Assembly: GCA_025454375.1 (NCBI GenBank)
Contig: JALOOO010000014.1
Span: forward strand, 1 to 61,843
Source of the DNA: Leptolyngbya sp. Prado105
Lineage (GTDB): Bacteria; Cyanobacteriota; Cyanobacteriia; Leptolyngbyales; Leptolyngbyaceae
Length of the DNA stretch: 61,843 nucleotides
Direction: 5' to 3'
The notes beneath the pieces are model-generated. The model had not been told where the DNA came from. It did not search any database and saw only the letters and a program-made list of their open reading frames with translations. Position 1 is the first letter of the stretch; every line of letters begins with the position of its first letter. This document shows, in pieces, positions 1 through 61,843 of the stretch. A program made the translations under genes and the position numbers.

Positions 1-2
1 TT

Positions 3-815
3 GAAGCCATTGCTGGAAGTGGCGTTGAAGGAACTGTAAATCACCATCTGATTCAAATTGGAACCCAACGCTGGCTGAACGAATTAGGGATTGATACCAC
101 TTCAGTTCAAGCGGAAAAAGCTCGATTAGAGGCACTCGGAAAAACAGTGATTCTCATTGCTATCGATCGACAACTTCAAGGTCTGATGGGCATCTCTGAC
201 GCGCTGAAACCCTCTTCAATTCAAGCAATTCGATCATTGCAACGATTGGGACTTGAAGTAGTGATGCTAACCGGAGACAACCAGCAAACCGCAAATACGA
301 TCGCTTCTGAAGTCGGCATTCAAACCGTAATTGCTGAAGTTCGACCCGACCAAAAAGCGGCGACGATCGCAGCAATTCAGAGCGGTCAGATTGGCAAGAC
401 ATCAACGACTCGAACAAAGTCACGCCGACACGCAAAATCGAAAATTGTGGCAATGGTTGGGGATGGCATTAATGATGCACCTGCTCTTGCTCAGGCGGAT
501 GTCGGAATCGCGATCGGGACTGGAACCGATGTGGCGATCGCAGCAAGTGACATTACTTTAATTTCTGGTGATCTGCAAAGCATTGTCACTGCCATTCAAC
601 TCAGTCGCGCTACCATTCGCAACATTCGGCAGAATCTGTTTTTTGCCTTTATCTACAACACGGTTGGAATTCCGATCGCCGCAGGCATTCTATTCCCCGT
701 CTTTGGTTGGCTTCTTAATCCAATTATTGCAGGAGGCGCAATGGCATTGAGTTCGGTTTCTGTACTCACCAATGCACTGCGACTACGAAACTTCAAACCG
801 AAAGCAACGGCATAA
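3..815 (+). CDS. copA: Cu+-exporting P1B-type ATPase, C-terminal part (5' end outside window)
   Basis: The reading frame is open from base 3, so the protein begins upstream of the window; the GTG at 147 is internal. Visible are the end of the nucleotide-binding domain (GSGVEG), the P-domain hinge motifs TGDN and GDGINDAPALAQADVGIAIG, and the last two membrane helices. Helix 7 has a YN pair (FIYNTVGIP) and helix 8 has MALSS; these are the helix 7 and 8 ligands of Cu+-selective CopA pumps. A basic Thr/Arg/Lys-rich insertion before the GDG motif is unusual. It would pump Cu+ out of the cytoplasm. The neighbouring cupredoxin and MerR genes support a copper module. The stop is 9 bases from the next gene. 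Confidence 0.93.
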   Translation, partial: EAIAGSGVEGTVNHHLIQIGTQRWLNELGIDTTSVQAEKARLEALGKTVILIAIDRQLQGLMGISDALKPSSIQAIRSLQRLGLEVVMLTGDNQQTANTIASEVGIQTVIAEVRPDQKAATIAAIQSGQIGKTSTTRTKSRRHAKSKIVAMVGDGINDAPALAQADVGIAIGTGTDVAIAASDITLISGDLQSIVTAIQLSRATIRNIRQNLFFAFIYNTVGIPIAAGILFPVFGWLLNPIIAGGAMALSSVSVLTNALRLRNFKPKATA

Positions 816-824
816 GGAGGCATC

Positions 825-1391
825 ATGATCCGAAAACATTGGATGATTGGAAGTTTAGCGGGATTTGGATTGGTGCTGGGTGTTTCTAGTACCTCGATCG
901 CACAAATGCCTCATGATCAAATGCAACCGTCTGAACCAACAACCAGCTTTCGCCGCATTGGTCAACCACTCTGGTCAAAGGGGGCTGTGACCGCTGGAGG
1001 TATCGGATTAATCGGGGTAGAGCTTTGGTGGTTTTTGTTCAGTAAATCTAAGTCGCGTAAAGCAGAGACTAATCAGGGAGTTCAACAGGCAACGATTACG
1101 GTTGATGGCGGCTACGAGCCGAATCGAGTCGTGGTTACGGTTGGGCAACCTGTACGATTGAGCTTCGATCGACGTGATCCCTCTAGCTGTCTCGAAGCGG
1201 TGCGAATTCCTGATTTTCACATTGCCAAAGATTTACCGCTCAATCAAGTGACCGCGATCGAATTCACTCCAACTGAACCTGGAGAATATGAGTTTACCTG
1301 CGGAATGAATATGTTTCGTGGCACGATCGAAGTACAGGGTCATTCCCAACCTGTTGAATCACCTCAAACTTTAGTTTCTCAACGGAGTTAA
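825..1391 (+). CDS. membrane-anchored cupredoxin-domain protein
   Basis: 188 aa. A signal/membrane segment (residues 5-27) is followed by a second hydrophobic stretch near residues 53-68 and a C-terminal cupredoxin-like beta domain (about 85-178). Candidate copper ligands are the Cys in SSCLEAV, the His in PDFHIAK and the Cys/Met in FTCGMNMF. This matches the cupredoxin_1 type found next to bacterial copper ATPases. A strong AAGGAGG Shine-Dalgarno (814-820) precedes the ATG. It probably binds periplasmic or thylakoid-lumen copper and acts with the upstream ATPase. It is 9 bases after the ATPase stop and 2 before merR, so it is part of one operon. Confidence 0.85.
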   Translation: MIRKHWMIGSLAGFGLVLGVSSTSIAQMPHDQMQPSEPTTSFRRIGQPLWSKGAVTAGGIGLIGVELWWFLFSKSKSRKAETNQGVQQATITVDGGYEPNRVVVTVGQPVRLSFDRRDPSSCLEAVRIPDFHIAKDLPLNQVTAIEFTPTEPGEYEFTCGMNMFRGTIEVQGHSQPVESPQTLVSQRS

Positions 1392-1393
1392 TC

Positions 1394-1807
1394 ATGATTG
1401 TTCAAGATGAGCCGAAACTGATCGGCGCGATTTCAAAGCAAAGCGGGCTTCCGGTGAAGACCATTCGATACTATGAGGAACTCGGATTACTCAAGACGAT
1501 CGGACGAACTGAAGGCGGCTATCGATTGTTCCGCTCAGATACACTCTCTCGATTACATTTCATCAAACGCGCTCAAAGTCTTGGGTTAAGTTTGTCCGAG
1601 ATCAAAGCTTTTTTAGAGGTTCGCGAGACAGGCGATTTCCCCTGTGTTCATGTCAGACAAACCCTCCAAGACAAGCTGAGTGACATCGATCGACAAATTC
1701 TAGAACTGCAACGATTAAAGCTAGAACTGACCGAACTCTTGAGCGATCCAACGGCTCAATCGATTGTGACTGAAACCATGATTTGTCCCATTCTTGAATC
1801 GGTCTAA
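1394..1807 (+). CDS. MerR-family metal-responsive regulator (copper-type)
   Basis: 137 aa. The N-terminal winged helix (IGAISKQSGLPVKTIRYYEELGLL) is the classic MerR DNA-binding domain, followed by a dimerisation helix (about 85-118). Cys84 and Cys131 are the only cysteines and are plausible metal ligands. Spacing differs from the CueR CX7C loop, so the metal cannot be read with certainty; the copA and cupredoxin neighbours make copper the best guess. It starts 2 bases after the cupredoxin stop. MerR proteins normally over-twist promoters with a 19-20 bp spacer; the promoter of this operon lies outside the window. Confidence 0.85.
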   Translation: MIVQDEPKLIGAISKQSGLPVKTIRYYEELGLLKTIGRTEGGYRLFRSDTLSRLHFIKRAQSLGLSLSEIKAFLEVRETGDFPCVHVRQTLQDKLSDIDRQILELQRLKLELTELLSDPTAQSIVTETMICPILESV

Positions 1808-2018
1808 TTCTTGCTTTACCGGAGAAATTAACGGGCAGCTTGCGATCGTCGGTAAAGCTACCTTTGCTTTAACCTTGCGACTCAACCAGTAAGTTTCAAA
1901 CTACTGCCTCAACTCGAAGTTCAGATGGCATGACAACGAACTCAAGCGCGTCGCATTTGCAGCTTTAGCTTCTGCTGCAAACTGTTCTGGGTTGGATTTG
2001 AGGACTGATGAATTCATT

Positions 2019-2040
2019 GGGCATCTAGCCCTAGATGCCC
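2019..2040. terminator. palindrome between convergent merR and arsR
   Basis: A perfect 10-bp inverted repeat (GGGCATCTAG / CTAGATGCCC) separated by only CC lies 10 bases past the arsR1 stop, in the region where merR and arsR1 converge. It has no T-run, so terminator is an inference from position. A second dyad, GCTTTACCG...CGGTAAAGC, lies at about 1813-1858, just after merR. Confidence 0.45.
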
Positions 2041-2050
2041 CAGTTCTGAA

Positions 2051-2380
2051 TCAAGACAATGCTTTTCGCAATAGTTCAAGCTGCTCTGGTACGATGCGAT
2101 AGTAAATCCAAGTGCCCCGTCGTTCTTTTTCCAGCAATCCCGCTTCATACATCACCTTGAGATGGTGACTAATCGTGGGCTGGGATAATCCCAATGGATC
2201 GACTAACTCGCAAGCACAGACTTCCTGGTTCGCCTGAGCCGCAATCAGACTCAGCATCTGTAATCGCGCAGGTTCCCCCAATACGCGAAACATTTCTGCA
2301 AGGACAATTGCTTCGTCCACTTTCAGTTGACGAGACAGTAAGCCAGAACAACACGCGATCGTCAGTTTAGAACTCTTCAT
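2051..2380 (-). CDS. arsR: ArsR/SmtB-family repressor (CadC-like thiol site)
   Basis: 109 aa from the ATG at 2380; the frame extends to 2431, but that would run through the operator. The winged helix-turn-helix reads LSQPTISHHLKVM. Thiols sit at Cys10-Cys11 (IACCSG) and Cys55-x-Cys57 (VCACEL). N-terminal cysteines plus a CxC at helix alpha-3 is the layout of CadC-type sensors, which respond to Cd, Pb, Zn or As(III). The gene is divergent from the ArsI-like gene with perfect dyads in between, so it most likely represses both and releases on metalloid binding. Confidence 0.9.
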   Translation of the reverse strand: MKSSKLTIACCSGLLSRQLKVDEAIVLAEMFRVLGEPARLQMLSLIAAQANQEVCACELVDPLGLSQPTISHHLKVMYEAGLLEKERRGTWIYYRIVPEQLELLRKALS

Positions 2381-2418
2381 ACTTTTTATATTGACATACA
2401 TCGATATGGATAGCCAAA

Positions 2419-2453
2419 ATATTGATATCATCGATATTGATGTTTATCAATAT
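2419..2453. promoter_or_regulatory. ArsR1 operator dyads between arsR1 and arsI
   Basis: ATATTGAT (2434-2441), GTTT, ATCAATAT (2446-2453) is a perfect 8-bp inverted repeat ending just before the arsI Shine-Dalgarno (AAAGGAG, 2454-2460). A second copy with one mismatch, ATATTGAT-ATC-ATCGATAT, covers 2419-2437. Paired dyads in a divergent arsR intergenic region are the expected ArsR binding sites. Confidence 0.7.
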
Positions 2454-2468
2454 AAAGGAGTCAAGTAG

Positions 2469-2906
2469 ATGTCTCGTGTTCAACTTGCCTTAAATGTCAG
2501 TAATGTCGATGCGGCTGTTGCCTTCTACGCCAAGTTATTCAAAACCCAACCTGCCAAACAGCGTCCGGGGTACGCGAATTTTGCGATCGCGGAACCCCCT
2601 TTGAAACTCGTTTTGATTGAAAATCCGGCTGCGGCTGGCACGATGAATCATATTGGTGTTGAATTAGAATCCTCGGAGGAAGTGAGTGATGCGGTTCCTG
2701 CGGAGTTGCGCTTCGCGCAAAGCGCTTATTTCAAACAAACCGATCTCCCGATCCAGACCGAAAATCAAACAACCTGCTGCTATGCCCTGCAAGACAAGGT
2801 TTGGATTAAAGATACTGATGGTTTGCCTTGGGAGATATATACCGTGTTGAGCGATTCTGCAATCTTTGGAGAAGCGCCTACTGAATCGTCGGTTTGCTGT
2901 GGCTAG
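2469..2906 (+). CDS. arsI: ArsI-like glyoxalase-fold C-As lyase
   Basis: 145 aa, vicinal-oxygen-chelate fold. Recognisable are His61 (NHIGVE), the vicinal pair Cys103-Cys104 in TTCCYA that binds trivalent arsenic in ArsI, and Glu122 in WEIYTVL. ArsI uses Fe(II) and O2 to cleave the carbon-arsenic bond of MAs(III), releasing As(III). A CadI-like role is the alternative, since these families share this motif. The C-terminus has an extra CCG. Between residues 75 and 88 there is an Ala/Arg-rich stretch encoded by a palindromic repeat that looks inserted. AAAGGAG precedes the ATG. Confidence 0.85.
   Translation: MSRVQLALNVSNVDAAVAFYAKLFKTQPAKQRPGYANFAIAEPPLKLVLIENPAAAGTMNHIGVELESSEEVSDAVPAELRFAQSAYFKQTDLPIQTENQTTCCYALQDKVWIKDTDGLPWEIYTVLSDSAIFGEAPTESSVCCG
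2706..2726. repeat. palindromic repeat inserted in frame in arsI
   Basis: TTGCG-CTTCG-CGCAA (2706-2720) forms a perfect hairpin, overlapped by a second dyad GCGCTT/AAGCGC (2708-2725). The style matches the short GC-rich dispersed repeats of filamentous cyanobacteria; a relative (CTTCG...CGAAG) is at 55480. It lies inside the coding frame and is translated. Confidence 0.55.
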
Positions 2907-3015
2907 GTGCGAGTCTTTCAGGGCGATCGAGAAGTTATTGTCTCGAAGTTTCCCGATCGCTCTGAACGCATACTAAACTGAGAGTGCTAACCTCAGATCG
3001 TTTCGAGAAAAGTTG

Positions 3016-3345
3016 ATGCCAAAAACTGTAGACCTTTCATCAAATATTATTGTTGCGGGTTTTCATGCACTGTCTGATCCGTTGCGCGTTCAGGTGTTGG
3101 ATCTCTTGCGCGATCGTGAACTGTGCGTCTGTGATTTGTGCGAGAAGCTCGAAGTCAGCCAATCGAAGCTCTCCTTTCATCTCAAGGCGCTGAAGGAGAC
3201 ACAGCTTGTTCAGGCGAGACAAGAAGGACGCTGGATTTACTACAGCTTGAATCTGGCTCAATTCGTCGTGTTGGAACAATATTTGGCAGAATTTCGCCGT
3301 TTTAGCCCGATCCTGCCGACGCGGAAGTGTCGCGATGAAGAGTGA
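3016..3345 (+). CDS. arsR: ArsR repressor (ELCVCDLC type)
   Basis: 109 aa from the ATG at 3016; a TTG at 3013 is in frame directly before it. The As(III) site is the canonical ELCVCDLC in the DNA-recognition region (Cys37, Cys39, Cys42), as in the E. coli ArsR chromosomal and plasmid repressors. The recognition helix reads VSQSKLSFHLKALKE. It lies upstream of the pstS-like, GAPDH, arsJ and acr3 genes on the same strand and probably controls them as well as itself. Confidence 0.92.
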   Translation: MPKTVDLSSNIIVAGFHALSDPLRVQVLDLLRDRELCVCDLCEKLEVSQSKLSFHLKALKETQLVQARQEGRWIYYSLNLAQFVVLEQYLAEFRRFSPILPTRKCRDEE

Positions 3346-3402
3346 TCCATCAAGTTTTTTACTTTTCTTAACGCCTGATGTTTTGTAGAACACTTGAAAA
3401 TA

Positions 3403-3416
3403 TCAAATTTATTTGA
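3403..3416. promoter_or_regulatory. candidate ArsR operator upstream of pstS-like gene
   Basis: The dyad TCAAA-TTTA-TTTGA lies 45 bases before the pstS-like ATG at 3461. A/T-rich TCAAA...TTTGA dyads are typical of ArsR sites. This is a positional inference. Confidence 0.4.
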
Positions 3417-3460
3417 AATGATGAGTGCATTCCTCACTGAATCATTAAGTGAGATACACT

Positions 3461-4555
3461 ATGACACTTCAAACCTCCATTCCCTTCAAACGACTGCTAA
3501 GTACGTGCATTTTGATGACCTGTGGTATCGCAGGGTGTACGACCTCGAACCCAGCAACCGACTCCACTCAATCCCAGGCGGCAACTGCTCCCCAAGAAGT
3601 GAAGAATCCGGTTGTTCCTTCTTACCCTGGTATCAGAATTGATGGATCGAGTACGGTGTTTCCGATTTCTGAATTGATGGTGAAGCAGTACCGTCAAGCC
3701 GAAGGCGATAAAGCAGGCACGATCGACATTCAATTCTCTGGAACAGGTGGCGGTTTCAAGAAATTCTGTGCGGGTGAAACTGATATCAACAATGCGTCTC
3801 GTCCAATTCTCAAGGAAGAAATGGAAGCTTGCGGAAAAGTAGGCGTTCGCTTCTATGAGCTACCGATCGCCTTTGATGCGCTGACGCTGGTTGTAAATCC
3901 TCGAAACACCTGGGCAAAGGATATCACCGTTGCCGAACTGAAGAAAATTTGGGAACCTGCCGCCCAAGGTAAGATCACCAATTGGAAGCAAGTTCGAGAC
4001 TCTTATCCTGATCGACCGCTGAAGCTTTATGGGGCTGGCAAAGATTCTGGAACATTTGATTACTTCAATGAAGTAACGACCGGGAAGCCAAAAGAAAGCC
4101 GAACGGATTACACTGCCAGCGAAGACGATAATGAGCTAGTTGCAGGGGTGCTGAAAGACCCGAATGCGCTGGGATATTTTGGGCTTTCGTACTACGAAGC
4201 AAAGCAAAACGAACTCAAAGCGTTAGCCGTGGATGATGGCAAAGGTCGGGGCGCGATTCTGCCGTCGAGAGAAACGGTTGAGAAAGCGCAATATCGCCCG
4301 TTTTCTCGTCCCTTGTTCATTTACGTCAACATCACTGCTGCCCAACGTAAACCGGAACTGCAAGCATTCGTTGAGTACTATCTCAAGAATGCGAAACAGT
4401 TAGTGACCCAGGTGGGGTACATTCCGCTACCCGATGAAGGCTATCAATTGACGACTCTACATTTTTATCAAGGCAAAGTGGGAACGGTATTTGAGGGCGT
4501 TCCTCAGCCTGATTTGACGATCGCTGAACTGCTGCGGAAGCAAGCGGTATTTTAG
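3461..4555 (+). CDS. pstS: PstS-like phosphate/arsenate-binding lipoprotein
   Basis: 364 aa from ATG 3461 (an in-frame GTG at 3449 lies just upstream). The N-terminal signal ends in a lipobox (GIAGC), so it is a lipoprotein facing the periplasm. Substrate-loop motifs [10 protein letters not shown] and [14 protein letters not shown] are those of PstS/SphX proteins that bind one oxyanion. No ABC permease or ATPase genes follow. Here it is placed between arsR and the GAPDH-arsJ pair, so a role in phosphate/arsenate discrimination or arsenate sensing is inferred. A hairpin follows its stop, so GAPDH may have its own promoter. Confidence 0.88.
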
Positions 4556-4572
4556 CAGTTCAGTTTAGCAAG

Positions 4573-4598
4573 ATGGCGATCGCGTCATCGATCGCCAT
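4573..4598 (+). terminator. hairpin after pstS-like gene
   Basis: A perfect 10-bp inverted repeat (ATGGCGATCG / CGATCGCCAT) with a 6-base loop starts 17 bases after the stop. There is no strong T-run. It contains HIP1-like sequence, so it could also be a chance HIP1 pair. Confidence 0.45.
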
Positions 4599-4622
4599 GT
4601 CAGAAATACCAAAAGAATGCAA

Positions 4623-4655
4623 CAAATTTTTTAGATACGATTTTCTAAAAATTTG
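4623..4655. promoter_or_regulatory. dyad upstream of GAPDH gene
   Basis: CAAATTTTTTAGA (4623-4635) faces TCTAAAAATTTG (4644-4655), a nearly perfect 12-13 bp inverted repeat about 85 bases before the GAPDH start. It may be an ArsR-type operator or part of a terminator for the upstream gene. Confidence 0.4.
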
Positions 4656-4739
4656 CCGTATTCGACTATTGCAATGGTTTAATTCAAGGCTTATTCTTAA
4701 TTAAGTTGAAATGAGCCGCAATTTCTCAAGGTAAAGCAC

Positions 4740-5774
4740 ATGACTGTACGGGTTGGAATCAACGGATTCGGGCGAATTGGACGGCTAGATTTTCGCGCTG
4801 CATGGGGTTGGTCTGAATTTGAGTTTGTTCACATCAATGAAATCAAAGGTGGAGCAGAAACCGCCGCTCATTTGCTGAAGTTTGATTCGGTGCATGGACG
4901 TTGGACTCCAGAGGTAGAAGCCGGAGACGATCCTTCGGAGCTTGGCAAAGCCAATCGCATCTCGATCGACGGTAAACCTGTAACATTTAGCGAATACGCT
5001 AAACCCGGTGACGTGCCTTGGGAAGATTATGGCGTTGATATTGTGCTGGAATGTTCTGGCAAGTTTCGCACCCCGGAAACGCTTGATCCTTATTTCAAGC
5101 GTGGTGTGAAAAAGGTGATTGTGGCGGCTCCTGTCAAACAAGAAGCGCTCAATATTGTGATGGGCATTAATGACCATCTGTATCAGCCTAACGAGCATCA
5201 TTTACTCACGGCTGCATCCTGTACAACCAATTGCCTTGCGCCTGTAGTGAAAGTGATTCATGAAGGACTTGGCATTAAGCACGGCATCATTACGACGATT
5301 CATGACAATACGAATACTCAAACGATCGTTGATGCTCCGCATAAAGATCTCCGTCGTGCGAGAGCAACTAGCTTGTCGCTGATTCCAACTACAACCGGAT
5401 CAGCAACCGCGATCGGGCTAATCTATCCCGAACTCAATGGCAAGCTGAATGGGTTAGCCGTTCGAGTGCCATTATTGAATGCTTCACTCACAGATTGCGT
5501 GTTTGAAGTTGAGCGATCGACCACTGTTGAAGAAGTCAATCAACTGCTAAAAGCAGCCTCGGAAGGCGCGTTAAAAGGCATCTTGGGCTATGAAGAACGC
5601 CCGTTAGTATCAATTGACTACAAAGACGATCCTCGCTCCTCGATCATTGATGCCCTATCCACAATGGTTGTTGATCAAACCCAGGTGAAAATTCTCGCTT
5701 GGTACGACAACGAATGGGGCTACTCGAATCGCATGGTTGAACTCGCTCGAAAAGTTGCCCTTAGCCTGAACTAA
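4740..5774 (+). CDS. gapdh: ArsJ-associated glyceraldehyde-3-phosphate dehydrogenase
   Basis: 344 aa. Rossmann motif NGFGRIGR at the N-terminus and catalytic Cys161 in [10 protein letters not shown]. The sequence belongs to the GAPDH group that is found paired with arsJ: start [10 protein letters not shown], then [20 protein letters not shown]. In that pathway GAPDH makes 1-arseno-3-phosphoglycerate from glyceraldehyde-3-phosphate and arsenate, and ArsJ exports it; the product then hydrolyses outside to arsenate. The gene is 4 bases upstream of arsJ. A housekeeping GAPDH is the alternative, but the context argues against it. Confidence 0.93.
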
Positions 5775-5778
5775 CCCT

Positions 5779-7041
5779 ATGTCTTCTACCACGGCTTCTA
5801 GTGCCAATCTCAAAAACTACATTCTTGTCACGCTTGCGTATTGGGGCTTCACGATTACCGATGGTGCGCTCAGACTTTTGGTGCTGCTTTACTTCTACGA
5901 AATTGGGTACTCACCCTTACAGGTTGCCTCTCTGTTTCTGTTTTACGAAATCTTTGGTGTTGTCACCAATTTTTTCGGCGGTTGGATTGGGTCGCGGCTG
6001 GGATTGAAAGTAACCCTATATGCCGGAATTGGGCTGCAAATCTTTGCGCTGATCATGTTGTCATTCCTCGATCGCAACTGGGCGCAGTGGTTTGCAGTTG
6101 GCTTCGTCATGGTGTCTCAAGCGTTTTCGGGCATTGCAAAAGACTTGACTAAACTGAGTTCCAAGAGCGCAATTCGGTTAGTTGTGCCGCAAGACGCTCA
6201 ATCCTCATTGTTCAAATGGGTGGCAATTTTAACGGGATCAAAGAATGCTCTAAAAGGATTGGGCTTTTTCTTAGGAGCCGCATTACTCGCTTCGATCGGC
6301 TTTGTGCATTCATTGTGGTTGATGGCAGGTGGACTGTTTCTGTTGATGTTCACCGGACTGCTGCTGCCAAGTGGCATGGGCAAAATTAAGGGAAAGGTAA
6401 AGTTCACGCAGCTATTTTCCAAAAGTCGCGAAATCAACATTCTTTCTGCCGCACGATTCTTTCTGTTTGGTTCTCGTGATGTTTGGTTTGTCGTGGGACT
6501 GCCTGTGTTTCTGCGCGGACCGCTCGGCTGGTCATTCTACCAGGTCGGCGGATTTATGGCGCTTTGGGTGATCGGCTACGGCATCATTCAATCTTCTGCA
6601 CCAACCTTGATTAAACGATTCGGATCGGGTCGTCCGCCGTCAACTAGCACGATTCGATTTTGGACATTTACGTTAACAATCATTCCTGCCCTGATTGCGA
6701 TCGCGCTTACCGCTGGGGTAAATCCAAACTACGCGATCGTTGGTGGATTAATGCTATTTGGTGTGGTCTTTGCTTTTAATTCAGCGGTTCACTCGTACTT
6801 AGTTCTTGCCTACACCGATGATGACAAAGTGGCGTTAAACGTCGGATTTTACTACATGGCAAACTCTGGTGGACGGTTAGCAGGAACCGTTTTGTCCGGC
6901 TTGGTTTATCAATGGTTTGGGCTGATTGGTTGCTTGTGGACTTCAGCCGTATTTGTGTTAGCGGCTGCATTAATTTCTCTGAAGTTACCCACACCACAGC
7001 CGAGTAAAGCGATTGCTTGGAAAGCAAAGGACGGAGATTAA
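5779..7041 (+). CDS. arsJ: ArsJ organoarsenical efflux permease (MFS)
   Basis: 420 aa, about 11-12 hydrophobic helices, major facilitator fold. The N-terminus ([19 protein letters not shown]) and [11 protein letters not shown] loop are typical of ArsJ. It would export 1-arseno-3-phosphoglycerate made by the adjacent GAPDH. It lies 4 bases after the GAPDH stop and its TAA overlaps the acr3 ATG by one base (TAATG), so translation is probably coupled. Confidence 0.92.
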
Positions 7042-8195
7042 TGAGTAGCAATCATCGATCAATCAAAACTGCTCCAGTACAGGCGGGAAGTGATTTGAGC
7101 TTTTTTGAAAAATACCTAACCCTTTGGGTGTTTTTGTGCATTGGCATTGGCATTGGATTAGGGCGGCTGTTTCCATCTATTGCCATAACGCTAGATGCAA
7201 TGAGCATTTATCAGGTGTCGATTCCGATCGCGATCTGTCTGTTTTTCATGATGTACCCGATCATGGTGAAAATTGACTTCTCGCAAGCAAAGCAAGCCGT
7301 CCGCGCTCCGAAACCTGTCATCCTGACACTGGTAGTGAACTGGCTGATCAAGCCGTTTACGATGGTGGCATTTGCTCAAGCATTCCTGGGTGGTGTGTTT
7401 CGTCCTCTGATTGGAGGAACGGAGATGATTCGTGGGACTGAAGTTGCACTCTTCAATTCCTACATTGCGGGAACGATTTTGCTAGGGATTGCACCCTGTA
7501 CAGCAATGGTCTTGATGTGGGGCTACCTCTCTTATGGCAATCAAGGACATACCTTGGTAATGGTAGCAGTGAACTCTCTCGCGATGCTGTTTTTGTATGC
7601 ACCGTTGGGACGTTGGTTGCTGGCTGCGAACGATCTCGTCGTGCCTTGGCAAACGATCGCGCTCTCGGTTGCGATCTATGTCGGTTTACCCTTGATCGCT
7701 GGCATCTATTCTCGCCATTGGATTTTGCAACACAAAGGACGCGCTTGGTTTGAGCAAAAATTCCTCAAGTACCTCAATCCCGTTGCTATTTCTGCGCTAT
7801 TGATTACCTTGATTCTGTTGTTTGCCTTCAAAGGAGAACTGATTGTGAACAATCCCTTGCACATTCTATTGATTGCAGTTCCGTTGTTTTTGCAAACGAA
7901 CTTTATTTTTCTCATTTCGTATGTAGCGGCGTTGAAACTGAGATTGTCTTATGAAGATGCGGCTCCGGCAGCGTTGATTGGAGCAAGTAATCATTTTGAG
8001 GTTGCGATCGCTACTGCTATCGTTCTATTTGGCTTGAACTCTGGAGCGGCACTCGCAACTGTGGTGGGTGTCTTGATCGAAGTCCCGGTCATGCTGATGC
8101 TAGTCGAAGTCTGTAAACGAACCGCCGCCTGGTTTCCTCGCGAACCCGAAAAAGCAACGCTATTCGATCCACGCTGTATTTCATCTCGTCACTAA
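7041..8195 (+). CDS. acr3: Acr3-family arsenite efflux permease
   Basis: 384 aa, ten or so membrane helices. Start chosen at the ATG overlapping the arsJ stop. The conserved Acr3 segment [20 protein letters not shown] contains the essential helix Cys, and the end ([21 protein letters not shown]) carries the family's NHFE motif. It exports As(III) driven by proton motive force. No ArsC-type arsenate reductase of the known families is seen in the window, so As(III) must come from elsewhere, from ArsI, or from the neighbouring phosphatase-like protein. Confidence 0.95.
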
Positions 8196-8249
8196 CTGCG
8201 ATGGCTTCTTGATCATGGTTAATGATCGCCCTAACGGAGGCTCAATGGC

Positions 8250-8714
8250 ATGGAGCAACAAATTGTTCAGCCGATTCAACACAGTCTATGGTGGGTAATT
8301 CCGACTCAACTTGCGGGCGTTCGGAAACCCACAGCCCAAGAATTAGACGATTTACGTCTCCTTGGAATTGGTGCGATCGTATCTGTGATGGATGATCCTG
8401 CAAATCTCGATTTGTACCAACAAGCTGAAATCCCCTATCTCTGGTTGCCCATACAAGGCGGCACTGCGCCGAGCCTCGAACAGATTGGAGAGCTTCAGCA
8501 GTTTGTCGAGCTTCAAAATTGTTTGGGGCGTGGGGTTGCGGTTCATTGTACGAACGGCAGACGACGTACTGGAACGATGCTGGCGGCTTACTTAATTCGG
8601 ACGGGTTCCACTTACGAAGAGGCTCTCCAAACGCTTCAGCTTGCTAATCCTGACCTTGAACTACGAGAAGCTCAAACCACCTTTCTCCAGGCGTTAGCAG
8701 AGGCATCTCCATGA
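8250..8714 (+). CDS. dual-specificity/tyrosine phosphatase-like protein
   Basis: 154 aa. Contains the Cys-phosphatase signature HCTNGRRRTG (nucleophile Cys100, Arg106, then Thr-Gly), with a possible general-acid Asp in the MDDPANL loop near residue 49. Fold and length fit the small dual-specificity phosphatases. Cys-phosphatase folds gave rise to some arsenate reductases (Acr2p, LMW-PTP-type ArsC), so reduction of arsenate is possible but not shown. The ATG overlaps nothing upstream, while its TGA overlaps the ATG of the next gene (ATGA), which argues for a shared function. Confidence 0.8.
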   Translation: MEQQIVQPIQHSLWWVIPTQLAGVRKPTAQELDDLRLLGIGAIVSVMDDPANLDLYQQAEIPYLWLPIQGGTAPSLEQIGELQQFVELQNCLGRGVAVHCTNGRRRTGTMLAAYLIRTGSTYEEALQTLQLANPDLELREAQTTFLQALAEASP

Positions 8715-10081
8715 CGCATCTTGTGATTATTGGTGGAAGCGATGCGGGAATCAGTGCGGCACTCCGAGCAAAAGAACTTGATCCCAGTGTTGATGTTACC
8801 GTTGTCGTTGCCGATGCGTTTCCCAATTACAGCGTTTGTGGGTTGCCGTTTCTCTTTAGTGGAGAAGTGAAGGATTGGCGACAACTGGCGCATCGAACAG
8901 TCGAGGAACTTACCGCTACAGACATTCGTTTACTGCTGGAACACACGGCACAACAGATTAATCCATCACAAAGAACCGTTCAAATTCTCGACTCAACTGG
9001 ACAATCGCATCTCTTCCACTACGATCGCTTAATCATTGCCACCGGAGCAACTCCGATTCGTCCAAAGATTGAAGGCATTGATGCACCGGGAGTTTACTAC
9101 TTACGATCGATGGCAGATAGTTTTGCGCTTGAGCATCATCTCACACATCGTAAACCTCTTTCTGCGGTTATTGTGGGTGGCGGCTATATCGGACTCGAAA
9201 TGGCAGATGCACTAACTCTGCGTGGATTAGCCGTAATGGTGCTGGATCGCTCTGAGAATATTCTGAAAACGGTTGATTCTCCACTAAGTTGGATTGTCAG
9301 TGCAGAACTTCAGCGTCATCGAGTTGAGGTTGTTCCCAATGTTTCCGTTGAAAAAATCATCTCAGATGGCAAAAATCTAACTGTCTTCGGCTCTCCAAAC
9401 TTTCAAGAATTAACGAGCTTGGTGCTGATCGCAACTGGGATTCAACCAGAAACCACACTTGCTCATACCGCAGGCATCAAGACAGGGAAACATGGAGCCA
9501 TTCAAGTCAATCGTCGAATGGAAACCAATATTCCAGGAATTTATGCGGCTGGCGATTGTGTTGAAACCTATCATCGATTGCTACCTCAGCCAACTTATTT
9601 ACCTCTTGGTACGATCGCACACAAACAGGGGCGAATTGCAGGAGCAAATGCAGTTGGCTACGAGCAAGAATTTGCTGGATCACTCGGAACGCAAGTGCTG
9701 AAGGTTTTCGATCTAGCGATCGCTCGCACCGGATTGCTAGAACCTGAAGCCCTAGATACTGGCTATCAACCGCTTACCATCGAAACAGAAGCTTGGGATC
9801 ACAAAGCATACTATCCGGGAGCGCATAAGTTGCGAATCCGAGTCACCGGAGATCAACGCGACGGGCGACTATTAGGAGCGCAAATCATCGGACACTATCA
9901 AGCCGAAGTTGCCAAACGCATCGATATTTTTGCAACGGCGTTATTTCATGAGATGACGATCGCCCAACTCAGCGATCTGAATTTGAGTTACACCCCTCCG
10001 TTCGGAAGTCCGTGGGATGTGGTGCAAGTTGCAGCACAAGCCTGGGAGCAATCAAGATCTGAACGAACCCATGACTTGTGA
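8711..10081 (+). CDS. FAD/NAD(P) oxidoreductase, CoA-disulfide reductase/NADH oxidase-like
   Basis: 456 aa. FAD-binding GGSDAGISAALRAKE at the N-terminus, redox-active Cys in NYSVCGLPF (about residue 43), NAD(P)-binding GGGYIGLEMADAL near residue 155, second FAD motif IYAAGDC, and a C-terminal dimerisation domain. This is the single-cysteine branch (CoADR/NADH oxidase/Npx). Such genes recur in arsenic islands. It could regenerate a thiol for arsenate reduction by the adjacent phosphatase-like protein, which is an inference. Overlaps the upstream stop by 4 bases and the downstream DUF1822 gene by 11. Confidence 0.85.
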   Translation: MTHLVIIGGSDAGISAALRAKELDPSVDVTVVVADAFPNYSVCGLPFLFSGEVKDWRQLAHRTVEELTATDIRLLLEHTAQQINPSQRTVQILDSTGQSHLFHYDRLIIATGATPIRPKIEGIDAPGVYYLRSMADSFALEHHLTHRKPLSAVIVGGGYIGLEMADALTLRGLAVMVLDRSENILKTVDSPLSWIVSAELQRHRVEVVPNVSVEKIISDGKNLTVFGSPNFQELTSLVLIATGIQPETTLAHTAGIKTGKHGAIQVNRRMETNIPGIYAAGDCVETYHRLLPQPTYLPLGTIAHKQGRIAGANAVGYEQEFAGSLGTQVLKVFDLAIARTGLLEPEALDTGYQPLTIETEAWDHKAYYPGAHKLRIRVTGDQRDGRLLGAQIIGHYQAEVAKRIDIFATALFHEMTIAQLSDLNLSYTPPFGSPWDVVQVAAQAWEQSRSERTHDL

Positions 10082-10541
10082 AGCAGACTATATCGAAGTT
10101 CCCTTGACCCACGAAGCGCACCAGTGGGCAGAACAATTCGCTGCTGAACAAGCGCCCGTTGGCAAAGGAAAACAAGTTTATCTCAATACCCTCGCAGTTT
10201 GTGCAGTTCGGGACTATCTCAAGTGGCTCTCCATTCCCACCGATTTTACTCAAGGCGATTGTTGGCATCCTGGATTACGAGCGAAGTTTGACATTGCAGA
10301 TTTAGTTGTGCCGCAGGTTGGCAAAGTCGAATGTCGATCGCTGTTGCCCGACCAAACCCGCTTCACCTTGCCATCTGAAGTGAGACGCGATCGACTCGGC
10401 TATGTCACCGTACAATTTGGCGAGACGGTTGATTTTGCTAGATTGTTAGGGTTTCCGACTATTGAGGCTTTAACCTTCGTAGAACTCTCGACGCTGAATG
10501 TGCATCCTCTAGAACAATTAATCGACGCACTTCACCTGTAG
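10071..10541 (+). CDS. DUF1822 family protein
   Basis: 156 aa from the ATG at 10071, which overlaps the oxidoreductase end by 11 bases. The signature VYLNTLAVCAVRDYLKWLSIPTDF and the early His-x-x-Ala-x-x-Phe-Ala segment mark the cyanobacterial DUF1822 family. Function unknown. Members usually sit next to regulators or signalling genes; here the gene is the last of the arsenic operon, translationally coupled to it. Confidence 0.75.
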   Translation: MTCEADYIEVPLTHEAHQWAEQFAAEQAPVGKGKQVYLNTLAVCAVRDYLKWLSIPTDFTQGDCWHPGLRAKFDIADLVVPQVGKVECRSLLPDQTRFTLPSEVRRDRLGYVTVQFGETVDFARLLGFPTIEALTFVELSTLNVHPLEQLIDALHL

Positions 10542-10644
10542 CAATTCGCCCAAATTCCAGTAAAAACCTTACAATTTCCGATCTATCACTTGCCTTGATG
10601 CACAATCTAGGAATCGCATCTCCTCGAATCTGGAGCTTTGAGTC

Positions 10645-10884
10645 ATGAATATGATGTTAGCGATTGCGTTTATCGCGGCTGCCCTAGCAGCTTTCTGGCA
10701 AGCCTACGAAGTTTTGTTTGAGCGGAATCGTCTCTGGCTAGAGGAAGCCGAACGCTTACAAGCTCAAGGAGAACAGCCTCAGCGCACTCGTGCTTGGGAT
10801 CAAGAGCAAAAACGACAATCGCTGTGGTGGATCATTGGTGGTGTTAGTAGTTTGGTGTTCGGAATTTTGCTGTTAGCGATTTAG
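10645..10884 (+). CDS. small two-helix membrane protein, unknown
   Basis: 79 aa. Two hydrophobic helices (about 3-24 and 60-78) flank a charged Glu/Gln/Arg loop with WLEEAERLQAQGEQPQRTRAWDQEQK. No family recognised. It lies 103 bases after the DUF1822 gene on the same strand and may be the end of the same transcript. Confidence 0.6.
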   Translation: MNMMLAIAFIAAALAAFWQAYEVLFERNRLWLEEAERLQAQGEQPQRTRAWDQEQKRQSLWWIIGGVSSLVFGILLLAI

Positions 10885-10912
10885 CATTGACAGCGATCGA
10901 CTCGCTCCGTCT

Positions 10913-11134
10913 CTATGGAAAACGACAGTTCTGAATGCCTGGAATATCGAAGACAACTCGATCGAAGCGAATGGGCAACCCCAAACAGTCAAGATAGGTA
11001 TCACAAACGTCACACTTGAAGGCAGGGCAAGAGTCTAAAGCTTGCCCATCCACTAAGCAGATCCCAACCGCGACTACTTCAGCACCGCACCAGGGGCACA
11101 GACCCGTAATGGGCTTCACGTCTTTTGCCGTCAT
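10913..11134 (-). CDS. small zinc-ribbon-like protein, unknown
   Basis: 73 aa. Two Cys pairs, CPWC (about 13-16) and CDVC (about 41-44), plus further Cys residues at 26, 36, 50 and 70 suggest a zinc-ribbon or other metal-binding knuckle. No family recognised. It follows the fosX-like gene on the minus strand by about 105 bases and is convergent with the small membrane protein. The cysteines would suit a metalloid island, but this is only suggestive. Confidence 0.6.
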   Translation of the reverse strand: MTAKDVKPITGLCPWCGAEVVAVGICLVDGQALDSCPAFKCDVCDTYLDCLGLPIRFDRVVFDIPGIQNCRFP

Positions 11135-11239
11135 ACTGGACTCCGACTCAGACTGCTAGAGATGCTTCAAGATGGCATGATTCGGCAGAAAGTTCAAGCC
11201 TTGAGTTCTGAACGCTTCTTCCTGTTGAGCAAGGTCAGT

Positions 11240-11647
11240 TCATGCGCTACAACGGTAGAACGCAAGACGTTGTTCTAAAGTGCCTGTATGTAGCTCAAAC
11301 AGGTGATTATCGTAATCGTAGAAGTAAATCGATTGCCCCTCCTCAGCAAATCGACTTCGCCCTTTCTGCATATCAATGCCTAGTGCCCGGACTCGATCTA
11401 TGTAAGCATCAAAGTCTGTCACTGAAATTTTGAATGCAATGTGGTTATAACTTCTTTCTAGCAATGAATCGCCCTCCATAATCGCAATCCATAGCTGATT
11501 GATCAGAAAGAATTTTTCGCGTGAGATTGAGAACGTTTTGTCACCGCTTGAATACACTTCCTCAGCCCCAAAGACGTGCTTGAGAAAATGAGATGTTTGC
11601 TGTAAATCACGAACAATCAGGGTGATATGGCTTAATCCTTCAATCAT
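11240..11647 (-). CDS. fosX: FosX-like glyoxalase-fold epoxide hydrolase
   Basis: 135 aa. Vicinal-oxygen-chelate fold with metal ligands His7 (SHITL), His in SYNHIAF and Glu in LFELHTG. The whole chain, including SSGDKTFSISREKFFLI and IYFYDYDNHLFELH, closely resembles the Mn-dependent fosfomycin hydrolase FosX. It starts 6 bases after the arsH stop, so it is co-transcribed with arsR3-arsH. An arsenic-related substrate is therefore possible. Confidence 0.85.
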   Translation of the reverse strand: MIEGLSHITLIVRDLQQTSHFLKHVFGAEEVYSSGDKTFSISREKFFLINQLWIAIMEGDSLLERSYNHIAFKISVTDFDAYIDRVRALGIDMQKGRSRFAEEGQSIYFYDYDNHLFELHTGTLEQRLAFYRCSA

Positions 11648-11653
11648 GTTCGG

Positions 11654-12307
11654 CTACTGAGCAGTCCCAATCGACTGACTCACAATTCTTGCCGCTTGCT
11701 TTGCAGTTTCCTCTTTGCGTTCACTATAGCGATCAGTTAAGTAATCCACTTTGTCCCGTAACAGCACTGTGAATTTGTACAGTTCTTCCATCACATCAAC
11801 GACGCGATCGCGGTAGGACGAATCTTTCATCGTGCCGTCTTCGTTGAACTCTTGATAGGCTTTCGCGACCGAAGATTGATTTGGAATCGTAAACATTCGC
11901 ATCCACCGACCTAAAACACGCAGGGTATTGACTGCGTTGAAAGACTGCGATCCCCCGCAAACTTGCATGACGGCTAAGGTTTTTCCTTGCGTCGGTCGAA
12001 CTGCACCGATACTGAGCGGAATCCAATCAATTTGCATCTTCAGCAAGCCACTCACATTGCCGTGCATTTCAGGGCTAGACCAGACTTGCCCCTCTGACCA
12101 CTGCACTAATTCTCGTAATTCTTGCACTTTGGGATGCGTATCAGGAACGCTACCAGGCAACGGCAAATGATGAGGATGGAAGAACTTGACTTCTGCACCC
12201 ATTTCTTCGATGATTCGTGCCGCTTCTTCAGCGAGTAAACGGCTGTACGATCGCTCCCGCAACGAACCATACAAGAATAGAATTTTGGGCTTGTGATCAA
12301 AACTCAT
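11654..12307 (-). CDS. arsH: ArsH NADPH-dependent FMN reductase
   Basis: 217 aa. The N-terminal flavodoxin-like motif [13 protein letters not shown] binds FMN phosphate, and the [18 protein letters not shown] segment is characteristic of ArsH. ArsH oxidises trivalent methylarsenicals to less toxic pentavalent forms with NADPH and also works as a quinone or metal reductase. It follows arsR3 by 22 bases and is followed by fosX by 6, which makes an arsR-arsH-fosX operon. Confidence 0.95.
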
Positions 12308-12329
12308 ACATTATCCTCTCGTGAAGTGT

Positions 12330-12659
12330 CTACCCACAACTGCCGGATTGCTTATCGCACCAAACGCCAGGATCGGCTTTGCAACAGTCCTCAGTCAAAA
12401 AAGCCAGCAATGCTTCCGTACCTTGCCAATCGATCGCGTAAAACACCTGTCGCTGCACTCGCCACGATCGCACTAATGCCGCCTGTTCGAGTTGAGCCAA
12501 ATGCCGCGACAGCGTAGAAGGGTTCGCTTCTAGTCGTGAAGCAATTTCTCCCGCAGGGAGTCCATTCGGTCCCGTGCGAACGAGAAGACGATATAACTCC
12601 AGTCGCGTCTCCTGAGCTAAAGCTGAAAGTGCATCAATAGCATCTTTGATTTCCATCAT
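12330..12659 (-). CDS. arsR: ArsR repressor with C-terminal cysteine site
   Basis: 109 aa; two adjacent ATGs (12659 and 12656) could start it. The winged helix reads NPSTLSRHLAQLEQA. There is no CxC in helix alpha-3. Instead thiols cluster at the C-terminus: Cys92-Cys93, Cys101 and Cys108, close to the layout of the Acidithiobacillus ArsR (CC plus a third Cys). It is the third distinct arsR in the window. An operator dyad lies just upstream at 12687-12703. Confidence 0.92.
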   Translation of the reverse strand: MMEIKDAIDALSALAQETRLELYRLLVRTGPNGLPAGEIASRLEANPSTLSRHLAQLEQAALVRSWRVQRQVFYAIDWQGTEALLAFLTEDCCKADPGVWCDKQSGSCG

Positions 12660-12674
12660 TAGACAATACTACAA

Positions 12675-12703
12675 TTGCACAAATATGCAAATGTTAGATT
12701 TGC
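12675..12703. promoter_or_regulatory. ArsR3 operator
   Basis: GCAAAT-GTTAG-ATTTGC (12687-12703) is a perfect 6-bp dyad. An overlapping dyad TTGCA-N6-TGCAA covers 12675-12690. Both sit within 45 bases upstream of the arsR3 start. Confidence 0.6.
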
Positions 12704-12740
12704 ACTAGATAGCTCATAATTTTTGTACGATCGCGGATCT

Positions 12741-13249
12741 CGTAAAGCATCCAGCGCCACGATAATGCCTAAGATCCATACTGCGTAGTAAGCAACTTGT
12801 TTAATCAGATTTTCGATTGTCAAGTCTTCTACAATGTGTCGAAACACTAAACGCATTAGCCAGCGTACAAATGTTGCGATTGCCCAAAATAGACCAATCA
12901 CCAAAAGAGAAGCGATCGCACGAGGCACGATCGTAATTGCAGATCCGATCGCTTGTGACCATTGAGTTGCCAACGCATCGACTGTCGTTAAATTGTCTTG
13001 AGCATCGGTTTGAGTCACGGTAACGATCGGAACTCCAGCGATCGTAATAACTCGTTGAGTTTTATCGCGACCGGGTTCAATCCGAGGAGCAGAAATTGCG
13101 GTTGGATTTTCTAGAAGCCGATTCATCCGTCGCTCAATTTGTCTAGCTCTTGCGGTTGCGTCTGTATTCTCAACCGCGCTAACCCGAAATAGCGTGCTTC
13201 CATCTAAACAAACAGTCGATCGTTCATTTGCACGATCGAGCGATTCAGT
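12741..13249 (-). pseudogene. MscS-family mechanosensitive channel, fragment
   Basis: The minus-strand frame opens after a TGA at 13250-13252 with residues VCLDGSTLFRVSAVE and ARARQIERR, typical of the periplasmic N-terminus of cyanobacterial MscS-like channels. It continues through two membrane helices to LGIIVALDAL. The pore helix and C-terminal cage are missing. After about 12740 the frame runs into unrelated sequence (RDPRSYKNYEL...) and stops at the arsR3 start. No start codon is visible at the N-terminal side. Both ends are therefore lost. Confidence 0.7.
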
Positions 13250-13485
13250 TCAATCGAAGCTCAAAGCGACGGAAAGCCTGGGGAAATTTGGCAATTGTCA
13301 AGCGTCTAATCTTACCAAAGTTGCCTACATCTCAACTGCATCCTGATTCCACAGAGCATCAGTTAAGATTTACCACTCGGCTGTTTGAACCAGATATCTA
13401 CAAACTTTGGCTGCAATTTGAGCGAAATGGTGAACGGCTACTCGCTGATTTCTGGCTAGATTTTGATTCTCTAAAGTCTTACTAG
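13228..13485 (+). CDS. short hypothetical ORF, doubtful
   Basis: 85 aa from a TTG. The second half (RFTTRLFEPDIYKLWLQFERNGERLLADFWLDFDSLKSY) has protein-like composition rich in Trp, Phe and acidic residues. The first half overlaps the remains of the MscS frame on the other strand. It may be the 3' end of a broken gene. Confidence 0.3.
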   Translation: MHDRAIQFNRSSKRRKAWGNLAIVKRLILPKLPTSQLHPDSTEHQLRFTTRLFEPDIYKLWLQFERNGERLLADFWLDFDSLKSY

Positions 13486-13598
13486 CAAGCATTCATTGTT
13501 CAAATTCACTCTCAACACTTGAAATAGAAAACAAAAAACAATCATTTAGCGATATTTGGGATTTTCAAGCACTATCGAACTGCTATGAATGGCGACGC

Positions 13599-13817
13599 TC
13601 ATTCTTGCTCATCAGCTTTTTCTAATTTCACTTCGCGCCGCCCGACCGCTTCAATCAAATCAGAGCGTGATTTGTAGCCTAACTCTTTCGCGATCGCATC
13701 TAATCCTTCCCAAGCAGAAGGACTCACCATCACGTTATGGCGTTCTTTAATTTCATCTCGATCGGCAGGAACGCCTTTAACTCTGGGCATTAGGTCATGA
13801 TGTGCGGGCTGATTCAT
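13599..13817 (-). CDS. ribbon-helix-helix-like DNA-binding protein
   Basis: 72 aa from the ATG at 13817; the frame reaches 13853, but the repeats there argue for the shorter form. The segment ERHNVMVSPSAWEGLDAIAKELGYKSRSDLIEAVGRREVKL has the beta-strand, helix, turn, helix pattern of CopG/ParD-like proteins. Such proteins usually repress their own promoter; iterated GTGTGTATG-like motifs lie immediately upstream. No toxin partner is adjacent on the same strand. Confidence 0.65.
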   Translation of the reverse strand: MNQPAHHDLMPRVKGVPADRDEIKERHNVMVSPSAWEGLDAIAKELGYKSRSDLIEAVGRREVKLEKADEQE

Positions 13818-13822
13818 ATTCA

Positions 13823-13936
13823 CATACACACGCTTTCGTAGGTATCCACACACTTTAGATCAGCATTTACAGAAGAGAATAAATATACACATCTTTTCAG
13901 AAGATCTGTTGACTCATCCTTGAAAATGTGTGTATG
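13823..13936. promoter_or_regulatory. iterated GTGTGTATG-like operator motifs
   Basis: Four related copies lie upstream of the ribbon-helix-helix gene. On the minus strand: GTGTGTATG (13823-13831), GTGTGTGGATA (13843-13853), ATGTGTATA (13884-13892). On the plus strand: GTGTGTATG (13928-13936). The last overlaps the -10 of a plus-strand promoter. Confidence 0.5.
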
Positions 13937-13938
13937 CT
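13909..13938 (+). promoter_or_regulatory. sigma70-type promoter
   Basis: TTGACT (13909-13914), 18-bp spacer, TATGCT (13933-13938). It would fire towards the genes starting at 14119, about 180 bases downstream. The rest of 13940-14118 has no gene that I can support. Confidence 0.5.
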
Positions 13939-14118
13939 TTCAGAGTGATAGAACCTCAAGAAGTCTCAGAAACTCTAGCCTGACGCAAGAGTTATGGCAC
14001 TTTACAGAGCTTCTATGCCGGAAGCGCTTCTAGGGATTCCAAAACTAAATCATCACGGCTGCAAATCGATCGACTTGCAGCAACTTTTGTACTGCTGTTC
14101 ATCCTTACAGAACGGTTT

Positions 14119-14646
14119 ATGAGTATGAAAAACTTACTTCCGAATCTGGCTAAACTGCTGCCTAAAGTGAGTATTGCAATCATCGGAGCAAGTCTTGTAG
14201 TTGGCTATGTTTCGACGCTACGGAGTGCGATGGCATTCGATTTAGGAGCCTGGATGCGGGACGCAATTAATGATCAATATCGAGAGCTGACTGCTCCGGA
14301 TAAACCTGCTCAACAAATTCAGCGACGGATTGAAACATGGCAACGCGATCAATGCTCACCTCCTGTACCCACTCAATCTGCACCTGCACAATCGGTGTTA
14401 CCCAATGATCGACTGGTACGAGTTGGTGATGATGGAAGCGGACTGAGCGATCCACTTGCGATCGAATTGTTCAAGATTAAACCTGGTACTCCAGGTCGGG
14501 TTGTCCTCCAGCGCGTCGGCTATCCCAATTCATCGAGCCAGAAAATGATGTCGGACTATTACGACACGGCAAATGGCAGAATCGCTGTCAAATACAGGCG
14601 GCAGAACAAAGTATCGCGGGTTGTGTCTGTGGAATTTGTACCATGA
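14119..14646 (+). CDS. hypothetical exported/membrane-anchored protein
   Basis: 175 aa. A hydrophobic segment (about 17-38) acts as signal or anchor, followed by a Pro/Gln-rich linker and a C-terminal part (GTPGRVVLQRVGYPNSSSQKMMSDYYDTANGRIAVKYRRQNK) that may be a small beta domain. Not recognised. Its end overlaps the next gene by 4 bases. Confidence 0.6.
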   Translation: MSMKNLLPNLAKLLPKVSIAIIGASLVVGYVSTLRSAMAFDLGAWMRDAINDQYRELTAPDKPAQQIQRRIETWQRDQCSPPVPTQSAPAQSVLPNDRLVRVGDDGSGLSDPLAIELFKIKPGTPGRVVLQRVGYPNSSSQKMMSDYYDTANGRIAVKYRRQNKVSRVVSVEFVP

Positions 14647-15017
14647 AACAACTTTTCTTATTCAGCTTAATTTTTCTCGTCTCGTGCGAGCGAAATGAGT
14701 TCACGATTCCTGCTCCCGCGTTTCCCAATGGTGGAAGCGGAGGATACTCGGCTCCGAGTCGCCCAGTTCCGACTCCGAAAGCTCCACCTGCAACTCATCA
14801 ACACCCAATGATGCAAGATCCAGAGAATGTGTTTGATGAAAATATTACCGTTTATGCAGATTCGGCAATCCAGGCACAGCGAAAATGTGAGAATGTCGCA
14901 CACGCTAGAAGTCAGGGGGCAATTGTGCAATGTCTCGGATGTCGTAGAATGACCAAAACGACTGGACGGTATAGTTGTACGATTCGGATAGAAGCATTCG
15001 GAGGGGAGCCGCGATGA
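14643..15017 (+). CDS. hypothetical lipoprotein
   Basis: 124 aa. A short signal ends in the lipobox LVSC (Cys at about 15), followed by a Pro/Gly/Ser-rich tether and a C-terminal domain with four cysteines (CENVAH, CLGC, SCTI). The start codon overlaps the previous stop (ATGA) and the end overlaps the next gene the same way, so three short genes are translationally coupled. Function unknown. Confidence 0.6.
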   Translation: MKQLFLFSLIFLVSCERNEFTIPAPAFPNGGSGGYSAPSRPVPTPKAPPATHQHPMMQDPENVFDENITVYADSAIQAQRKCENVAHARSQGAIVQCLGCRRMTKTTGRYSCTIRIEAFGGEPR

Positions 15018-15340
15018 GCGAACGATTTGATTCACTTAGAACTCAACCTGGAGAATTCCGCGTTGCGCTCTGTTTGACGCAATTAGGCGATCGAGCGTTT
15101 GAAACTCTGAAGCTTTCTGAATCATTAGGATTTGACGCACCAAAGTTTACCAGTGATGCAACGGGAGCGGTTTGGGCGATCGTGCTGCAACAATTTCACG
15201 CTTACGAAGCTGATCCGATGGTCGTAGTTGATCCGTGGGATGACCAACTCTCGCAACTCTGGCAGGCGTGTGAACCCGACGCGGAATTAGCGATCGTCAT
15301 CAGCCACAACTTTGAGGCGTATCAGTTTGACGCAGCATAG
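15014..15340 (+). CDS. hypothetical protein
   Basis: 108 aa from the ATG at 15014, which overlaps the lipoprotein stop. Acidic and soluble (SESLGFDAPKFTSDATGAVWAIVLQQFHAYEADPM). No family recognised. Last gene of the coupled three-gene set; broken GNAT sequence follows. Confidence 0.55.
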   Translation: MSERFDSLRTQPGEFRVALCLTQLGDRAFETLKLSESLGFDAPKFTSDATGAVWAIVLQQFHAYEADPMVVVDPWDDQLSQLWQACEPDAELAIVISHNFEAYQFDAA

Positions 15341-15365
15341 GAGTAGCGTCAGCGATGTCAGCAAG

Positions 15366-15766
15366 AGCTTCACAATCCGACTCATGCGACTTGAAGAAAT
15401 CGCGATCGCAGCGCGTTCTTGCAGCGACGGATTGCTCAACCTCAAAGTGTTACTCTCGCTTGTTGGCAGAACCAGCAGCTTATGGGCTATGGCGTGATCA
15501 GAGCGTGCTGTTCTGGATACAAAATTGATCCATTGTTTGCAGATCACGAAAAAATTGCAGGAGAATTGTTTTTAGCGCTAAAGACGAAAGCAGCAATCAA
15601 CGAACCTGTCTACTTGGATGTACCAGAGACCAGCCCATTCGCGCTTCGTTTGGCGGAAAAGAATGGGATGACTCCGGTTTTTGAGACAGCGCGGGTGTAC
15701 TTGGGGAAACCATCTATATTTCCAAGCGATCGCTGGTTTGGAGTAACGACATTCGAGCTTGGCTAA
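15366..15766 (+). pseudogene. GNAT N-acetyltransferase remnant
   Basis: The frame at 15366-15410 reads SFTIRLMRLEEIAIA, the usual start of YitH-like GNAT enzymes. From about 15419 another frame gives the family's C-terminal part: GYGVIRACCSGYKIDPLFADHEKIAGELFLALKTK, then EPVYLDVPE and a final FGVTTFELG. The middle, including much of the acetyl-CoA core, is missing and the two pieces are out of frame, so the gene is internally deleted. Confidence 0.7.
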
Positions 15767-15776
15767 TCACCGTGAT

Positions 15777-16235
15777 TTAGGGTGACTTCTCTTGATCTGA
15801 ATCGTAGTGAATTAATTCGCAACCCGAAAAGGTTTGAACTGATCCATCTTCAAACTTTACCCTGTACTGAACTGCTACAACTTGTCCGATCTGTCCGGTT
15901 CGAGTTTGAACAACGCAGCCTTCTGGAAAAGAAACGACGGTTTCAGAGGAACTATCGTTTTGCTGTTCAGGAGTTGCTTGGGAACTTGATGTCGGATTCT
16001 GTTGCTGTTTTTGCTTGGCTCGGTATTCCGCTTGTTTTTTGCGCTTGTATTCTCGTCGAGCTTCCGCATTTTCGGATTCAAACTTTTGAGATGCTCGTTT
16101 TCGCGCTGCTACACCCTTCTCGGTTTCAGCGTAGTTTTTTTGCGATCGACGTTGTGCTGCCTTCCCTTTTTCGGTGGAGCGGTAGCGATCGATCGCGGTT
16201 TCCGTAGCTTCCTTTGACATCTCAGGTTCGTCCAT
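15777..16235 (-). CDS. basic repeat protein, putative DNA-binding
   Basis: 152 aa from the ATG at 16235. The N-terminal half has imperfect repeats of about 15-17 residues built on RYRSTEKGKAAQRR, NYAETEKGVAARKR and FESENAEARREYKR, strongly basic and helical. A Gln/Ser linker leads to a small C-terminal beta domain (GCVVQTRTGQIGQVVAVQYRVKFEDGS) resembling an SH3/KOW-like fold. The region upstream holds three copies of GACAATATAGATATA-like motifs, so autoregulation is plausible. Not assigned to a named family. Confidence 0.6.
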   Translation of the reverse strand: MDEPEMSKEATETAIDRYRSTEKGKAAQRRSQKNYAETEKGVAARKRASQKFESENAEARREYKRKKQAEYRAKQKQQQNPTSSSQATPEQQNDSSSETVVSFPEGCVVQTRTGQIGQVVAVQYRVKFEDGSVQTFSGCELIHYDSDQEKSP

Positions 16236-16244
16236 GAAACTGCC

Positions 16245-16364
16245 TATATCTCTATTGTCACTGTACTGCTGAATCTGGGAAGTCGCACAAAGACCAGTGA
16301 ATTGTGCCAGTTTCTTTGCCCAAACTGTTGACAATATAGATATAGTTGTAGACAATATAGATAT
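16245..16364. repeat. three GACAATATAGATATA repeats (operator-like)
   Basis: Direct copies at 16330-16344 and 16350-16364, spaced 20 bp, and an inverted copy with one change (GACAATAGAGATATA on the minus strand) at 16245-16259. TTGACA at 16328-16333 with GACAAT 17 bp later also gives a plausible plus-strand promoter inside the repeats. Confidence 0.55.
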
Positions 16365-16550
16365 AAACGAATCGGACACCGGAAGCCAAGAAGTACGGGG
16401 AACCTGCTGAACCCGCAGAACTGGTGATGAACGCTGCAAGGCTATAACCCAGCCGTTACGAAATTCATTTGTTCAAAATTCTGTAAACACAAGAGAACGC
16501 CCGACTTGCAATCACAGCGCTCTCTTGACTCACAAGGAGTACATCAAATT

Positions 16551-16829
16551 ATGGCATTCATTGATGATTGTTTGGCAGATGAGCGCGACCAACGCGAGGC
16601 TAAAACTCGCGATGCGCTCTACGATCGCTATCTCCAAGGTGCAAACGATGCTGCCTTTGCTCAGTTGCCGCAGTATCAAGACGAAGTGTATTTGGAGGGT
16701 TATCTGACCAAACTGAAGCAGTTGCCCAAAGACGAGGACGGACGCATCAAGCATTATTCTCCGACTCAACACTTTGCTTTTGGATACGTTGATACACCGA
16801 ATCCAGCTTACTACAACGACGATTTCTAA
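16551..16829 (+). CDS. hypothetical protein, first gene of DUF5895/PP-loop module
   Basis: 92 aa from the ATG at 16551, preceded by AAGGAG. Acidic N-terminus (FIDDCLADERDQREAKTRDALYDRYLQG), aromatic C-terminus (HFAFGYVDTPNPAYYNDDF). No family recognised. Followed by a hairpin with a T-tract and then the DUF5895-like gene. Confidence 0.6.
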   Translation: MAFIDDCLADERDQREAKTRDALYDRYLQGANDAAFAQLPQYQDEVYLEGYLTKLKQLPKDEDGRIKHYSPTQHFAFGYVDTPNPAYYNDDF

Positions 16830-16842
16830 ACCTCGTTCATCA

Positions 16843-16875
16843 GGGTTGGGGTGCAATCCTCGACCCTTTCTTTTT
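16843..16875 (+). terminator. intercistronic hairpin with T-tract
   Basis: A 9-bp stem with G-T wobbles (GGGTTGGGG / CCTCGACCC, loop TGCAAT) is followed by TTTCTTTTT. The Shine-Dalgarno GGAGA of the DUF5895-like gene starts right after the T-tract, so it may act as a partial terminator or processing site. Confidence 0.5.
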
Positions 16876-16888
16876 GGAGAGTTTGACA

Positions 16889-17779
16889 ATGACATTCGAT
16901 TACAATGGTCAATCTGCACAGATGGGACTAACACTAGAGCGACCCGTGCAAGAGCTTACTCAAGAAGCTGCGGATGAGTTTGATGCGCCTGAGTTTGAAG
17001 GTGAATATGAGTCGCTGCCTTATCTGCAAATGCTCAATCACCAAAGCCCTGAGCAATCTGGCTTCTTCATCACTCAAGAGAATGCTGAGGCGGTAGGGTT
17101 TGCTGATTCTGCTGGGGAATGGTTATCACACACGACGACTTTCGCAAGTGGAACAACAGTTGAAGGATACCGCAGCTTGACTGCTCGATTTTTGATTCTG
17201 CGGAAGTCACCCTTACTGATGTTCGATCGCGAAGAAGAGAACTTTATCAGTGTGTTTAATCCGCACTGCTACAACCGGGATACGATGCTGCTCAAAACTC
17301 GCTACCTGATTTACCTGGTGAACAAGCAGAAACAACCACTGCATCAAACACCATTACTGTTTACCACCAAGACAACATTCTGTGGTTCATTTGGTGATGC
17401 TTACCGTAGTTTCCGCCGTGAGATGAGTCAAGCCTACACACAGGCGACTGGAGTGCAAAAAGCGCGAGGAGAAAGATTTTTTGCACTGTCGGTCTTTGCG
17501 GTACAAGTGCAGCCGGAACTCAAAGGGAAGAAGCTAAAGTCCTGGGTTTGCTCGATCGCACACTATGGGCAGCCAAACGCACAGAACTGGAAAAACTTCT
17601 TTGTCGGCTACAACGTCGAACTGAAAGACAGACTGCTCACTGAGTTTGAGCAATGGGAAGGATTTGGTCATGTAGACGGTGAGACTGCATCTCGATCGTC
17701 TCAAGCACAATCAACTGAGCCAACGACTGTATCCGAGTACGACATTGACGAAGACTTTCCATATATGCAGGAGTTCTAG
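16889..17779 (+). CDS. DUF5895-like protein
   Basis: 296 aa from the ATG at 16889 (an in-frame TTG at 16874 is part of the T-tract). Features: DEFDAPEFEGEYESLPYLQMLNHQSPEQSGFFITQENAE, WLSHTTTFASGTTVEGYRSLTARFLILRKSPLLMFDRE and a central RYLIYLVNKQKQPLHQTPL. I recall this arrangement from cyanobacterial plasmid and chromosomal proteins annotated DUF5895; the assignment is from memory. No catalytic motif is evident. The C-terminus is acidic and disordered. Confidence 0.55.
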   Translation: MTFDYNGQSAQMGLTLERPVQELTQEAADEFDAPEFEGEYESLPYLQMLNHQSPEQSGFFITQENAEAVGFADSAGEWLSHTTTFASGTTVEGYRSLTARFLILRKSPLLMFDREEENFISVFNPHCYNRDTMLLKTRYLIYLVNKQKQPLHQTPLLFTTKTTFCGSFGDAYRSFRREMSQAYTQATGVQKARGERFFALSVFAVQVQPELKGKKLKSWVCSIAHYGQPNAQNWKNFFVGYNVELKDRLLTEFEQWEGFGHVDGETASRSSQAQSTEPTTVSEYDIDEDFPYMQEF

Positions 17780-17809
17780 ACCGTTGCTCATTTGACAAAG
17801 TTTGTTCAT

Positions 17810-17841
17810 CCTCTCAGGTTGCAACTGGGAGGAATTTTTTT
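17810..17841 (+). terminator. intercistronic hairpin with T-tract
   Basis: CCTCTCAG / CTGGGAGG stem (one wobble) with loop GTTGCAA, followed by AA and seven Ts. GGAG of the next gene's Shine-Dalgarno follows at once. Same design as the hairpin at 16843. Confidence 0.65.
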
Positions 17842-17853
17842 GGAGATTGAATC

Positions 17854-18111
17854 ATGAACGATGCTTCGGATTATCCCTACACGATTTCAGTTCTCAATTC
17901 ACAAGTTACACTGCCGCAATTTGCTTTTTTCCAAGTTGTGAAAGTGAAATTAACCGGAGAAGTCGCCACAATCGTTGGAATGAAATACGGCTCTAACAAT
18001 GAACAAGCCGGAACTCAGAACGAGGAATGGCTTTATCTGCTGAATGGTTTAACCAAGCTGGGTGCTGTTTGGTGGAAATTTGCTCAGCTTCGCAGTCTCG
18101 ATCGTCGTTAA
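17854..18111 (+). CDS. hypothetical protein in DUF5895/PP-loop module
   Basis: 85 aa; GGAGATTGAATC precedes the ATG. Beta-rich pattern (FAFFQVVKVKLTGEVATIVGMKYG, then EEWLYLLNGL) suggests a small SH3- or KOW-like domain. Not recognised. Lies between the DUF5895-like gene and the PP-loop gene, with hairpins on both sides. Confidence 0.6.
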   Translation: MNDASDYPYTISVLNSQVTLPQFAFFQVVKVKLTGEVATIVGMKYGSNNEQAGTQNEEWLYLLNGLTKLGAVWWKFAQLRSLDRR

Positions 18112-18124
18112 TGTTCCACTTCTC

Positions 18125-18160
18125 AAAGGATTTTCTTGGTTTGACTCAGGAAAATCCTTT
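18125..18160 (+). terminator. perfect 11-bp hairpin before PP-loop gene
   Basis: AAAGGATTTTC (18125-18135) pairs with GAAAATCCTTT (18150-18160) around a 14-base loop. The PP-loop ATG is 11 bases downstream without a clear Shine-Dalgarno of its own. Confidence 0.6.
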
Positions 18161-18171
18161 CATTATCAATC

Positions 18172-19341
18172 ATGATCCCAAAACTACATCTGCTTAATTG
18201 GGGCATGGGTGTTGAAAGTACAGCGATCTTGGTGCGCTGGATTTTGGAGCCGAATACCCGCCCCTTTTCAACCTTCCAAGACCTCATCGTATTAACTGCA
18301 CAAACTGGAGATGAGATATCTGAAACGAAAATTCTCTGTGAAGCTTATCTGTTCCCGCTGCTACGACAGCACCGGATTCGATTAGTACAAGTCGCAAAAA
18401 CGACTGCGAGTAAGCTTGATGGATATGTTGTTCTGAGTGATACGACAGAGCCTATCGAGCTATTTACGGAGGGATACTTCAAGCTCAGTCAGGATCTCGC
18501 GCAGTCTGGTACTGTTCCTCGACTTGGACGACCTCATACTTGCGCCCAGCGATGGAAAGGCGAAGTTCTCGATGCTTGGATTACTGATCATGTCGATGAA
18601 GCGTTTGGTCCGTATCTAGGCTACAACGCGGATGAACTTAAAAGGGCAGGAAAAGCAGACGGTTACACTTGCCAAGGACATCAATTCATTTATCCGCTTA
18701 TCGAATGGGGTTGGACACGGAACGATTGCATTGATTATCTGTACTGTGTGTTTGGTGTGCTATGGCGTAAAAGTGCTTGTGCTTACTGCCCATTTCAGCA
18801 AAAGAATGCAGCGATCGAGCGTTATCACCGTGACCCAAAAGCGGGTGGATATGCGCTACTACTGGAATCGAATGCACTTGCTTTTAATCCTCGAATGCAC
18901 TTGTTTTCATCGGGTACAGCGTATGATTTGATCGTTGAAAGTGGCAATCTTGCTGCGATCGCTGAACTCAATCGCTTACTTGATCAAACACAATGGGCGG
19001 TTTATCACGTCCAGCGAATCTATAAGCAATTGATCGGAAAGAATGGCAAACCTTATGTGAATGCGGATCGCAAGGTTACGATCGTAGCCCAGGGGCAAAA
19101 AGCGGAAATGGAAAGTAACTTGCAAGCAATCGCCCAGGAGCAAAATGCCACGATCAAAGACCTCTACGGAAGGCGATTTTATCTTCATCATCGATTGGAA
19201 GGGCTGTATCCTGCGATCGAGGAGTTCTATGTTGTGGCTCCTAACTTAGCGAAGGACAAGTGCCGCAGTCTCAAAGCTTTCGATCAACAATGGGCAGAGT
19301 TAACAAACCAGACTGAGGCTATCCAATTGAGCTTATTTTGA
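18172..19341 (+). CDS. PP-loop/PAPS-reductase-like ATPase with C-terminal beta-clamp motif
   Basis: 389 aa. The PP-loop is NWGMGVEST (residues 9-17), an adenine-nucleotide alpha-hydrolase motif. HTCAQRWK (Cys124) and SACAYCPFQ (Cys203, Cys206) match the cysteine sites of PAPS-reductase-like enzymes from phages and plasmids, near DndC in general design. These proteins activate a substrate with ATP and often transfer sulfur or nitrogen to nucleobases or DNA. The last five residues are QLSLF, the canonical peptide that binds the DNA polymerase sliding clamp (DnaN). The substrate is unknown; replication-coupled DNA modification is my inference. Confidence 0.75.
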   Translation: MIPKLHLLNWGMGVESTAILVRWILEPNTRPFSTFQDLIVLTAQTGDEISETKILCEAYLFPLLRQHRIRLVQVAKTTASKLDGYVVLSDTTEPIELFTEGYFKLSQDLAQSGTVPRLGRPHTCAQRWKGEVLDAWITDHVDEAFGPYLGYNADELKRAGKADGYTCQGHQFIYPLIEWGWTRNDCIDYLYCVFGVLWRKSACAYCPFQQKNAAIERYHRDPKAGGYALLLESNALAFNPRMHLFSSGTAYDLIVESGNLAAIAELNRLLDQTQWAVYHVQRIYKQLIGKNGKPYVNADRKVTIVAQGQKAEMESNLQAIAQEQNATIKDLYGRRFYLHHRLEGLYPAIEEFYVVAPNLAKDKCRSLKAFDQQWAELTNQTEAIQLSLF

Positions 19342-19353
19342 GAACAGAAAACC

Positions 19354-19596
19354 ATGAACCAAGAATTGTCTCCACACACGATACCCTCAAGTCAGGTTAG
19401 TACCGTTGAACTTAGCAAAGTGAAGCGTTTACTCACTTACATTCAGCAGACTGCGATCGATTCAGAAAACACACCTATTCAGCCGAGCGAAGTTTCGATC
19501 GTTGCTGATCTGATGATTCAAACTCTAGTATTGCAGCATCCCCATCTTGACCAGATCATTCAAGAAACTTTAGATGCTCTACGGTTTGAAATATAA
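19354..19596 (+). CDS. hypothetical protein, end of PP-loop module
   Basis: 80 aa, 12 bases after the PP-loop stop. Predicted mostly helical (VELSKVKRLLTYIQQTAI, VADLMIQTLVLQHPHLDQIIQETLDALRF). No family recognised. Convergent with the CBASS effector gene, only 6 bases apart. Confidence 0.55.
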   Translation: MNQELSPHTIPSSQVSTVELSKVKRLLTYIQQTAIDSENTPIQPSEVSIVADLMIQTLVLQHPHLDQIIQETLDALRFEI

Positions 19597-19602
19597 CGCT
19601 AA

Positions 19603-20649
19603 TCAGCTTCTGAATTGTCCATAGAAAAATTGAGGAACTGGGGCAGTGTGATCTAGCATAAGTCGAAGCTCAGGATTAGAAATAGCTTCGCGTAATGCTG
19701 CACAAGCCAATCCTTTGAGCGTTGACTGAGCGGCTGATGTTGCAATATCTAGTCCCAAATCTTGTTTTTGAGCCGCTGATTGGGCTGAATCAATGCGAAC
19801 ATAGCGCTCTGCAAGTTTATGTCGCAGCATATATCCAGTCATTGCCTGCTGCGAAGACATACTCACCGAGAGCAACCGCGTATCGTAGAACCAATCTAAA
19901 ATTCCTAAATCTCGCCCTACATTGTGTGAAAAGGAGAAGTCAGAAGTAGTTGTGCCGATACTTAGAATCGAGATTCGCTCTATTGGAATTTGCAAGAAAT
20001 GTTCAGCCTCATGAAGCGCAATTGAATCTGGCATATTGGCGTACAGTCCACCATCAGTGAACCATTCATCACCAACTTGTGCGAGCGGGAAAAACGTTGG
20101 CGCTGCTGATGTCGCTAAAGCCACTTTATGAACTAATTCCCGATGGTCTCGCTCAAATCGAATGTGATGCGGCGTTTTAAAGATCTGGGGACTGCCTTTT
20201 GTGAGGTTAATCGTTGGGACAACAATAGGGTGCTTTAAATCTCCCATCAGCGCCGAAGGATCAATGAATTCTTCTAATGCTTTGCGAAGTCCTTCTTGTC
20301 GATACTTAGCTCCGAATAAGAAACGCGATAAGTCGATTAGTTTCGCGATCGTAGATCTCGGTGCGGAACGGCTCGAAAAAATCTGCTGTCCGTGTTTTTC
20401 AAAGGCTCGCCGAATCTGAGTCGCAGGAACTTCTAGAGCTAGAGCTAATGCAATGATTCCACCGATCGATGTTCCTGCTAAGAGATCAAAGCATTGGGCG
20501 ATCGGTTTTCCAGCTTTTTCTTCCAGTTCGCACAGAATTGTAGCTTGGTATAGCCCTAGATATCCACCTCCACTCAGCGAAAGAATCTGAAATCTGTCTG
20601 ACCATTCGATACTGTTACTCATCGCAGATGCCCACTGGTTGTCAGTCAT
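19603..20649 (-). CDS. capV: CBASS effector, patatin-like phospholipase CapV
   Basis: 348 aa. Patatin motifs: glycine-rich oxyanion loop SGGGYLG (26-32), nucleophile elbow GTSIGG with Ser61 (59-64), and catalytic DGG with Asp199. In CBASS, a cyclic nucleotide from the CD-NTase activates CapV to degrade membrane phospholipids and kill the infected cell. Third gene of the minus-strand CBASS set. The ATG at 20649 touches a 15-bp hairpin and has no free Shine-Dalgarno; an internal ATG at 20622 is the alternative start. Confidence 0.92.
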   Translation of the reverse strand: MTDNQWASAMSNSIEWSDRFQILSLSGGGYLGLYQATILCELEEKAGKPIAQCFDLLAGTSIGGIIALALALEVPATQIRRAFEKHGQQIFSSRSAPRSTIAKLIDLSRFLFGAKYRQEGLRKALEEFIDPSALMGDLKHPIVVPTINLTKGSPQIFKTPHHIRFERDHRELVHKVALATSAAPTFFPLAQVGDEWFTDGGLYANMPDSIALHEAEHFLQIPIERISILSIGTTTSDFSFSHNVGRDLGILDWFYDTRLLSVSMSSQQAMTGYMLRHKLAERYVRIDSAQSAAQKQDLGLDIATSAAQSTLKGLACAALREAISNPELRLMLDHTAPVPQFFYGQFRS

Positions 20650-20689
20650 TTAGCCATAGCTCATTCTGGATGTGATGAGCTATGGCTAA
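20650..20689 (-). promoter_or_regulatory. 15-bp hairpin directly before capV start
   Basis: Perfect 15-bp inverted repeat (20650-20664 and 20675-20689) with a 10-base loop, filling nearly all of the space between the E2 stop and the capV ATG. Any ribosome-binding sequence would be inside the stem. No T-run follows. Confidence 0.65.
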
Positions 20690-20699
20690 ACTTCAGTCG

Positions 20700-21197
20700 T
20701 TAACTTACCACACTCTGATCTTTCTCAGCGGGCTGCCACAGACTTTGGAGGTACTGAAAGTTGGTCTGCTTCTGAACATTGGGTAGGTCAGGATGTTCGC
20801 CTCCCCCGTGCCATTGCTTTGTCGCTTGCCAAATTTCGTAGTAGTACAACCAAAGAGCAGTCCAAGGAACGATCGTCGTAGCAATGTGCCTTCTTTGAGT
20901 CCATTCACCTTTGCTAGGACGGTAAAGGCATAAGTTCCCATCACGATATAGATGAGGTAGAGGTTCTTCAGCGTGCAGAGCAGGCGTTAGAACAGATACG
21001 ACTGGTCGCTGCTGAAGTCCATAAGTGATCTTCACACGATAGAGATCGCTCAAGGGATCGGGCTGAATTTCTCCGATCCAAATGACGAGATTTCTCCTCC
21101 ATCGTGTTTGGAAATTTGGGAAGTGCAGCTTCATGACAGCGATCTGTTCGCGAATTGGCACGGTTTTCTCTGGCGGAAATGCAACTCTAATCGCCAT
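20700..21197 (-). CDS. CBASS E2-like conjugation protein (type II-short)
   Basis: 165 aa from the ATG at 21197, which overlaps the CD-NTase end by 11 bases. HLYRDGNLCLYRP places a conserved Cys (Cys90) in the E2-like catalytic context, followed by WTALWLYYYEIWQATKQWHGGGEHP, typical of the lone E2 proteins of CBASS. No E1 domain (ThiF-like) and no JAB protease are present, which defines the type II-short organisation. The E2 is thought to act on the CD-NTase C-terminus and tune its activity. Confidence 0.85.
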   Translation of the reverse strand: MAIRVAFPPEKTVPIREQIAVMKLHFPNFQTRWRRNLVIWIGEIQPDPLSDLYRVKITYGLQQRPVVSVLTPALHAEEPLPHLYRDGNLCLYRPSKGEWTQRRHIATTIVPWTALWLYYYEIWQATKQWHGGGEHPDLPNVQKQTNFQYLQSLWQPAEKDQSVVS

Positions 21198-22329
21198 AGA
21201 ACGTATTCTTTGGAACAACGATCGGACAGGGGCGATTTGTTAAAGCGCCAGTTTTCGGAACCATTCCTAACTGACCCGCTAGACGACCTTGATCGACCCA
21301 GTTTGCGGAGTCTCGCATAGCAGCTTGCGTTAAATTTTCCTCGAACAGAATTGCAAGAATGCCTGCGATCGCCGCATGACCCCTTGTATTCATCAGTTGC
21401 TCCCACAACCGAGAAAACTCCCCAATCCAAATTACGAACTCTTGATAAGCACAAGGATTGCGATCCCATCGCTCACCTAAATCTTCTAGAACTTGGTTTG
21501 CCTGATTCCAGACTTGAAGCCGCCCTTTAGTGTTTGCAATTCGATAACAAATTCCCTGCAAAATTCCGAAGATTGCTTCACTGACAGATTCTTGCCCTTG
21601 ATAACACTCAGCGCAAAGTGTACTGAGCAAAATACTTGCAGGCGCTAAACCTGACTTCTCACCTGTAAAGGTTAAATCTCGGCAGCGTTTCATAAGCTGA
21701 ATCGCACATCTGAGGGGTGCTTTCTCTTCCAAAGATTCTTGTTGAGGTAAAGGTTCAGCATGATCCAAACATCTAGCACTAACTGCATAAGTTTCAGCAA
21801 TGCGATCGAACCAAGCAATGTACTGTTTAGAATTGCTGTCGCGCCAGGATTTCAATTCTCGGTCAGGAACTCGAATTTGTCCTTCACCTAAAGCTGAGTT
21901 TGAACACGCTGCAACAATATCGAGATGGAAGTCGTGAGCGTATTTCAAGCTCACGCAGCGATTTTTTCGCTCAATTCTTGATCGATAATCGTCATGCTCA
22001 CGCAAGCGGAACTCCACTTTTGACAAAAGATCGATTGGATTGGTTCTTCGCCAATCAATCAAAAGTTCGCAAACAAAGTCCAGATCGTATTCTTCCCGAC
22101 TCAAGGGCTTATTGGTTGTGCCCATCGGTAATGAACCTTGCGGGTAGATGATCGGACGGTAGGGAGCCAAAATCGAGCCTTCTTGCTCCAGCCAGCGTCC
22201 TACCGCACGATAGTGTTCCTCAGCCAGTCTATACTGCGTCTTCGTCAGTTGCAGTTTTTGACAAATGATTTGAAGCAGCTTGTCTAGGGCTGTCAGAAAT
22301 TCCGCATCAGTTCGTAACGTTCGTATCAT
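21187..22329 (-). CDS. CBASS CD-NTase cyclic-nucleotide synthase
   Basis: 380 aa from the ATG at 22329, preceded by GGAG; the frame reaches a TTG at 22404. Nucleotidyltransferase core: QGSLPMGT (64-71) with Gly65-Ser66, catalytic Asp82 and Asp84 in EYDLDFV, and third Asp137 in FHLDIVAA. It makes a cyclic di- or trinucleotide on phage infection that activates the patatin effector. The C-terminus ends in NTFYGD, a Gly-containing tail of the sort recognised by CBASS E2 enzymes. First gene of the operon. Confidence 0.93.
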   Translation of the reverse strand: MIRTLRTDAEFLTALDKLLQIICQKLQLTKTQYRLAEEHYRAVGRWLEQEGSILAPYRPIIYPQGSLPMGTTNKPLSREEYDLDFVCELLIDWRRTNPIDLLSKVEFRLREHDDYRSRIERKNRCVSLKYAHDFHLDIVAACSNSALGEGQIRVPDRELKSWRDSNSKQYIAWFDRIAETYAVSARCLDHAEPLPQQESLEEKAPLRCAIQLMKRCRDLTFTGEKSGLAPASILLSTLCAECYQGQESVSEAIFGILQGICYRIANTKGRLQVWNQANQVLEDLGERWDRNPCAYQEFVIWIGEFSRLWEQLMNTRGHAAIAGILAILFEENLTQAAMRDSANWVDQGRLAGQLGMVPKTGALTNRPCPIVVPKNTFYGD

Positions 22330-22428
22330 AGAAATCAGCTCCAACGTAAATAAATGTGTGCCAACAAGGTTGCGAGTGATGAGCCTTTGAGAAGAAGTTA
22401 ACAAGTAAACTAAATTCTCATAAGCTTT

Positions 22429-22575
22429 ATGTTAAGTTTCCCGGCTGAGTGCCTAAAATAACGCCGAAATTCAGAGAAATCAGCCTCTTATTTTAATCAA
22501 ATCAGGCTGTATAAAGAAGTGTTGATGGCTTCAAATCAGATTCTCAGAGCAGCGATCATCGTTTATACTTAACAT
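22429..22575. promoter_or_regulatory. divergent regulatory region with spaced inverted repeats
   Basis: Between the CD-NTase (22329) and the XRE-ImmA gene (22603), ATGTTAAGT (22429-22437) and its exact complement ACTTAACAT (22567-22575) face each other 129 bases apart. TTAACATTAAACATTATATTATC just before 22603 also carries further TTAACA/TAAACATT elements. The pairing suggests one regulator for both divergent promoters. Confidence 0.45.
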
Positions 22576-22602
22576 TAAACATTATATTATCACAAAAAAC
22601 TA

Positions 22603-23706
22603 ATGTCAGATGTTAACTCGCTCCGAATTTACCGAGAGCAGTATGGTTTATCTCAGGAAGAGTTGGGTGAGCAGGTCGGAGTCACTCGTCAGACGATCGC
22701 GACCTGGGAGCGGGGAGATCGACAGCCCTCCCTTATCCAGCTTTCAAAAGTGGCAAAAGTCTTCGGAGTTCCGCCTGATCTGCTGCTGCAACCCGAAGTA
22801 CAGAGGATGGTTCCGACAACTACAGGCAGTCCAAGTCTACTGTTTCGAGCAGATGACCCCTTAGCGCTCACTTCAACCGTAAGAGAATATTTGACGCGCA
22901 AGGCAGTGGACTTTAGCCAAATTGAGAAGTTAGTTGGAGAAATCCCGGTTCTGCCAGCCTCGCGACCGCTTGAAGGGTGTGAGGAAACGGTAGTAGAAGA
23001 CCTTGCTAAAGAGGTTCGTAGCTGGCTGGGTGTTGGCGAGTTTGCTCCCATTGGGGACGTTTTAGCGTTACTAGAAGCGAAAAGCCTAAAGATAATTGAG
23101 TATTCATTAGAAAATAAAATCTCTGGCTTTTCGGCTTATACCGATGATTGGGGCGGAGTTATTTTCATCAATACCGCTCATCCGACTGAGCGTAAATTCT
23201 TCACTGCACTACATGAACTCGCTCATTTAATCTTGCATCGGCGAGAATATCGACAACCACAAGGGCGATCGCGTCCAACTGATCCACGTGAAAAAGCTGC
23301 CAATCATCTAGCCGGAGCCGTTCTTCTACCAGTGGGAGCGGCTCAACGAGAACTGCACGCTTACAGAAATCGATGGTTGCCAGAACCCCTTCTACAAGAT
23401 ATCAAGCGGCGTTACGGCGTTAGTCTTCGCACAATTCTGTACCGTGCTGAACAGGCTGGGTTAATCACAAAACAGCAAAAAGGACAACAAATTGGCGTTC
23501 TTAATAAGAAGTATGGAGCCGAAGAAGAACTTCCGAAATTACCACCACCCCAATGCCTAACACGCTTAAAACGCTTAGTCTACACAGCGTTGGTGAAGAA
23601 AGAGATTACAACCTCTCGCGCTGCCGAAATTTTAGACGAAAAGCTAAGAACTGTGCAGAATGACCTGCTGGAATGGCTACACCAAGATGAGGAGGAACTG
23701 AATTGA
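22603..23706 (+). CDS. XRE-ImmA/IrrE fusion: HTH regulator with zinc metalloprotease domain
   Basis: 367 aa. N-terminal XRE helix-turn-helix (YREQYGLSQEELGEQVGVTRQTIATWE, about 9-37) and a COG2856 metallopeptidase with HELAH at 204-208. The C-terminal third (after about 260) includes a second small helical DNA-binding-like part (TTSRAAEILDEKLRTVQNDLLEW). Related split pairs CapH (HTH) and CapP (ImmA-like protease) control some CBASS operons after DNA damage. A PIN-like gene is coupled downstream. Toxin-antitoxin regulation is the other reading. Confidence 0.88.
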   Translation: MSDVNSLRIYREQYGLSQEELGEQVGVTRQTIATWERGDRQPSLIQLSKVAKVFGVPPDLLLQPEVQRMVPTTTGSPSLLFRADDPLALTSTVREYLTRKAVDFSQIEKLVGEIPVLPASRPLEGCEETVVEDLAKEVRSWLGVGEFAPIGDVLALLEAKSLKIIEYSLENKISGFSAYTDDWGGVIFINTAHPTERKFFTALHELAHLILHRREYRQPQGRSRPTDPREKAANHLAGAVLLPVGAAQRELHAYRNRWLPEPLLQDIKRRYGVSLRTILYRAEQAGLITKQQKGQQIGVLNKKYGAEEELPKLPPPQCLTRLKRLVYTALVKKEITTSRAAEILDEKLRTVQNDLLEWLHQDEEELN

Positions 23707-24083
23707 GCTATCTCTTGGATACATTGACGCTAATCGAATCGCACGACCTTAATCAGCTAAAAGCGATTGCTGGATACGTATCGATCGCAGTACTGGATGT
23801 TGTATTAGCTGAGTGTTACCCATCTTGCTCCGATTTAGCAGAAATGGCAAATCACCTCCAACTCCGTCTAGTGCCCAGTGAAACCGCTTGGTTAGAACCT
23901 GCTCGAAGATACTGCGATGGATGTTTGAGTTTGCAGGATGCGCTCAACCTTCACTACGCCAAGCGTGTGAAAAAAATTCTAATCACGAGTGAACCACCCT
24001 TACAAATTAAGTGTCAGCAAGAGAAAGTTCAGACACAAACAATGCTTTGGTTACTGGAGCAGCACTCTGGCTGCAAAGTCTAA
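23703..24083 (+). CDS. PIN-like domain protein
   Basis: 126 aa from a TTG that overlaps the upstream TGA (TTGA). MSYLLDTLTLIE gives the first PIN Asp, VVLAECYP the acidic helix residue, and CLSLQDALNLHYAK the third acidic site, in the right order for a PIN ribonuclease fold. The last acidic residue is not clear, so activity is uncertain. The XRE-ImmA plus PIN pairing is a recurring toxin-antitoxin-like arrangement. Confidence 0.65.
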   Translation: MSYLLDTLTLIESHDLNQLKAIAGYVSIAVLDVVLAECYPSCSDLAEMANHLQLRLVPSETAWLEPARRYCDGCLSLQDALNLHYAKRVKKILITSEPPLQIKCQQEKVQTQTMLWLLEQHSGCKV

Positions 24084-24098
24084 ATTTTCTCAGTTCCT

Positions 24099-24569
24099 CT
24101 AAGAATCAAAAAGGTCTTCAGTGTTGTACCATTCTGCTGATTGTTCGGCTTTGGTAGATGGCGGTGCAGGAGATGTCACTACCGGGGACAGTTCGGCTGT
24201 TTCAGAAATTGATTGAGTGATCTGCTGTGGAACTGCACGAAGCGCTAATCGAATTAATTCTTGTGATGGGTTTGCCATCGCTCCGGCTGATTCTTCCGGT
24301 GCTGAGGTCTGGTCAATGCCGAACGTGGATTGAAGATAAGTAATTTGCTGCTTTAGTTGGTGAATGGCATCCTGAGCAATTCGCTTCATTTGAGCATCAG
24401 ACAGTGTAAGTTCTCCTTGTTCGCGACGAAGCTGATATGCGATCGGCATCCAATACGCCCGTAATGCCCACAACAGCATTTCTTTGTGCGAGTAAGATTG
24501 GTGGCGCTCATTTTTAATGCAGTCAAGCAAAATCCCATCGGGACTTTGTGGACATTCGTTCATCCTCAA
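24099..24569 (-). CDS. ParM-operon partner, putative ParR
   Basis: 156 aa; starts at a TTG (24569) overlapping the parM stop, or at the ATG at 24563. A helical N-terminal half (NERHQSYSHKEMLLWALRAYWMPIAYQLRREQGELTLSDAQMKRIA) is followed by a Pro/Ser/Glu-rich acidic tail. Placement directly after the actin-like gene fits the adaptor that links filaments to the centromere, but no ribbon-helix-helix is clear. Assignment rests on position. Confidence 0.55.
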   Translation of the reverse strand: MRMNECPQSPDGILLDCIKNERHQSYSHKEMLLWALRAYWMPIAYQLRREQGELTLSDAQMKRIAQDAIHQLKQQITYLQSTFGIDQTSAPEESAGAMANPSQELIRLALRAVPQQITQSISETAELSPVVTSPAPPSTKAEQSAEWYNTEDLFDS

Positions 24570-25714
24570 CGTGCGATTGACATTTCTTCTGTCAGTCTAC
24601 TGACTTTGCCGCCTAACAGCTTGAAGACTCCAAACGCATCTGAAACCCGGCAGGCAAGAACCGGATCGATCGGAGCTGTCAGCGACTGATGAATCTGATC
24701 TTGTAAATTCGTTGCCCACGACACTTCTAAGTCATATTGCGCGAAAAAGTTCTCTAATTCGTCCTTGAAGTACAGGGCTGCGCCACCAGAGACGATCGCC
24801 TCATCAAATTCGTAGAGATCTTGCCCCAGGGTTGACTGCATCCAATCGAGCAGATCGCGTAGGTATCGGCTACGCGATTGCGCGATCGCGTCTTGAAGTT
24901 GCTCGACTTTGCGCCCGATTTCTGCTTCGGTTACGACCATTCGAGCAATGCGATCTAAGCGATCAGGGTTCTGCTGTGCTTGAAAAATGTACTCAGTCAA
25001 CCGTCCCGCATCTTTCGCATCTAGATTCAAAGAGGCGCGAGTTGCGATCGCCTCAATTAATTGTTCAAACCCCAGTCGAATGCCATGCCCGCTTTGAGGT
25101 GTTCCTTGTTTGAACGGCAGTAATGACGCATCTCGCTGACCAATCATTGTCACCAAAATGTTTTTGTGATTGAACGATTGGGGCGCGTCATTGCGGCGAC
25201 TTTGGGCGAGTCCGGCTCCTTCGGGTTTTACTTCTAACACCAGAGGGGAGACATAATAGCGCCGACCTCGAAAATTGAAGCCTGCGAGATTAATGCTCAA
25301 AAGATCATGAAACGCTTTTCGGTCTTGATACTCCTTATAGGGCAGTAGCGCCGAAAGTGCGATCGTAAATTGCTCTGGTAGATTTGCGGTTTCTGCGATC
25401 GCGCCAATGATTGCCAAGGCTTTATACGCCGCAAATTCATACTTGCTCAATCCAGTCGGCGGTTTTCCACGCATCTGTTGAGCTTTCATGCCCAACACAT
25501 AAGCTTTTCCGTTGTCGAGTTCGATAAAGGCATCGTTCTCTGGTCTCCCTCCCGAAAGTCCGGTGTCCATTAAATCACTAGGAGAAATTTCTAGAAACTC
25601 CGACCCCATCAATAAAAGCTCTGTAGTGCCTTGCGACCAGCGTTTCCAAAATACTTTACTTTGAGAGGTTCCAGTGTCGATCGTCAAAATAATATCTGGC
25701 TGTGAAGCGGTCAT
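24566..25714 (-). CDS. parM: ParM/StbA-like actin-fold plasmid partition protein
   Basis: 382 aa. Phosphate-1 motif DTGTSQSK (13-20), phosphate-2/connect region near EAEIGRKVEQL, and adenosine motif VSGGAALYF close to residue 314. This is the bacterial actin-like group of plasmid segregation ATPases. It would polymerise and push replicated plasmids apart. The 21-bp iterons 230-280 bases upstream are the likely centromere. AAGGAAAA precedes the ATG. Confidence 0.87.
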   Translation of the reverse strand: MTASQPDIILTIDTGTSQSKVFWKRWSQGTTELLLMGSEFLEISPSDLMDTGLSGGRPENDAFIELDNGKAYVLGMKAQQMRGKPPTGLSKYEFAAYKALAIIGAIAETANLPEQFTIALSALLPYKEYQDRKAFHDLLSINLAGFNFRGRRYYVSPLVLEVKPEGAGLAQSRRNDAPQSFNHKNILVTMIGQRDASLLPFKQGTPQSGHGIRLGFEQLIEAIATRASLNLDAKDAGRLTEYIFQAQQNPDRLDRIARMVVTEAEIGRKVEQLQDAIAQSRSRYLRDLLDWMQSTLGQDLYEFDEAIVSGGAALYFKDELENFFAQYDLEVSWATNLQDQIHQSLTAPIDPVLACRVSDAFGVFKLLGGKVSRLTEEMSIAR

Positions 25715-25941
25715 TGTATTTTCCTTTGATTAAATCTGTTGCTGCGGATGGCTAGGTTCAGTTCTTTTCACTCAGGAATGGTCAAACCGAACTGTAGGTA
25801 GTCCCTGATTGTTTTGAGTTGAGCAATGACAGTTAGAAGGCGAAATGGAGGTAACAATCGCTGCGTAGAGTGGAGCGATCGCTGACTTCTCATCACCCTA
25901 CCGCGAATTGAATGCAGTTTCAAGATCGAAAAGGTATTTAG

Positions 25942-25996
25942 TAGGTAATTGAAGGCAAAAAATAGGTAAGTGAAGTTCAAAGATAGGTAACAGACG
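25942..25996. repeat. 21-bp-period iterons, putative parC centromere
   Basis: TAGGTAATTGAAG (25942), TAGGTAAGTGAAG (25963) and TAGGTAACAGACG (25984) recur with exactly 21 bp period, i.e. two helical turns. A partial copy, AAGGTATTTAG, lies 11 bp before the first. They sit between parM (minus) and mobC (plus), a typical place for a centromere or partition-operon operator. The rest of 25715-26041 holds no credible gene. Confidence 0.65.
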
Positions 25997-26040
25997 TAAA
26001 AATAGAGCCAAGGCATCGACTAAAATTGGAAGTCGCAGAT

Positions 26041-26121
26041 GGCTGACTTGCTGATTAGAGCGAAACTATGCTTTTGAGTCGTTCGAGGTGCGGAGCAAGC
26101 AGTGTTTCTGATATTAGAAAC
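26041..26121. other. candidate oriT upstream of mobC-relaxase
   Basis: An inverted repeat GTTTCT-GATATT-AGAAAC (26104-26121) follows a G-rich stretch containing GAGGTGCGGAGCAAGC, 40-110 bases before mobC. A repeat next to a nick region directly upstream of mobC and relaxase genes is the usual oriT layout. The nick sequence cannot be matched to a known consensus by eye. Confidence 0.4.
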
Positions 26122-26158
26122 GAGAATTCTACTAACGCGAATAAAGGGAGCGCGATCG

Positions 26159-26551
26159 ATGCCGAGACAGCGAAAATCGCTAACCGGAGAATTGAGAACA
26201 GTGGCAATTCCGGTTTATATGAGTCCAACGGAACGAGAAACTCTTGGAGAAAGAGCAGGTTCACTTAGCCTGAGTGAATATCTACTGATGGCAGGATTAG
26301 GGCACTACGTTTCACAGCGACGGCAACGCCTACCCGTTCCTGAACTGAATCGATTGATTTACTTGGAGCTAGAGAAAGTTAGCCGAAATCTCAATCAAAT
26401 AGCTAAAGCTTGTCATGTTGCCGTTCAGCGTGGATGCAACTGCGATGTAGATACTAATGAAATTGCAGCAGTGATTGTGACGATTCAACGAATTCGATTA
26501 GAAGTCATTGCTGCAACGATCGATCTAGAAGATGAAGACGCAGAACTGTGA
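26159..26551 (+). CDS. mobC: MobC/NikA-like relaxosome accessory protein
   Basis: 130 aa from the ATG at 26159, preceded by AAAGGGAG. The N-terminal part (RTVAIPVYMSPTERETLGERAGSLSLSEYLLMAGLG) is a ribbon-helix-helix, and the C-terminal NRLIYLELEKVSRNLNQIAKACH is the classic MobC helix. It would bind oriT and help the relaxase open the DNA. The TGA overlaps the relaxase GTG start. Confidence 0.85.
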   Translation: MPRQRKSLTGELRTVAIPVYMSPTERETLGERAGSLSLSEYLLMAGLGHYVSQRRQRLPVPELNRLIYLELEKVSRNLNQIAKACHVAVQRGCNCDVDTNEIAAVIVTIQRIRLEVIAATIDLEDEDAEL

Positions 26552-28365
26552 TTGGCAAAATTGTTCAAGGAAAAAGTTTTCGCGGACTCCTGAATTACTT
26601 ACATAGTAAAGAGGAGGCGCAATGTATCGGTGGCAATATGGCGGGAGAAACGCCGCGTGAATTAGCCGCAGAATTTCGAGTTGCAAGAGGCTTAAATCGG
26701 CGCTTGAAAAAAGCGGTTTGCCACGTCTCGCTCTCTTTACCTAAGCATGAACGATTGGACAATGATCAGTGGTTAGCGATCGCAACAGATTACATTTCAG
26801 GAATGGGATACGAGAACTGTCAATATGTAGTGTATCGGCATCATGATCAAGACCATGATCACGTTCATCTGGCAATTTGTCGGATTCAGATAACCGATGG
26901 TAAGACAGTCAATGATTCCTGGGAGAAACGTCGAGCCGAAACACTGATTCGATCGCTAGAGCAGCAATATCAGCTTGAGAGCGTCCAGCCAAGTTGGGAA
27001 AAGCTCGAAGCAGCTCCCACAACCGGAGAAATGCGACGATTTGAGCGAACCGGAGAACTTCCGGTGCGAGTTCGGCTACAAGCTCAAATTGATCAAGCGG
27101 CTGAGGAAAATTTGTCGATCGCGCATTTCATCCATCAGTTGAAAGCTCAAGGCATTCAAATTCGGCTTCGCATCGCCCAGAATCAGCGCATCACAGGGAT
27201 TAGCTATTGCTTGGATAACATTGCCTTTAGCGGTAGCAAACTCGGTCGGGCTTATACCTTTCCAGGACTTCAAAAGTACAAGGGACTTCACTATGACCAC
27301 GCCACAGAATTTGAGACAACTTGCCAAGCAGCAGAACGACCCGCAGCAGGATCAGGACTTGATACAGCCGTTGTTGCAGAGTTTGAGCAAATCGCTGAAC
27401 GCCTTGGAAGCGCGATCGCACAGCCTGGAAACGGAATTGATCGAAACCAAGCAGTATCTGAGTTATCTACAGCAGCTTCACCAAGAATTAACCAACTGCC
27501 AGCAATCTTTGAGCCAACAGAGCCAGAGCCAGCAATACACGAACACGCATCTAGCTCAGATCGATCAACATCTGTCACATCAGGCTCAAATCGACAGCAA
27601 CCAGTTAGAGCAGCTAACTCGCATAAGCCAGGAAGTGGCATTGCTCAAGAACGAGACGATCGCAGTGGGACAGAATCAGGGAGTGATTCACCGATCGTTC
27701 CACGACTTCAACCAGTCGTTTCTGATTTTGCAGGAGCGACTAACCAATCTCGAAGACAAGACGGGGCAGCGACTGGCAACACTGACACAACAGACCGAAC
27801 AAATTCAGCAGGCGATTCCCAACAAAACCGCCTTTCCGCTGAAGCTATTTTTGAGCGGGGAAGTGGTGACGTATCGCGGAATTCTGGGGACGCTGACTTT
27901 TTCAGGGATGCTGGTCGCCGCGATCGTTTGGATTCTGCTTCAACTTCTACCGCCAGCCAATCAGAGTCGAACTCAGCAACTGGTGAACAGCAACGAGATT
28001 CGGCTCGATCGACTCGAACAAGGACAGCAGAAAATTCTGGACAAACTGGGGATTCAACCACAGAAAAAATAAATCTCAACGAAGACCAGCAGCGGTGGCA
28101 ACGGTATAGCTTAGGTATTCGAGCAAGTAATACGGTGAAGCTCAATACGTTAGCGGCAAGGCGGGCATTTGAAGATGGACAATCTCCGCAGGCGATCGCA
28201 CGAATGCTTCCCTATAGTCCGTTCGTGCAAGAAATGGTTGAGAAACACAAGAGTTCAGACAAAATTCAGGCTTACATTCGTCAAATCGTTCACGAGGCTT
28301 GTCAGAAAGAACAACAGTATCAGCGAACCCATCGAAAGCAACAGTCATCCAATTTAGAAATCTGA
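26548..28365 (+). CDS. mobA: MOBP-type conjugative relaxase
   Basis: 605 aa from a GTG overlapping the mobC stop. Motif I FRGLLNYLHSK supplies the catalytic Tyr17. Motif III HHDQDHDHVHL (98-108) gives the metal-binding histidines. The relaxase domain ends near residue 240. Residues 248-508 are Ser/Thr/Arg/Gln-rich and disordered and fully overlap a second gene in another frame. A folded C-terminal piece (INLNEDQQRWQRYSLGIRASNTVKLN..., 510-600) returns after the overlap. It nicks oriT and pilots the strand through the type IV system. Confidence 0.9.
   Translation: MIGKIVQGKSFRGLLNYLHSKEEAQCIGGNMAGETPRELAAEFRVARGLNRRLKKAVCHVSLSLPKHERLDNDQWLAIATDYISGMGYENCQYVVYRHHDQDHDHVHLAICRIQITDGKTVNDSWEKRRAETLIRSLEQQYQLESVQPSWEKLEAAPTTGEMRRFERTGELPVRVRLQAQIDQAAEENLSIAHFIHQLKAQGIQIRLRIAQNQRITGISYCLDNIAFSGSKLGRAYTFPGLQKYKGLHYDHATEFETTCQAAERPAAGSGLDTAVVAEFEQIAERLGSAIAQPGNGIDRNQAVSELSTAASPRINQLPAIFEPTEPEPAIHEHASSSDRSTSVTSGSNRQQPVRAANSHKPGSGIAQERDDRSGTESGSDSPIVPRLQPVVSDFAGATNQSRRQDGAATGNTDTTDRTNSAGDSQQNRLSAEAIFERGSGDVSRNSGDADFFRDAGRRDRLDSASTSTASQSESNSATGEQQRDSARSTRTRTAENSGQTGDSTTEKINLNEDQQRWQRYSLGIRASNTVKLNTLAARRAFEDGQSPQAIARMLPYSPFVQEMVEKHKSSDKIQAYIRQIVHEACQKEQQYQRTHRKQQSSNLEI
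27293..28072 (+). CDS. nested coiled-coil membrane protein inside relaxase gene (MobB/MbeB-like)
   Basis: 259 aa in the +1 frame relative to the relaxase. It starts at an ATG with AAGGGA 8 bases upstream. Residues 1-170 form a long Gln/Leu-rich coiled coil (LETELIETKQYLSYLQQLHQELT, VALLKNETIAVGQNQ), followed by a hydrophobic helix (GILGTLTFSGMLVAAIVWILLQLL) and a short basic tail. RSF1010 mobB and ColE1 mbeB/mbeD are likewise embedded in the relaxase gene, and RSF1010 MobB has a membrane helix. Sound composition here, against low-complexity sequence in the host frame, argues that this is a real gene. Confidence 0.8.
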   Translation: MTTPQNLRQLAKQQNDPQQDQDLIQPLLQSLSKSLNALEARSHSLETELIETKQYLSYLQQLHQELTNCQQSLSQQSQSQQYTNTHLAQIDQHLSHQAQIDSNQLEQLTRISQEVALLKNETIAVGQNQGVIHRSFHDFNQSFLILQERLTNLEDKTGQRLATLTQQTEQIQQAIPNKTAFPLKLFLSGEVVTYRGILGTLTFSGMLVAAIVWILLQLLPPANQSRTQQLVNSNEIRLDRLEQGQQKILDKLGIQPQKK

Positions 28366-28437
28366 TTGCTAATCTGTGAATAGTTCTAGCTGTATTTTAG
28401 GATTGATAGCTTGAACCTCTTCGTCTTATAGTGCGAT

Positions 28438-28578
28438 GTGAATTTAGGCTTGAAAAATAGCGATCGAGACGGGGCAATCTTCGAGGGTATCGCCGATACG
28501 CTGGAGAAATGGCTGAAAAAGCTGCATAATTCTGAATTCATTAAACGTTACAGATTAGGTCAATTCAAATGCGATTAG
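28438..28578 (+). CDS. possible 46-aa ORF
   Basis: From a GTG, reading NLGLKNSDRDGAIFEGIADT then LEKWLKKLHNSEF, overlapping the GIY-YIG start by 10 bases. It has a plausible amphipathic helix but no visible Shine-Dalgarno. Confidence 0.2.
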   Translation: MNLGLKNSDRDGAIFEGIADTLEKWLKKLHNSEFIKRYRLGQFKCD

Positions 28579-28922
28579 AGGAGGAAGCGCAAAGCATTCT
28601 CAATCGGCTTGTGTCAGTGCCATTTGAGGAGTGCTACCCGTTGAGCAGAGAGTTTTCAGATATGCCGACCACAGCAGGTTTGTATGCTCTTCGTCATCGA
28701 GAACATGGAATTTTATATATCGGATTGGCGATTGCTCTGCGGCGACGGTTTAGGGATGGAGGACACAAGGCTTTTCTCTGGGCGCTTCTCGACTGTTACA
28801 GCCCGTATGACCTCAGAATCGCTGTTGAACTGCTGACGATCCAAACTTTTCAGCAAGGCGACTTGCTTGAGACACGGATGATCCAAAGTGCAAAACCACG
28901 CTATAACGTTCGTAAGAAGTAG
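28569..28922 (+). CDS. GIY-YIG nuclease-like protein
   Basis: 117 aa. The motif pair is GLYALRH and ILYIGLA, followed by ALRRRFRDGGHKAFLW with the conserved Arg and a C-terminal Glu (LLETRMIQSAKPRYN). The domain fills the entire protein, without a DNA-binding extension. Could serve in plasmid maintenance, exclusion or defence. Downstream of the relaxase on the same strand. Confidence 0.75.
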   Translation: MRLEEEAQSILNRLVSVPFEECYPLSREFSDMPTTAGLYALRHREHGILYIGLAIALRRRFRDGGHKAFLWALLDCYSPYDLRIAVELLTIQTFQQGDLLETRMIQSAKPRYNVRKK

Positions 28923-28934
28923 GGAGGAATAATG

Positions 28935-29183
28935 ATGCAAGCCCCTGAACAAGTGCGTGAACATCTCAGCCCCGAAGTCGCTCAGGCGTTCTTGGACGGG
29001 CTACCGGAAAAAATTAAGCTTGGACTGATGACGTATGCGGCTCAAGTCAATTTCCCGATCGAAGCGGTGATCGAAATGGCGATCGCTGGATTTCTAGACG
29101 AAGACGCGGTGAATTTTCCAGGCTGTAACCCCGTCGGAGTCGATTTTGGCAGACAGCCTAATGGTTTTAGAGAGAGTGCTTAA
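28935..29183 (+). CDS. hypothetical cyanobacterial protein
   Basis: 82 aa from the second of two ATGs (28935), which has the better spacing to GGGAGG. Helical body (LSPEVAQAFLDGLPEKIKLGLMTYAAQVNFPIEAVIEMAIAGFLDEDAV) with a Gly/Pro-rich tail. Not recognised. Last plus-strand gene before the convergent 7.7-kb gene. Confidence 0.55.
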   Translation: MQAPEQVREHLSPEVAQAFLDGLPEKIKLGLMTYAAQVNFPIEAVIEMAIAGFLDEDAVNFPGCNPVGVDFGRQPNGFRESA

Positions 29184-29283
29184 CGATCGATGATTCCGGT
29201 TTGACAGAGTGGCAGTTTTTAAGCTGATGTCAATTTGAAGACTCGTATTTGACTGCTTGGTGATGCAGGAAGTCGAAAGGTTC

Positions 29284-32200
29284 TTATCCTATCTCAACTC
29301 CCTGGCAGGACTTTTTTGGCTGTGCTGCCTGTGCTTGATCTAGTTCTGAGGATGCACGATTCTGACGGGCAGATGTCCCTGTTTGCTCTTGTTGCTTATG
29401 AGTTTGGAAATCCTGCTGCATTGCGGATACTGCTTTGTCAGATAAGGGTTCACCATCAACAAATGCTTTTGCAACTTCGGTAATGCGCTTGAGATAATTC
29501 GATGCACGTCCTAACTCTCCAGCAACTCGATGCCATTTCCACAGAGATCGTAGCGTTTGTTTATCTCCACGCTCATATTCTCCGATTTTCACTTTGTCTG
29601 ATTGGTGTTCAATTAACAACCGATCGTTCCAGTCTTTCCCCTGCGCTGGAGTCATTCTGGTGATACCAGGAAGTATTTCCGCAATTCGCCATGCCATTTT
29701 CTCTCCTGGTTTGTCAGCGTCAAATGCGGCGATGACTTGTCCACCTTGATTAAGAACTTTCTGAAGTGCAACGGTTGGAATTGTGCCACAGCCATCAGTC
29801 GATAGATAAATTGTTACGTTAGTTGGGTTTGGCGACTTTTCTTTTTCCAAAACAGCTAGAGAGATGGCATCGATCGGAGATTCGGTCAAGATCACTCGGT
29901 TGACTGCGCCATTCGCTGACCGCAGCCAAAACCATCCATTTTCGCGGGAAGAGCCAGGAGCTAATCCGTGAAAGGCGTGTTCTGTGTCGCGTGTGCCCCG
30001 TAAACTTGCACCCGTGGCTTCGTGACGAGTCCAGGCTTGGTCATTGTGTCGATCGCTATACCGAAGAAAAACAGCATTGCAATGATCATCTGCATGAATT
30101 AATCCTGTGTCGTGAAAGCGATCGATCCAGGTTGCAGGCAACCCTCGCGTTTCGACAAGGTACTGTCGAACTGTTGTCCAGTGTTCTTCATTGCGGGAAG
30201 GTAATTCGAGTGGACGCGGCTCCTTTTGTATCGAAGAGGGTTGAGATCGAGCAGGAGTAGGTAGCGTTTGTCCTGAGAGCCATTGGACTGCCTCTTTGAA
30301 CTCAACTCTACGGACGTGCATGACTAAATCGATCGCGCCTCCACCACCCTTATCGGCTAACCAATCCATGAACTTTCCATCATTGATGCTAATCGTATGA
30401 CCTGTATCTTTCCATTTGTTCTTATCACGTCGATCTTTCTGAAGTCCTAAACTGGCTGCTACGGCTTCTAAATCAAAATTTCTTACTTCGTTGGCAAGTG
30501 CTACAACGTCAATTGGATCTGCTTGAACGGTTTCTAAACCGGACTGGATTGGGGGAGAAGTTATAGCTGAATTTTTAACAATCTGATCCTTCAAAGTATG
30601 TTCCGCTGGGGTCGATGTCTCAGAATTTTGTGAAGTAGCATAACCATCGCTATCCCAAGTTGGATCATGCCCTTGAACATCTACCTCATAGTCTCTTTTA
30701 ACTCCAGAGTATTCGCTCAAATCAAATAAAGCGTTAGTTGATTCAGTGATGACTTCAGCTTTTTGCTCTGGCTCAGATACTTGGCTAGATTGGTTTGTTG
30801 ATGACTGTTCATCTGAAGAAGCGTCAAAAGGATTCGATACTGCTTCTGACTGATGTATGCCTTGATCGACAACAACACGATGCCCCTGTGACTCTAGATA
30901 TGTCGTGAATCGCTCAATTGCCCCTGACCATGCTGGAATTGAAATCGATGGGATTCGCCCAACAGATCCGCCTGCGTCTCGGCTGGTCAGCGTTAGATTT
31001 AAAGCGTCTGAGATCGTTGCTGCGTCATCAAAGTAAGCTGTGTAAAAATCGCCAGAGACACACCGTTGAAGTACGAGATTATTGGGATGCTGCTCTTTAA
31101 CGCGCAGGTACTCGATCGCAAACGATGCAAGATTAGTACGATCTATTTGCTCTGCATCATTGATCGATTCTAAGCTCTCTGAATTGTCTGTTTGTACCAA
31201 TTGCTGATAGGTTTCGATCACAGTTTGAACTGCTAAATCTACATTTCTGCGACCGACAGCAGGTTCTAGGATTTCAGCTAATTGTTCTTGCAAAACTTGC
31301 TCAGAAACTTGAGAGCGAAGCACGTTGACGATCGCATTAACTTCTTCTGGCTCTAGACGAACGATATTGCCGTCTCCGAACTTCAGCACTGAATCGTCTT
31401 GTGTTGGTTCAACTACGTTGCTTGGAGTTTCTGATAAAACTTCAGTTGTCTGTATTGCCTGCGCCGTCTCCATCTGACGAGCTGCCTCTGCGAACCCTTG
31501 ATCGAGAATGTTACGGGAAAATAGTTGAGCAAAACTGCGATCGTGCGATCGTAACTCTCCTCCCCGTATTGGATTCTGAACGGCGACTTCTCGAAACTTT
31601 AGATGCCCAGTTTGAGCTAAGTCAAATACCATTTCAGAATCGATAAAGAGATCGCCATAGCTATCTTCGAGCCAATGAGTGAAATGTAGGGCTTCATCGT
31701 GTCGCTCGATCGTCAAAGGAATATAAGGCTGGTTCTCAATTCGCAGGTAAAACTCCGAATCTGCCATCACTGCCTCAATCAGTCCAGCTTGTTCTAGGAA
31801 TTTAACAATGTTTTTTTCTGCTCGTCCGGTTAAATGTTTTACAGCAATCACTCGAAGCGATGAGTTCTCTTCAGATGTAGGCATCGGTTGAGGTTGGCGC
31901 GAGAAATCGTCAAGAACTGGCTCATCCAAAATTAGTGGAATGACTTGATCAGTTCTAGGAATTGCTATCGGGTCTTTTGCCTGTGTTGGTGCAGAGATTG
32001 AATGTGCAGATTGAACAGCGGTTAACTGTGGCAATTCAATGCCTAATAAGTTTCGCGCCTGATCCTTAAAGTCAAATGCTGCTAATGTCCATTGTCTGTC
32101 TTGAAGGATGATTGAAAGAACTTGATCAATACGATCTTGAGGCACGATGAGTTCCATGCGATCGCTCACCGAATAAAACTCGCTCCCTGCGGCTGCAATA

Positions 32201-35200
32201 ATGTCTGCATCGAGTGAATACTGATCGCCTACTCCTGACTTCGGCGTTTGCAATACGAACCCGGTTGCATTTCCGTTTCCCAATCGCATTGATGCTTGAG
32301 TGCGGATTGTGAGCAGCTCATCGAGCGTTTTAACCGATGCTTGATACTGTGTTGCATCTGTCAGAAAAATCTTTACTTGAGCAGGCTCCTTAAATGCAAC
32401 AGGTTCCGCTCGAAGTGCTTCTTGAATATCAAATCCCGCAGGCATGATCAGCCCCTGAACCACATCACCGTGATCATTGGTGTAGTTGAGAAACCTTCCA
32501 TTTGGGTATTTCTCGTATGCTCGGATTGGGTTGCCTGTGAAAATCTGCATTTCGGTGCGCTGGTTTTGTTGCTGGCGCAGATCAAAGGCTTCGTAGATGT
32601 CTTCTTCGCTCCAGTTCGTCGCTTGTCGCGTGACTCGTGTGAGTGCATCATCTTTGCCGCGATTGAATTTTGAGAGTGGAATTGTTAATTGTTGGGATCG
32701 ATGATCCACTAAAATTTGAACCTTCCAATTGGTGGGTGCGATCGGGCTTCCTTTGTGTCCTTTCTGACTGATTCGGGAAACAACGCCATAAAAGACATTG
32801 CTTTCAGGTGAAACTACTCTTACAGGTGTTCCTGGTGGTGTTTCTGTCAGAACCTTTCTAATATGTTTCATTTGGTCGTCCAGTTTGTCTGTAAACCGAT
32901 CTTTCGTCCCCGGAGTGCGCTTTGTCGGTAACAGTTCTTGACGGTACGATCGCGTTTCATCTCTCAGTTTGGTTAAAAGTTCTCGCGATCGCTCTCTTGC
33001 AATTTGAGTGACGGCTTCAAAATCATGGTCAGCAATCTGCTCAACTGCGGGTAAATCAAGACTCTGCCGAACTGCATTAATGACTTGAAGTTGACTAAAT
33101 GGTTTAATCGGAACTTTGGCATCGACTACTTCTAGAGCTACTGCGCCCGTAAATTCACTCTTAATGCCACTGTCATCGGGGATGACCTCCATCTGCGCGA
33201 TCGTGCGAGCATCTAAATCCAGTTGATCAGCTTTTAGGACACTTTCACCCATTGCTTCTTTTTGGGTGATGAGTTCTCTTGTTTCCGCCTCAATCAAGCT
33301 GTAAAGATCTTCTTGCTCCTGAATCGTGAGTAAAGGAATTCGTCCGGTGACGCGCTTAATTACAGCAACGTCAGATTCATCACTGCCCACATCTAGCGGA
33401 TAGCTCAGTTTTGCTTGCAGTTCATAATCTTCTTCGAGGAGTTCTCGAACCACTTCTTCGCCATAGACATTCATGAAATCGACGACATTCGCGACAGACA
33501 TTTGAGAGTCACGCGAAGCTGTGACGTTTGCGTTGAGTTCTGCCATCTTCTTTGCCAGCAGTGCCCCTAACCGTTTCTCGGCTGGTAGGTCGCTCATTAA
33601 TAAGTCGAAGCTGGGTTTGACAACTTGCCCATAGCGATCGATGCGCCCAAACAATTGCATCACAAGATTGATGTCTCGTTCTGCTTGAGCAATAATCAAT
33701 CGTCGAGGTCGTTGATCAGCAAATTTCTCAGAAGCGTGAAGGTTGATTCCCGTAGCTCCAGAGCGGTTTAGAATCACAACATCTAAATCTCCTCGATTAA
33801 ATCGATTAATGATATCGACTCGTGCTTGGGGGCTGGTTTCACTACTGGGGCGAAGTCCGTAGCTTGTTTCTCCAGCGTGACTATATTCGATGATGTTGCT
33901 ACGTCCGGTAATTTCGTCAACGCGATAGCCTTCTTGCGTCAACCGCCAGCGAATGTAGTCGATCGAGCTAAGTGGAATACTCGATAAATCTGTTTCTTGA
34001 ATCAGTTCTTGGGCTTCTTCATAGGCAGCAACCGCTTCAGGTCCGATTTCTTCGTCGGTTAACCGACGGCGCGTTTTTTTGCCCCAACGATCGCTTTCAA
34101 TCACATCTCTGGATCGTTCCAAATATCGGTCTAATACATCTCCAAACGTAATCTCAATCGATTGTCCTGGCTCAATGTTATTCTCTTCGGTATACCATTC
34201 AATGAAGCTATCCATTGTGTTGGCAACTCCGATCAAAGGCTTCTCACCCCGTTCGATTGTGGCGATCGCTTCTTGTACCGCGACTTCTGCTTTTTGTGCG
34301 AGTAAACTTTGGTCGATCGCGTTGTGCATCAATGATGTGAAGTTAGTTGATCTCGCTCCAGCGGCTCCGGTTGTACCATCTTCGCTCAAAGCTTTAGCTT
34401 CGGCTTTCAGGCGTTTTTTGAGCTTATTTAATCCCGCTTGTTTTGCGTCATCGAAATCGTTAATTGCTCTCATGACCGATGAGATTCCTTCGGCAATGTC
34501 TCGATCGACCGGAACGACTTTCGCATTAAATGAAATGCCTTCCATCGATCGACTGCGCCGGAGCATTTGACCAGAGGCGACAAACTTCGTCGCGAACATC
34601 TGCTGTAGAGGAACACCACCGGATTTGAGAACTGTTTCTAGACTGTAGAGATTATCGACGGCATATCGGGCATCACTGCGCCGCGCATAAAGATCAACCA
34701 CGCCTGCATTTTTAATCGCAGTTGCAGACATAAATGTTGCTCCAGTACTCATGTCTACAAGTTCTCGCACAAATTCGGCTCGGCTTGGATAGATGCTATC
34801 GTCTTGAGATTTATCACTTCTGCCTCCAGCTTCGTGAGATTCATCGAAAACAAAAACGGCTTGAGGCGCAATCGCTCGAAAGAACTCCCGCCGAAACGGT
34901 TCTTTCTGCTGCACAGTCTGAAGCTGCGTGTAGGTTGTGAAAATTGCATCATAGTTGCCGAGTCCCTGCTGCATGATGCGTCGCATTTGCTCGGTTTGAG
35001 TCGCAGCATCGCCTGTTACTAATTGTCTACCGTCTTCTAAATCCAAAGTTAGCTTGTTATCGGTAGCAAAAACGCGCATTCTAGGCTTACCGATATCCGC
35101 CAGGTCGGTCATCATCGAGGTGTAAAGATTTGCCTTTTGCGTCACAAATACCGGAATGTGACCTTGACGAGCAGCATCGACAATATTTGCTGCACCAAAT

Positions 35201-37011
35201 CGCCCTTTGCCGTTTCCAGTTTTGTCACCATTGAGAAAGATGTTGCCGCGATCGCGTTGATGAAAAGCAAGTGCGATCGCATCAATCTGCTCTGCGTAAA
35301 GGTACTGCCACATCTGTTCTGTAGAGCCGTAATCCAACCGTTGAGCGACAAATTCATCAACATTGCCTACATCTTGTTCAAGATTGTCGAGGGCAATTTG
35401 AGCGGCAGCTGCCATGTTGGTTGGAATCAGATTGTGTGCTGATTGTCCCTTTGATCGAGGAATGTAAGGAATATCGAAAGGTTGAGTTGCTGAGGTCGAT
35501 TCAATGGGACTGTTAGAAGAGGATTGTTCTACCATTGCGTGAGTTCCATTTGTTTCGGTATTGGAGGGTGTTGTTAAAAATCTGCGCTCATGCCGTAAGT
35601 GAGGGTTGCTAACCAGTTTTCTAAGGTGACTTTGTTGTGTTCGTTCAGCCACATCTTCTGCACCTGGGGTTCGGTCGCTTGTAGCTCGATCGGAAAGTCT
35701 ACTGATAGTTTCTGCATGAGTGTCTCGTTGCGATCGATGAATGTCTCCGCCCATTCGTCCATCCATTCCCAAATCGAGATGGGTTCTTTGGTTTCCAATT
35801 CGGTTAGCCTGGGCGGTTCTTGGTATGACAAGAGGCTCTGAAGGGCGATCGCCAATCTGCGGTGAGTTTGTTCCTGTGTTTCCTGAGTTTGTTCCATCCA
35901 GGATTGAATCAGCCACATGATGCGCTCGGATAGAATTGCTTTGTATTGCGATCTCGTCAGTTGTGTTGCGTCGGCTGGAATCTTCACCGTAAATAATTCC
36001 GAATTGTCCTGCTGTGTTGGCTTCCAGATTTGGGGGTAGTTCGCGTAGTTGTTCATCAGCAATTAACTCCTTGAGTTGAGAGAATGATTTGTAGATGACT
36101 GGAACATCGGCAGCCGGGAGCGTTCGTTGGGATTGCCCTCGTCCCTCAATCACAATGAGGTCGATCGGAAAGCCTGCACCCTGCTTGCGATAAAGTGACC
36201 CCCAAATCGAGAAATGCTCGGTGACGTTGTATTGCTCGTATAAGGTGGCGTAGAAGTTGCGAGATTCCAGTGTGTTGTAACGCTCGGATCGGCGCTCCTC
36301 GTCATCTCCGAGTTTGCCACCGAGAATCAGAACAGCGCGACCGTCATTTTTGAGAGCTTGCAATGCTTGTAGCGCGATCGCTTGATCAATCTGAATTGTT
36401 CCTTTGGAATTGTTTGGTAATTGAAATCGCTGCGTTTGACCCTGTACTTTGACGACACCAAACGGAGGATTGCAGATAATTCGATCGTGCTGTCGATTTG
36501 GTTGATATTTGGCTGCATCATGCTCTGTCACCGTAAACTCTTGTGCCCGAAGGTCAGCGGCTCTGTCTGGATTAATTTCATTTACCGTTGCATTCGCTGG
36601 GTTTGCTGAAATTATCAATGCCCCATGTCCCGCTGTAGGTTCATACACAGTTGTCTTTGCATCAATTTTGGCGAGTACTGAGGCGAGAAATGCGATCGGA
36701 ATTGGAGTGCTGTATGCCTGTTGAAGCTTACTCGTAGACGATCGAACATTTAGAACGGGTTGACGATCGTGTAAATTGACGAGTCGATCGAAAGTTTCAT
36801 GAGTTGTTGCTGAAGTTTCAACAATCTGCCGAGCCGCTCGAACGATTCCCGCTTCAACCGATTCATCCACTAATTTTGCGAGTGCTGTTCCAGGTGAAAC
36901 AGGCTGATTCAAAATTAACGAGGCTTGCTGACGAGCAGCGACGATCGTTGAAAAATTACCTCCTTCAATGAAATGCTTTGTAAAGAAATTGACTAGCTGT
37001 GGATTGCTCAT
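29284..37011 (-). CDS. giant polyvalent protein: N6-adenine MTase, Strawberry-notch helicase, DUF3991/Toprim
   Basis: 2575 aa. Residues 120-185 hold the SAM motif YEPTAGHGAL and catalytic NPPF (181-184). After a linker (about 317-480) comes an SF2 helicase of the Strawberry-notch kind: Walker A GDKTGNGKGR near 596, DESH near 724, C-terminal motif QLFGRIDRYGQ near 1120. Much uncharacterised sequence follows. The end has a DUF3991/CHC2-like part (about 2185-2255) lacking zinc cysteines and a Toprim domain with TESPIDAIS (about 2375) and FDADKPGEK (about 2429). Such polyvalent proteins are made for transfer or early action in a recipient, for example against restriction. GGGAGG precedes the ATG. 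Confidence 0.85.
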   Translation of the reverse strand: MSNPQLVNFFTKHFIEGGNFSTIVAARQQASLILNQPVSPGTALAKLVDESVEAGIVRAARQIVETSATTHETFDRLVNLHDRQPVLNVRSSTSKLQQAYSTPIPIAFLASVLAKIDAKTTVYEPTAGHGALIISANPANATVNEINPDRAADLRAQEFTVTEHDAAKYQPNRQHDRIICNPPFGVVKVQGQTQRFQLPNNSKGTIQIDQAIALQALQALKNDGRAVLILGGKLGDDEERRSERYNTLESRNFYATLYEQYNVTEHFSIWGSLYRKQGAGFPIDLIVIEGRGQSQRTLPAADVPVIYKSFSQLKELIADEQLRELPPNLEANTAGQFGIIYGEDSSRRNTTDEIAIQSNSIRAHHVADSILDGTNSGNTGTNSPQIGDRPSEPLVIPRTAQANRIGNQRTHLDLGMDGRMGGDIHRSQRDTHAETISRLSDRATSDRTPGAEDVAERTQQSHLRKLVSNPHLRHERRFLTTPSNTETNGTHAMVEQSSSNSPIESTSATQPFDIPYIPRSKGQSAHNLIPTNMAAAAQIALDNLEQDVGNVDEFVAQRLDYGSTEQMWQYLYAEQIDAIALAFHQRDRGNIFLNGDKTGNGKGRFGAANIVDAARQGHIPVFVTQKANLYTSMMTDLADIGKPRMRVFATDNKLTLDLEDGRQLVTGDAATQTEQMRRIMQQGLGNYDAIFTTYTQLQTVQQKEPFRREFFRAIAPQAVFVFDESHEAGGRSDKSQDDSIYPSRAEFVRELVDMSTGATFMSATAIKNAGVVDLYARRSDARYAVDNLYSLETVLKSGGVPLQQMFATKFVASGQMLRRSRSMEGISFNAKVVPVDRDIAEGISSVMRAINDFDDAKQAGLNKLKKRLKAEAKALSEDGTTGAAGARSTNFTSLMHNAIDQSLLAQKAEVAVQEAIATIERGEKPLIGVANTMDSFIEWYTEENNIEPGQSIEITFGDVLDRYLERSRDVIESDRWGKKTRRRLTDEEIGPEAVAAYEEAQELIQETDLSSIPLSSIDYIRWRLTQEGYRVDEITGRSNIIEYSHAGETSYGLRPSSETSPQARVDIINRFNRGDLDVVILNRSGATGINLHASEKFADQRPRRLIIAQAERDINLVMQLFGRIDRYGQVVKPSFDLLMSDLPAEKRLGALLAKKMAELNANVTASRDSQMSVANVVDFMNVYGEEVVRELLEEDYELQAKLSYPLDVGSDESDVAVIKRVTGRIPLLTIQEQEDLYSLIEAETRELITQKEAMGESVLKADQLDLDARTIAQMEVIPDDSGIKSEFTGAVALEVVDAKVPIKPFSQLQVINAVRQSLDLPAVEQIADHDFEAVTQIARERSRELLTKLRDETRSYRQELLPTKRTPGTKDRFTDKLDDQMKHIRKVLTETPPGTPVRVVSPESNVFYGVVSRISQKGHKGSPIAPTNWKVQILVDHRSQQLTIPLSKFNRGKDDALTRVTRQATNWSEEDIYEAFDLRQQQNQRTEMQIFTGNPIRAYEKYPNGRFLNYTNDHGDVVQGLIMPAGFDIQEALRAEPVAFKEPAQVKIFLTDATQYQASVKTLDELLTIRTQASMRLGNGNATGFVLQTPKSGVGDQYSLDADIIAAAGSEFYSVSDRMELIVPQDRIDQVLSIILQDRQWTLAAFDFKDQARNLLGIELPQLTAVQSAHSISAPTQAKDPIAIPRTDQVIPLILDEPVLDDFSRQPQPMPTSEENSSLRVIAVKHLTGRAEKNIVKFLEQAGLIEAVMADSEFYLRIENQPYIPLTIERHDEALHFTHWLEDSYGDLFIDSEMVFDLAQTGHLKFREVAVQNPIRGGELRSHDRSFAQLFSRNILDQGFAEAARQMETAQAIQTTEVLSETPSNVVEPTQDDSVLKFGDGNIVRLEPEEVNAIVNVLRSQVSEQVLQEQLAEILEPAVGRRNVDLAVQTVIETYQQLVQTDNSESLESINDAEQIDRTNLASFAIEYLRVKEQHPNNLVLQRCVSGDFYTAYFDDAATISDALNLTLTSRDAGGSVGRIPSISIPAWSGAIERFTTYLESQGHRVVVDQGIHQSEAVSNPFDASSDEQSSTNQSSQVSEPEQKAEVITESTNALFDLSEYSGVKRDYEVDVQGHDPTWDSDGYATSQNSETSTPAEHTLKDQIVKNSAITSPPIQSGLETVQADPIDVVALANEVRNFDLEAVAASLGLQKDRRDKNKWKDTGHTISINDGKFMDWLADKGGGGAIDLVMHVRRVEFKEAVQWLSGQTLPTPARSQPSSIQKEPRPLELPSRNEEHWTTVRQYLVETRGLPATWIDRFHDTGLIHADDHCNAVFLRYSDRHNDQAWTRHEATGASLRGTRDTEHAFHGLAPGSSRENGWFWLRSANGAVNRVILTESPIDAISLAVLEKEKSPNPTNVTIYLSTDGCGTIPTVALQKVLNQGGQVIAAFDADKPGEKMAWRIAEILPGITRMTPAQGKDWNDRLLIEHQSDKVKIGEYERGDKQTLRSLWKWHRVAGELGRASNYLKRITEVAKAFVDGEPLSDKAVSAMQQDFQTHKQQEQTGTSARQNRASSELDQAQAAQPKKSCQGVEIG
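35574..36062 (-). CDS. nested gene inside the giant gene, hypothetical 160-aa protein
   Basis: Same strand as the host gene but a different frame. Starts at TTG 36062 or, better, ATG 36056; AAGGAG lies 5-13 bases upstream although that sequence also codes host residues. 160-162 aa with a globular composition: RSQYKAILSERIMWLIQSWMEQTQ, ISIWEWMDEWAETFIDRNETLMQ, VTLENWLATLTYGMSADF, eight tryptophans. In the same stretch the host frame reads as a low-complexity linker between methyltransferase and helicase. Not recognised as a family. A chance ORF of this length and composition is unlikely but not excluded. Confidence 0.6.
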   Translation of the reverse strand: MLMNNYANYPQIWKPTQQDNSELFTVKIPADATQLTRSQYKAILSERIMWLIQSWMEQTQETQEQTHRRLAIALQSLLSYQEPPRLTELETKEPISIWEWMDEWAETFIDRNETLMQKLSVDFPIELQATEPQVQKMWLNEHNKVTLENWLATLTYGMSADF

Positions 37012-37056
37012 TGATCAGAGCCTCCCGAATAAAGTCTTCTTTTTCAGGCGAAAGAG

Positions 37057-37269
37057 CTACAGAAACACCCCGATTACTACAACGCAGAATCTGATGCTCG
37101 ACGGTAAGCGCCGCATCATGGGAAGTGGTGACAGTAGGGCTGCAAGTATCAGGTAAAGCACTACTAGATGGAACTTTTGAAATGCAAACATGACTGCTGC
37201 GATCGCGATAAATGCTACACAGAAAATTAACTCAAGGAACCGAGAAAGTTTGATTAGATGATTTCGCAT
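37057..37269 (-). CDS. small membrane protein, unknown
   Basis: 70 aa. Two hydrophobic helices (about 8-29 and 33-50) and a hydrophobic C-terminus (FCVVVIGVFL). AAAGGAAA lies upstream. Between the TPR gene and the giant gene at the end of the conjugation operon. Function unknown. Confidence 0.5.
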   Translation of the reverse strand: MRNHLIKLSRFLELIFCVAFIAIAAVMFAFQKFHLVVLYLILAALLSPLPMMRRLPSSIRFCVVVIGVFL

Positions 37270-37273
37270 TGTT

Positions 37274-37660
37274 TTATTTCCTTTGATTCAGTTGTTGAAT
37301 TAAAAAGTCAGCGTGTTTGATTTCATTACGATCGCCCTGTGCTTGCGCGATTTCTTTTGCTTTTTGATATTTCTGCAAAGCACCTTGGGGACGATTTAGT
37401 CCTTCAAGTGCGAGACCCTGACGAACATAGCCGCGCTCATCACTAGGGCGAAGCGCGACGGCTTGAGTGTAGTCTTTTAGAGCATCTTCATAGTTACCGT
37501 CCTTCTCATAGAGATTGCCTCGCTGCAGAAATTCGTCGGCAGTTTTAGGTTGAGAAATGACTTTTTCTGGAGGTGCATTCCCTTGTTCAAAGCCAATCCA
37601 AATAAAGATTGGAAATGCAATTACCATCGCGATCGCGCATAGTTTCAGAAAGCTAAACAT
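37274..37660 (-). CDS. TPR-repeat protein with N-terminal membrane anchor
   Basis: 128 aa. Membrane segment at 5-25, then two to three TPR units: ADEFLQRGNLYEKDGNYEDALKDYTQAVALRPSDERGYVRQGLALEGLNRPQGALQKYQKAKEI. TPRs mediate protein binding, so a scaffold role in the conjugation apparatus is likely. GGAGGG precedes the ATG, and the 655-aa gene ends 8 bases upstream. Confidence 0.75.
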   Translation of the reverse strand: MFSFLKLCAIAMVIAFPIFIWIGFEQGNAPPEKVISQPKTADEFLQRGNLYEKDGNYEDALKDYTQAVALRPSDERGYVRQGLALEGLNRPQGALQKYQKAKEIAQAQGDRNEIKHADFLIQQLNQRK

Positions 37661-37668
37661 AATCCCTC

Positions 37669-39636
37669 CTAGCTCAACTCCATTCCAGATGACTGCTTTT
37701 GATTCGAGCGAGTTTTCTCTTGAGACGCATCCTGCTGACGTTGAAAAGATTGCAGTTCTTCAGCTAGACGCTCGAAATGAGCGAAATCATTCGGCTGTAA
37801 TCGAGTCATCACGCGCCCCTTATCACGACGATGAACAACACCCCGACCATCGCGTTTATCAGTGATTTTAATGAAATTGTCTTCACCCATCTCGAATTTA
37901 AACCGACCTTTCTCTTTGTCCCAAATTTTGGCATTTTGAGAATTCAGGAAAGCTCGAACTGTTTGCTCAACTCGCTGAACTTTTGCTCCATAACGTGCTT
38001 CTACATCTAGTTCTCCTACTGGCGTAAAAGATTTGTCCTGTCGCATTTGCTCGAAAGTGGTTTGATGCCCGGAAGTTAAGCGATCGCTTTTAGAAAGAAT
38101 CCGAATACTTTGATGTTGAATTCCAGGGATGGGAGATTTTGTTGCTTTGAACCGCATTAATTCCCCGTTTGAATCACTGACCGTATAAAGATTCGTCCCT
38201 TGTAGACTCACTTTGAAATCGCCCATTTCATACGATTTCTCGCTAGTACGAAGATGGCTACGATGAAAGAGTTCTAATGACGATCGAGCAATGCTTTGAT
38301 CTCGCATTGTCTCTGGACGAGAAGCTAACCAACTCATTGTTTCTCGTAAGCCCTGTCCGAGTCCGTGGAGAACCTGCTGCTTCCAACCCTGATGAGTTGC
38401 TTGGAGCAGTTGTTTTGTTGCGCCGTCGGGAAGTTTAGCGGCTTCTCGTTCAGCAACAGCGATCGCTGGAAGCATATTTTCACCCTCTGCCAACGCAGGA
38501 GTAAAATCAGCCGTTAAATCAACGCGATCGCTCGACATTTCTTGTTCATTTATGTTGAACTGTTGAGGCTGAAGACGTTGGAAAATCTCCCAATCTTGTC
38601 GAGTTGAGCCGTAATCCCAGACTTGCCCCTCACGCACAATTAAAACTATCTCATCGTTGCCGCGTGTAATGCTTGAGCCGTCTTGATCTTGAGTAATTTT
38701 GTAGCCTGCGATCGCAACTGTATCGTACAGCGGCTTCTCATCTCCTAGAGGGTTTAGTAGAAACTGAGCGGTATTTGCGATATCTTGTGCCTGAATGTTC
38801 TGAGCTTGCCAATCTAAACTCAGATCCTCTGGAGGCGGCTCATTCGATTCCATGCGCCATTGCAATTCTTCAGCTTGCTTGTACGCTTCACCAATCTCGC
38901 TCAAAGCAGTTGGAATCTCGCTCGGAGCCGCAACTAGAATTTGCCCTTCACGAGTTGTTTGAAGCACAGTTTTATCTTGAGACGCAACGGTTAGCGTGTC
39001 GTTTTCTGCGTCTTCAACAACGATGAAATTTTTAGACTGATATTGACGGTTTCCTGTTGCTGTTGTAACTCCTTGTAGATCCAAGACAGACTGAGCAAGA
39101 ACTCGAAGCTGCTGTGCTTGTTGTACTTGATGTTGCTGCTCAGTTAGCTTAGAGCTTGATTGCAAACTTTTTGTTTCAGATCCTTGTTTTTCAGTATTTG
39201 TGTTTTCAGTATCCGTTGTGCTTTTCTCAGTTTGATTTTGTCTTTGAATTTGAAATGCAATTGCATTAACCGTCACGATTCCATCACTTTCCTCGCGGAA
39301 CAGAACAGTATCCCCGTCTTTGATTTCGATCGCTGGAATCTTACCTTGATACTTTTTCGGATCAATGTCTTCGCTGACAGGTCTTTGCAGTGCATCAAAA
39401 ATAGTTTTGAGTCGATCAGGAGTTAGCTCATTACGAAATTCTCCTCGTGCCATCTGTCCGTAAACCAAGCGCCGCCCCATTTGAATTCGCATTGTTTTGG
39501 GCGGCTCTAACTGTTGAGCGCGAGAAGAGTCTAAAGCATTAATCACTCCGCGTGTAGCTTGTGCGATCGCGCTCAACAATTGAGCTTGATCTTCCTGCAT
39601 TGCCTGTGCTTCTGTTGGACTAACAGTAAATGCCAT
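37669..39636 (-). CDS. hypothetical 655-aa protein of the conjugation operon
   Basis: 655 aa, no signal peptide. The N-terminal part has DGDTVLFREESDGIVTVNAIAFQ, then a Gln/Ser linker. Two repeated small beta units recur: YQSKNFIVVEDAENDTLTV near 205, KITQDQDGSSITRGNDEIVLIV near 320 and YEMGDFKVSLQGTNLYTVSD near 465, each reading like a short protein with a what-is-tested, value, flag pattern. A basic Lys/Gln C-terminus ends it. No family recognised. AGGAGA precedes the start. The neighbours suggest a cytoplasmic transfer or DNA-processing role. Confidence 0.6.
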   Translation of the reverse strand: MAFTVSPTEAQAMQEDQAQLLSAIAQATRGVINALDSSRAQQLEPPKTMRIQMGRRLVYGQMARGEFRNELTPDRLKTIFDALQRPVSEDIDPKKYQGKIPAIEIKDGDTVLFREESDGIVTVNAIAFQIQRQNQTEKSTTDTENTNTEKQGSETKSLQSSSKLTEQQHQVQQAQQLRVLAQSVLDLQGVTTATGNRQYQSKNFIVVEDAENDTLTVASQDKTVLQTTREGQILVAAPSEIPTALSEIGEAYKQAEELQWRMESNEPPPEDLSLDWQAQNIQAQDIANTAQFLLNPLGDEKPLYDTVAIAGYKITQDQDGSSITRGNDEIVLIVREGQVWDYGSTRQDWEIFQRLQPQQFNINEQEMSSDRVDLTADFTPALAEGENMLPAIAVAEREAAKLPDGATKQLLQATHQGWKQQVLHGLGQGLRETMSWLASRPETMRDQSIARSSLELFHRSHLRTSEKSYEMGDFKVSLQGTNLYTVSDSNGELMRFKATKSPIPGIQHQSIRILSKSDRLTSGHQTTFEQMRQDKSFTPVGELDVEARYGAKVQRVEQTVRAFLNSQNAKIWDKEKGRFKFEMGEDNFIKITDKRDGRGVVHRRDKGRVMTRLQPNDFAHFERLAEELQSFQRQQDASQEKTRSNQKQSSGMELS

Positions 39637-39638
39637 AA

Positions 39639-40019
39639 TTAATTCTCCTGGTGTAGCAATCCTTGGAGCGCGATCGCTTGTGCCATTCCTTCAGCCCGAT
39701 TCACAACATATTCTCCATTTACCTGAAAGACAGCCATTTCTCCGTCGAAGCGGTATTCAACAAACGGCGGCTGATAATCTGGTTCACAATACCGAAGGTA
39801 AACCAGTTGTCCTTTCTCAGAGCGAACATAGGGAATGTCATCAAACAATAGTTCGACAACGGTTGGAACGTAGCCTGGAGGCAAAAGTGGTAGATGTCTA
39901 GCACGAATGAGTTCGACAACGATTTCGGGTTCTTTGGCGAGAACTGCGATCGCTGCTTCGGATAATTCCCACTCTTGTAGCAGAGCTTGAATGTCTTGTG
40001 GCTTGAATGTTTGTACCAT
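39639..40019 (-). CDS. hypothetical 126-aa protein
   Basis: 126 aa, 2 bases upstream of the 655-aa gene start. Helical N-terminus (FKPQDIQALLQEWELSEAAIAVLAKEPEIVVELIRAR), then a beta-rich part (YVRSEKGQLVYLRYCEPDYQPPFVEYRFDGEMAVFQVNGEYVVN). Not recognised. Tight spacing implies joint function with the 655-aa protein. Confidence 0.6.
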   Translation of the reverse strand: MVQTFKPQDIQALLQEWELSEAAIAVLAKEPEIVVELIRARHLPLLPPGYVPTVVELLFDDIPYVRSEKGQLVYLRYCEPDYQPPFVEYRFDGEMAVFQVNGEYVVNRAEGMAQAIALQGLLHQEN

Positions 40020-40046
40020 CGTAGTTTCCTCAGTGTTTCTAGGATT

Positions 40047-41819
40047 TCAATATTCGGCGTAATCGTCTGCGTTATACGAATCATCAGCTACGGTATCTTC
40101 AGTCTCTATGTTTTGATCATCGCCATTAGAGTCATGTGCAGAACTTTCGGCATCAGATTGAAGCGGAAACTGGCTTTCTGCAATCTGTTGTCGTTTTTCT
40201 GCTTCTGCATCAAGTTCGGCTTCTGTAATTTGTAGCTTTGCCATTCGTTCGGTTAGGCGATCGCGCACCGTATTCCACCACAATTTCTCACTTGCCTGTT
40301 GAAGCTCATCCTCGCGCTTGGGAACCTTCAGTTTTAGTTTTAGTGGAACTGATGCTTCACCTTGACCCTTGTAAGCTGGATTGATGAAAACACACTCACC
40401 TTGGTCAAGCTTGAGAATCTCATCGACGGTTAGCAATGAAACTTTCTGATACTGTTCGTTGCGACTGGTGCTGCGCTGCATTCCATAGTTGTGCGATCGT
40501 GTATGTAACCGAACTTCTTTTTCGCCTAAATAGCGCGAAACCAAGCCAGCCGTTTCATCGTCACGGGGATTGAAGAATACTTTCGTTCCACAGGCAGCAA
40601 AGATTGCCTTTGATAGTTCCCGTCCGTATGTGTGTTGCAGTTGAGCAAAGTTTTGATAGCCCAGAATTGTACAAAGACCATAGGAACGAAACTCATTAAT
40701 CCACTTCGGCAAACCGTCTAGGTACAGCGTGGGCAACTCATCTAAACTTACAACTAACGGTTCTTTTCGAGGTTGGGAAAAGTTTCGAGCAACAATCAGA
40801 TGAAGCATTGCAGCCAGTAGAGGTGCAACGACATCACGCTTTTGAGTATCTACTTGAAGAAATAGGATTTGCTTTCCAGTCAGATCAAGCGGAATGGTAG
40901 TTTCCCCAACAAAACTCGCAATTAGATCCTTTCCGATGAATTTATCAAATGTGCGTTGAGCGGTTGCAACAATCCCTGCAACTTGTTTCTCGGCATCTTC
41001 TGAAGATAGTAGTTGACTGAAGCTTTCTAATGTCCAAGTTGGAATTTTATTCGCTTCTCCAGCTTGACGAATGCGGGTCGGTAAATTAGGAAGATTGAGA
41101 ATCTTCTTCGCCATGAGCAAATCAGGATACAAAGTTGTTTTTGCCAGTAGCATTACCGCCTCAACCAGTTTTTGCCCAGCACTTGAGAAGAAATCATTCT
41201 CACTCGCATTGCTACCGCGACGGGTATTTTTATAAATCACCTCAGCGAGTTGCCCTGCCATGAGAGAATCCGCCGCATCGCGCACAAAATCAAGCGGGTT
41301 ACAAACTCCGGTATAGGGAAATCCAGGTGCAAAAACATGAACGCGATATCCTTGCGCCGCAGCGTAAGCAGCGTGTGCCTCGATCTGTGCGCCCTTGAAA
41401 TCGTAAACGACGATCGCGAGTCCTTGCGCGATCGCGTCTCGAATCATTGGATCAATAATGCTATAAGTCTTGCCACTATTAGGCGCACCGCACACAGCGA
41501 TCCCCTGCTGCATTTCAGGAACTTCTAAAGTCCCTGCTCTCAGTGTGACTCGATTGTGCTTTCTCTGATTTCGTTGTTGATGCGCGATCGTACTGGCGAC
41601 TCGTTTTTCTGCACGACCGCCAAGCCGTCCCGTGGAAATTTTGCCTTTTTTGGAGTTTAGAAGATTCATACTAATGCTGAAAAGACACAATCCGAGTAGT
41701 AGCAATCCCATTCCTGACTTTGTTAAAGCCTGAGTTGTATTGGCGAATGTCGCAGACACAGCATGGGTAATCTCAGCAATATTGCTTTGATTATTGTGTT
41801 TAGCATTGTTACTACTCAT
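40047..41819 (-). CDS. virD4: VirD4/TraG-like type IV coupling protein
   Basis: 590 aa. N-terminal membrane segment (about 37-52), Walker A GAPNSGKT (111-118), Walker B VVSLDELPTLY near 358, and the coupling-protein segment ISRY-like VSRYLGEKEVRLHTRS near 450. The C-terminus is acidic and disordered. It docks the relaxase-DNA complex to the secretion channel and supplies ATPase power. The start overlaps the upstream gene by 8 bases. Confidence 0.92.
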   Translation of the reverse strand: MSSNNAKHNNQSNIAEITHAVSATFANTTQALTKSGMGLLLLGLCLFSISMNLLNSKKGKISTGRLGGRAEKRVASTIAHQQRNQRKHNRVTLRAGTLEVPEMQQGIAVCGAPNSGKTYSIIDPMIRDAIAQGLAIVVYDFKGAQIEAHAAYAAAQGYRVHVFAPGFPYTGVCNPLDFVRDAADSLMAGQLAEVIYKNTRRGSNASENDFFSSAGQKLVEAVMLLAKTTLYPDLLMAKKILNLPNLPTRIRQAGEANKIPTWTLESFSQLLSSEDAEKQVAGIVATAQRTFDKFIGKDLIASFVGETTIPLDLTGKQILFLQVDTQKRDVVAPLLAAMLHLIVARNFSQPRKEPLVVSLDELPTLYLDGLPKWINEFRSYGLCTILGYQNFAQLQHTYGRELSKAIFAACGTKVFFNPRDDETAGLVSRYLGEKEVRLHTRSHNYGMQRSTSRNEQYQKVSLLTVDEILKLDQGECVFINPAYKGQGEASVPLKLKLKVPKREDELQQASEKLWWNTVRDRLTERMAKLQITEAELDAEAEKRQQIAESQFPLQSDAESSAHDSNGDDQNIETEDTVADDSYNADDYAEY

Positions 41820-42369
41820 ACACTTTGGGCAACAACTGTGTTTCTACAATCTCATACCCTTTTCCATTGAACGCAAGCACTGATTGTTTTACTTGCCTGC
41901 CTTCTAGCTGATTAATCTTCAAAGTTGGCAATCCGTTCCGAATTGTAGGAGTCGGTTCAATGAGAGGAACTTTTGGAGGAAGTAGCGGTTTGAGATAGTT
42001 AGCGAAAACTTGTTGATATTGCTCTTTTGTCGTGGAGACATAACCTAAAAACTTGCATCCCAATGCACCGCATAATGGATTCCTGTGCGGATGATTTGCC
42101 TCGTTCATACTGCGTGTATCAACGAGAAAAAGCGGCTTAGATTGCCCTGTTTGAAAAATCCGCCAAACTTTCATTCTCCCAGTATCACCAGTAAAGTCAG
42201 AACTTAAGTTTTCTTTAACGACTTGTTGCATCAAACCTGGAGGCGCAGACCGAGCAGAGTTTTGCCATCCTGTCTCGACAGATGCGCTTTTCATCGCGAG
42301 AACTGCGATCGTACTTGTCAGAATTAGGCTCACAATTGCAACGAGTCGAAATCTCAATCTAAGCCGCAT
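41812..42369 (-). CDS. hypothetical exported protein of the conjugation operon
   Basis: 185 aa. Basic start and signal-like helix (about 6-25), then a soluble domain with a Cys pair (PLCGALGCKFLGYV). Overlaps the coupling-protein start by 8 bases. Not recognised; its place suggests a periplasmic part of the apparatus. Confidence 0.6.
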   Translation of the reverse strand: MRLRLRFRLVAIVSLILTSTIAVLAMKSASVETGWQNSARSAPPGLMQQVVKENLSSDFTGDTGRMKVWRIFQTGQSKPLFLVDTRSMNEANHPHRNPLCGALGCKFLGYVSTTKEQYQQVFANYLKPLLPPKVPLIEPTPTIRNGLPTLKINQLEGRQVKQSVLAFNGKGYEIVETQLLPKVYE

Positions 42370-42381
42370 AATTTTCTTCTC

Positions 42382-42882
42382 CTATCGAGCCGCTTTTCTT
42401 GCACGAATTCCTAGCTGTTGTAGCGCCCAAACTTCCTCATCAAACCAGCGATCGCTTCTGGATTGTTTGATTTGTTGTTCAAACGTTGCTCTACCAATTC
42501 GTTTAATTTCTCTTTGGTAGCGCTGTAAGGTCAGTTGACGGGCAACAGTTTGAGGGATAGCACTGGCAAGCGCGAGTCGATCGCCCGTTGGATTGTAAAG
42601 CTCTCTTCGACAATTCTTGTTAGCAATCGAGATGATCAAGTCACTGGCAACCGGATCTCCTTGCTCATAGGCAGCGAATAGATAATAGTTTTTACCTTGC
42701 ACCATCGTAGAACCAATGATTTCTGCACGAGCAACTTGAGCTTTGGGAATACAAGAATTGGCAGCCGAAGGAATATCAGTCGATTGTGCGGGAGAAGGTG
42801 CGATCGCAAATACAATCCACCCAATAAAGAACAGCACTCCGGTCTTGACAAACAGCGATTTTCTGGGAAATTTGTATGTCAT
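42382..42882 (-). CDS. hypothetical exported protein of the conjugation operon
   Basis: 166 aa. Signal sequence (about 10-33, cleavage after PAQS or nearby). Mature part has two Cys (NSCIPK, NKNCRREL) that could form a disulfide, and a helical Arg-rich C-terminus (SDRWFDEEVWALQQLGIRARKAAR). No family recognised. Confidence 0.6.
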   Translation of the reverse strand: MTYKFPRKSLFVKTGVLFFIGWIVFAIAPSPAQSTDIPSAANSCIPKAQVARAEIIGSTMVQGKNYYLFAAYEQGDPVASDLIISIANKNCRRELYNPTGDRLALASAIPQTVARQLTLQRYQREIKRIGRATFEQQIKQSRSDRWFDEEVWALQQLGIRARKAAR

Positions 42883-42891
42883 GTTTCACTC

Positions 42892-45174
42892 CTACAGATT
42901 GGTGTATTTTCTTGGATCAACTGCTGTTCCACTGAAAGGTTGTCCTGGTGATGCCCCAGTGCGAACTTCAAAATGTAAGTGCGGTCCCGTTCCAAGTCCG
43001 GTGTGTCCACTTCGTGCGATCGGCTGTCCTTGTCTAACAGATGTCCCCACTTGGGTCGTCATTTCAGAGAGATGAGCATAACGGGTTTGCATTCCGTTGC
43101 TATGCTCGATGATAACGACATTACCGTAACCCTCTGCCCATCCTGCATAGATAACTTTACCGCCATCGGCTGCACGAACTGAAGTCCCTTCAGGTGTGCC
43201 GAGATCAAGTCCGCGATGGAAGCTGCTACACCCCGCACAAGGACTTTCACGCGCCCCAAAGTCGCTGGTCACTGGATAACCTGACACTGGAGCAATCAAA
43301 CGTCCGGTCGATTTTGCACTGGCTGATTTTGTACAGTTCCCATTGCTTTTCGCAGCAGATTTATAGTTTCTCGCCAGTTCTTCACCGTAAGTTTTGAGTG
43401 TTAATCGCCCATGTCCATCGGTTGCATTGCCATCGATTGGAGCATAAGGACCGCCAAAGTGAATTTGTCCGATTCGCTCAATTAAGCGTTCACCCGAAAA
43501 GCCTTCCCGCTGTGCTTGTTGAATATTCCGAGTTTGATCAGCTTTAAAGATGTTATCTTGAGCCGAAGCAGGAAAGAATCGTGTAATTTCTGCCTCGCTG
43601 ATTGCTGCTCCAGAGTCAGCCTTGCTTAAAAATGCACTTCCCCCTTCTTGTCGTTGAATTGATGCTCGAACATCAGAGCGATAGGACATATACTGATAGC
43701 GTCCTAGTCCGCGTCCACAGTTACCATCGCCATCACAGACAAAGCTACCTGCTGAACCGTAGTTGCCTTCGATACTCGAAAATGCTGCGGCGAGTGCCTT
43801 AAAATCGACGTTGCCTGCCCCGATTCCGCAAATTCCTCCATCATCACCAAAAGCTGCTTCTTGATAACCTGGTAATGCTTCAGCAGGAATGCCCATTGCT
43901 TTCGCTCGATCGATAACTCTATCGGGAATCGATGCCCCACTAGATGCACCACCCTGACTATCCAGTAAGCCTGTAAAGATAGGTTCTTTCTCGTGATAAT
44001 TGAGAAATGGAACGGGACCTAAAAAGTAGGGTGTGCATCCCAGATCAGGAAGTCCACGTTTGCAAATTCGGAAATGTAGCGCTGTTGAAATAGTTCCTGT
44101 GCCCTCATCAACATCCCACACAGAAACCTTGAAGACATCGCCGAATGGATGCCGCCCAGTCGGTTCCTTACCATTGTTCACTGCGCCTAAAATACCAGAG
44201 CCGCCTTTTACTTTCTGATATTTGCCGGAAATCCATTGCTTGCCATACAACGGAGGTGCGCCAGCAAGTTCAATGTAAGCACAGTTCTCTTTGCAAGGAA
44301 CTTGAAAGCCCTCGCGATCGCTACCCGAAATCGTATTCCGTCGATCGCTTTCTGCTGTTCCATATACCACATCAACAATCCCAATCATTCCAGTCGCTTG
44401 AATCGGATTCGGCATCTGAGCCAGTGGAACACTTCCTAATCCTGGCACTTCTGAGATTAAGCTGTTTTCCCAGTTAGCTAGATTTTGCAGCGGAACGTTT
44501 TGAAGATTGGGAATGTCTGAGATCGAGAACTGGTCGAGCTTCTGCCCAAGTTGTCCTAAACTCAACTGTCCAAACTGAGGATTTGCGCTCAAAATCTCCG
44601 TGATCGTGCTATCTGAGCTAGGGTTAAATCCAGGTGTTCCTGGAAATTGCTGGTTAAATAGCGCTGCGATCGCAGGAACTTGATTCAGGCGATAACTATC
44701 TAAGCCCGGAAGTGCAGTAACTAACTGATCAAGGGTTTGCTGGGTTGCAGCCTTAAAGTTAGATAAGGCAACTTGCTTTAGATCCAGTCGAGTCAGTTGA
44801 GCGATTGTGTACAGATTGAAGAACTGAGGATAGAGACTGGTTTGAAAGTCTCCTAGCTTCAGATAACTATCTGCGGTCTGCCCTGCTTTCCATTGACGCG
44901 AGAGATCGTAGCCCAGAGCTTGATTTAGATCCGAAGGCGCGACAAACTCACCATCTTCGAGAATCGGTGGCAACGTATGAAAGCTGATTTCTGACCAATT
45001 CGGGATTCGGGCGTACTGCCCATCCCACTCTACTGAAGCAATCGGTAGTGTTGCTTCACTATCAGGACTAGCGACAACGCTAATTGGAAAAAGCAGTGTG
45101 ATGCAAAAGATTGCAAGCCCAATGACAAATGCTTCGAGGAGCTTAATTCGTCTAATTCTGCCCATGCTAATCAT
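42892..45174 (-). CDS. cell-wall hydrolase: lysozyme-like domain plus M23 peptidase
   Basis: 760 aa. A membrane segment at 12-33 precedes a long unrecognised N-terminal region with Leu/Gln-rich repeats. Around 455-600, SSIEGNYGSAG and GRGLGRYQYM with FGGPYAPIDG look like a lysozyme or lytic transglycosylase-like fold (catalytic Glu in SSIEG). The last 120 residues are an M23 (LytM) endopeptidase: HRGLDLGTPEG and GPHLHFEVRTG carry the zinc ligands. It would open peptidoglycan for the conjugation channel, like VirB1 with an added peptidase. Confidence 0.82.
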   Translation of the reverse strand: MISMGRIRRIKLLEAFVIGLAIFCITLLFPISVVASPDSEATLPIASVEWDGQYARIPNWSEISFHTLPPILEDGEFVAPSDLNQALGYDLSRQWKAGQTADSYLKLGDFQTSLYPQFFNLYTIAQLTRLDLKQVALSNFKAATQQTLDQLVTALPGLDSYRLNQVPAIAALFNQQFPGTPGFNPSSDSTITEILSANPQFGQLSLGQLGQKLDQFSISDIPNLQNVPLQNLANWENSLISEVPGLGSVPLAQMPNPIQATGMIGIVDVVYGTAESDRRNTISGSDREGFQVPCKENCAYIELAGAPPLYGKQWISGKYQKVKGGSGILGAVNNGKEPTGRHPFGDVFKVSVWDVDEGTGTISTALHFRICKRGLPDLGCTPYFLGPVPFLNYHEKEPIFTGLLDSQGGASSGASIPDRVIDRAKAMGIPAEALPGYQEAAFGDDGGICGIGAGNVDFKALAAAFSSIEGNYGSAGSFVCDGDGNCGRGLGRYQYMSYRSDVRASIQRQEGGSAFLSKADSGAAISEAEITRFFPASAQDNIFKADQTRNIQQAQREGFSGERLIERIGQIHFGGPYAPIDGNATDGHGRLTLKTYGEELARNYKSAAKSNGNCTKSASAKSTGRLIAPVSGYPVTSDFGARESPCAGCSSFHRGLDLGTPEGTSVRAADGGKVIYAGWAEGYGNVVIIEHSNGMQTRYAHLSEMTTQVGTSVRQGQPIARSGHTGLGTGPHLHFEVRTGASPGQPFSGTAVDPRKYTNL

Positions 45175-45190
45175 GGCTCGATCTCAATAG

Positions 45191-45886
45191 CTATATTGAC
45201 TGTGTTTTCAAGCCCATCTCCACGAGTCGCGTAATAAGCTGTTGGGAGACACCCACTTGTTTCGCGGCATCGGCAACCTGGACACCGTTTTGAACCAGAG
45301 TGATGAGCGACTTCAAGCGGTTCCACAACTGATCGCGACGTGAGATTAAACGACGTGCCGCAGCAACTTCTAAACCTTGCTCGATTAACTCTGCCCCCGA
45401 ATGTCCTCGGACCTGAGTAGCGACAGATTTTGGAGTGATTCGATTGGGTCGAATTGAGATCGTAGAATAACGAGGGCTGCCAGCGTTCGGGAAGGTCAAG
45501 CGAAAGGTATAAAGACCGCGATCGCTCATTACCGTAAGTAGAGTTGTTGCGGTCGCAGGTAAGTTTGGAAATTTCAAACGTTGAATTCGACGCAGGTGAA
45601 TCACACTAGCTGTGCATGAATTTTGCCGATTTGCGCTCTGGCAATTCGCGTCGTCAAAATCGAGTGTAACTTGTGATGGGTCGTCGAGCCAAGCCTTGCG
45701 GATAGTCTCGCGAGTCGGACGAAAATCTAATGTCACTCCATGACCAGCATAAAGCTCGATCGTGGTTAGCGAAGTTTGCTGACTTGTTGAGACAGCAGAG
45801 CGATCTCTGCGCGTTTGTGCTTGAGCAGGTATTGTTGCTCCTGTGGCAAATATTGCGATGCTAACAGCAAGAAGTAAATGTTTCAT
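45191..45886 (-). CDS. VirB9-like outer core protein with C-terminal helix-turn-helix-like tail
   Basis: 231 aa. Clear signal peptide (cleavage near AQAQ). The domain with GHGVTLDFRPTRETIRKAWLDDPSQVTLDFD, SVIHLRRIQRLKFPNLP and TLLTVMSDRGLYTFRLTF is laid out like the VirB9/TrbG N-terminal domain. The C-terminus (LITLVQNGVQVADAAKQVGVSQQLITRLVEMG) resembles a small HTH motif, unexpected in a periplasmic protein. It lies between the VirB10-like and the cell-wall hydrolase genes. Confidence 0.6.
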   Translation of the reverse strand: MKHLLLAVSIAIFATGATIPAQAQTRRDRSAVSTSQQTSLTTIELYAGHGVTLDFRPTRETIRKAWLDDPSQVTLDFDDANCQSANRQNSCTASVIHLRRIQRLKFPNLPATATTLLTVMSDRGLYTFRLTFPNAGSPRYSTISIRPNRITPKSVATQVRGHSGAELIEQGLEVAAARRLISRRDQLWNRLKSLITLVQNGVQVADAAKQVGVSQQLITRLVEMGLKTQSI

Positions 45887-45916
45887 ACCATGATGACGAT
45901 TTTTGTGAAATGTTGG

Positions 45917-47614
45917 TTAATTAGGAAGCAGCATCGATTGATTGACGAACACCTGAACCGGGCTACCAGACGCAATAAACAAAGAATTCGGACGCTGCTC
46001 CATTTCTTTAATTGCTTGTTTGTTGCGCTCTTCAATGGAACTCAAAACGGCATCTGATCCGCCTTCTAATGCCCCAGCCAGAATGTTTGGCTTAGGATTG
46101 CTTTCGGTAATGACCGTAGTGCCGTCTCCGGTTTGAATTCGGCTGTTAGAGCGAGTAAATAATTGCGCTGATCGTCGTACTGCCCCTAAAAGAAACTGTC
46201 CTGCGTCCATTGATGCAATTTCTTTTCCTCGATCTTCCAGTTGTTTTGCAACCAGTGGTTTACCATTCTCCCCGCGCACCTGAATTGCACCTACGGGTAA
46301 GTTCAGTTCTTTTTGCAAACTGTTTTCAGTCCAAACAGCGGTTGTTGCTGATAACTGAACTTGACCCGTTCGAGAGAATTGATCAACTTGAACGAGCAAA
46401 TGCGCTCCATGAGGCACTGCTACTTGCCCTGTTGAATCTTTGAGCGGTTGAGTAAGTACGATCGTAAACTGATTAGGTCTTTTACTTGCTTCTGTGCCTC
46501 TAAAATCGCTTAGAGTGATAGGAGTTGCCAGAACTCCAGGTGTCGTTTCTCCAGCTATTAACGAATGTTGCCGAATCTGATTCTGTAAAATGGCAGCTTC
46601 AGCATCTTCCAGAACTGGAGGCTGAGACGTTGAAGTTTGAACCGCTGGCTGATTGGTTTCTGTTTGTGTTTCTGCGATCGTTCTCTCTGGTGTTGTCTGA
46701 TTCAGTTGTTCAGATTGTGCGGTATCGTTTTGAGCGGAGGTTTCTGACACTTGATCAATATCCGCTACTATCTCAGTATCCGCTTGTATAGCTGATGTCG
46801 GTGCAATTCGAGCAGTTGGAATGGACTGCAAGGAATTCTCAGACTCGTCAGCTTGAGCTAAGTGCGATCGTTCTTCGATTGAATTACGGTGAGAACTACT
46901 GGCATTCGACCACCCACTGTCAGAAGATTGTTCTGAACGAGAAGAGCCATAACTCCCCAATTGAGCAAGTAGCTGCCATTGTTCCATTGAATTATCGGGC
47001 TGAACTTCAGTTTGAGTTGCTTGCTCTCTGACTGCCATCGATCGCGCAGCAGGAGTGTACCTGCTTGTATGTGGACTAACTGGAGCAGATACTAATCTGG
47101 GTGGACTCGTTTGGCTAACAATTTGTGGTGGCGTAGATGCAACGGTTACAGATTTCGATGAATCAGTCGCTTTAGCGGTTGAATTAGCTGGAATGCGTGG
47201 TAATTTCTGCTCAGGCTTGCTTTTCTTTGATAGGCGATTTTGTAAGCTGTCTTGATCGCCGATCGCCGCATTCGCCTTCAGCTTGCCATTCTCTTCCCGC
47301 AATCTCGATAATTCTTCTGGAACCGTTTCTGGCTGTGATGTAGTCTCGGTTGTGGTAGCTTGAGGCGAGTTTTTCTGAGCTTGTTTGAACCGTCCGCCAC
47401 CTGCTAAAAACAAGGCAGCAAAGCCAAATACGGGAATGAGGAGCAATCCAATTAGGGCGAGCTTTGGAACAGGTTTTGTCCAAACAGGGCGGCTCGATCG
47501 AGCTAATTGAACCGGAAATTCGCCTTCATTTACCAACGGCTTCTCAACTGTGGGAGCTTGGGTAATTGCTTTCAAATCCTCAGTTGTTATGTTCTCGTGT
47601 GATTGTCCATTCAT
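45917..47614 (-). CDS. virB10: VirB10/TrbI-like protein
   Basis: 565 aa. Cytoplasmic N-terminus, a membrane helix (PKLALIGLLLIPVFGFAALFLAG, about 48-70), a long Pro/Ser/Gln/Thr-rich periplasmic linker, and a C-terminal beta domain with DFRGTEASKRPNQFTIVLTQPLKDSTGQVAVPHGAHL and GALEGGSDAVLSSIEERNKQAI, ending in SGSPVQVFVNQSMLL, the usual VirB10 end. It spans the envelope and links ATPases to the outer complex. Its ATG overlaps the VirB8-like stop. Confidence 0.85.
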   Translation of the reverse strand: MNGQSHENITTEDLKAITQAPTVEKPLVNEGEFPVQLARSSRPVWTKPVPKLALIGLLLIPVFGFAALFLAGGGRFKQAQKNSPQATTTETTSQPETVPEELSRLREENGKLKANAAIGDQDSLQNRLSKKSKPEQKLPRIPANSTAKATDSSKSVTVASTPPQIVSQTSPPRLVSAPVSPHTSRYTPAARSMAVREQATQTEVQPDNSMEQWQLLAQLGSYGSSRSEQSSDSGWSNASSSHRNSIEERSHLAQADESENSLQSIPTARIAPTSAIQADTEIVADIDQVSETSAQNDTAQSEQLNQTTPERTIAETQTETNQPAVQTSTSQPPVLEDAEAAILQNQIRQHSLIAGETTPGVLATPITLSDFRGTEASKRPNQFTIVLTQPLKDSTGQVAVPHGAHLLVQVDQFSRTGQVQLSATTAVWTENSLQKELNLPVGAIQVRGENGKPLVAKQLEDRGKEIASMDAGQFLLGAVRRSAQLFTRSNSRIQTGDGTTVITESNPKPNILAGALEGGSDAVLSSIEERNKQAIKEMEQRPNSLFIASGSPVQVFVNQSMLLPN

Positions 47615-48381
47615 TTTGCTAAGTCCTCACGCTCTAAGGAACGAATTTCTTGAATCTGCAAACCACTTTCCAGCATTGAATACACTAAACGCTGATAGTC
47701 AGTTGTATTTTGTCCGAGTGGATTTTGTGGCGGATCAATTGCTTTAACGTAAATCGTGCGATTAAAGGGAATGGTTTGCCCTGCGGGATTCGCATCATCA
47801 AAAACGATGCGAGTAGCAATCATATGAATTCGCCATTGTCCTTCTCCGGTTAATTCCGGCACTGAGAAGTTTTGGGGAACGAGAACGGCGGCAACTTGTC
47901 CACGAAACACGCCTTCAGGCACAATATCGGCTGCAAGTTTTTGTAAAAACGCATCCCGAAAGTCAGGGGCTAACAGAAAAGATGCTTCCCAAGCACTGGT
48001 CGGAATCCGATGACGATCGCTGCGCCGACTTGCCGAATCTGGTGCAACTTCTTTTCCTGAATCGATTTGCGTTTTGTTTTGTCCTGGTAGCTTGCCCCAA
48101 GTGAAAGTCATGACTGCCCAGTTTGAAACGGTGCGTCGAATGACTTCTGGTTCACGATACTGATAATCTGTAGAACGGGCTGTAAAAGCGTGTCCATCGA
48201 CTTGCTGTACGAGCGTCGGCGGCTTTTGATTCGATAGTTTCGAGAATGAAACCGCTAACCAGAACGTGACGATCGCGAGAATGAAAACGCCGAGCGAAAG
48301 ACCTGCAAACGCTATCGGCAAAATGTCTGTAGAGTCCAGCTTAAATCGCTGACTTTTTCGCTTCAAATCAGAAATCTGCAT
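47611..48381 (-). CDS. virB8: VirB8/TrbF-like inner-membrane protein
   Basis: 256 aa from the ATG at 48381 (a TTG at 48387 is also in frame). One membrane helix (about 22-45) follows a basic cytoplasmic tail, then a periplasmic domain with NWAVMTFTWGKLP and IHMIATRIVFDD typical of VirB8-like assembly proteins. Ends in an Arg/Glu tail. Partner of the VirB10-like protein with overlapping genes. Confidence 0.7.
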   Translation of the reverse strand: MQISDLKRKSQRFKLDSTDILPIAFAGLSLGVFILAIVTFWLAVSFSKLSNQKPPTLVQQVDGHAFTARSTDYQYREPEVIRRTVSNWAVMTFTWGKLPGQNKTQIDSGKEVAPDSASRRSDRHRIPTSAWEASFLLAPDFRDAFLQKLAADIVPEGVFRGQVAAVLVPQNFSVPELTGEGQWRIHMIATRIVFDDANPAGQTIPFNRTIYVKAIDPPQNPLGQNTTDYQRLVYSMLESGLQIQEIRSLEREDLAK

Positions 48382-48405
48382 ATTCAAGTTAAACGAGTGT
48401 GTGAA

Positions 48406-49506
48406 TTATTTGATGGGTAGGGTTGAAGTGCCGATCGCAATGATTCGAGAAACACCACCGGAAACGGCTCGAAAGACAGCCATGCCACCACCACCCGCAA
48501 GGGCTAATGCTAAAACAGGTGACAAGACACCGATGAGTAAGAGAAATCCAATATCCGAGGAAGATTGAGCATCAGCCGCAACAACCACGGTGGCAGCCAG
48601 CCCAACGACAACGTTGTAGGAAAACTTGGCAAGCCCCAAACTGAAGAAGCCGATTAACCATGCCCAAAGTGGACGACCCTGGAGCGGAATCACTGACCCA
48701 GCAACAGCGATTGGTCCAATCAGACCGGTCAACAACATCGATAGTTCAATCAGATTTGCGAATGCCCACTGAAGTCCCTTGAGAATTTGTTGAGCGACAG
48801 CTTGACCTGCGGTAGCAATCAGTCCTTCTCGAATGAAGTTCGTGAGTAAGCCTGGAGCCGTTAAAACTTTGCCTGCGACATCTTGTTTTTGATACTCCTG
48901 GCTCAATCGTTCATCGATCTCCCGTAGCCGTTCCCAGAGTCTTTGCACCCCGACTGTCATCCAGCCTTTTTGTTGATATTCCTGAGCTAACAAATCCTCG
49001 GCTCGTTTACCCGCCTCTCGAAAGCAGTCAATCTGTGCTTGTCCCTCTTTAGCTTCGCATTCAGTGTACTGTTGCTGAACTAAAGCTTTTGCCTGTTGGG
49101 AAACAACGACATCATTGAGCGCTTCCAGCATTGAAACCTCACCGATCTGTACTTCTAGTACCTTTCGAGTTTGGTCGTTGACGATGTTTCGGATTCCTAA
49201 TGTCATTGATCCTAGCATAGCTCCGTTGTTAAAGAGCAATGCAAAAATGACAAATACCCAAATTACGTCCGGCAATGCTGGAAAGATACCACGCTCGATC
49301 GCATCTTTCACCCAGCCAACAGCAAAAAATACAAAAGCACCCACAACAATCGTGGCAGCAAAAGCATTAATGCCGTTATACAGTCCATTTGATCCATTAA
49401 AGATATCTGTCCAACGAGCATCCCAAGCTCCCTGAACTTTCTCAATTTGGCTGATGCTATCTTCAATGATGGTTTTTGCCCCTGTCACTTGAGCCAAAAT
49501 GAACAT
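48406..49506 (-). CDS. virB6: VirB6/TrbL-like polytopic membrane protein
   Basis: 366 aa. Three hydrophobic segments near the N-terminus (FAATIVVGAFVFFAVGWV, DVIWVFVIFALLFNN), a central soluble helical loop with two Cys, and about four C-terminal helices (ELSMLLTGLIGPIAVAGSVI, GFFSLGLAKFSYNVVVGLAATVVV, GFLLLIGVLSPVLALALAGG). The pattern fits VirB6/TrbL, the DNA translocation channel part. AAGAGG precedes the ATG. Confidence 0.78.
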   Translation of the reverse strand: MFILAQVTGAKTIIEDSISQIEKVQGAWDARWTDIFNGSNGLYNGINAFAATIVVGAFVFFAVGWVKDAIERGIFPALPDVIWVFVIFALLFNNGAMLGSMTLGIRNIVNDQTRKVLEVQIGEVSMLEALNDVVVSQQAKALVQQQYTECEAKEGQAQIDCFREAGKRAEDLLAQEYQQKGWMTVGVQRLWERLREIDERLSQEYQKQDVAGKVLTAPGLLTNFIREGLIATAGQAVAQQILKGLQWAFANLIELSMLLTGLIGPIAVAGSVIPLQGRPLWAWLIGFFSLGLAKFSYNVVVGLAATVVVAADAQSSSDIGFLLLIGVLSPVLALALAGGGGMAVFRAVSGGVSRIIAIGTSTLPIK

Positions 49507-49508
49507 AA

Positions 49509-50309
49509 CTACCTCTTCGCATTGTCCTGAGTGCGATAAAGACCAGGGATGTAAAGTTCAGTCCGAGTCGCGCCACCGATTTCTAACTGTCTAGCAACGC
49601 GATCGCGGCGATTCGATTCATCGATGCCCTCGCTGGTGTTGGCGGAAAGTTGCGCGATCGCGCTATCAAGCTGCTGAATTTGCAGTAGCGCTGTGTGATT
49701 GTCGGCAGTCAATTGAGCCTGATTTGTCACGATTCCTGCTAGTGCTGCATTGATTTCAGCATTATTTTTCATGACATCTTGCGTAACTGTCAACGATTTT
49801 GCTTGTTGAGCCAGCTTCTGGGTTTCTTGGTATCCTTTTTGGCTAGTTTCAACAATCTTTGAAGTTCGATCTGCTTCTTTCTGAATTGTTGTTTTTCCCG
49901 TTTCTCCAAGCATAAGCGCAGACATCGATCTTGCCATTTCCTGATCGTATAAATTCGCTAAATCTCGCTGGCGCACAACTGGGTTTGTAGTCAGAACGCC
50001 TGGATTCATGTCTGTTTGTGTCGTCCGAACTTTGTATGGATCAGGCGGATTAGAGCCAGTCACTGACTCTAACTCGTTCCATGCACCTCCCATTGCGACT
50101 TTCATCATGGTTTCAAAGATGGGATCAAGCTCATTGAATTGTTGCTGAATTCGGGCTAGGGGATTGAGGTAGTTATTCAGCACCCATTGCTGTACCTCGT
50201 CGCCGATGCCTCCCGGCATGAATGAAGCGGTAGCCACACCAGATACCAGCAGTGGAATGACTGTACCTGTCCCAATGACAAATCGTTTAATAATTCGCGA
50301 TTTTTTCAT
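49509..50309 (-). CDS. virB5: VirB5/TrbJ-like minor pilus protein
   Basis: 266 aa from the ATG at 50309, spaced 8 bases from GAGG; a TTG at 50315 overlaps the VirB4 stop. Signal peptide (cleavage near VATA). Long helical coiled coil with QQFNELDPIFETMMKVAMGGAWNELESVTGSNPPDP and QRDLANLYDQEMARSMSAL, then Gln-rich heptads. Placed between VirB4 and VirB6, as in P-type systems. Confidence 0.75.
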   Translation of the reverse strand: MKKSRIIKRFVIGTGTVIPLLVSGVATASFMPGGIGDEVQQWVLNNYLNPLARIQQQFNELDPIFETMMKVAMGGAWNELESVTGSNPPDPYKVRTTQTDMNPGVLTTNPVVRQRDLANLYDQEMARSMSALMLGETGKTTIQKEADRTSKIVETSQKGYQETQKLAQQAKSLTVTQDVMKNNAEINAALAGIVTNQAQLTADNHTALLQIQQLDSAIAQLSANTSEGIDESNRRDRVARQLEIGGATRTELYIPGLYRTQDNAKR

Positions 50310-50311
50310 TT

Positions 50312-53143
50312 TCAATTCCTCAGTATTATTGCTTTGTGTCCGTTATTGATGTAAATCAGGTTTTCAGTTGTTGCAGCGTTAGAAATCAATGGGTCTTCTT
50401 GCAGTGTGTCTTCTTCGGTTTTTTCTGAAATTGGCGCGATCGTATCCATCGATCGACCTGCCCGAACTGCCTCAGCATAGAGCTTAGAAAAAGCTGAGTA
50501 CCCGTGAAACTTGTTGGTGTACTGAGCTAACACACGATGTCGCGCTCGTTGTTCCTTTTGATTATTGGCGACGGCTGCCAGTAACTCTGGTGAGGGATGA
50601 TGACTACACTCAGTTAATCGAGCATCAGCATCCACAAGCCAATGGGAGCAAAGCCGCGTAGGGTCTGTTCGGAAAGACTCGTCAGTATTTCTCATCAATA
50701 CATTGGGGTCATAGCCGAAAAAGCGTTGATATGAAGCAAGCGAATTCGGCTGAATTGCACCAATCAAGCGAGTGTTGAGGTTCTGAAGAATTTGAGATCC
50801 AGCGACTGAGTTTGCGATCGTATCTGGATCTTGTCCGCTAATGACCGGACGAATGCCTGATTTCGCACCATTCGCGCAGACTTGCCCAATGATCTGAGCA
50901 ATTCCGTTGTACTTGAATAGAATCGGACTTTCATCGATCGCCAGAATACTATCCGTCACCTCCAAGGCTTTTCTAAATGCCATTGATTGAGCCGATAATG
51001 CTAAAACTGCGGCTTCAATGTTGTCACCGACATTCCGCAGAGCAAATACAATGAACTTGGCATCAGTACGAATCGTGCTGGGCTGAGAAATAGCCTTACC
51101 CACTCGACTGGTGAGCCAGCCTTTTAGCTCAAGAAGAATGGTTGCGATCGCTTCGGAGACCATCTCAGATTCAATCTCTAAGTCTAGATGTGTCACCAAC
51201 TTGATGAAGTCAACAAGTGTTGGCATCTCAAACCAAACTTTACTGCCAAATCCTGCTTCAAAAGCCGCATCGTATCGGGTTTGAATTTGCAAATCGTTGA
51301 AGAATTCAGCGATCGCTTGCCATAAGACAGTATGAACTCGTTTTCCCAGTTGCCCCTCTGTCTCCGTTCCCATCACCATAATGCTGAGAGCTTTAACCAA
51401 GAACTCTTTGTAATCATCGAGCCGTTCAGCCTGCTGTTTTTCGGGAAGATGTCGGACATCGGGAATCTGGAATAAATTGTTCGCTTCTGACCCGATATCA
51501 AAGTAAGCACCTTGATCACCGAAGAACTTTACTAAGTCAGTGTACGTAGTTGTTCCATCAGCTTTCGGGTAGTCCAGCGAAATAACGTGCATTCCGTTGG
51601 CAATCCCACAAGTGAAGATGTCAGACATCAAAACCGACTTACCACTGCGAGTTTCTCCCATGATGAAGATGCCGCGATGTTTGGTAATGAAATCAATTAG
51701 AAGCGGCGCATTGTCCTCGCGAGTAATGAACTCTATGCCGCGTGAATCGACAGGTCGAGTACAGGCAAGAGGCATTAATCCAGGGGCTTCATTCGTGAGA
51801 TAGAGTTGTTTGCGATCGTCACCCAACAACCAATCATCGACGATTGGGAGCGACCTTAACCACAAAGACCAGGCAACCTCAGTTTCTCGAATAAAGTCAC
51901 CCTGCGGAAAGGCGTTCGTCAGCTTTTGGCAAGTTTCATCAAGGGTATGTGTATCATTACGATAGATGAGCGCAACGACTGAAACCCAAACGGGCATCGC
52001 ACCCTCAAGAATTTTCTCCTGAGCCTCCACCCCCTTTTTCATTCGCATTTGTGAAAGAACATCGACGTTTTTAAGTTCAGCGGCTCGATGAGTGGCAGTG
52101 TAATTTTGCTTGGTGAGCCGTTGTAAAGTGATTCGAGTCATCGTGCGATCAGCAGCCGCCAATTCACAGACAAACTCACAATCTGGAAATTGAGAAAACA
52201 CTTTCCAAAGATAGTAAAGCTGATGTTCAGGTGAAGCAAATCCGGGTGGTTTTGTTTCAAGCGCGATCGCTCCCACATATCTACCCTTAACCCATGCCCA
52301 CTCTCGATCTGCTTTCGGATGGCTCGGTCTACCATTCTCCCCACGAACTACCACACTGAGCGCGTGATACGGCTCTCGGATCTCTTCGCTTAGGTTCACA
52401 GTTCCGGCAGCTTCTCGCAGAGTCAGGCATTGAGGTAAAGGCGCTGCTTGTCGAGTGTTAAACTCACGCCATACATAGTTCCAGAGTTCGATAGCAGTCA
52501 TTGGAGTTCCATGAAGCCCCATGCGGGTGTTCACTTGCTGCTCCCAATACAAATAGCCATCGGTGAAGGCTTGAGTCAAAAGCTCCAAATAATGTGCTTT
52601 CTCCTTCGATTCCTTCATGCCTTTGAGCGTTTCGTATTGATTGACAAGCCATGCTAAGAGCTTCTCAGTCCGATCTTTACTGGTTCCTCGTCCTGGCTCG
52701 ATCGTATAAGTTGCAAACAGGTAAATTTGCTTGGGTTGTCGTTCACCTCGTAGCGTTAATTCTCGCGTGGATCGCTGCTGTGCCAAAAGTAGGAACTGAG
52801 TTTCTAGATTGTCGGTTGAGTTGATCAGGTGTTCTAGCTCTTGTTGGCGATCGACATCCTGGGCAAACGATCGCAGATGAATGCGAAGTCGATCGCCGGA
52901 TCGCAACCCTTTTGCTCCTTCTTCCAATCGAGCAAGAACTGTTTCTGCTTGACCACTAGCGAGTAGAGTGTGGATTCCTGCAACTCGGAAGCCAAACACG
53001 AATGAGTACTTGCGCCCTTTCTTGAGCAAATACGCACCGACATTTCGACCTCGCAGTTCTAGACTGCAAATGAACTCGAGGTGTGATTCGTTTTCAAAGG
53101 GCTTGAAATGATAGTGCTTAGTGCTGGCTCGTTTCTTCGTCAT
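50312..53143 (-). CDS. virB4: VirB4/TrbE-like conjugation ATPase
   Basis: 943 aa. Large N-terminal part without strong motifs, then the P-loop ATPase: Walker A GETRSGKS near residue 499, Walker B SILAIDESPILFKY near 735, and the Gln/Arg-rich motif ISGQDPDTIANSVAGSQ. The most conserved part of type IV secretion systems; drives pilus assembly and substrate transfer. Its start overlaps the VirB3-like gene by 26 bases. Confidence 0.93.
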   Translation of the reverse strand: MTKKRASTKHYHFKPFENESHLEFICSLELRGRNVGAYLLKKGRKYSFVFGFRVAGIHTLLASGQAETVLARLEEGAKGLRSGDRLRIHLRSFAQDVDRQQELEHLINSTDNLETQFLLLAQQRSTRELTLRGERQPKQIYLFATYTIEPGRGTSKDRTEKLLAWLVNQYETLKGMKESKEKAHYLELLTQAFTDGYLYWEQQVNTRMGLHGTPMTAIELWNYVWREFNTRQAAPLPQCLTLREAAGTVNLSEEIREPYHALSVVVRGENGRPSHPKADREWAWVKGRYVGAIALETKPPGFASPEHQLYYLWKVFSQFPDCEFVCELAAADRTMTRITLQRLTKQNYTATHRAAELKNVDVLSQMRMKKGVEAQEKILEGAMPVWVSVVALIYRNDTHTLDETCQKLTNAFPQGDFIRETEVAWSLWLRSLPIVDDWLLGDDRKQLYLTNEAPGLMPLACTRPVDSRGIEFITREDNAPLLIDFITKHRGIFIMGETRSGKSVLMSDIFTCGIANGMHVISLDYPKADGTTTYTDLVKFFGDQGAYFDIGSEANNLFQIPDVRHLPEKQQAERLDDYKEFLVKALSIMVMGTETEGQLGKRVHTVLWQAIAEFFNDLQIQTRYDAAFEAGFGSKVWFEMPTLVDFIKLVTHLDLEIESEMVSEAIATILLELKGWLTSRVGKAISQPSTIRTDAKFIVFALRNVGDNIEAAVLALSAQSMAFRKALEVTDSILAIDESPILFKYNGIAQIIGQVCANGAKSGIRPVISGQDPDTIANSVAGSQILQNLNTRLIGAIQPNSLASYQRFFGYDPNVLMRNTDESFRTDPTRLCSHWLVDADARLTECSHHPSPELLAAVANNQKEQRARHRVLAQYTNKFHGYSAFSKLYAEAVRAGRSMDTIAPISEKTEEDTLQEDPLISNAATTENLIYINNGHKAIILRN

Positions 53144-53450
53144 GTTCTTGCTCTAAACAACTGGTGTAGTGAACATAGCCCCGATTCCAGTCGGGAGGTG
53201 AGACGAACTTATTCGTAAATCTCCAGGTTTTTTCGCCAACCACAAGCCACCAAGTACTGAGACCCCAGGCACTAACAAGTAGAAACCATAGAAATCCGAG
53301 TGACAGTACAACGTGGACTAGAAAATAGGAACCGACCAAGATGACCAGAGAAGGGGCGAGTAAAGCGGCTGGAATCGGACCTAAGCTGGGTTGCTTTCCT
53401 AAACTCTGGTTGACGGGACGGAATTGATCGACGCGATTTTGTTCAGCCAT
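53118..53450 (-). CDS. virB3: VirB3/TrbD-like protein
   Basis: 110 aa. Soluble N-terminus, two close hydrophobic helices (AALLAPSLVILVGSYFLVHVVL and FLWFLLVSAWGLSTWWLVV), then a hydrophilic tail. Size, topology and its place between VirB2 and VirB4 identify the VirB3-like subunit. Overlaps VirB4 by 26 bases, which suggests coupling. Confidence 0.75.
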   Translation of the reverse strand: MAEQNRVDQFRPVNQSLGKQPSLGPIPAALLAPSLVILVGSYFLVHVVLSLGFLWFLLVSAWGLSTWWLVVGEKTWRFTNKFVSPPDWNRGYVHYTSCLEQEHDEETSQH

Positions 53451-53452
53451 AA

Positions 53453-54043
53453 CTACGTTCTGGGTGCTGGTGTGGCGTTTGTGTTACCTCCACCAAAGAA
53501 CATGGCGCTGAGTCCTTCTACGACTACAACGGCAGCAACGACGATGAATGCGTTCTGCATCAAAGGTTGCCACTGTTCACCGCGTTGCGCTTGATAAACG
53601 GCAAATAGAACAAAGCCGACCGCAGTGACCCAGACCACGATTCTAAGTAAGCCAAATAGAAACGTGATGATGCCACCGTCAATGTACTGTCCAAAGATAG
53701 TGTTCGCTTGCTGTTCAGCAGAATTGAACAGTTGAGCGGATGCTGGATCAGAGCTAAGGGTAATGCCTGCAAAGCACAATGCTGCAATGATCGCGCCCAT
53801 CATTCTCCAGCCACCACAGCGGCGGAACCAAGGATGAGCAGTAAACAACGGAATCCATTCAAAAAATCGAATGACTAAAGCTGCCAGAGCAACCATGAAC
53901 CAAATGGAAATCGGGAAATGAGTGATCACGAGCAGAGCAGTTAAGCAAAGACAGGCAACAAACGGGATGAATTGGCTTAATCGGTTTTTCCGGCTCAAGT
54001 CAAGGGTTCGAGCCGAGCGGGACTGCAACGAAGGGAACGCCAT
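53453..54043 (-). CDS. virB2: VirB2/TrbC-like pilin with long N-terminal extension
   Basis: 196 aa. Four hydrophobic segments. The second half alone looks like a VirB2 pilin: a signal-like helix MMGAIIAALCFAGITLSSDPASAQ with cleavage after ASA, then LFNSAEQQANTIFGQYIDGGIITFLFGLLRIVVWVTAVGFVLFAVYQAQRG and a second helix. The first 95 residues add an Arg/Ser-rich tail and two helices and are not part of a normal prepilin. First gene of the conjugation operon. Confidence 0.68.
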   Translation of the reverse strand: MAFPSLQSRSARTLDLSRKNRLSQFIPFVACLCLTALLVITHFPISIWFMVALAALVIRFFEWIPLFTAHPWFRRCGGWRMMGAIIAALCFAGITLSSDPASAQLFNSAEQQANTIFGQYIDGGIITFLFGLLRIVVWVTAVGFVLFAVYQAQRGEQWQPLMQNAFIVVAAVVVVEGLSAMFFGGGNTNATPAPRT

Positions 54044-54781
54044 CGTTTTGACTCCTGATATTTAGAAAACGCTAAAGCTTTGTCGCGAAGCTATCAAACA
54101 AGACTTCGTGAGTGAGAGTGGAGATGAAACTTTGGTGTGCTGCCCTGATCGAATTTGTCGGTCTTGTGAAATTCGAGACAAAAGTATCTTAATCGGATCG
54201 TTCAAGCTCTTAGCAAAGTTTACAAGTTGAAATAGTACAGGACTACTGTGTTCATTTAGAAAGTGTTTACAGAGATAATTTAGGGAGATCACGGATAAAT
54301 GAATTTATATTATTCCTGAAATGTTTTGATTTAACTCTGCTCATTTAGATGCCGATCGACAGCGATCGAGAACCAGAAACTTGAGCCAAAAGCTCGGTTT
54401 AATGAAGTTTTTAACATCCTAATTATTAAATTTCTCTATTTAGCGAAACGATAGATAATTCGTATGTTGCTGAATTTAATCTCTACATAGCTAAGTGACT
54501 TTTCTCTATGTGGTTGTGATTGATTAAACCAATAACTAAGTGGTTATATTGTTGAACTGACAGTTTTCTTAAGCTTGTTTTTACATTTAAATTTGGTATT
54601 CTTTTCAGTATTTCTGTCTTTCAAAAAGGAGGGTTTTTGATAGTTAATACTTCAGTTGATTTCTAGTTTCTACAGCTTTAAAGATAAATTTCACAACCAC
54701 TATCAAAACGATAATCCTAATTTTCCGGTTAGTGATTTTCATGACCGTAGGAGGTATTAAGAAAATTACACATAATGGTTC
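54044..54781. other. AT-rich intergenic region upstream of the conjugation operon
   Basis: 738 bases with no credible gene. It separates the VirB2-like gene (minus) from the resolvase (plus) and must hold both promoters. Direct repeats CTAAGTGACT (54491) and CTAAGTGGTT (54536), with dyads ACATAG/CTATGT around the first and ATAAC/GTTAT around the second, may be operators or resolvase sites (res). AAAAAGGAGGG sits near 54625 with no matching start codon. Confidence 0.6.
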
Positions 54782-55345
54782 ATGTTGATTGGCTACAGAC
54801 GAATTTCGCCTGATGACCAAACGCTAGACCTGCAAACTGACGCTCTGAATCAGGCGGGGTGCGACCGCATTTTTATGGACATTACAACTGAGCCAGGAGC
54901 AGAACAGCCTGGACTCGATGAAGCGGCTGCCTACGCACGTCCCGGTGATGTTCTCGTCGTGTGGCGAATAGAGCGAGTTGGTAAACCGCTGAAGCAATTA
55001 TTTGAGTGGATGATTGATCTGCACGATCGCGGTATCAGCTTTAAGAGCCTTGAAGAGAATTTAGACACCCAGACCTATGACCCCTCAGAGATGTTGCGGG
55101 TGCTCCGAGTCTTCGTTGAGTCTGAGCAGCAAGTTTTGACCGAAAAAACGCGAATTGGTTTGAAGAGAGCGAAAACTAGAGGCAGAAAAGGCGGACGGAA
55201 GCGATCGCTCACTCCACAACAAATCCGCATCGGTAGAACCTTGGCAGCCGATCCAACTCAAACGGTCAAAGATATTTGTCGATCGCTCAAAATTTCTGAA
55301 TCGACGTATTACCGTTACATTCACCCAAAACAGTCGCTGGAGTAG
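54782..55345 (+). CDS. serine recombinase (resolvase/invertase family)
   Basis: 187 aa. MLIGYRRISPDDQTLDLQTDAL gives the catalytic Ser9; the small-recombinase arm WRIERVGKPLKQLFEW and SLEENLDTQT follow. The C-terminal HTH (VKDICRSLKISESTYYRY) is the Tn3/Hin type. Such enzymes resolve plasmid multimers or transposon cointegrates. No transposase is adjacent, so multimer resolution is likely. Confidence 0.9.
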   Translation: MLIGYRRISPDDQTLDLQTDALNQAGCDRIFMDITTEPGAEQPGLDEAAAYARPGDVLVVWRIERVGKPLKQLFEWMIDLHDRGISFKSLEENLDTQTYDPSEMLRVLRVFVESEQQVLTEKTRIGLKRAKTRGRKGGRKRSLTPQQIRIGRTLAADPTQTVKDICRSLKISESTYYRYIHPKQSLE

Positions 55346-55479
55346 GGAACTAACCTCGGTTGCTCTTAACTGCTCAACCTCTAAAAATGTCTCAAGCAAA
55401 TCAAGTCTAGCTTGCCAGCACTCCGGAAATTGGCGATCATTTTGATTAGCGGAGATAAACTTGTTCTATAGCTTCCAGC

Positions 55480-55501
55480 CTTCGGCTTGCGCGAAGCGTG
55501 T
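55480..55501. repeat. short palindromic dispersed repeat
   Basis: CTTCG (55480-55484), GCTTGCG, CGAAG (55492-55496) within CCTTCGGCTTGCGCGAAGCG. This kind of GC-rich hairpin with the GCGAAGCGTGTCC end recurs in many filamentous cyanobacteria. It resembles the repeat within arsI. Confidence 0.5.
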
Positions 55502-55540
55502 CCGTATTAAAGCATTCAGAAGGTTTAAATTATTAAAGGC

Positions 55541-56170
55541 TCAATTCTCTGAATCACACTGCTGCAAATCCGACAAAATTTGCTGGGCTTCAAATTGAGT
55601 TACGGTTGCGGTTGTTTTCTGAAACTGCTGCATGACATACCACTTATAGTCGGGTAATGACCAACCGAGGCGAACGGTTTCTCGAAAAATCTGCCGCATA
55701 TCCTGTTCTTGTTGCGTTGTGCAGCCCGAATGAGGGTCTGGATAAAACGCAGGAGGCTGCCCGGATGCGGTGAGTTGAAACAACTCGATCGGATACTGCT
55801 GCATGATTTCGACGAGCGCGATCGGCGATCGATTCCAGTACCAACTAGGGCGCAAGTACCAATCTGCTCTCTGAAGGTCAAAATCGGGCGGTGGAGCCGT
55901 GTAAAAGATAGCGTTTAATCCGTTTACCTCTGGGTCGATGTACTCGGTTTGAGCCGCCTGATAGAGCCACTCTGTCTCCTGTTGAGTCAGCGGACGAGGT
56001 TGAATCTGATTCGGCAATTCCAATATCAATAAGCCTGCGTTCCACATCTCTGCCTTCGTCTTGAGGTCAAGCGAGGGTGTCGGATGATCGGTTGATGTAG
56101 TCGATCGGGAAGAAACGGAGCCTTCAGGTTTCTGAGCAGGAGGCACACCAAACCCTTTGAACTTTGCCAT
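55541..56170 (-). CDS. hypothetical protein downstream of primase
   Basis: 209 aa, 12 bases after the primase stop. Disordered N-terminal 30 residues, then a helical domain rich in Trp and Tyr (WYLRPSWYWNRSPIALVEIMQQYPIELFQL, LGWSLPDYKWYVMQQFQKT). No family recognised. Co-transcribed with the primase, so a replication role is possible. Confidence 0.6.
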   Translation of the reverse strand: MAKFKGFGVPPAQKPEGSVSSRSTTSTDHPTPSLDLKTKAEMWNAGLLILELPNQIQPRPLTQQETEWLYQAAQTEYIDPEVNGLNAIFYTAPPPDFDLQRADWYLRPSWYWNRSPIALVEIMQQYPIELFQLTASGQPPAFYPDPHSGCTTQQEQDMRQIFRETVRLGWSLPDYKWYVMQQFQKTTATVTQFEAQQILSDLQQCDSEN

Positions 56171-56182
56171 AACGGATTTTGC

Positions 56183-57904
56183 CTAATCAGATCTGGCTTC
56201 ATTATCGCATTGTGGCGAATTGAGGTTTAACCATCCTGGATTAAGTTGCGACCACGCTAGGGCTTCTGCTCGCAAAATCGGATCGCCAGAATCAAAATAC
56301 TGCTGCATTCGCGCCAATTGACTTTCTGATGGTTCTTGCCCAGGGGTGAGTTGTTGAGCGATTTGAACTGCCGCTTGCTGTGCTTCCTGCCATGCTTGTT
56401 GTTCTAGCGCCGTTTGTGGCTCAAACTGTTGATTCTGACAATCCTGAACCGATTGCTCTAAAGGTTGATTCGACAGCACATTACGACCTATGGAGTCAGA
56501 ATGGTCGAGGCTTGAATTCCTAGAATCATTGCTAGAAGCAGCATTACCGCCATTGCTAGGTAATAAGCTTGGAGCATTTATGCTCTCTATTAGGCAAGTC
56601 AAATCTTGATCACACTGTTGTTTTTGATCAAAGTCAACCTCAACTTTAGAGAGACTGAATGAAGTATCTGTGAGAAAGTTTGGATGCCACAGATCTCGAT
56701 GACGATAAAGCGAACCGCCACCAATTTTGTATTGAATTAATGCCTTGAATCTAGCTGTTGCATTTGCTGGTAAAGTTCCTTTTTCGAGTAGGTTCGCGAT
56801 CGCACTCCGAATTCGATCTCTCGCGGATTGGGACTGTTGTTGATTCCAAGACGGAGCTTGACAGATCGCAGCTTCGAGTTCTTCAGACTTTGCCTTAAAT
56901 TTTCCTCGCTCATCGCCATAGTGAAAATAATGACTCGATTCAATACATCGCGCCCACTCTTCTGCACGATGCTCGATTTCATGCTGATGCCGACACCACT
57001 CTCGATAGCCGGGTAATGACTTTGCTGTTTCGACGATTTCTTCGATTAGCGCTGCTCCTTCTAAAGGTTGTCCGCCGGAGAGAATGTGGTGAAAGATGTA
57101 CGATCGCATCGTAATCCGCCCTAACAGTCGATTCGTCTGTCCTGAACCTGTCCAACCGAGTTCGATTTCTGTATTGAGGTCATTAACAAACTTCTCAGCT
57201 TTACCGGAGATTCGATAGATTCGCCGTTTTGCCTGCTTGAGAATCAGCTTCAGGGTTTTAGTGTCGAGATCATTCCGGCGCTGGGCAAACTGCCAGCGAT
57301 CGACAAATGTTTGCTGTGTACTCCAAATCGGTTGGAATTCATCGTTGAGCAAGTAGGAGCCGATTTGAAGAGGCAGACGGTGGGCATTGAATAAATTGGG
57401 CTTTTCACCAGGAGTATAAGGCTTGGGATTGGGAAAGACTTCGAGTTGTCCAGGAATGAGTTTGAAGCCGATGTTTTCGAGCAGGGTTGCAACTGCGATC
57501 GCTAACTGCCAACTACTTTGCGCTTTCGGGAATGGAAAGTAAAGATGTAAACCCCCGCTGTAGCTTGAGGTGCAGATGATCGACTCGACTAAACCGAGCG
57601 GCTCCAATGCTCCAGTAATTCGAGAAATCGCAAACGGATCACGATTCGGGTGATATGGACTGCCAGCGTCGATATCAATCAGGCAGTATTGAGTTTGTGC
57701 GCCGAAGCGAACGCCGTAAAGGTAGCCGCCTTGCTGGATTAAACGATCGTTGAGCGGATGACGAGTCTCAGTTTGCCACTCCACTTTTCTACCAGGGTCA
57801 GGATGTTCTGACCAAATGTAGTCATAGCGGTGCGGAAATAACTGAAGAAACGCATCGTTTGTTTCTTGAATAGACTGAAATGAACCGAAGGGCTTGGCTT
57901 TCAT
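56183..57904 (-). CDS. archaeo-eukaryotic primase (AEP)-like replication protein
   Basis: 573 aa. Catalytic pair in CLIDIDAG (Asp77, Asp79) and the SxH-type motif YSGGLHLYFPF (His120) identify the AEP fold. Basic middle, then an acidic Gln/Ser C-terminus. It is near the iteron region and a Rep-like gene. Plasmid-borne AEP primases start replication or act as Rep proteins. No helicase is fused. Confidence 0.75.
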   Translation of the reverse strand: MKAKPFGSFQSIQETNDAFLQLFPHRYDYIWSEHPDPGRKVEWQTETRHPLNDRLIQQGGYLYGVRFGAQTQYCLIDIDAGSPYHPNRDPFAISRITGALEPLGLVESIICTSSYSGGLHLYFPFPKAQSSWQLAIAVATLLENIGFKLIPGQLEVFPNPKPYTPGEKPNLFNAHRLPLQIGSYLLNDEFQPIWSTQQTFVDRWQFAQRRNDLDTKTLKLILKQAKRRIYRISGKAEKFVNDLNTEIELGWTGSGQTNRLLGRITMRSYIFHHILSGGQPLEGAALIEEIVETAKSLPGYREWCRHQHEIEHRAEEWARCIESSHYFHYGDERGKFKAKSEELEAAICQAPSWNQQQSQSARDRIRSAIANLLEKGTLPANATARFKALIQYKIGGGSLYRHRDLWHPNFLTDTSFSLSKVEVDFDQKQQCDQDLTCLIESINAPSLLPSNGGNAASSNDSRNSSLDHSDSIGRNVLSNQPLEQSVQDCQNQQFEPQTALEQQAWQEAQQAAVQIAQQLTPGQEPSESQLARMQQYFDSGDPILRAEALAWSQLNPGWLNLNSPQCDNEARSD

Positions 57905-58283
57905 AACCTGAGTAACGGCTAATCGTACAGAAATTCAGTTGAATCCTGCTAATCTGCTTGGAACAAACGAATCAGGATCAGGCTTCGCGAAATTATGACA
58001 GATCCCGTTTTGAGGCGTTTTGAGTTGGATCAGTCTTAATCAGACTGATCAGGTGTCATAAAAACGCTGGAACCATTACGGTGTAAGCGCTTTAAAAATG
58101 AATTATGGGAGGATCTGGGGCAGATTATGGGAGGATTCGGAGCTAGATTGGGAGGATTCGGAGCGACTTGTCATAATGCTCTAGGATTGATGCTGTCTAG
58201 CTTTGAGCGCGATTTTAACGATGAAATTTTTTATGACAAGCTCAATTTATGACAATCACTTGATCGCGAAAATTTGAAAAACG
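57905..58283. other. putative replication origin with TTATGACA boxes
   Basis: Intergenic region between the primase and the Rep-like gene. TTATGACA or its complement occurs exactly at 57993-58000, 58054-58061, 58169-58176, 58231-58238 and 58247-58254, and again inside the rep gene at 58603-58610. A dyad (AATCAGTCTTAATCAGACTGATC) lies at about 58030-58051. This is the iteron pattern of a plasmid oriV. Confidence 0.7.
58107..58157. repeat. GGGAGGAT iterons
   Basis: GGGAGGAT at 58107, 58129 and 58150 (periods 22 and 21 bp), each within a longer repeat ATTATGGGAGGATTCGGAGC-like unit. The spacing is typical for initiator-binding iterons on one DNA face. They lie among the TTATGACA boxes. Confidence 0.7.
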
Positions 58284-60422
58284 TCATAGATCCAAAACGC
58301 GCCGGAGTGAAATTTCAAGTTCAGGACTGATTGGACGATCGCCCGACTCGATCTTGGCGATCAAGCTCTGATGAACTTTGAGCGTCCCCGCAAGTTTTGC
58401 TTGCGTCCATTTTCTGGCTTTGCGGACAATTTTCACGTCTGAACCAGTCAGTTTTCGAGTCAAAGCATTCGCTTCCAACTTTCGTTGTCGTGCCTGCTTC
58501 GGTTGTGCAAACGCTTCCATTCGTTGAGGAATTGGATTCGGCGGTTTAATCACTAACTTCTGTTCTAACCAAAGCTCAATCCACCCTTTGGGTTTCCGCA
58601 GTTTATGACAAGGATCTAACCATTCTGGATAGGGTTTTGTATAAAACATTGGTGTTTTATCCAGGCTTGCATCGAGTTCAGGCGAATAGTTTTCTGGATA
58701 CCAACCCAGTTCTAATAGAAGCTTTAGAGCATGATTCCATCGATCGAACAGCGATCGAGCTTTTTCGCTACTGCGCCGCGCTTCCTGAACCACAATTTCC
58801 GGTAGAACTGCTTCAAGCAAAGTTTTAACTTTGTATTCATACGGATTTCGGTCTCTCGCTCGAATGCGAACGTCTAGTGTCAAGTGAATCGCAAGCCGTA
58901 GCGTAAGTTCATCGTGATAAGGATCAAGCCGAAGAATATTAAGGGCAAGGTATCCAAATTGATAGAGTGCTTCTTTGGCTCTGCTCCCTGCTTGGTTGAG
59001 GAAGTGTGCAGTCCACAATCCGGGGCGCACTGTGATGTACACTTCGTCTGGCTGATCAATCTTGCCCGTTGTCCAGTCGAACTGTCCATGCACATCAACC
59101 AGCACTTCCCACATTCTGCCAACGGGTGTACTTGCATCTACTTTCGTTTTGCCGCGTCCTTCTATCCAAACAGCTTTAACGAGCAAGCAGGATAAAGCAT
59201 AAGCAATGCTCGCAACTTCGTTTCGTTTAGCAGGGAGTGTTGAACTGTGGTTCTTATCCCAACCCAACTCGGTCACAATATCGCTTGCTTTGAGTGTAAA
59301 CGTACTTTCCCAAGGTTTTCCTTGCCGCATTGCATGAGCCGCAAAGATAAATTGCAGCTTAACCGTATTGAAGCCGAACTTATTAATGATTTGCTCAGCC
59401 GCTTCCCACGGCAGCGTTTCAATATCGCCAGGACTCGTAATGTAATGTTCGAGAAAATTGCTTTGATTATTTTTCGAGTAGTATCGAAAGTGAGCAACTC
59501 CGCCTGCATCAGGCTTCCAAAGCTCGGTTTGAAGCTGGGCTGAAATACTACTGACAATTGGTAAACCTGTTGGAATTGCCGCGATCGTATCTACCTGTGA
59601 CAATCGAACCTCTGTATTGGGTGATGTTTTCTCAACCTCACGACTGTTTAAGCCCAATAGCTGTTCTAGTGCAATGGATGGGTAGTTGGGCAGATCTAGA
59701 TCGTGCAAAATCTGATTGACTAAGGTTTGTGAATAAAACTCTTCGAGTCGATGAATTTTACGCTTAACCGCGATCGTGTTCTGCCCAAACAGGTAATCAG
59801 ACAGGTTCTGGTGAAGTGTGTCTTGATTCCAATTTTCAAGTGCTGTTTCTCCACCCGCTTCTCGTTTTAGATCTTCTATTGCCCAGACGATTAAGTTTGA
59901 CCAAATTTCTTTCGCGGCATCTTCCCAAATCCGATGTTTCTCGAATAGGTTCTCCACTAAAGATTTGATGCGGCTCAACAAGGATTCACTGTCGAGATTT
60001 GTCTTGAGGGTTGTTGGGCTATCCTCACCGGATGTAACCACTTCAAAATAAGGCAGTCCAGGCTCGATCGAGGTTTGTCCAGCCCAACTCATTTGATCAG
60101 AAACCTGCTGGCGATAGATTGCGACGAGTTGTTGAGTTAGCTGAACCGTGACTAAATCTAATAATGGGGATTGAGTCCTCAAATATTGAACTGCGGCTTC
60201 AATCTGCTGTGCGTTTAGGGGTTGCTGGGCAGTTTGTAGCAAGATTGACGAAGCGTTAGGTTCTTGGCGGTGATTTGAGGGAGTGCTACCAGGATTGAGC
60301 AAGCTGGATGCCTGCTGATTTTGCGAAAGCTCAAAAAGCGGCTCAACGATCAGATCATCATGACCGGTCTGTTTGGTTTTACGGCTTTTTTTGGCGCTAC
60401 TTTGCGAATTGCCAGCTTTCAC
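58284..60422 (-). CDS. cyanobacterial plasmid Rep-like protein with C-terminal XRE HTH
   Basis: 712 aa from a GTG with GGAG upstream. Disordered basic N-terminus, a helical region, a large domain (WEAAEQIINKFGFNTVKLQFIFAAHAMRQ, ALYQFGYLALNILRLDPYHDELTLRLAIHLTLDVRIRAR), and at 665-710 an XRE-type HTH (SDVKIVRKARKWTQAKLAGTLKVHQSLIAKIESGDRPISPE). Not a named Rep family that I can place, but location next to iterons and the DNA-binding end fit an initiator. Confidence 0.6.
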   Translation of the reverse strand: MKAGNSQSSAKKSRKTKQTGHDDLIVEPLFELSQNQQASSLLNPGSTPSNHRQEPNASSILLQTAQQPLNAQQIEAAVQYLRTQSPLLDLVTVQLTQQLVAIYRQQVSDQMSWAGQTSIEPGLPYFEVVTSGEDSPTTLKTNLDSESLLSRIKSLVENLFEKHRIWEDAAKEIWSNLIVWAIEDLKREAGGETALENWNQDTLHQNLSDYLFGQNTIAVKRKIHRLEEFYSQTLVNQILHDLDLPNYPSIALEQLLGLNSREVEKTSPNTEVRLSQVDTIAAIPTGLPIVSSISAQLQTELWKPDAGGVAHFRYYSKNNQSNFLEHYITSPGDIETLPWEAAEQIINKFGFNTVKLQFIFAAHAMRQGKPWESTFTLKASDIVTELGWDKNHSSTLPAKRNEVASIAYALSCLLVKAVWIEGRGKTKVDASTPVGRMWEVLVDVHGQFDWTTGKIDQPDEVYITVRPGLWTAHFLNQAGSRAKEALYQFGYLALNILRLDPYHDELTLRLAIHLTLDVRIRARDRNPYEYKVKTLLEAVLPEIVVQEARRSSEKARSLFDRWNHALKLLLELGWYPENYSPELDASLDKTPMFYTKPYPEWLDPCHKLRKPKGWIELWLEQKLVIKPPNPIPQRMEAFAQPKQARQRKLEANALTRKLTGSDVKIVRKARKWTQAKLAGTLKVHQSLIAKIESGDRPISPELEISLRRVLDL

Positions 60423-60506
60423 GGTTCACTTCTCCAGTCCTCAAGAAAACGCCCTCAAGAAGGGATTTAGCTTATGCTACCACTCCCGTTATTCGCGCCG
60501 CCTATT

Positions 60507-60547
60507 TTTCTTATGTACAGTACTATAGTTTAGACGTACATAAGAAA
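60507..60547. promoter_or_regulatory. 12-bp inverted repeat operator between rep and yhcG
   Basis: TTTCTTATGTAC (60507-60518) faces GTACATAAGAAA (60536-60547) across 17 bases that contain ACTATAGT. It sits in the divergent promoter region, 85 bases from the Rep-like start. It may be bound by the XRE domain of the Rep-like protein. Confidence 0.55.
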
Positions 60548-60637
60548 TAGAAGAATCTCTTTGAGGAAATTGGGCGAAAATTTTAGCAACCAAATACGGC
60601 ATACTGAACAGAACAATTGTCTATTAGCTGAAATTTT

Positions 60638-61183
60638 GTGTCTAAACGCTCATCGCTTTTGCCGAATGGATATGACGACTTCTTGCAGAATCTGAAGGAG
60701 CAAATTCGGACTGCTCAAGTTAGAGCGTCGCTAGCAGTCAATTTCGAGTTAATTCTGCTCTATTGGCAGATTGGAAAAGCGATTTTAGAACGGCAACAGC
60801 GGGAAGGCTGGGGCGCAAAGGTGATTGAAAAATTATCGAAAGACTTGCAGCACGAGTTTCCTCAAATGAAAGGATTCTCTCGATCGAATCTCACGTATAT
60901 GCGGGCATTTGCTGAGGTATACGAGGATGAGGCAATTATCCAACGCAGCGTTGGACAATTACCGTGGCGACACAACATCGCACTTCTGGAGAAGCTGAAA
61001 TCTTTAGATATGCGACTTTGGTACGGCGAGAAAGCGATCGAGAATGGCTGGAGCCGGGATATTTTGGTTTATCAGATCGAGAGTAAGCTGTTCGAGCGGC
61101 AGGGCGGTGCAATTACAAACTTCGAGCGAACGCTACCTAAACCGCAGTCTGATTTTGCACAGCAGTTGATTAAAGACCCGTAT
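60638..61183 (+). CDS. yhcG: YhcG/DUF1016 nuclease, 5' exon interrupted by intron
   Basis: 182 aa from a GTG up to the intron boundary. NFELILLYWQIGKAILERQQREGWGAKVIEKLSKDL and FSRSNLTYMRAFAE are the DUF1016 N-terminal winged-helix signature. The PDDEXK nuclease domain should follow after KDPY, which normally continues with a FDFL-like segment, but group II intron sequence begins instead. An unspliced reading would add 24 foreign residues and stop at 61258. The 3' exon is outside the window. Confidence 0.8.
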
Positions 61184-61640
61184 GTGCGACGTGAAAGTCG
61201 CCCGTTTCGAGTGAGAGGACATCCTCTCCAGAGACTCCTTCTCTCTGTCCTCACGTAACAGAGTCCATGACTCCGCCTACGGTGGCAGTAAGTAATGAAC
61301 CCACTGGAATGCAAGGCACGAAAGCGGACGCTACAGAAAGCCTCATTCTGTAGAGACTGCTAGAGGAAGGCTCAGACAGGTTAGCGCAAGCGAATCGCTG
61401 TAAGCTTCGTAATCTTTGTAGAGAGTGAAATCAGGCTGACACACTCTGACCAAAAGGTGCGTGGGAGGTTATCAGGTTGTATGGGACTGATAACGAAGGA
61501 CACAAGCCCCACCGGAGTAAAGGCGGAACCTTGCTGAGTTGCATCTCGAACGGACGGAACACGGTAAGCCCGATAGATTCTCCAACGACGGTCGATAGCT
61601 GGAGAATCATTTTCATCAAGAGAAATCGGCACCACTTTTT
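61184..61640 (+). mobile_element. group II intron, 5' part of domain I
   Basis: The intron begins with GTGCGAC, the 5' end consensus of bacterial group II introns, followed by GTGAAAGTCG. Further domain I hallmarks are a CTACAGAA/TTCTGTAG stem (61331-61353), the GGAAGGCTCAGACAGG stretch, CCACCGGAGTAAAGGCGGAACC and GAACGGACGGAACACGGTAAGCCCG. The reverse-transcriptase/maturase ORF and 3' end are not reached. It splits yhcG in its coding frame, so splicing is needed for function. Confidence 0.87.
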
Positions 61641-61843
61641 TCGAGTCATCTTTTTTGTTTATTATTTTCTCACTGGTTTTATTTTTGTTTATTTGACTGT
61701 ACCCTTCGTACGTCTTCTTTATCCTGGATGGTTTTTTTAATCCTCGTATTCTAAACCAAAATGATACGATTTAAATAACATTTTAACGAAAAATCAAACA
61801 ATAAATAAATTATACAATCCACTCCTAAAATCATAAGAAAAAC
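61641..61843. other. abrupt AT-rich tail of the window
   Basis: From about 61635 composition falls to roughly three quarters A+T, with T-runs, no HIP1 and no intron structure that I can recognise. Open frames here are short and low-complexity. Either a foreign insertion in the intron or an assembly chimera. Confidence 0.6.

Follow-up and report, generated by a model that had tools for sequence, protein, structure and literature searches.

Introduction

PP-loop enzymes are recognized by a consensus loop of the SGGxDS type, whereas the hallmark of CysH is ECGxH. The Type IV-B protein CasCysH has its home on Actinomycetota plasmids, on which homologues of the protein examined here also occur. 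Phage members of PHROG 424, a group that bears the name phosphoadenosine phosphosulfate (PAPS) reductase, are termed sulfur-metabolism genes in a passage of PMC10434257, and a section of PMC10853773 ascribes to DndC a 4Fe-4S center with three cysteines. Synechococcus phage S-B43 encodes CmoX, a relative of C5 methyltransferases with an SPPC motif, and CmoY, an ATP-dependent DNA-base ligase, as outlined in part of PMC12783734. A C-terminal QLxLF peptide is given in a portion of PMC4549789 as an established clamp-binding consensus of mobile-element enzymes. Here we analyzed a 61,843-nucleotide stretch from Leptolyngbya sp. Prado105 (contig JALOOO010000014.1, referred to as the window), which encodes a PP-loop protein that ends in such a peptide.

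Gene organization and plasmid context

ORF calling on the window delineated five plus-strand ORFs, A to E, at positions 16551-19596. Genes A (16551..16829, 92 amino acids), C (17854..18111, 85 amino acids) and E (19354..19596, 80 amino acids) were not assigned to any family. Gene B (16889..17779, 296 amino acids counted from the ATG codon) matches DUF5895 in Pfam (PF19247, E 3.9e-39) and terminates in an acidic-aromatic tip. Gene D (18172..19341, 389 amino acids) encodes a PP-loop protein of the phage/plasmid PAPS-reductase-like class, as judged from its PHROG 424 match, structural model and family alignments. Thus, the directed five-gene cluster with a DUF5895-like member described by the sequence-only reading is confirmed. 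For gene B, an alternative TTG start is possible five codons before the ATG. An Rfam search over positions 16300-19700 returned no match above the cut-off.

A MobA/VirD2-type relaxase gene (26548..28365, plus strand; PF03432, E 8.6e-35) lies 7.2 kb from D and sets the locus in the context of a mobilizable or conjugative plasmid. A NikA-like gene is likewise found about 3 kb away from a D homologue in L061. These distances bear on whether D may be a leading-region (establishment) gene, for which a place beside oriT or the relaxase and early expression are expected. Among the larger ORFs of the window that were scanned, neither a second PP-loop gene nor a DNA methyltransferase gene was found.

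The AlphaFold2 model of the gene B product, based on two sequences, has a pLDDT of 32.7 and provides no usable fold; because this model failed, the SSB-like tail of B is taken as a hint only. Gene B had no match among the sequences of solved structures and no relatives in a search of viral contigs.

Fold and conserved residues of protein D

Searches with D gave no Pfam match with an E value of up to 1, only irrelevant matches in NCBIfam and no match to a DndC model. The protein matches PHROG 424 with E 1.4e-9, and the PADLOC SspD model weakly and partially (E 9.4e-5, residues 123-262). The AlphaFold2 model of D, based on 18 sequences, has a pLDDT of 85.7 and a pTM of 0.79. Foldseek searches with this model retrieved the PP-loop enzymes ArtA, LarE, TilS and GMP synthase with probabilities of 0.96-0.99, at TM-scores of about 0.3 and with a single match below E 0.001. 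The predicted fold of D is that of a PP-loop protein and places it in the PP-loop ATP pyrophosphatase superfamily. A comparison with the sequences of solved structures gave two weak MarA matches for D and none for its profile. Viral-contig searches with the window D and with the second PP-loop protein of Acaryochloris yielded no relatives.

The loop of D is the variant GMGVES (residues 11-16; 18202..18219, plus strand), in which G11 and G13 are retained in all 45 family rows and S16 in 42 of them. Cys124 (codon 18541..18543, plus strand) is a cysteine in 42/45 family rows and 39/42 rows of the phage set, and the Cys203-x-x-Cys206 pair (18778..18789, plus strand) in 45/45 and 42/42, respectively. 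Together with Lys129, these are invariant or near-invariant positions of D. The fold model and family alignments therefore bear out the earlier description of a PP-loop protein with conserved cysteines. Three Nonomuraea homologues (L073, L074 and L076) have glycine in place of S16 and these three, along with L078, also lack C124, and in all of them the clamp-type tail is kept.

The C-terminal peptide of D

Protein D ends in QLSLF (residues 385-389; 19324..19338, plus strand), an accessible peptide of the Q-L-x-L-F type that characterizes beta-clamp clients, and residues 386-389 are the sole segment of the model with pLDDT below 50. Among non-redundant full-length D homologues, 9 of 36 carry a clamp-type motif in their last 12 residues versus 6 of 480 control ORFs (other ORFs of at least 150 amino acids from the D loci), with the pattern set after the tails had been read and the homologues not being independent of one another. 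One of the six motif-bearing control ORFs is a neighboring methyltransferase that is itself used elsewhere in the argument. This comparison supersedes an earlier one, in which the motif was seen in 11 of 35 D tails (including the C-terminal pieces L035, L036 and L064, with 11 partial rows left out) and in 19 of 2498 stop-to-stop ORFs taken in all frames, many of which are not genes.

When the tree is computed with the last 25 residues removed, its cyanobacterial clade shows the clamp-type tail in 13 of 14 rows, and a Nonomuraea clade shows it in all five. The linker that precedes the peptide varies in both length and sequence within the cyanobacterial clade. In contrast, 25 of the 45 D homologues have no such motif, among them the Rhodococcus, Gordonia and Streptomyces rows that were examined. 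A conserved clamp-type C-terminus, which the sequence-only reading had asked about, is supported for the cyanobacterial clade, and the variable C-terminus that this reading named as a refutation is seen in part; the clamp-type ending itself is real and extends more broadly than had been claimed.

The short phage relatives of D show a related motif within their last 30 residues in 13 of 28 cases (one being a truncated D copy), compared with 3 of 212 other ORFs and none of the 184 internal windows, using a pattern that was widened after the phage tails had been read. Narrower patterns gave 2 of 34 in the last 12 residues and 6 of 34 in the terminal 30. Judged from the sequences, a docking peptide in D is well supported. 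As the tail matches a peptide by which proteins hook onto the clamp, D may act on DNA while it is being copied. In the open-access literature, no paper was found that connects the protein class of D with the sliding clamp.

Genes A, B, C and E are not obligate partners of D

The complete A-E order is found in two places only, the window and a plasmid of Leptolyngbya NIES-3755. Partial clusters comprise a decayed B-C-D (G009:C9) and an A-B-D arrangement in Nodosilinea. Of 42 genomes from the order, 9 contain homologues of gene A, and A adjoins B in G016, G033, G041, NIES-3755 and Nodosilinea. Gene C has two paralogues on contigs C269 and C271, chromosome- or plasmid-borne, each beside an E paralogue, and relatives of E are confined to the same genus, being present in 6 of the 42 genomes. 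For five full or nearly full D genes from the same order and outside the genus (G001, G002, G009, G034 and G038), none had A, B, C or E within the stretch that was read, one of these stretches being only 4.2 kb long.

That A-E form a single dedicated system, functional only jointly, is improbable. The five genes lie on one strand with short spacers, and the full order in NIES-3755 and the partial clusters are as this would predict. Against it, the A-B pair occurs without D in G016, G033 and G041, the C-E pair without D on C269 and C271, and D without the other four in L026-L030. The dedicated five-gene system envisaged from the sequence was therefore not borne out, and an obligate module is rejected since its components are found separately. 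The pairs A-B and C-E consist of plasmid genes and adjoin D in some cases.

Distribution and neighbors of D homologues

Among 72,556 plasmid records, 136, mostly from actinobacteria, carry a D homologue. Neighbors were tested in 21 records (19 of the 136 plasmid records and two viral ones), from which the near-copy G425 was dropped before counting. A second PHROG 424 protein lies within 6 kb of D in 7 of the 10 independent records with such a protein (combined p 7.9e-6), a C5 methyltransferase in 4 of 7 (p 8e-4), and ParB-N in 5 of 14 at this distance and in 8 of 14 out to 12 kb, a modest association (p 0.0018), where these p values and that for SSB are uncorrected for their number and some of the neighborhoods had been read beforehand. 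SSB is within 6 kb in 2 of the 8 records having one (p 0.016) and is not claimed as a general partner of D. Strict clamp motifs were found in 5 of 19 second-PP-loop or methyltransferase ORFs versus 4 of 532 other ORFs. Four of five C5 methyltransferases near D homologues have S-x-x-C instead of GPPCQ. CRISPR-type genes were seen near a D homologue in 1 of the 21 records (L139).

Proposed role of D and alternative explanations

The reading that we favor, tentatively, is that D is a clamp-tethered, stand-alone plasmid enzyme that modifies newly copied DNA. D would be a plasmid-borne PP-loop (ATP-pyrophosphatase) protein of the phage/plasmid PAPS-reductase-like class, distantly related to SspD, and QLSLF, as a short linear motif, would bind the host sliding clamp (DnaN). 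Docking would place D on fresh plasmid DNA, either during replication or during second-strand synthesis after transfer, where it most likely would use ATP to activate a position in a base or in the backbone and then modify it by sulfur transfer or another hypermodification. DNA so modified would help the plasmid to evade host restriction or other defenses. The sequences show the fold class, conservation of the loop, the cysteines and the clamp-type peptide, the plasmid residence, and clustering of D with another PP-loop gene, joined on some records by a C5 methyltransferase; clamp binding, the DNA substrate, the type of modification and the protective role are what we infer.

The loss of S16 in three Nonomuraea homologues and of C124 in four, with the clamp-type tail kept, also fits a non-catalytic clamp ligand. 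Such a ligand could tune plasmid or host replication with the PP-loop domain as a nucleotide sensor, an unlikely role given that almost all of the 45 family rows retain the loop and the cysteines, as is expected of an enzyme. A similarly low likelihood attaches to modification of RNA, for example tRNA, in the manner of TilS or TtcA and perhaps against tRNA-targeting defenses, the tail being incidental or otherwise used: TilS is among the fold matches, and the Acaryochloris neighborhood also contains MT-A70 and ASCH genes, but the retention of the tail across long divergence and the DNA methyltransferase neighbors count against it.

A role in phosphorothioation proper, Dnd/Ssp-like and assisted by a second PP-loop gene and a host cysteine desulfurase, would draw on the weak SspD match of D, on the three-cysteine 4Fe-4S center of DndC noted above, and on two of three scanned second PP-loop proteins, which match SspD (4.8e-14) or DndC (1.9e-11) models. 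We consider it quite unlikely, as D matches no DndC model, the window ORFs scanned include no second PP-loop gene, and the nine module-region proteins scanned include no Dnd/Ssp partner. Sulfur assimilation by a PAPS reductase, as the name of PHROG 424 and the published term for its phage members imply, is scarcely credible: D has no match to PAPS/APS reductase models up to E 1 and lacks the ECG tripeptide, and its identification as CysH is rejected on these grounds.

Returning to the clamp-tethered enzyme, a more doubtful extension is that a widespread class of plasmid and phage PAPS-reductase-like PP-loop enzymes uses the clamp as a platform to write an ATP-dependent counter-defense modification on fresh mobile DNA, and that in some plasmids another PP-loop enzyme and an atypical cytosine-C5 methyltransferase take part. 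If the clamp-docking tail is indeed conserved, part of the "phage PAPS reductase" class would shift into DNA metabolism, with freshly synthesized DNA as the suggested substrate. Plasmids would then exploit the clamp of their host to label their own DNA.

Comparison with known systems

SspD and DndC have the PP-loop fold and the cysteine set in common with D. D matches the SspD profile weakly and in part only; a full-length DndC/SspD profile match was not obtained for it, nor an Ssp/Dnd partner gene among the nine module-region proteins scanned. Type IV-B CasCysH has a PP-type loop, as does D, and is described in a passage of PMC8175902 as having no catalytic cysteine, whereas D keeps three to four cysteines; no csf gene was hit among the nine module-region proteins scanned, and D is not assigned to that type. 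The SPPC motif of CmoX resembles the S-x-x-C of the methyltransferases near D homologues, whereas CmoY is an asparagine-synthetase homologue outside the D family. In IS transposases, a C-terminal Q-L-x-L-F binds the host clamp, according to the same portion of PMC4549789; the tail of D is alike by sequence, although the enzyme class is unrelated. The PHROG 424 proteins share with D a core of C-x4-K, KSxCxxCP and PL..W, and many of the short members likewise have a clamp-type motif close to their C-terminal end. Relative to these short members, D has about 110 extra residues and the invariant residues R282, R300 and K363.

Fold and conserved residues of protein D

The PP-loop, PAPS-reductase-like protein D (18172-19341) matched no Pfam family at E values up to 1, and its NCBIfam matches were all irrelevant; it matched PHROG 424 (E 1.4e-9) and the PADLOC model SspD (E 9.4e-5). 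An AlphaFold2 model built from 18 sequences had a pLDDT of 85.7 and a pTM of 0.79, with residues 386-389 below 50. Among solved structures, the best-ranked Foldseek hits were ArtA, GMP synthase, LarE and TilS, with probabilities of 0.96-0.99 and TM values of about 0.3; a single hit had E < 0.001. Among viral models, the search retrieved a Vibrio phage 'phosphoadenosine phosphosulfate reductase' (E 1.7e-8).

Residues G11, G13, K129, C203, C206, R282, R300 and K363 are invariant in the 45 rows of the D family; S16 and C124 are each kept in 42 of 45 and C186 in 32. In a viral set of 42 rows, which includes six full-length D homologues and leaves the loop region unaligned in 34 rows, C186, C203 and C206 never vary, and 39 rows have C124. 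In the Nonomuraea loci L073, L074 and L076 the PP-loop S16 is replaced by glycine, and the D homologues of these loci and of L078 lack C124, their tails still being QLELAI or QLALAL.

The clamp-type tail

The C-termini of cyanobacterial homologues read QLSLF, QLTLFVP or VL, QLDLFVP, QLSLL, QLSLI, QLSLV or QMSLAL, and those of Nonomuraea homologues QLSLSF, QLELAI or QLALAL, preceded by a variable linker. A clamp-type motif, whose conservation the sequence-only reading had proposed to check, is present in 13 of 14 rows of the cyanobacterial clade and in 5/5 rows of one Nonomuraea clade; 25 of the 45 rows lack it. On a quick tree of these rows, computed with the last 25 residues left out, gain and loss of the motif required 5 changes in total, against a shuffled mean of 15.

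Because the patterns were fixed after the tails had been read and the relatives are not independent, the motif rates are descriptive rather than proof: a pattern in the last 12 residues occurred in 9 of 36 non-redundant full-length homologues versus 6 of 480 other ORFs from the same loci that encode 150 aa or more, and a somewhat wider pattern occurred within the last 30 residues of 13/28 short viral relatives (6/14 at 50% clustering), one of the 13 being a truncated D copy, versus 3/212 other ORFs, 0/184 internal windows and 0.8% in shuffles. None of the six longer viral homologues had the wider tail pattern. PMC4549789 describes a C-terminal QLxLF as the weak consensus through which mobile-element enzymes bind the clamp.

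The gene cluster and its plasmid context

The window, an entire cyanobacterial contig of 61,843 bases (G000:C10), is of conjugative plasmid type, since it encodes a MobA/VirD2-type relaxase (26548-28365) and, among its larger ORFs, members of the T4CP and TrbI families. The A-E cluster lies where it had been placed, as five + strand genes at 16551-19596. Directly downstream, on the - strand, it is adjoined by a CBASS operon (19603-22404) that comprises a phospholipase effector (NCBIfam CBASS_lipase, 375 bits, above the model cut-off), an E2-like protein and a CD-NTase, as identified by NCBIfam and PADLOC. An HTH and Peptidase_M78 regulator followed by a 126-aa protein without family (22603-24083, + strand) matched PADLOC RmrA and capP, and a 2575-aa protein (29284-37011, - strand) carries Strawberry-notch helicase, MutS_I, DUF6908 and Toprim domains.

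Hairpins at 16490-16527, 16842-16867, 17809-17833 and 18125-18160 immediately precede A, B, C and D, and a T-run and GGAG come after several of them; they are kept in the NIES-3755 cluster, with changes that preserve pairing, and the leader of C recurs on contigs C269 and C271. Terminator-like sites across the A-E region showed no excess (4 observed versus 3.0 in shuffles). Gene B belongs to DUF5895, a family named as an annotation in one paper of the open-access literature. Its product has an acidic C-terminal linker (17690-17776; homologues in L063, L087, L090 and L100-L102), and several DUF5895 rows end in an acidic-aromatic tip (DEDFPYMQEF, AFGYDDF, EAGYDDF), which we take to be reminiscent of SSB tails.

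The five-gene module proposed earlier survives in part. The complete order recurs in Leptolyngbya NIES-3755 plasmid1 at 56-96% identity, remnants of B, C and D keep their order on G009:C9, and Nodosilinea has an A-B-D cluster, but the pieces also occur apart: A-B without D in genomes G016, G033 and G041, C-E without D on C269 and C271 of the window's own genome, and D without the other four in loci L026-L030. In G001, G009:C29 and G034, 20-37 kb separate D from the B- and C-like genes. Among 42 genomes, A and C were each found in 9, E in 6 and DUF5895 in 14. A-B, C-E and D are separately mobile pieces that can end up adjacent, which argues against one of the main rivals, an obligate A-E system. 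In G018, a single contig (L034, 9254-16131) carries both a C-E pair and, roughly 5 kb away, a distant D-like gene with 27% identity.

Distribution of D

A D match of any kind was found in 13 of 42 genomes of the order, the window's own counted and several being partial or broken, and in 7 of 386 genomes of a phylum sample, where the six besides the window were weak and partial. The genome scan yielded 26 loci out of 75 stretches. D matched 136 of 72,556 plasmid records, in 87 of them with a coverage of 80% or more at a single place; the records came from Streptomyces (54), Rhodococcus (18), Mycolicibacterium (10), Prescottella (10), Nocardia (7), Sphingobium (7), Leptolyngbya (4) and others. 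Four of 50,697 phage records matched, none above 80% coverage; a viral-contig scan with a Nonomuraea homologue as query gave 50 loci, chiefly short phage-type relatives. In L031 (7952-10862), a truncated D homologue is flanked by two identical-looking 354-aa ORFs in opposite orientations, probably insertion-sequence copies.

Neighbours and proposed function

Where independent records carried a second PHROG-424 protein, it lay within 6 kb of D on 7 of 10 and within 12 kb on 9 (combined p 7.9e-6). Within 6 kb of D were also a C5 methyltransferase (4 of 7 records having one, p 8e-4), ParB-N (5/14, p 0.0018) and SSB (2/8, p 0.016). Clamp-type motifs recur in some of these neighbours: the methyltransferase of A. 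marina ends in QLSLFE, and second PP-loop proteins carry QLSLF (L069) and QASLF (L070) near their ends. The strict motif occurred anywhere in 5 of 19 second-PP-loop or methyltransferase ORFs versus 4 of 532 others, a count that includes near-copies and concerns a motif already noticed beforehand. A no-family plasmid protein about 2 kb downstream of D has the clamp-type tail QISLF (L057, 11241-11882; L058, 11237-11896), and on a Streptomyces anthocyanicus plasmid (L139, 1-6140) some 2 kb separate the D homologue from genes with the annotations RAMP CRISPR-associated protein and cas6.

The best supported reading is that D is a clamp-tethered PP-loop enzyme that would act on newly made plasmid DNA. 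Judging from sequence, its tail may dock on the sliding clamp; the conserved residues suggest that it catalyses a reaction, and the clamp motif together with the neighbours points to DNA as the putative substrate. Among the main rivals, D as a regulatory clamp ligand is supported by the homologues that retain the tail without S16 or C124, set against the loop and cysteines kept in nearly all 45 rows. The others are that D modifies RNA, set against the clamp-type tail and the DNA methyltransferase neighbours, or belongs to phosphorothioation proper; on the latter, two of three second PP-loop proteins scanned match DndC, BrxP or SspD models, and the third has no match.

Within the open-access literature, no paper was found that ties PAPS (phosphoadenosine phosphosulfate) reductase to clamp binding; PAPS reductase and the sliding clamp come up together in a hydroxyurea study of Sulfolobus. 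In four of five C5 methyltransferases encoded close to D homologues, GPPCQ is replaced by SPEC, SPAC, STEC or SPIC (L041, 8404-9855; L070, 9465-11381; L073, 9195-10985; L139, 8979-10232), and this S-x-x-C may be compared with the SPPC of CmoX from phage S-B43, as given in PMC12783734.
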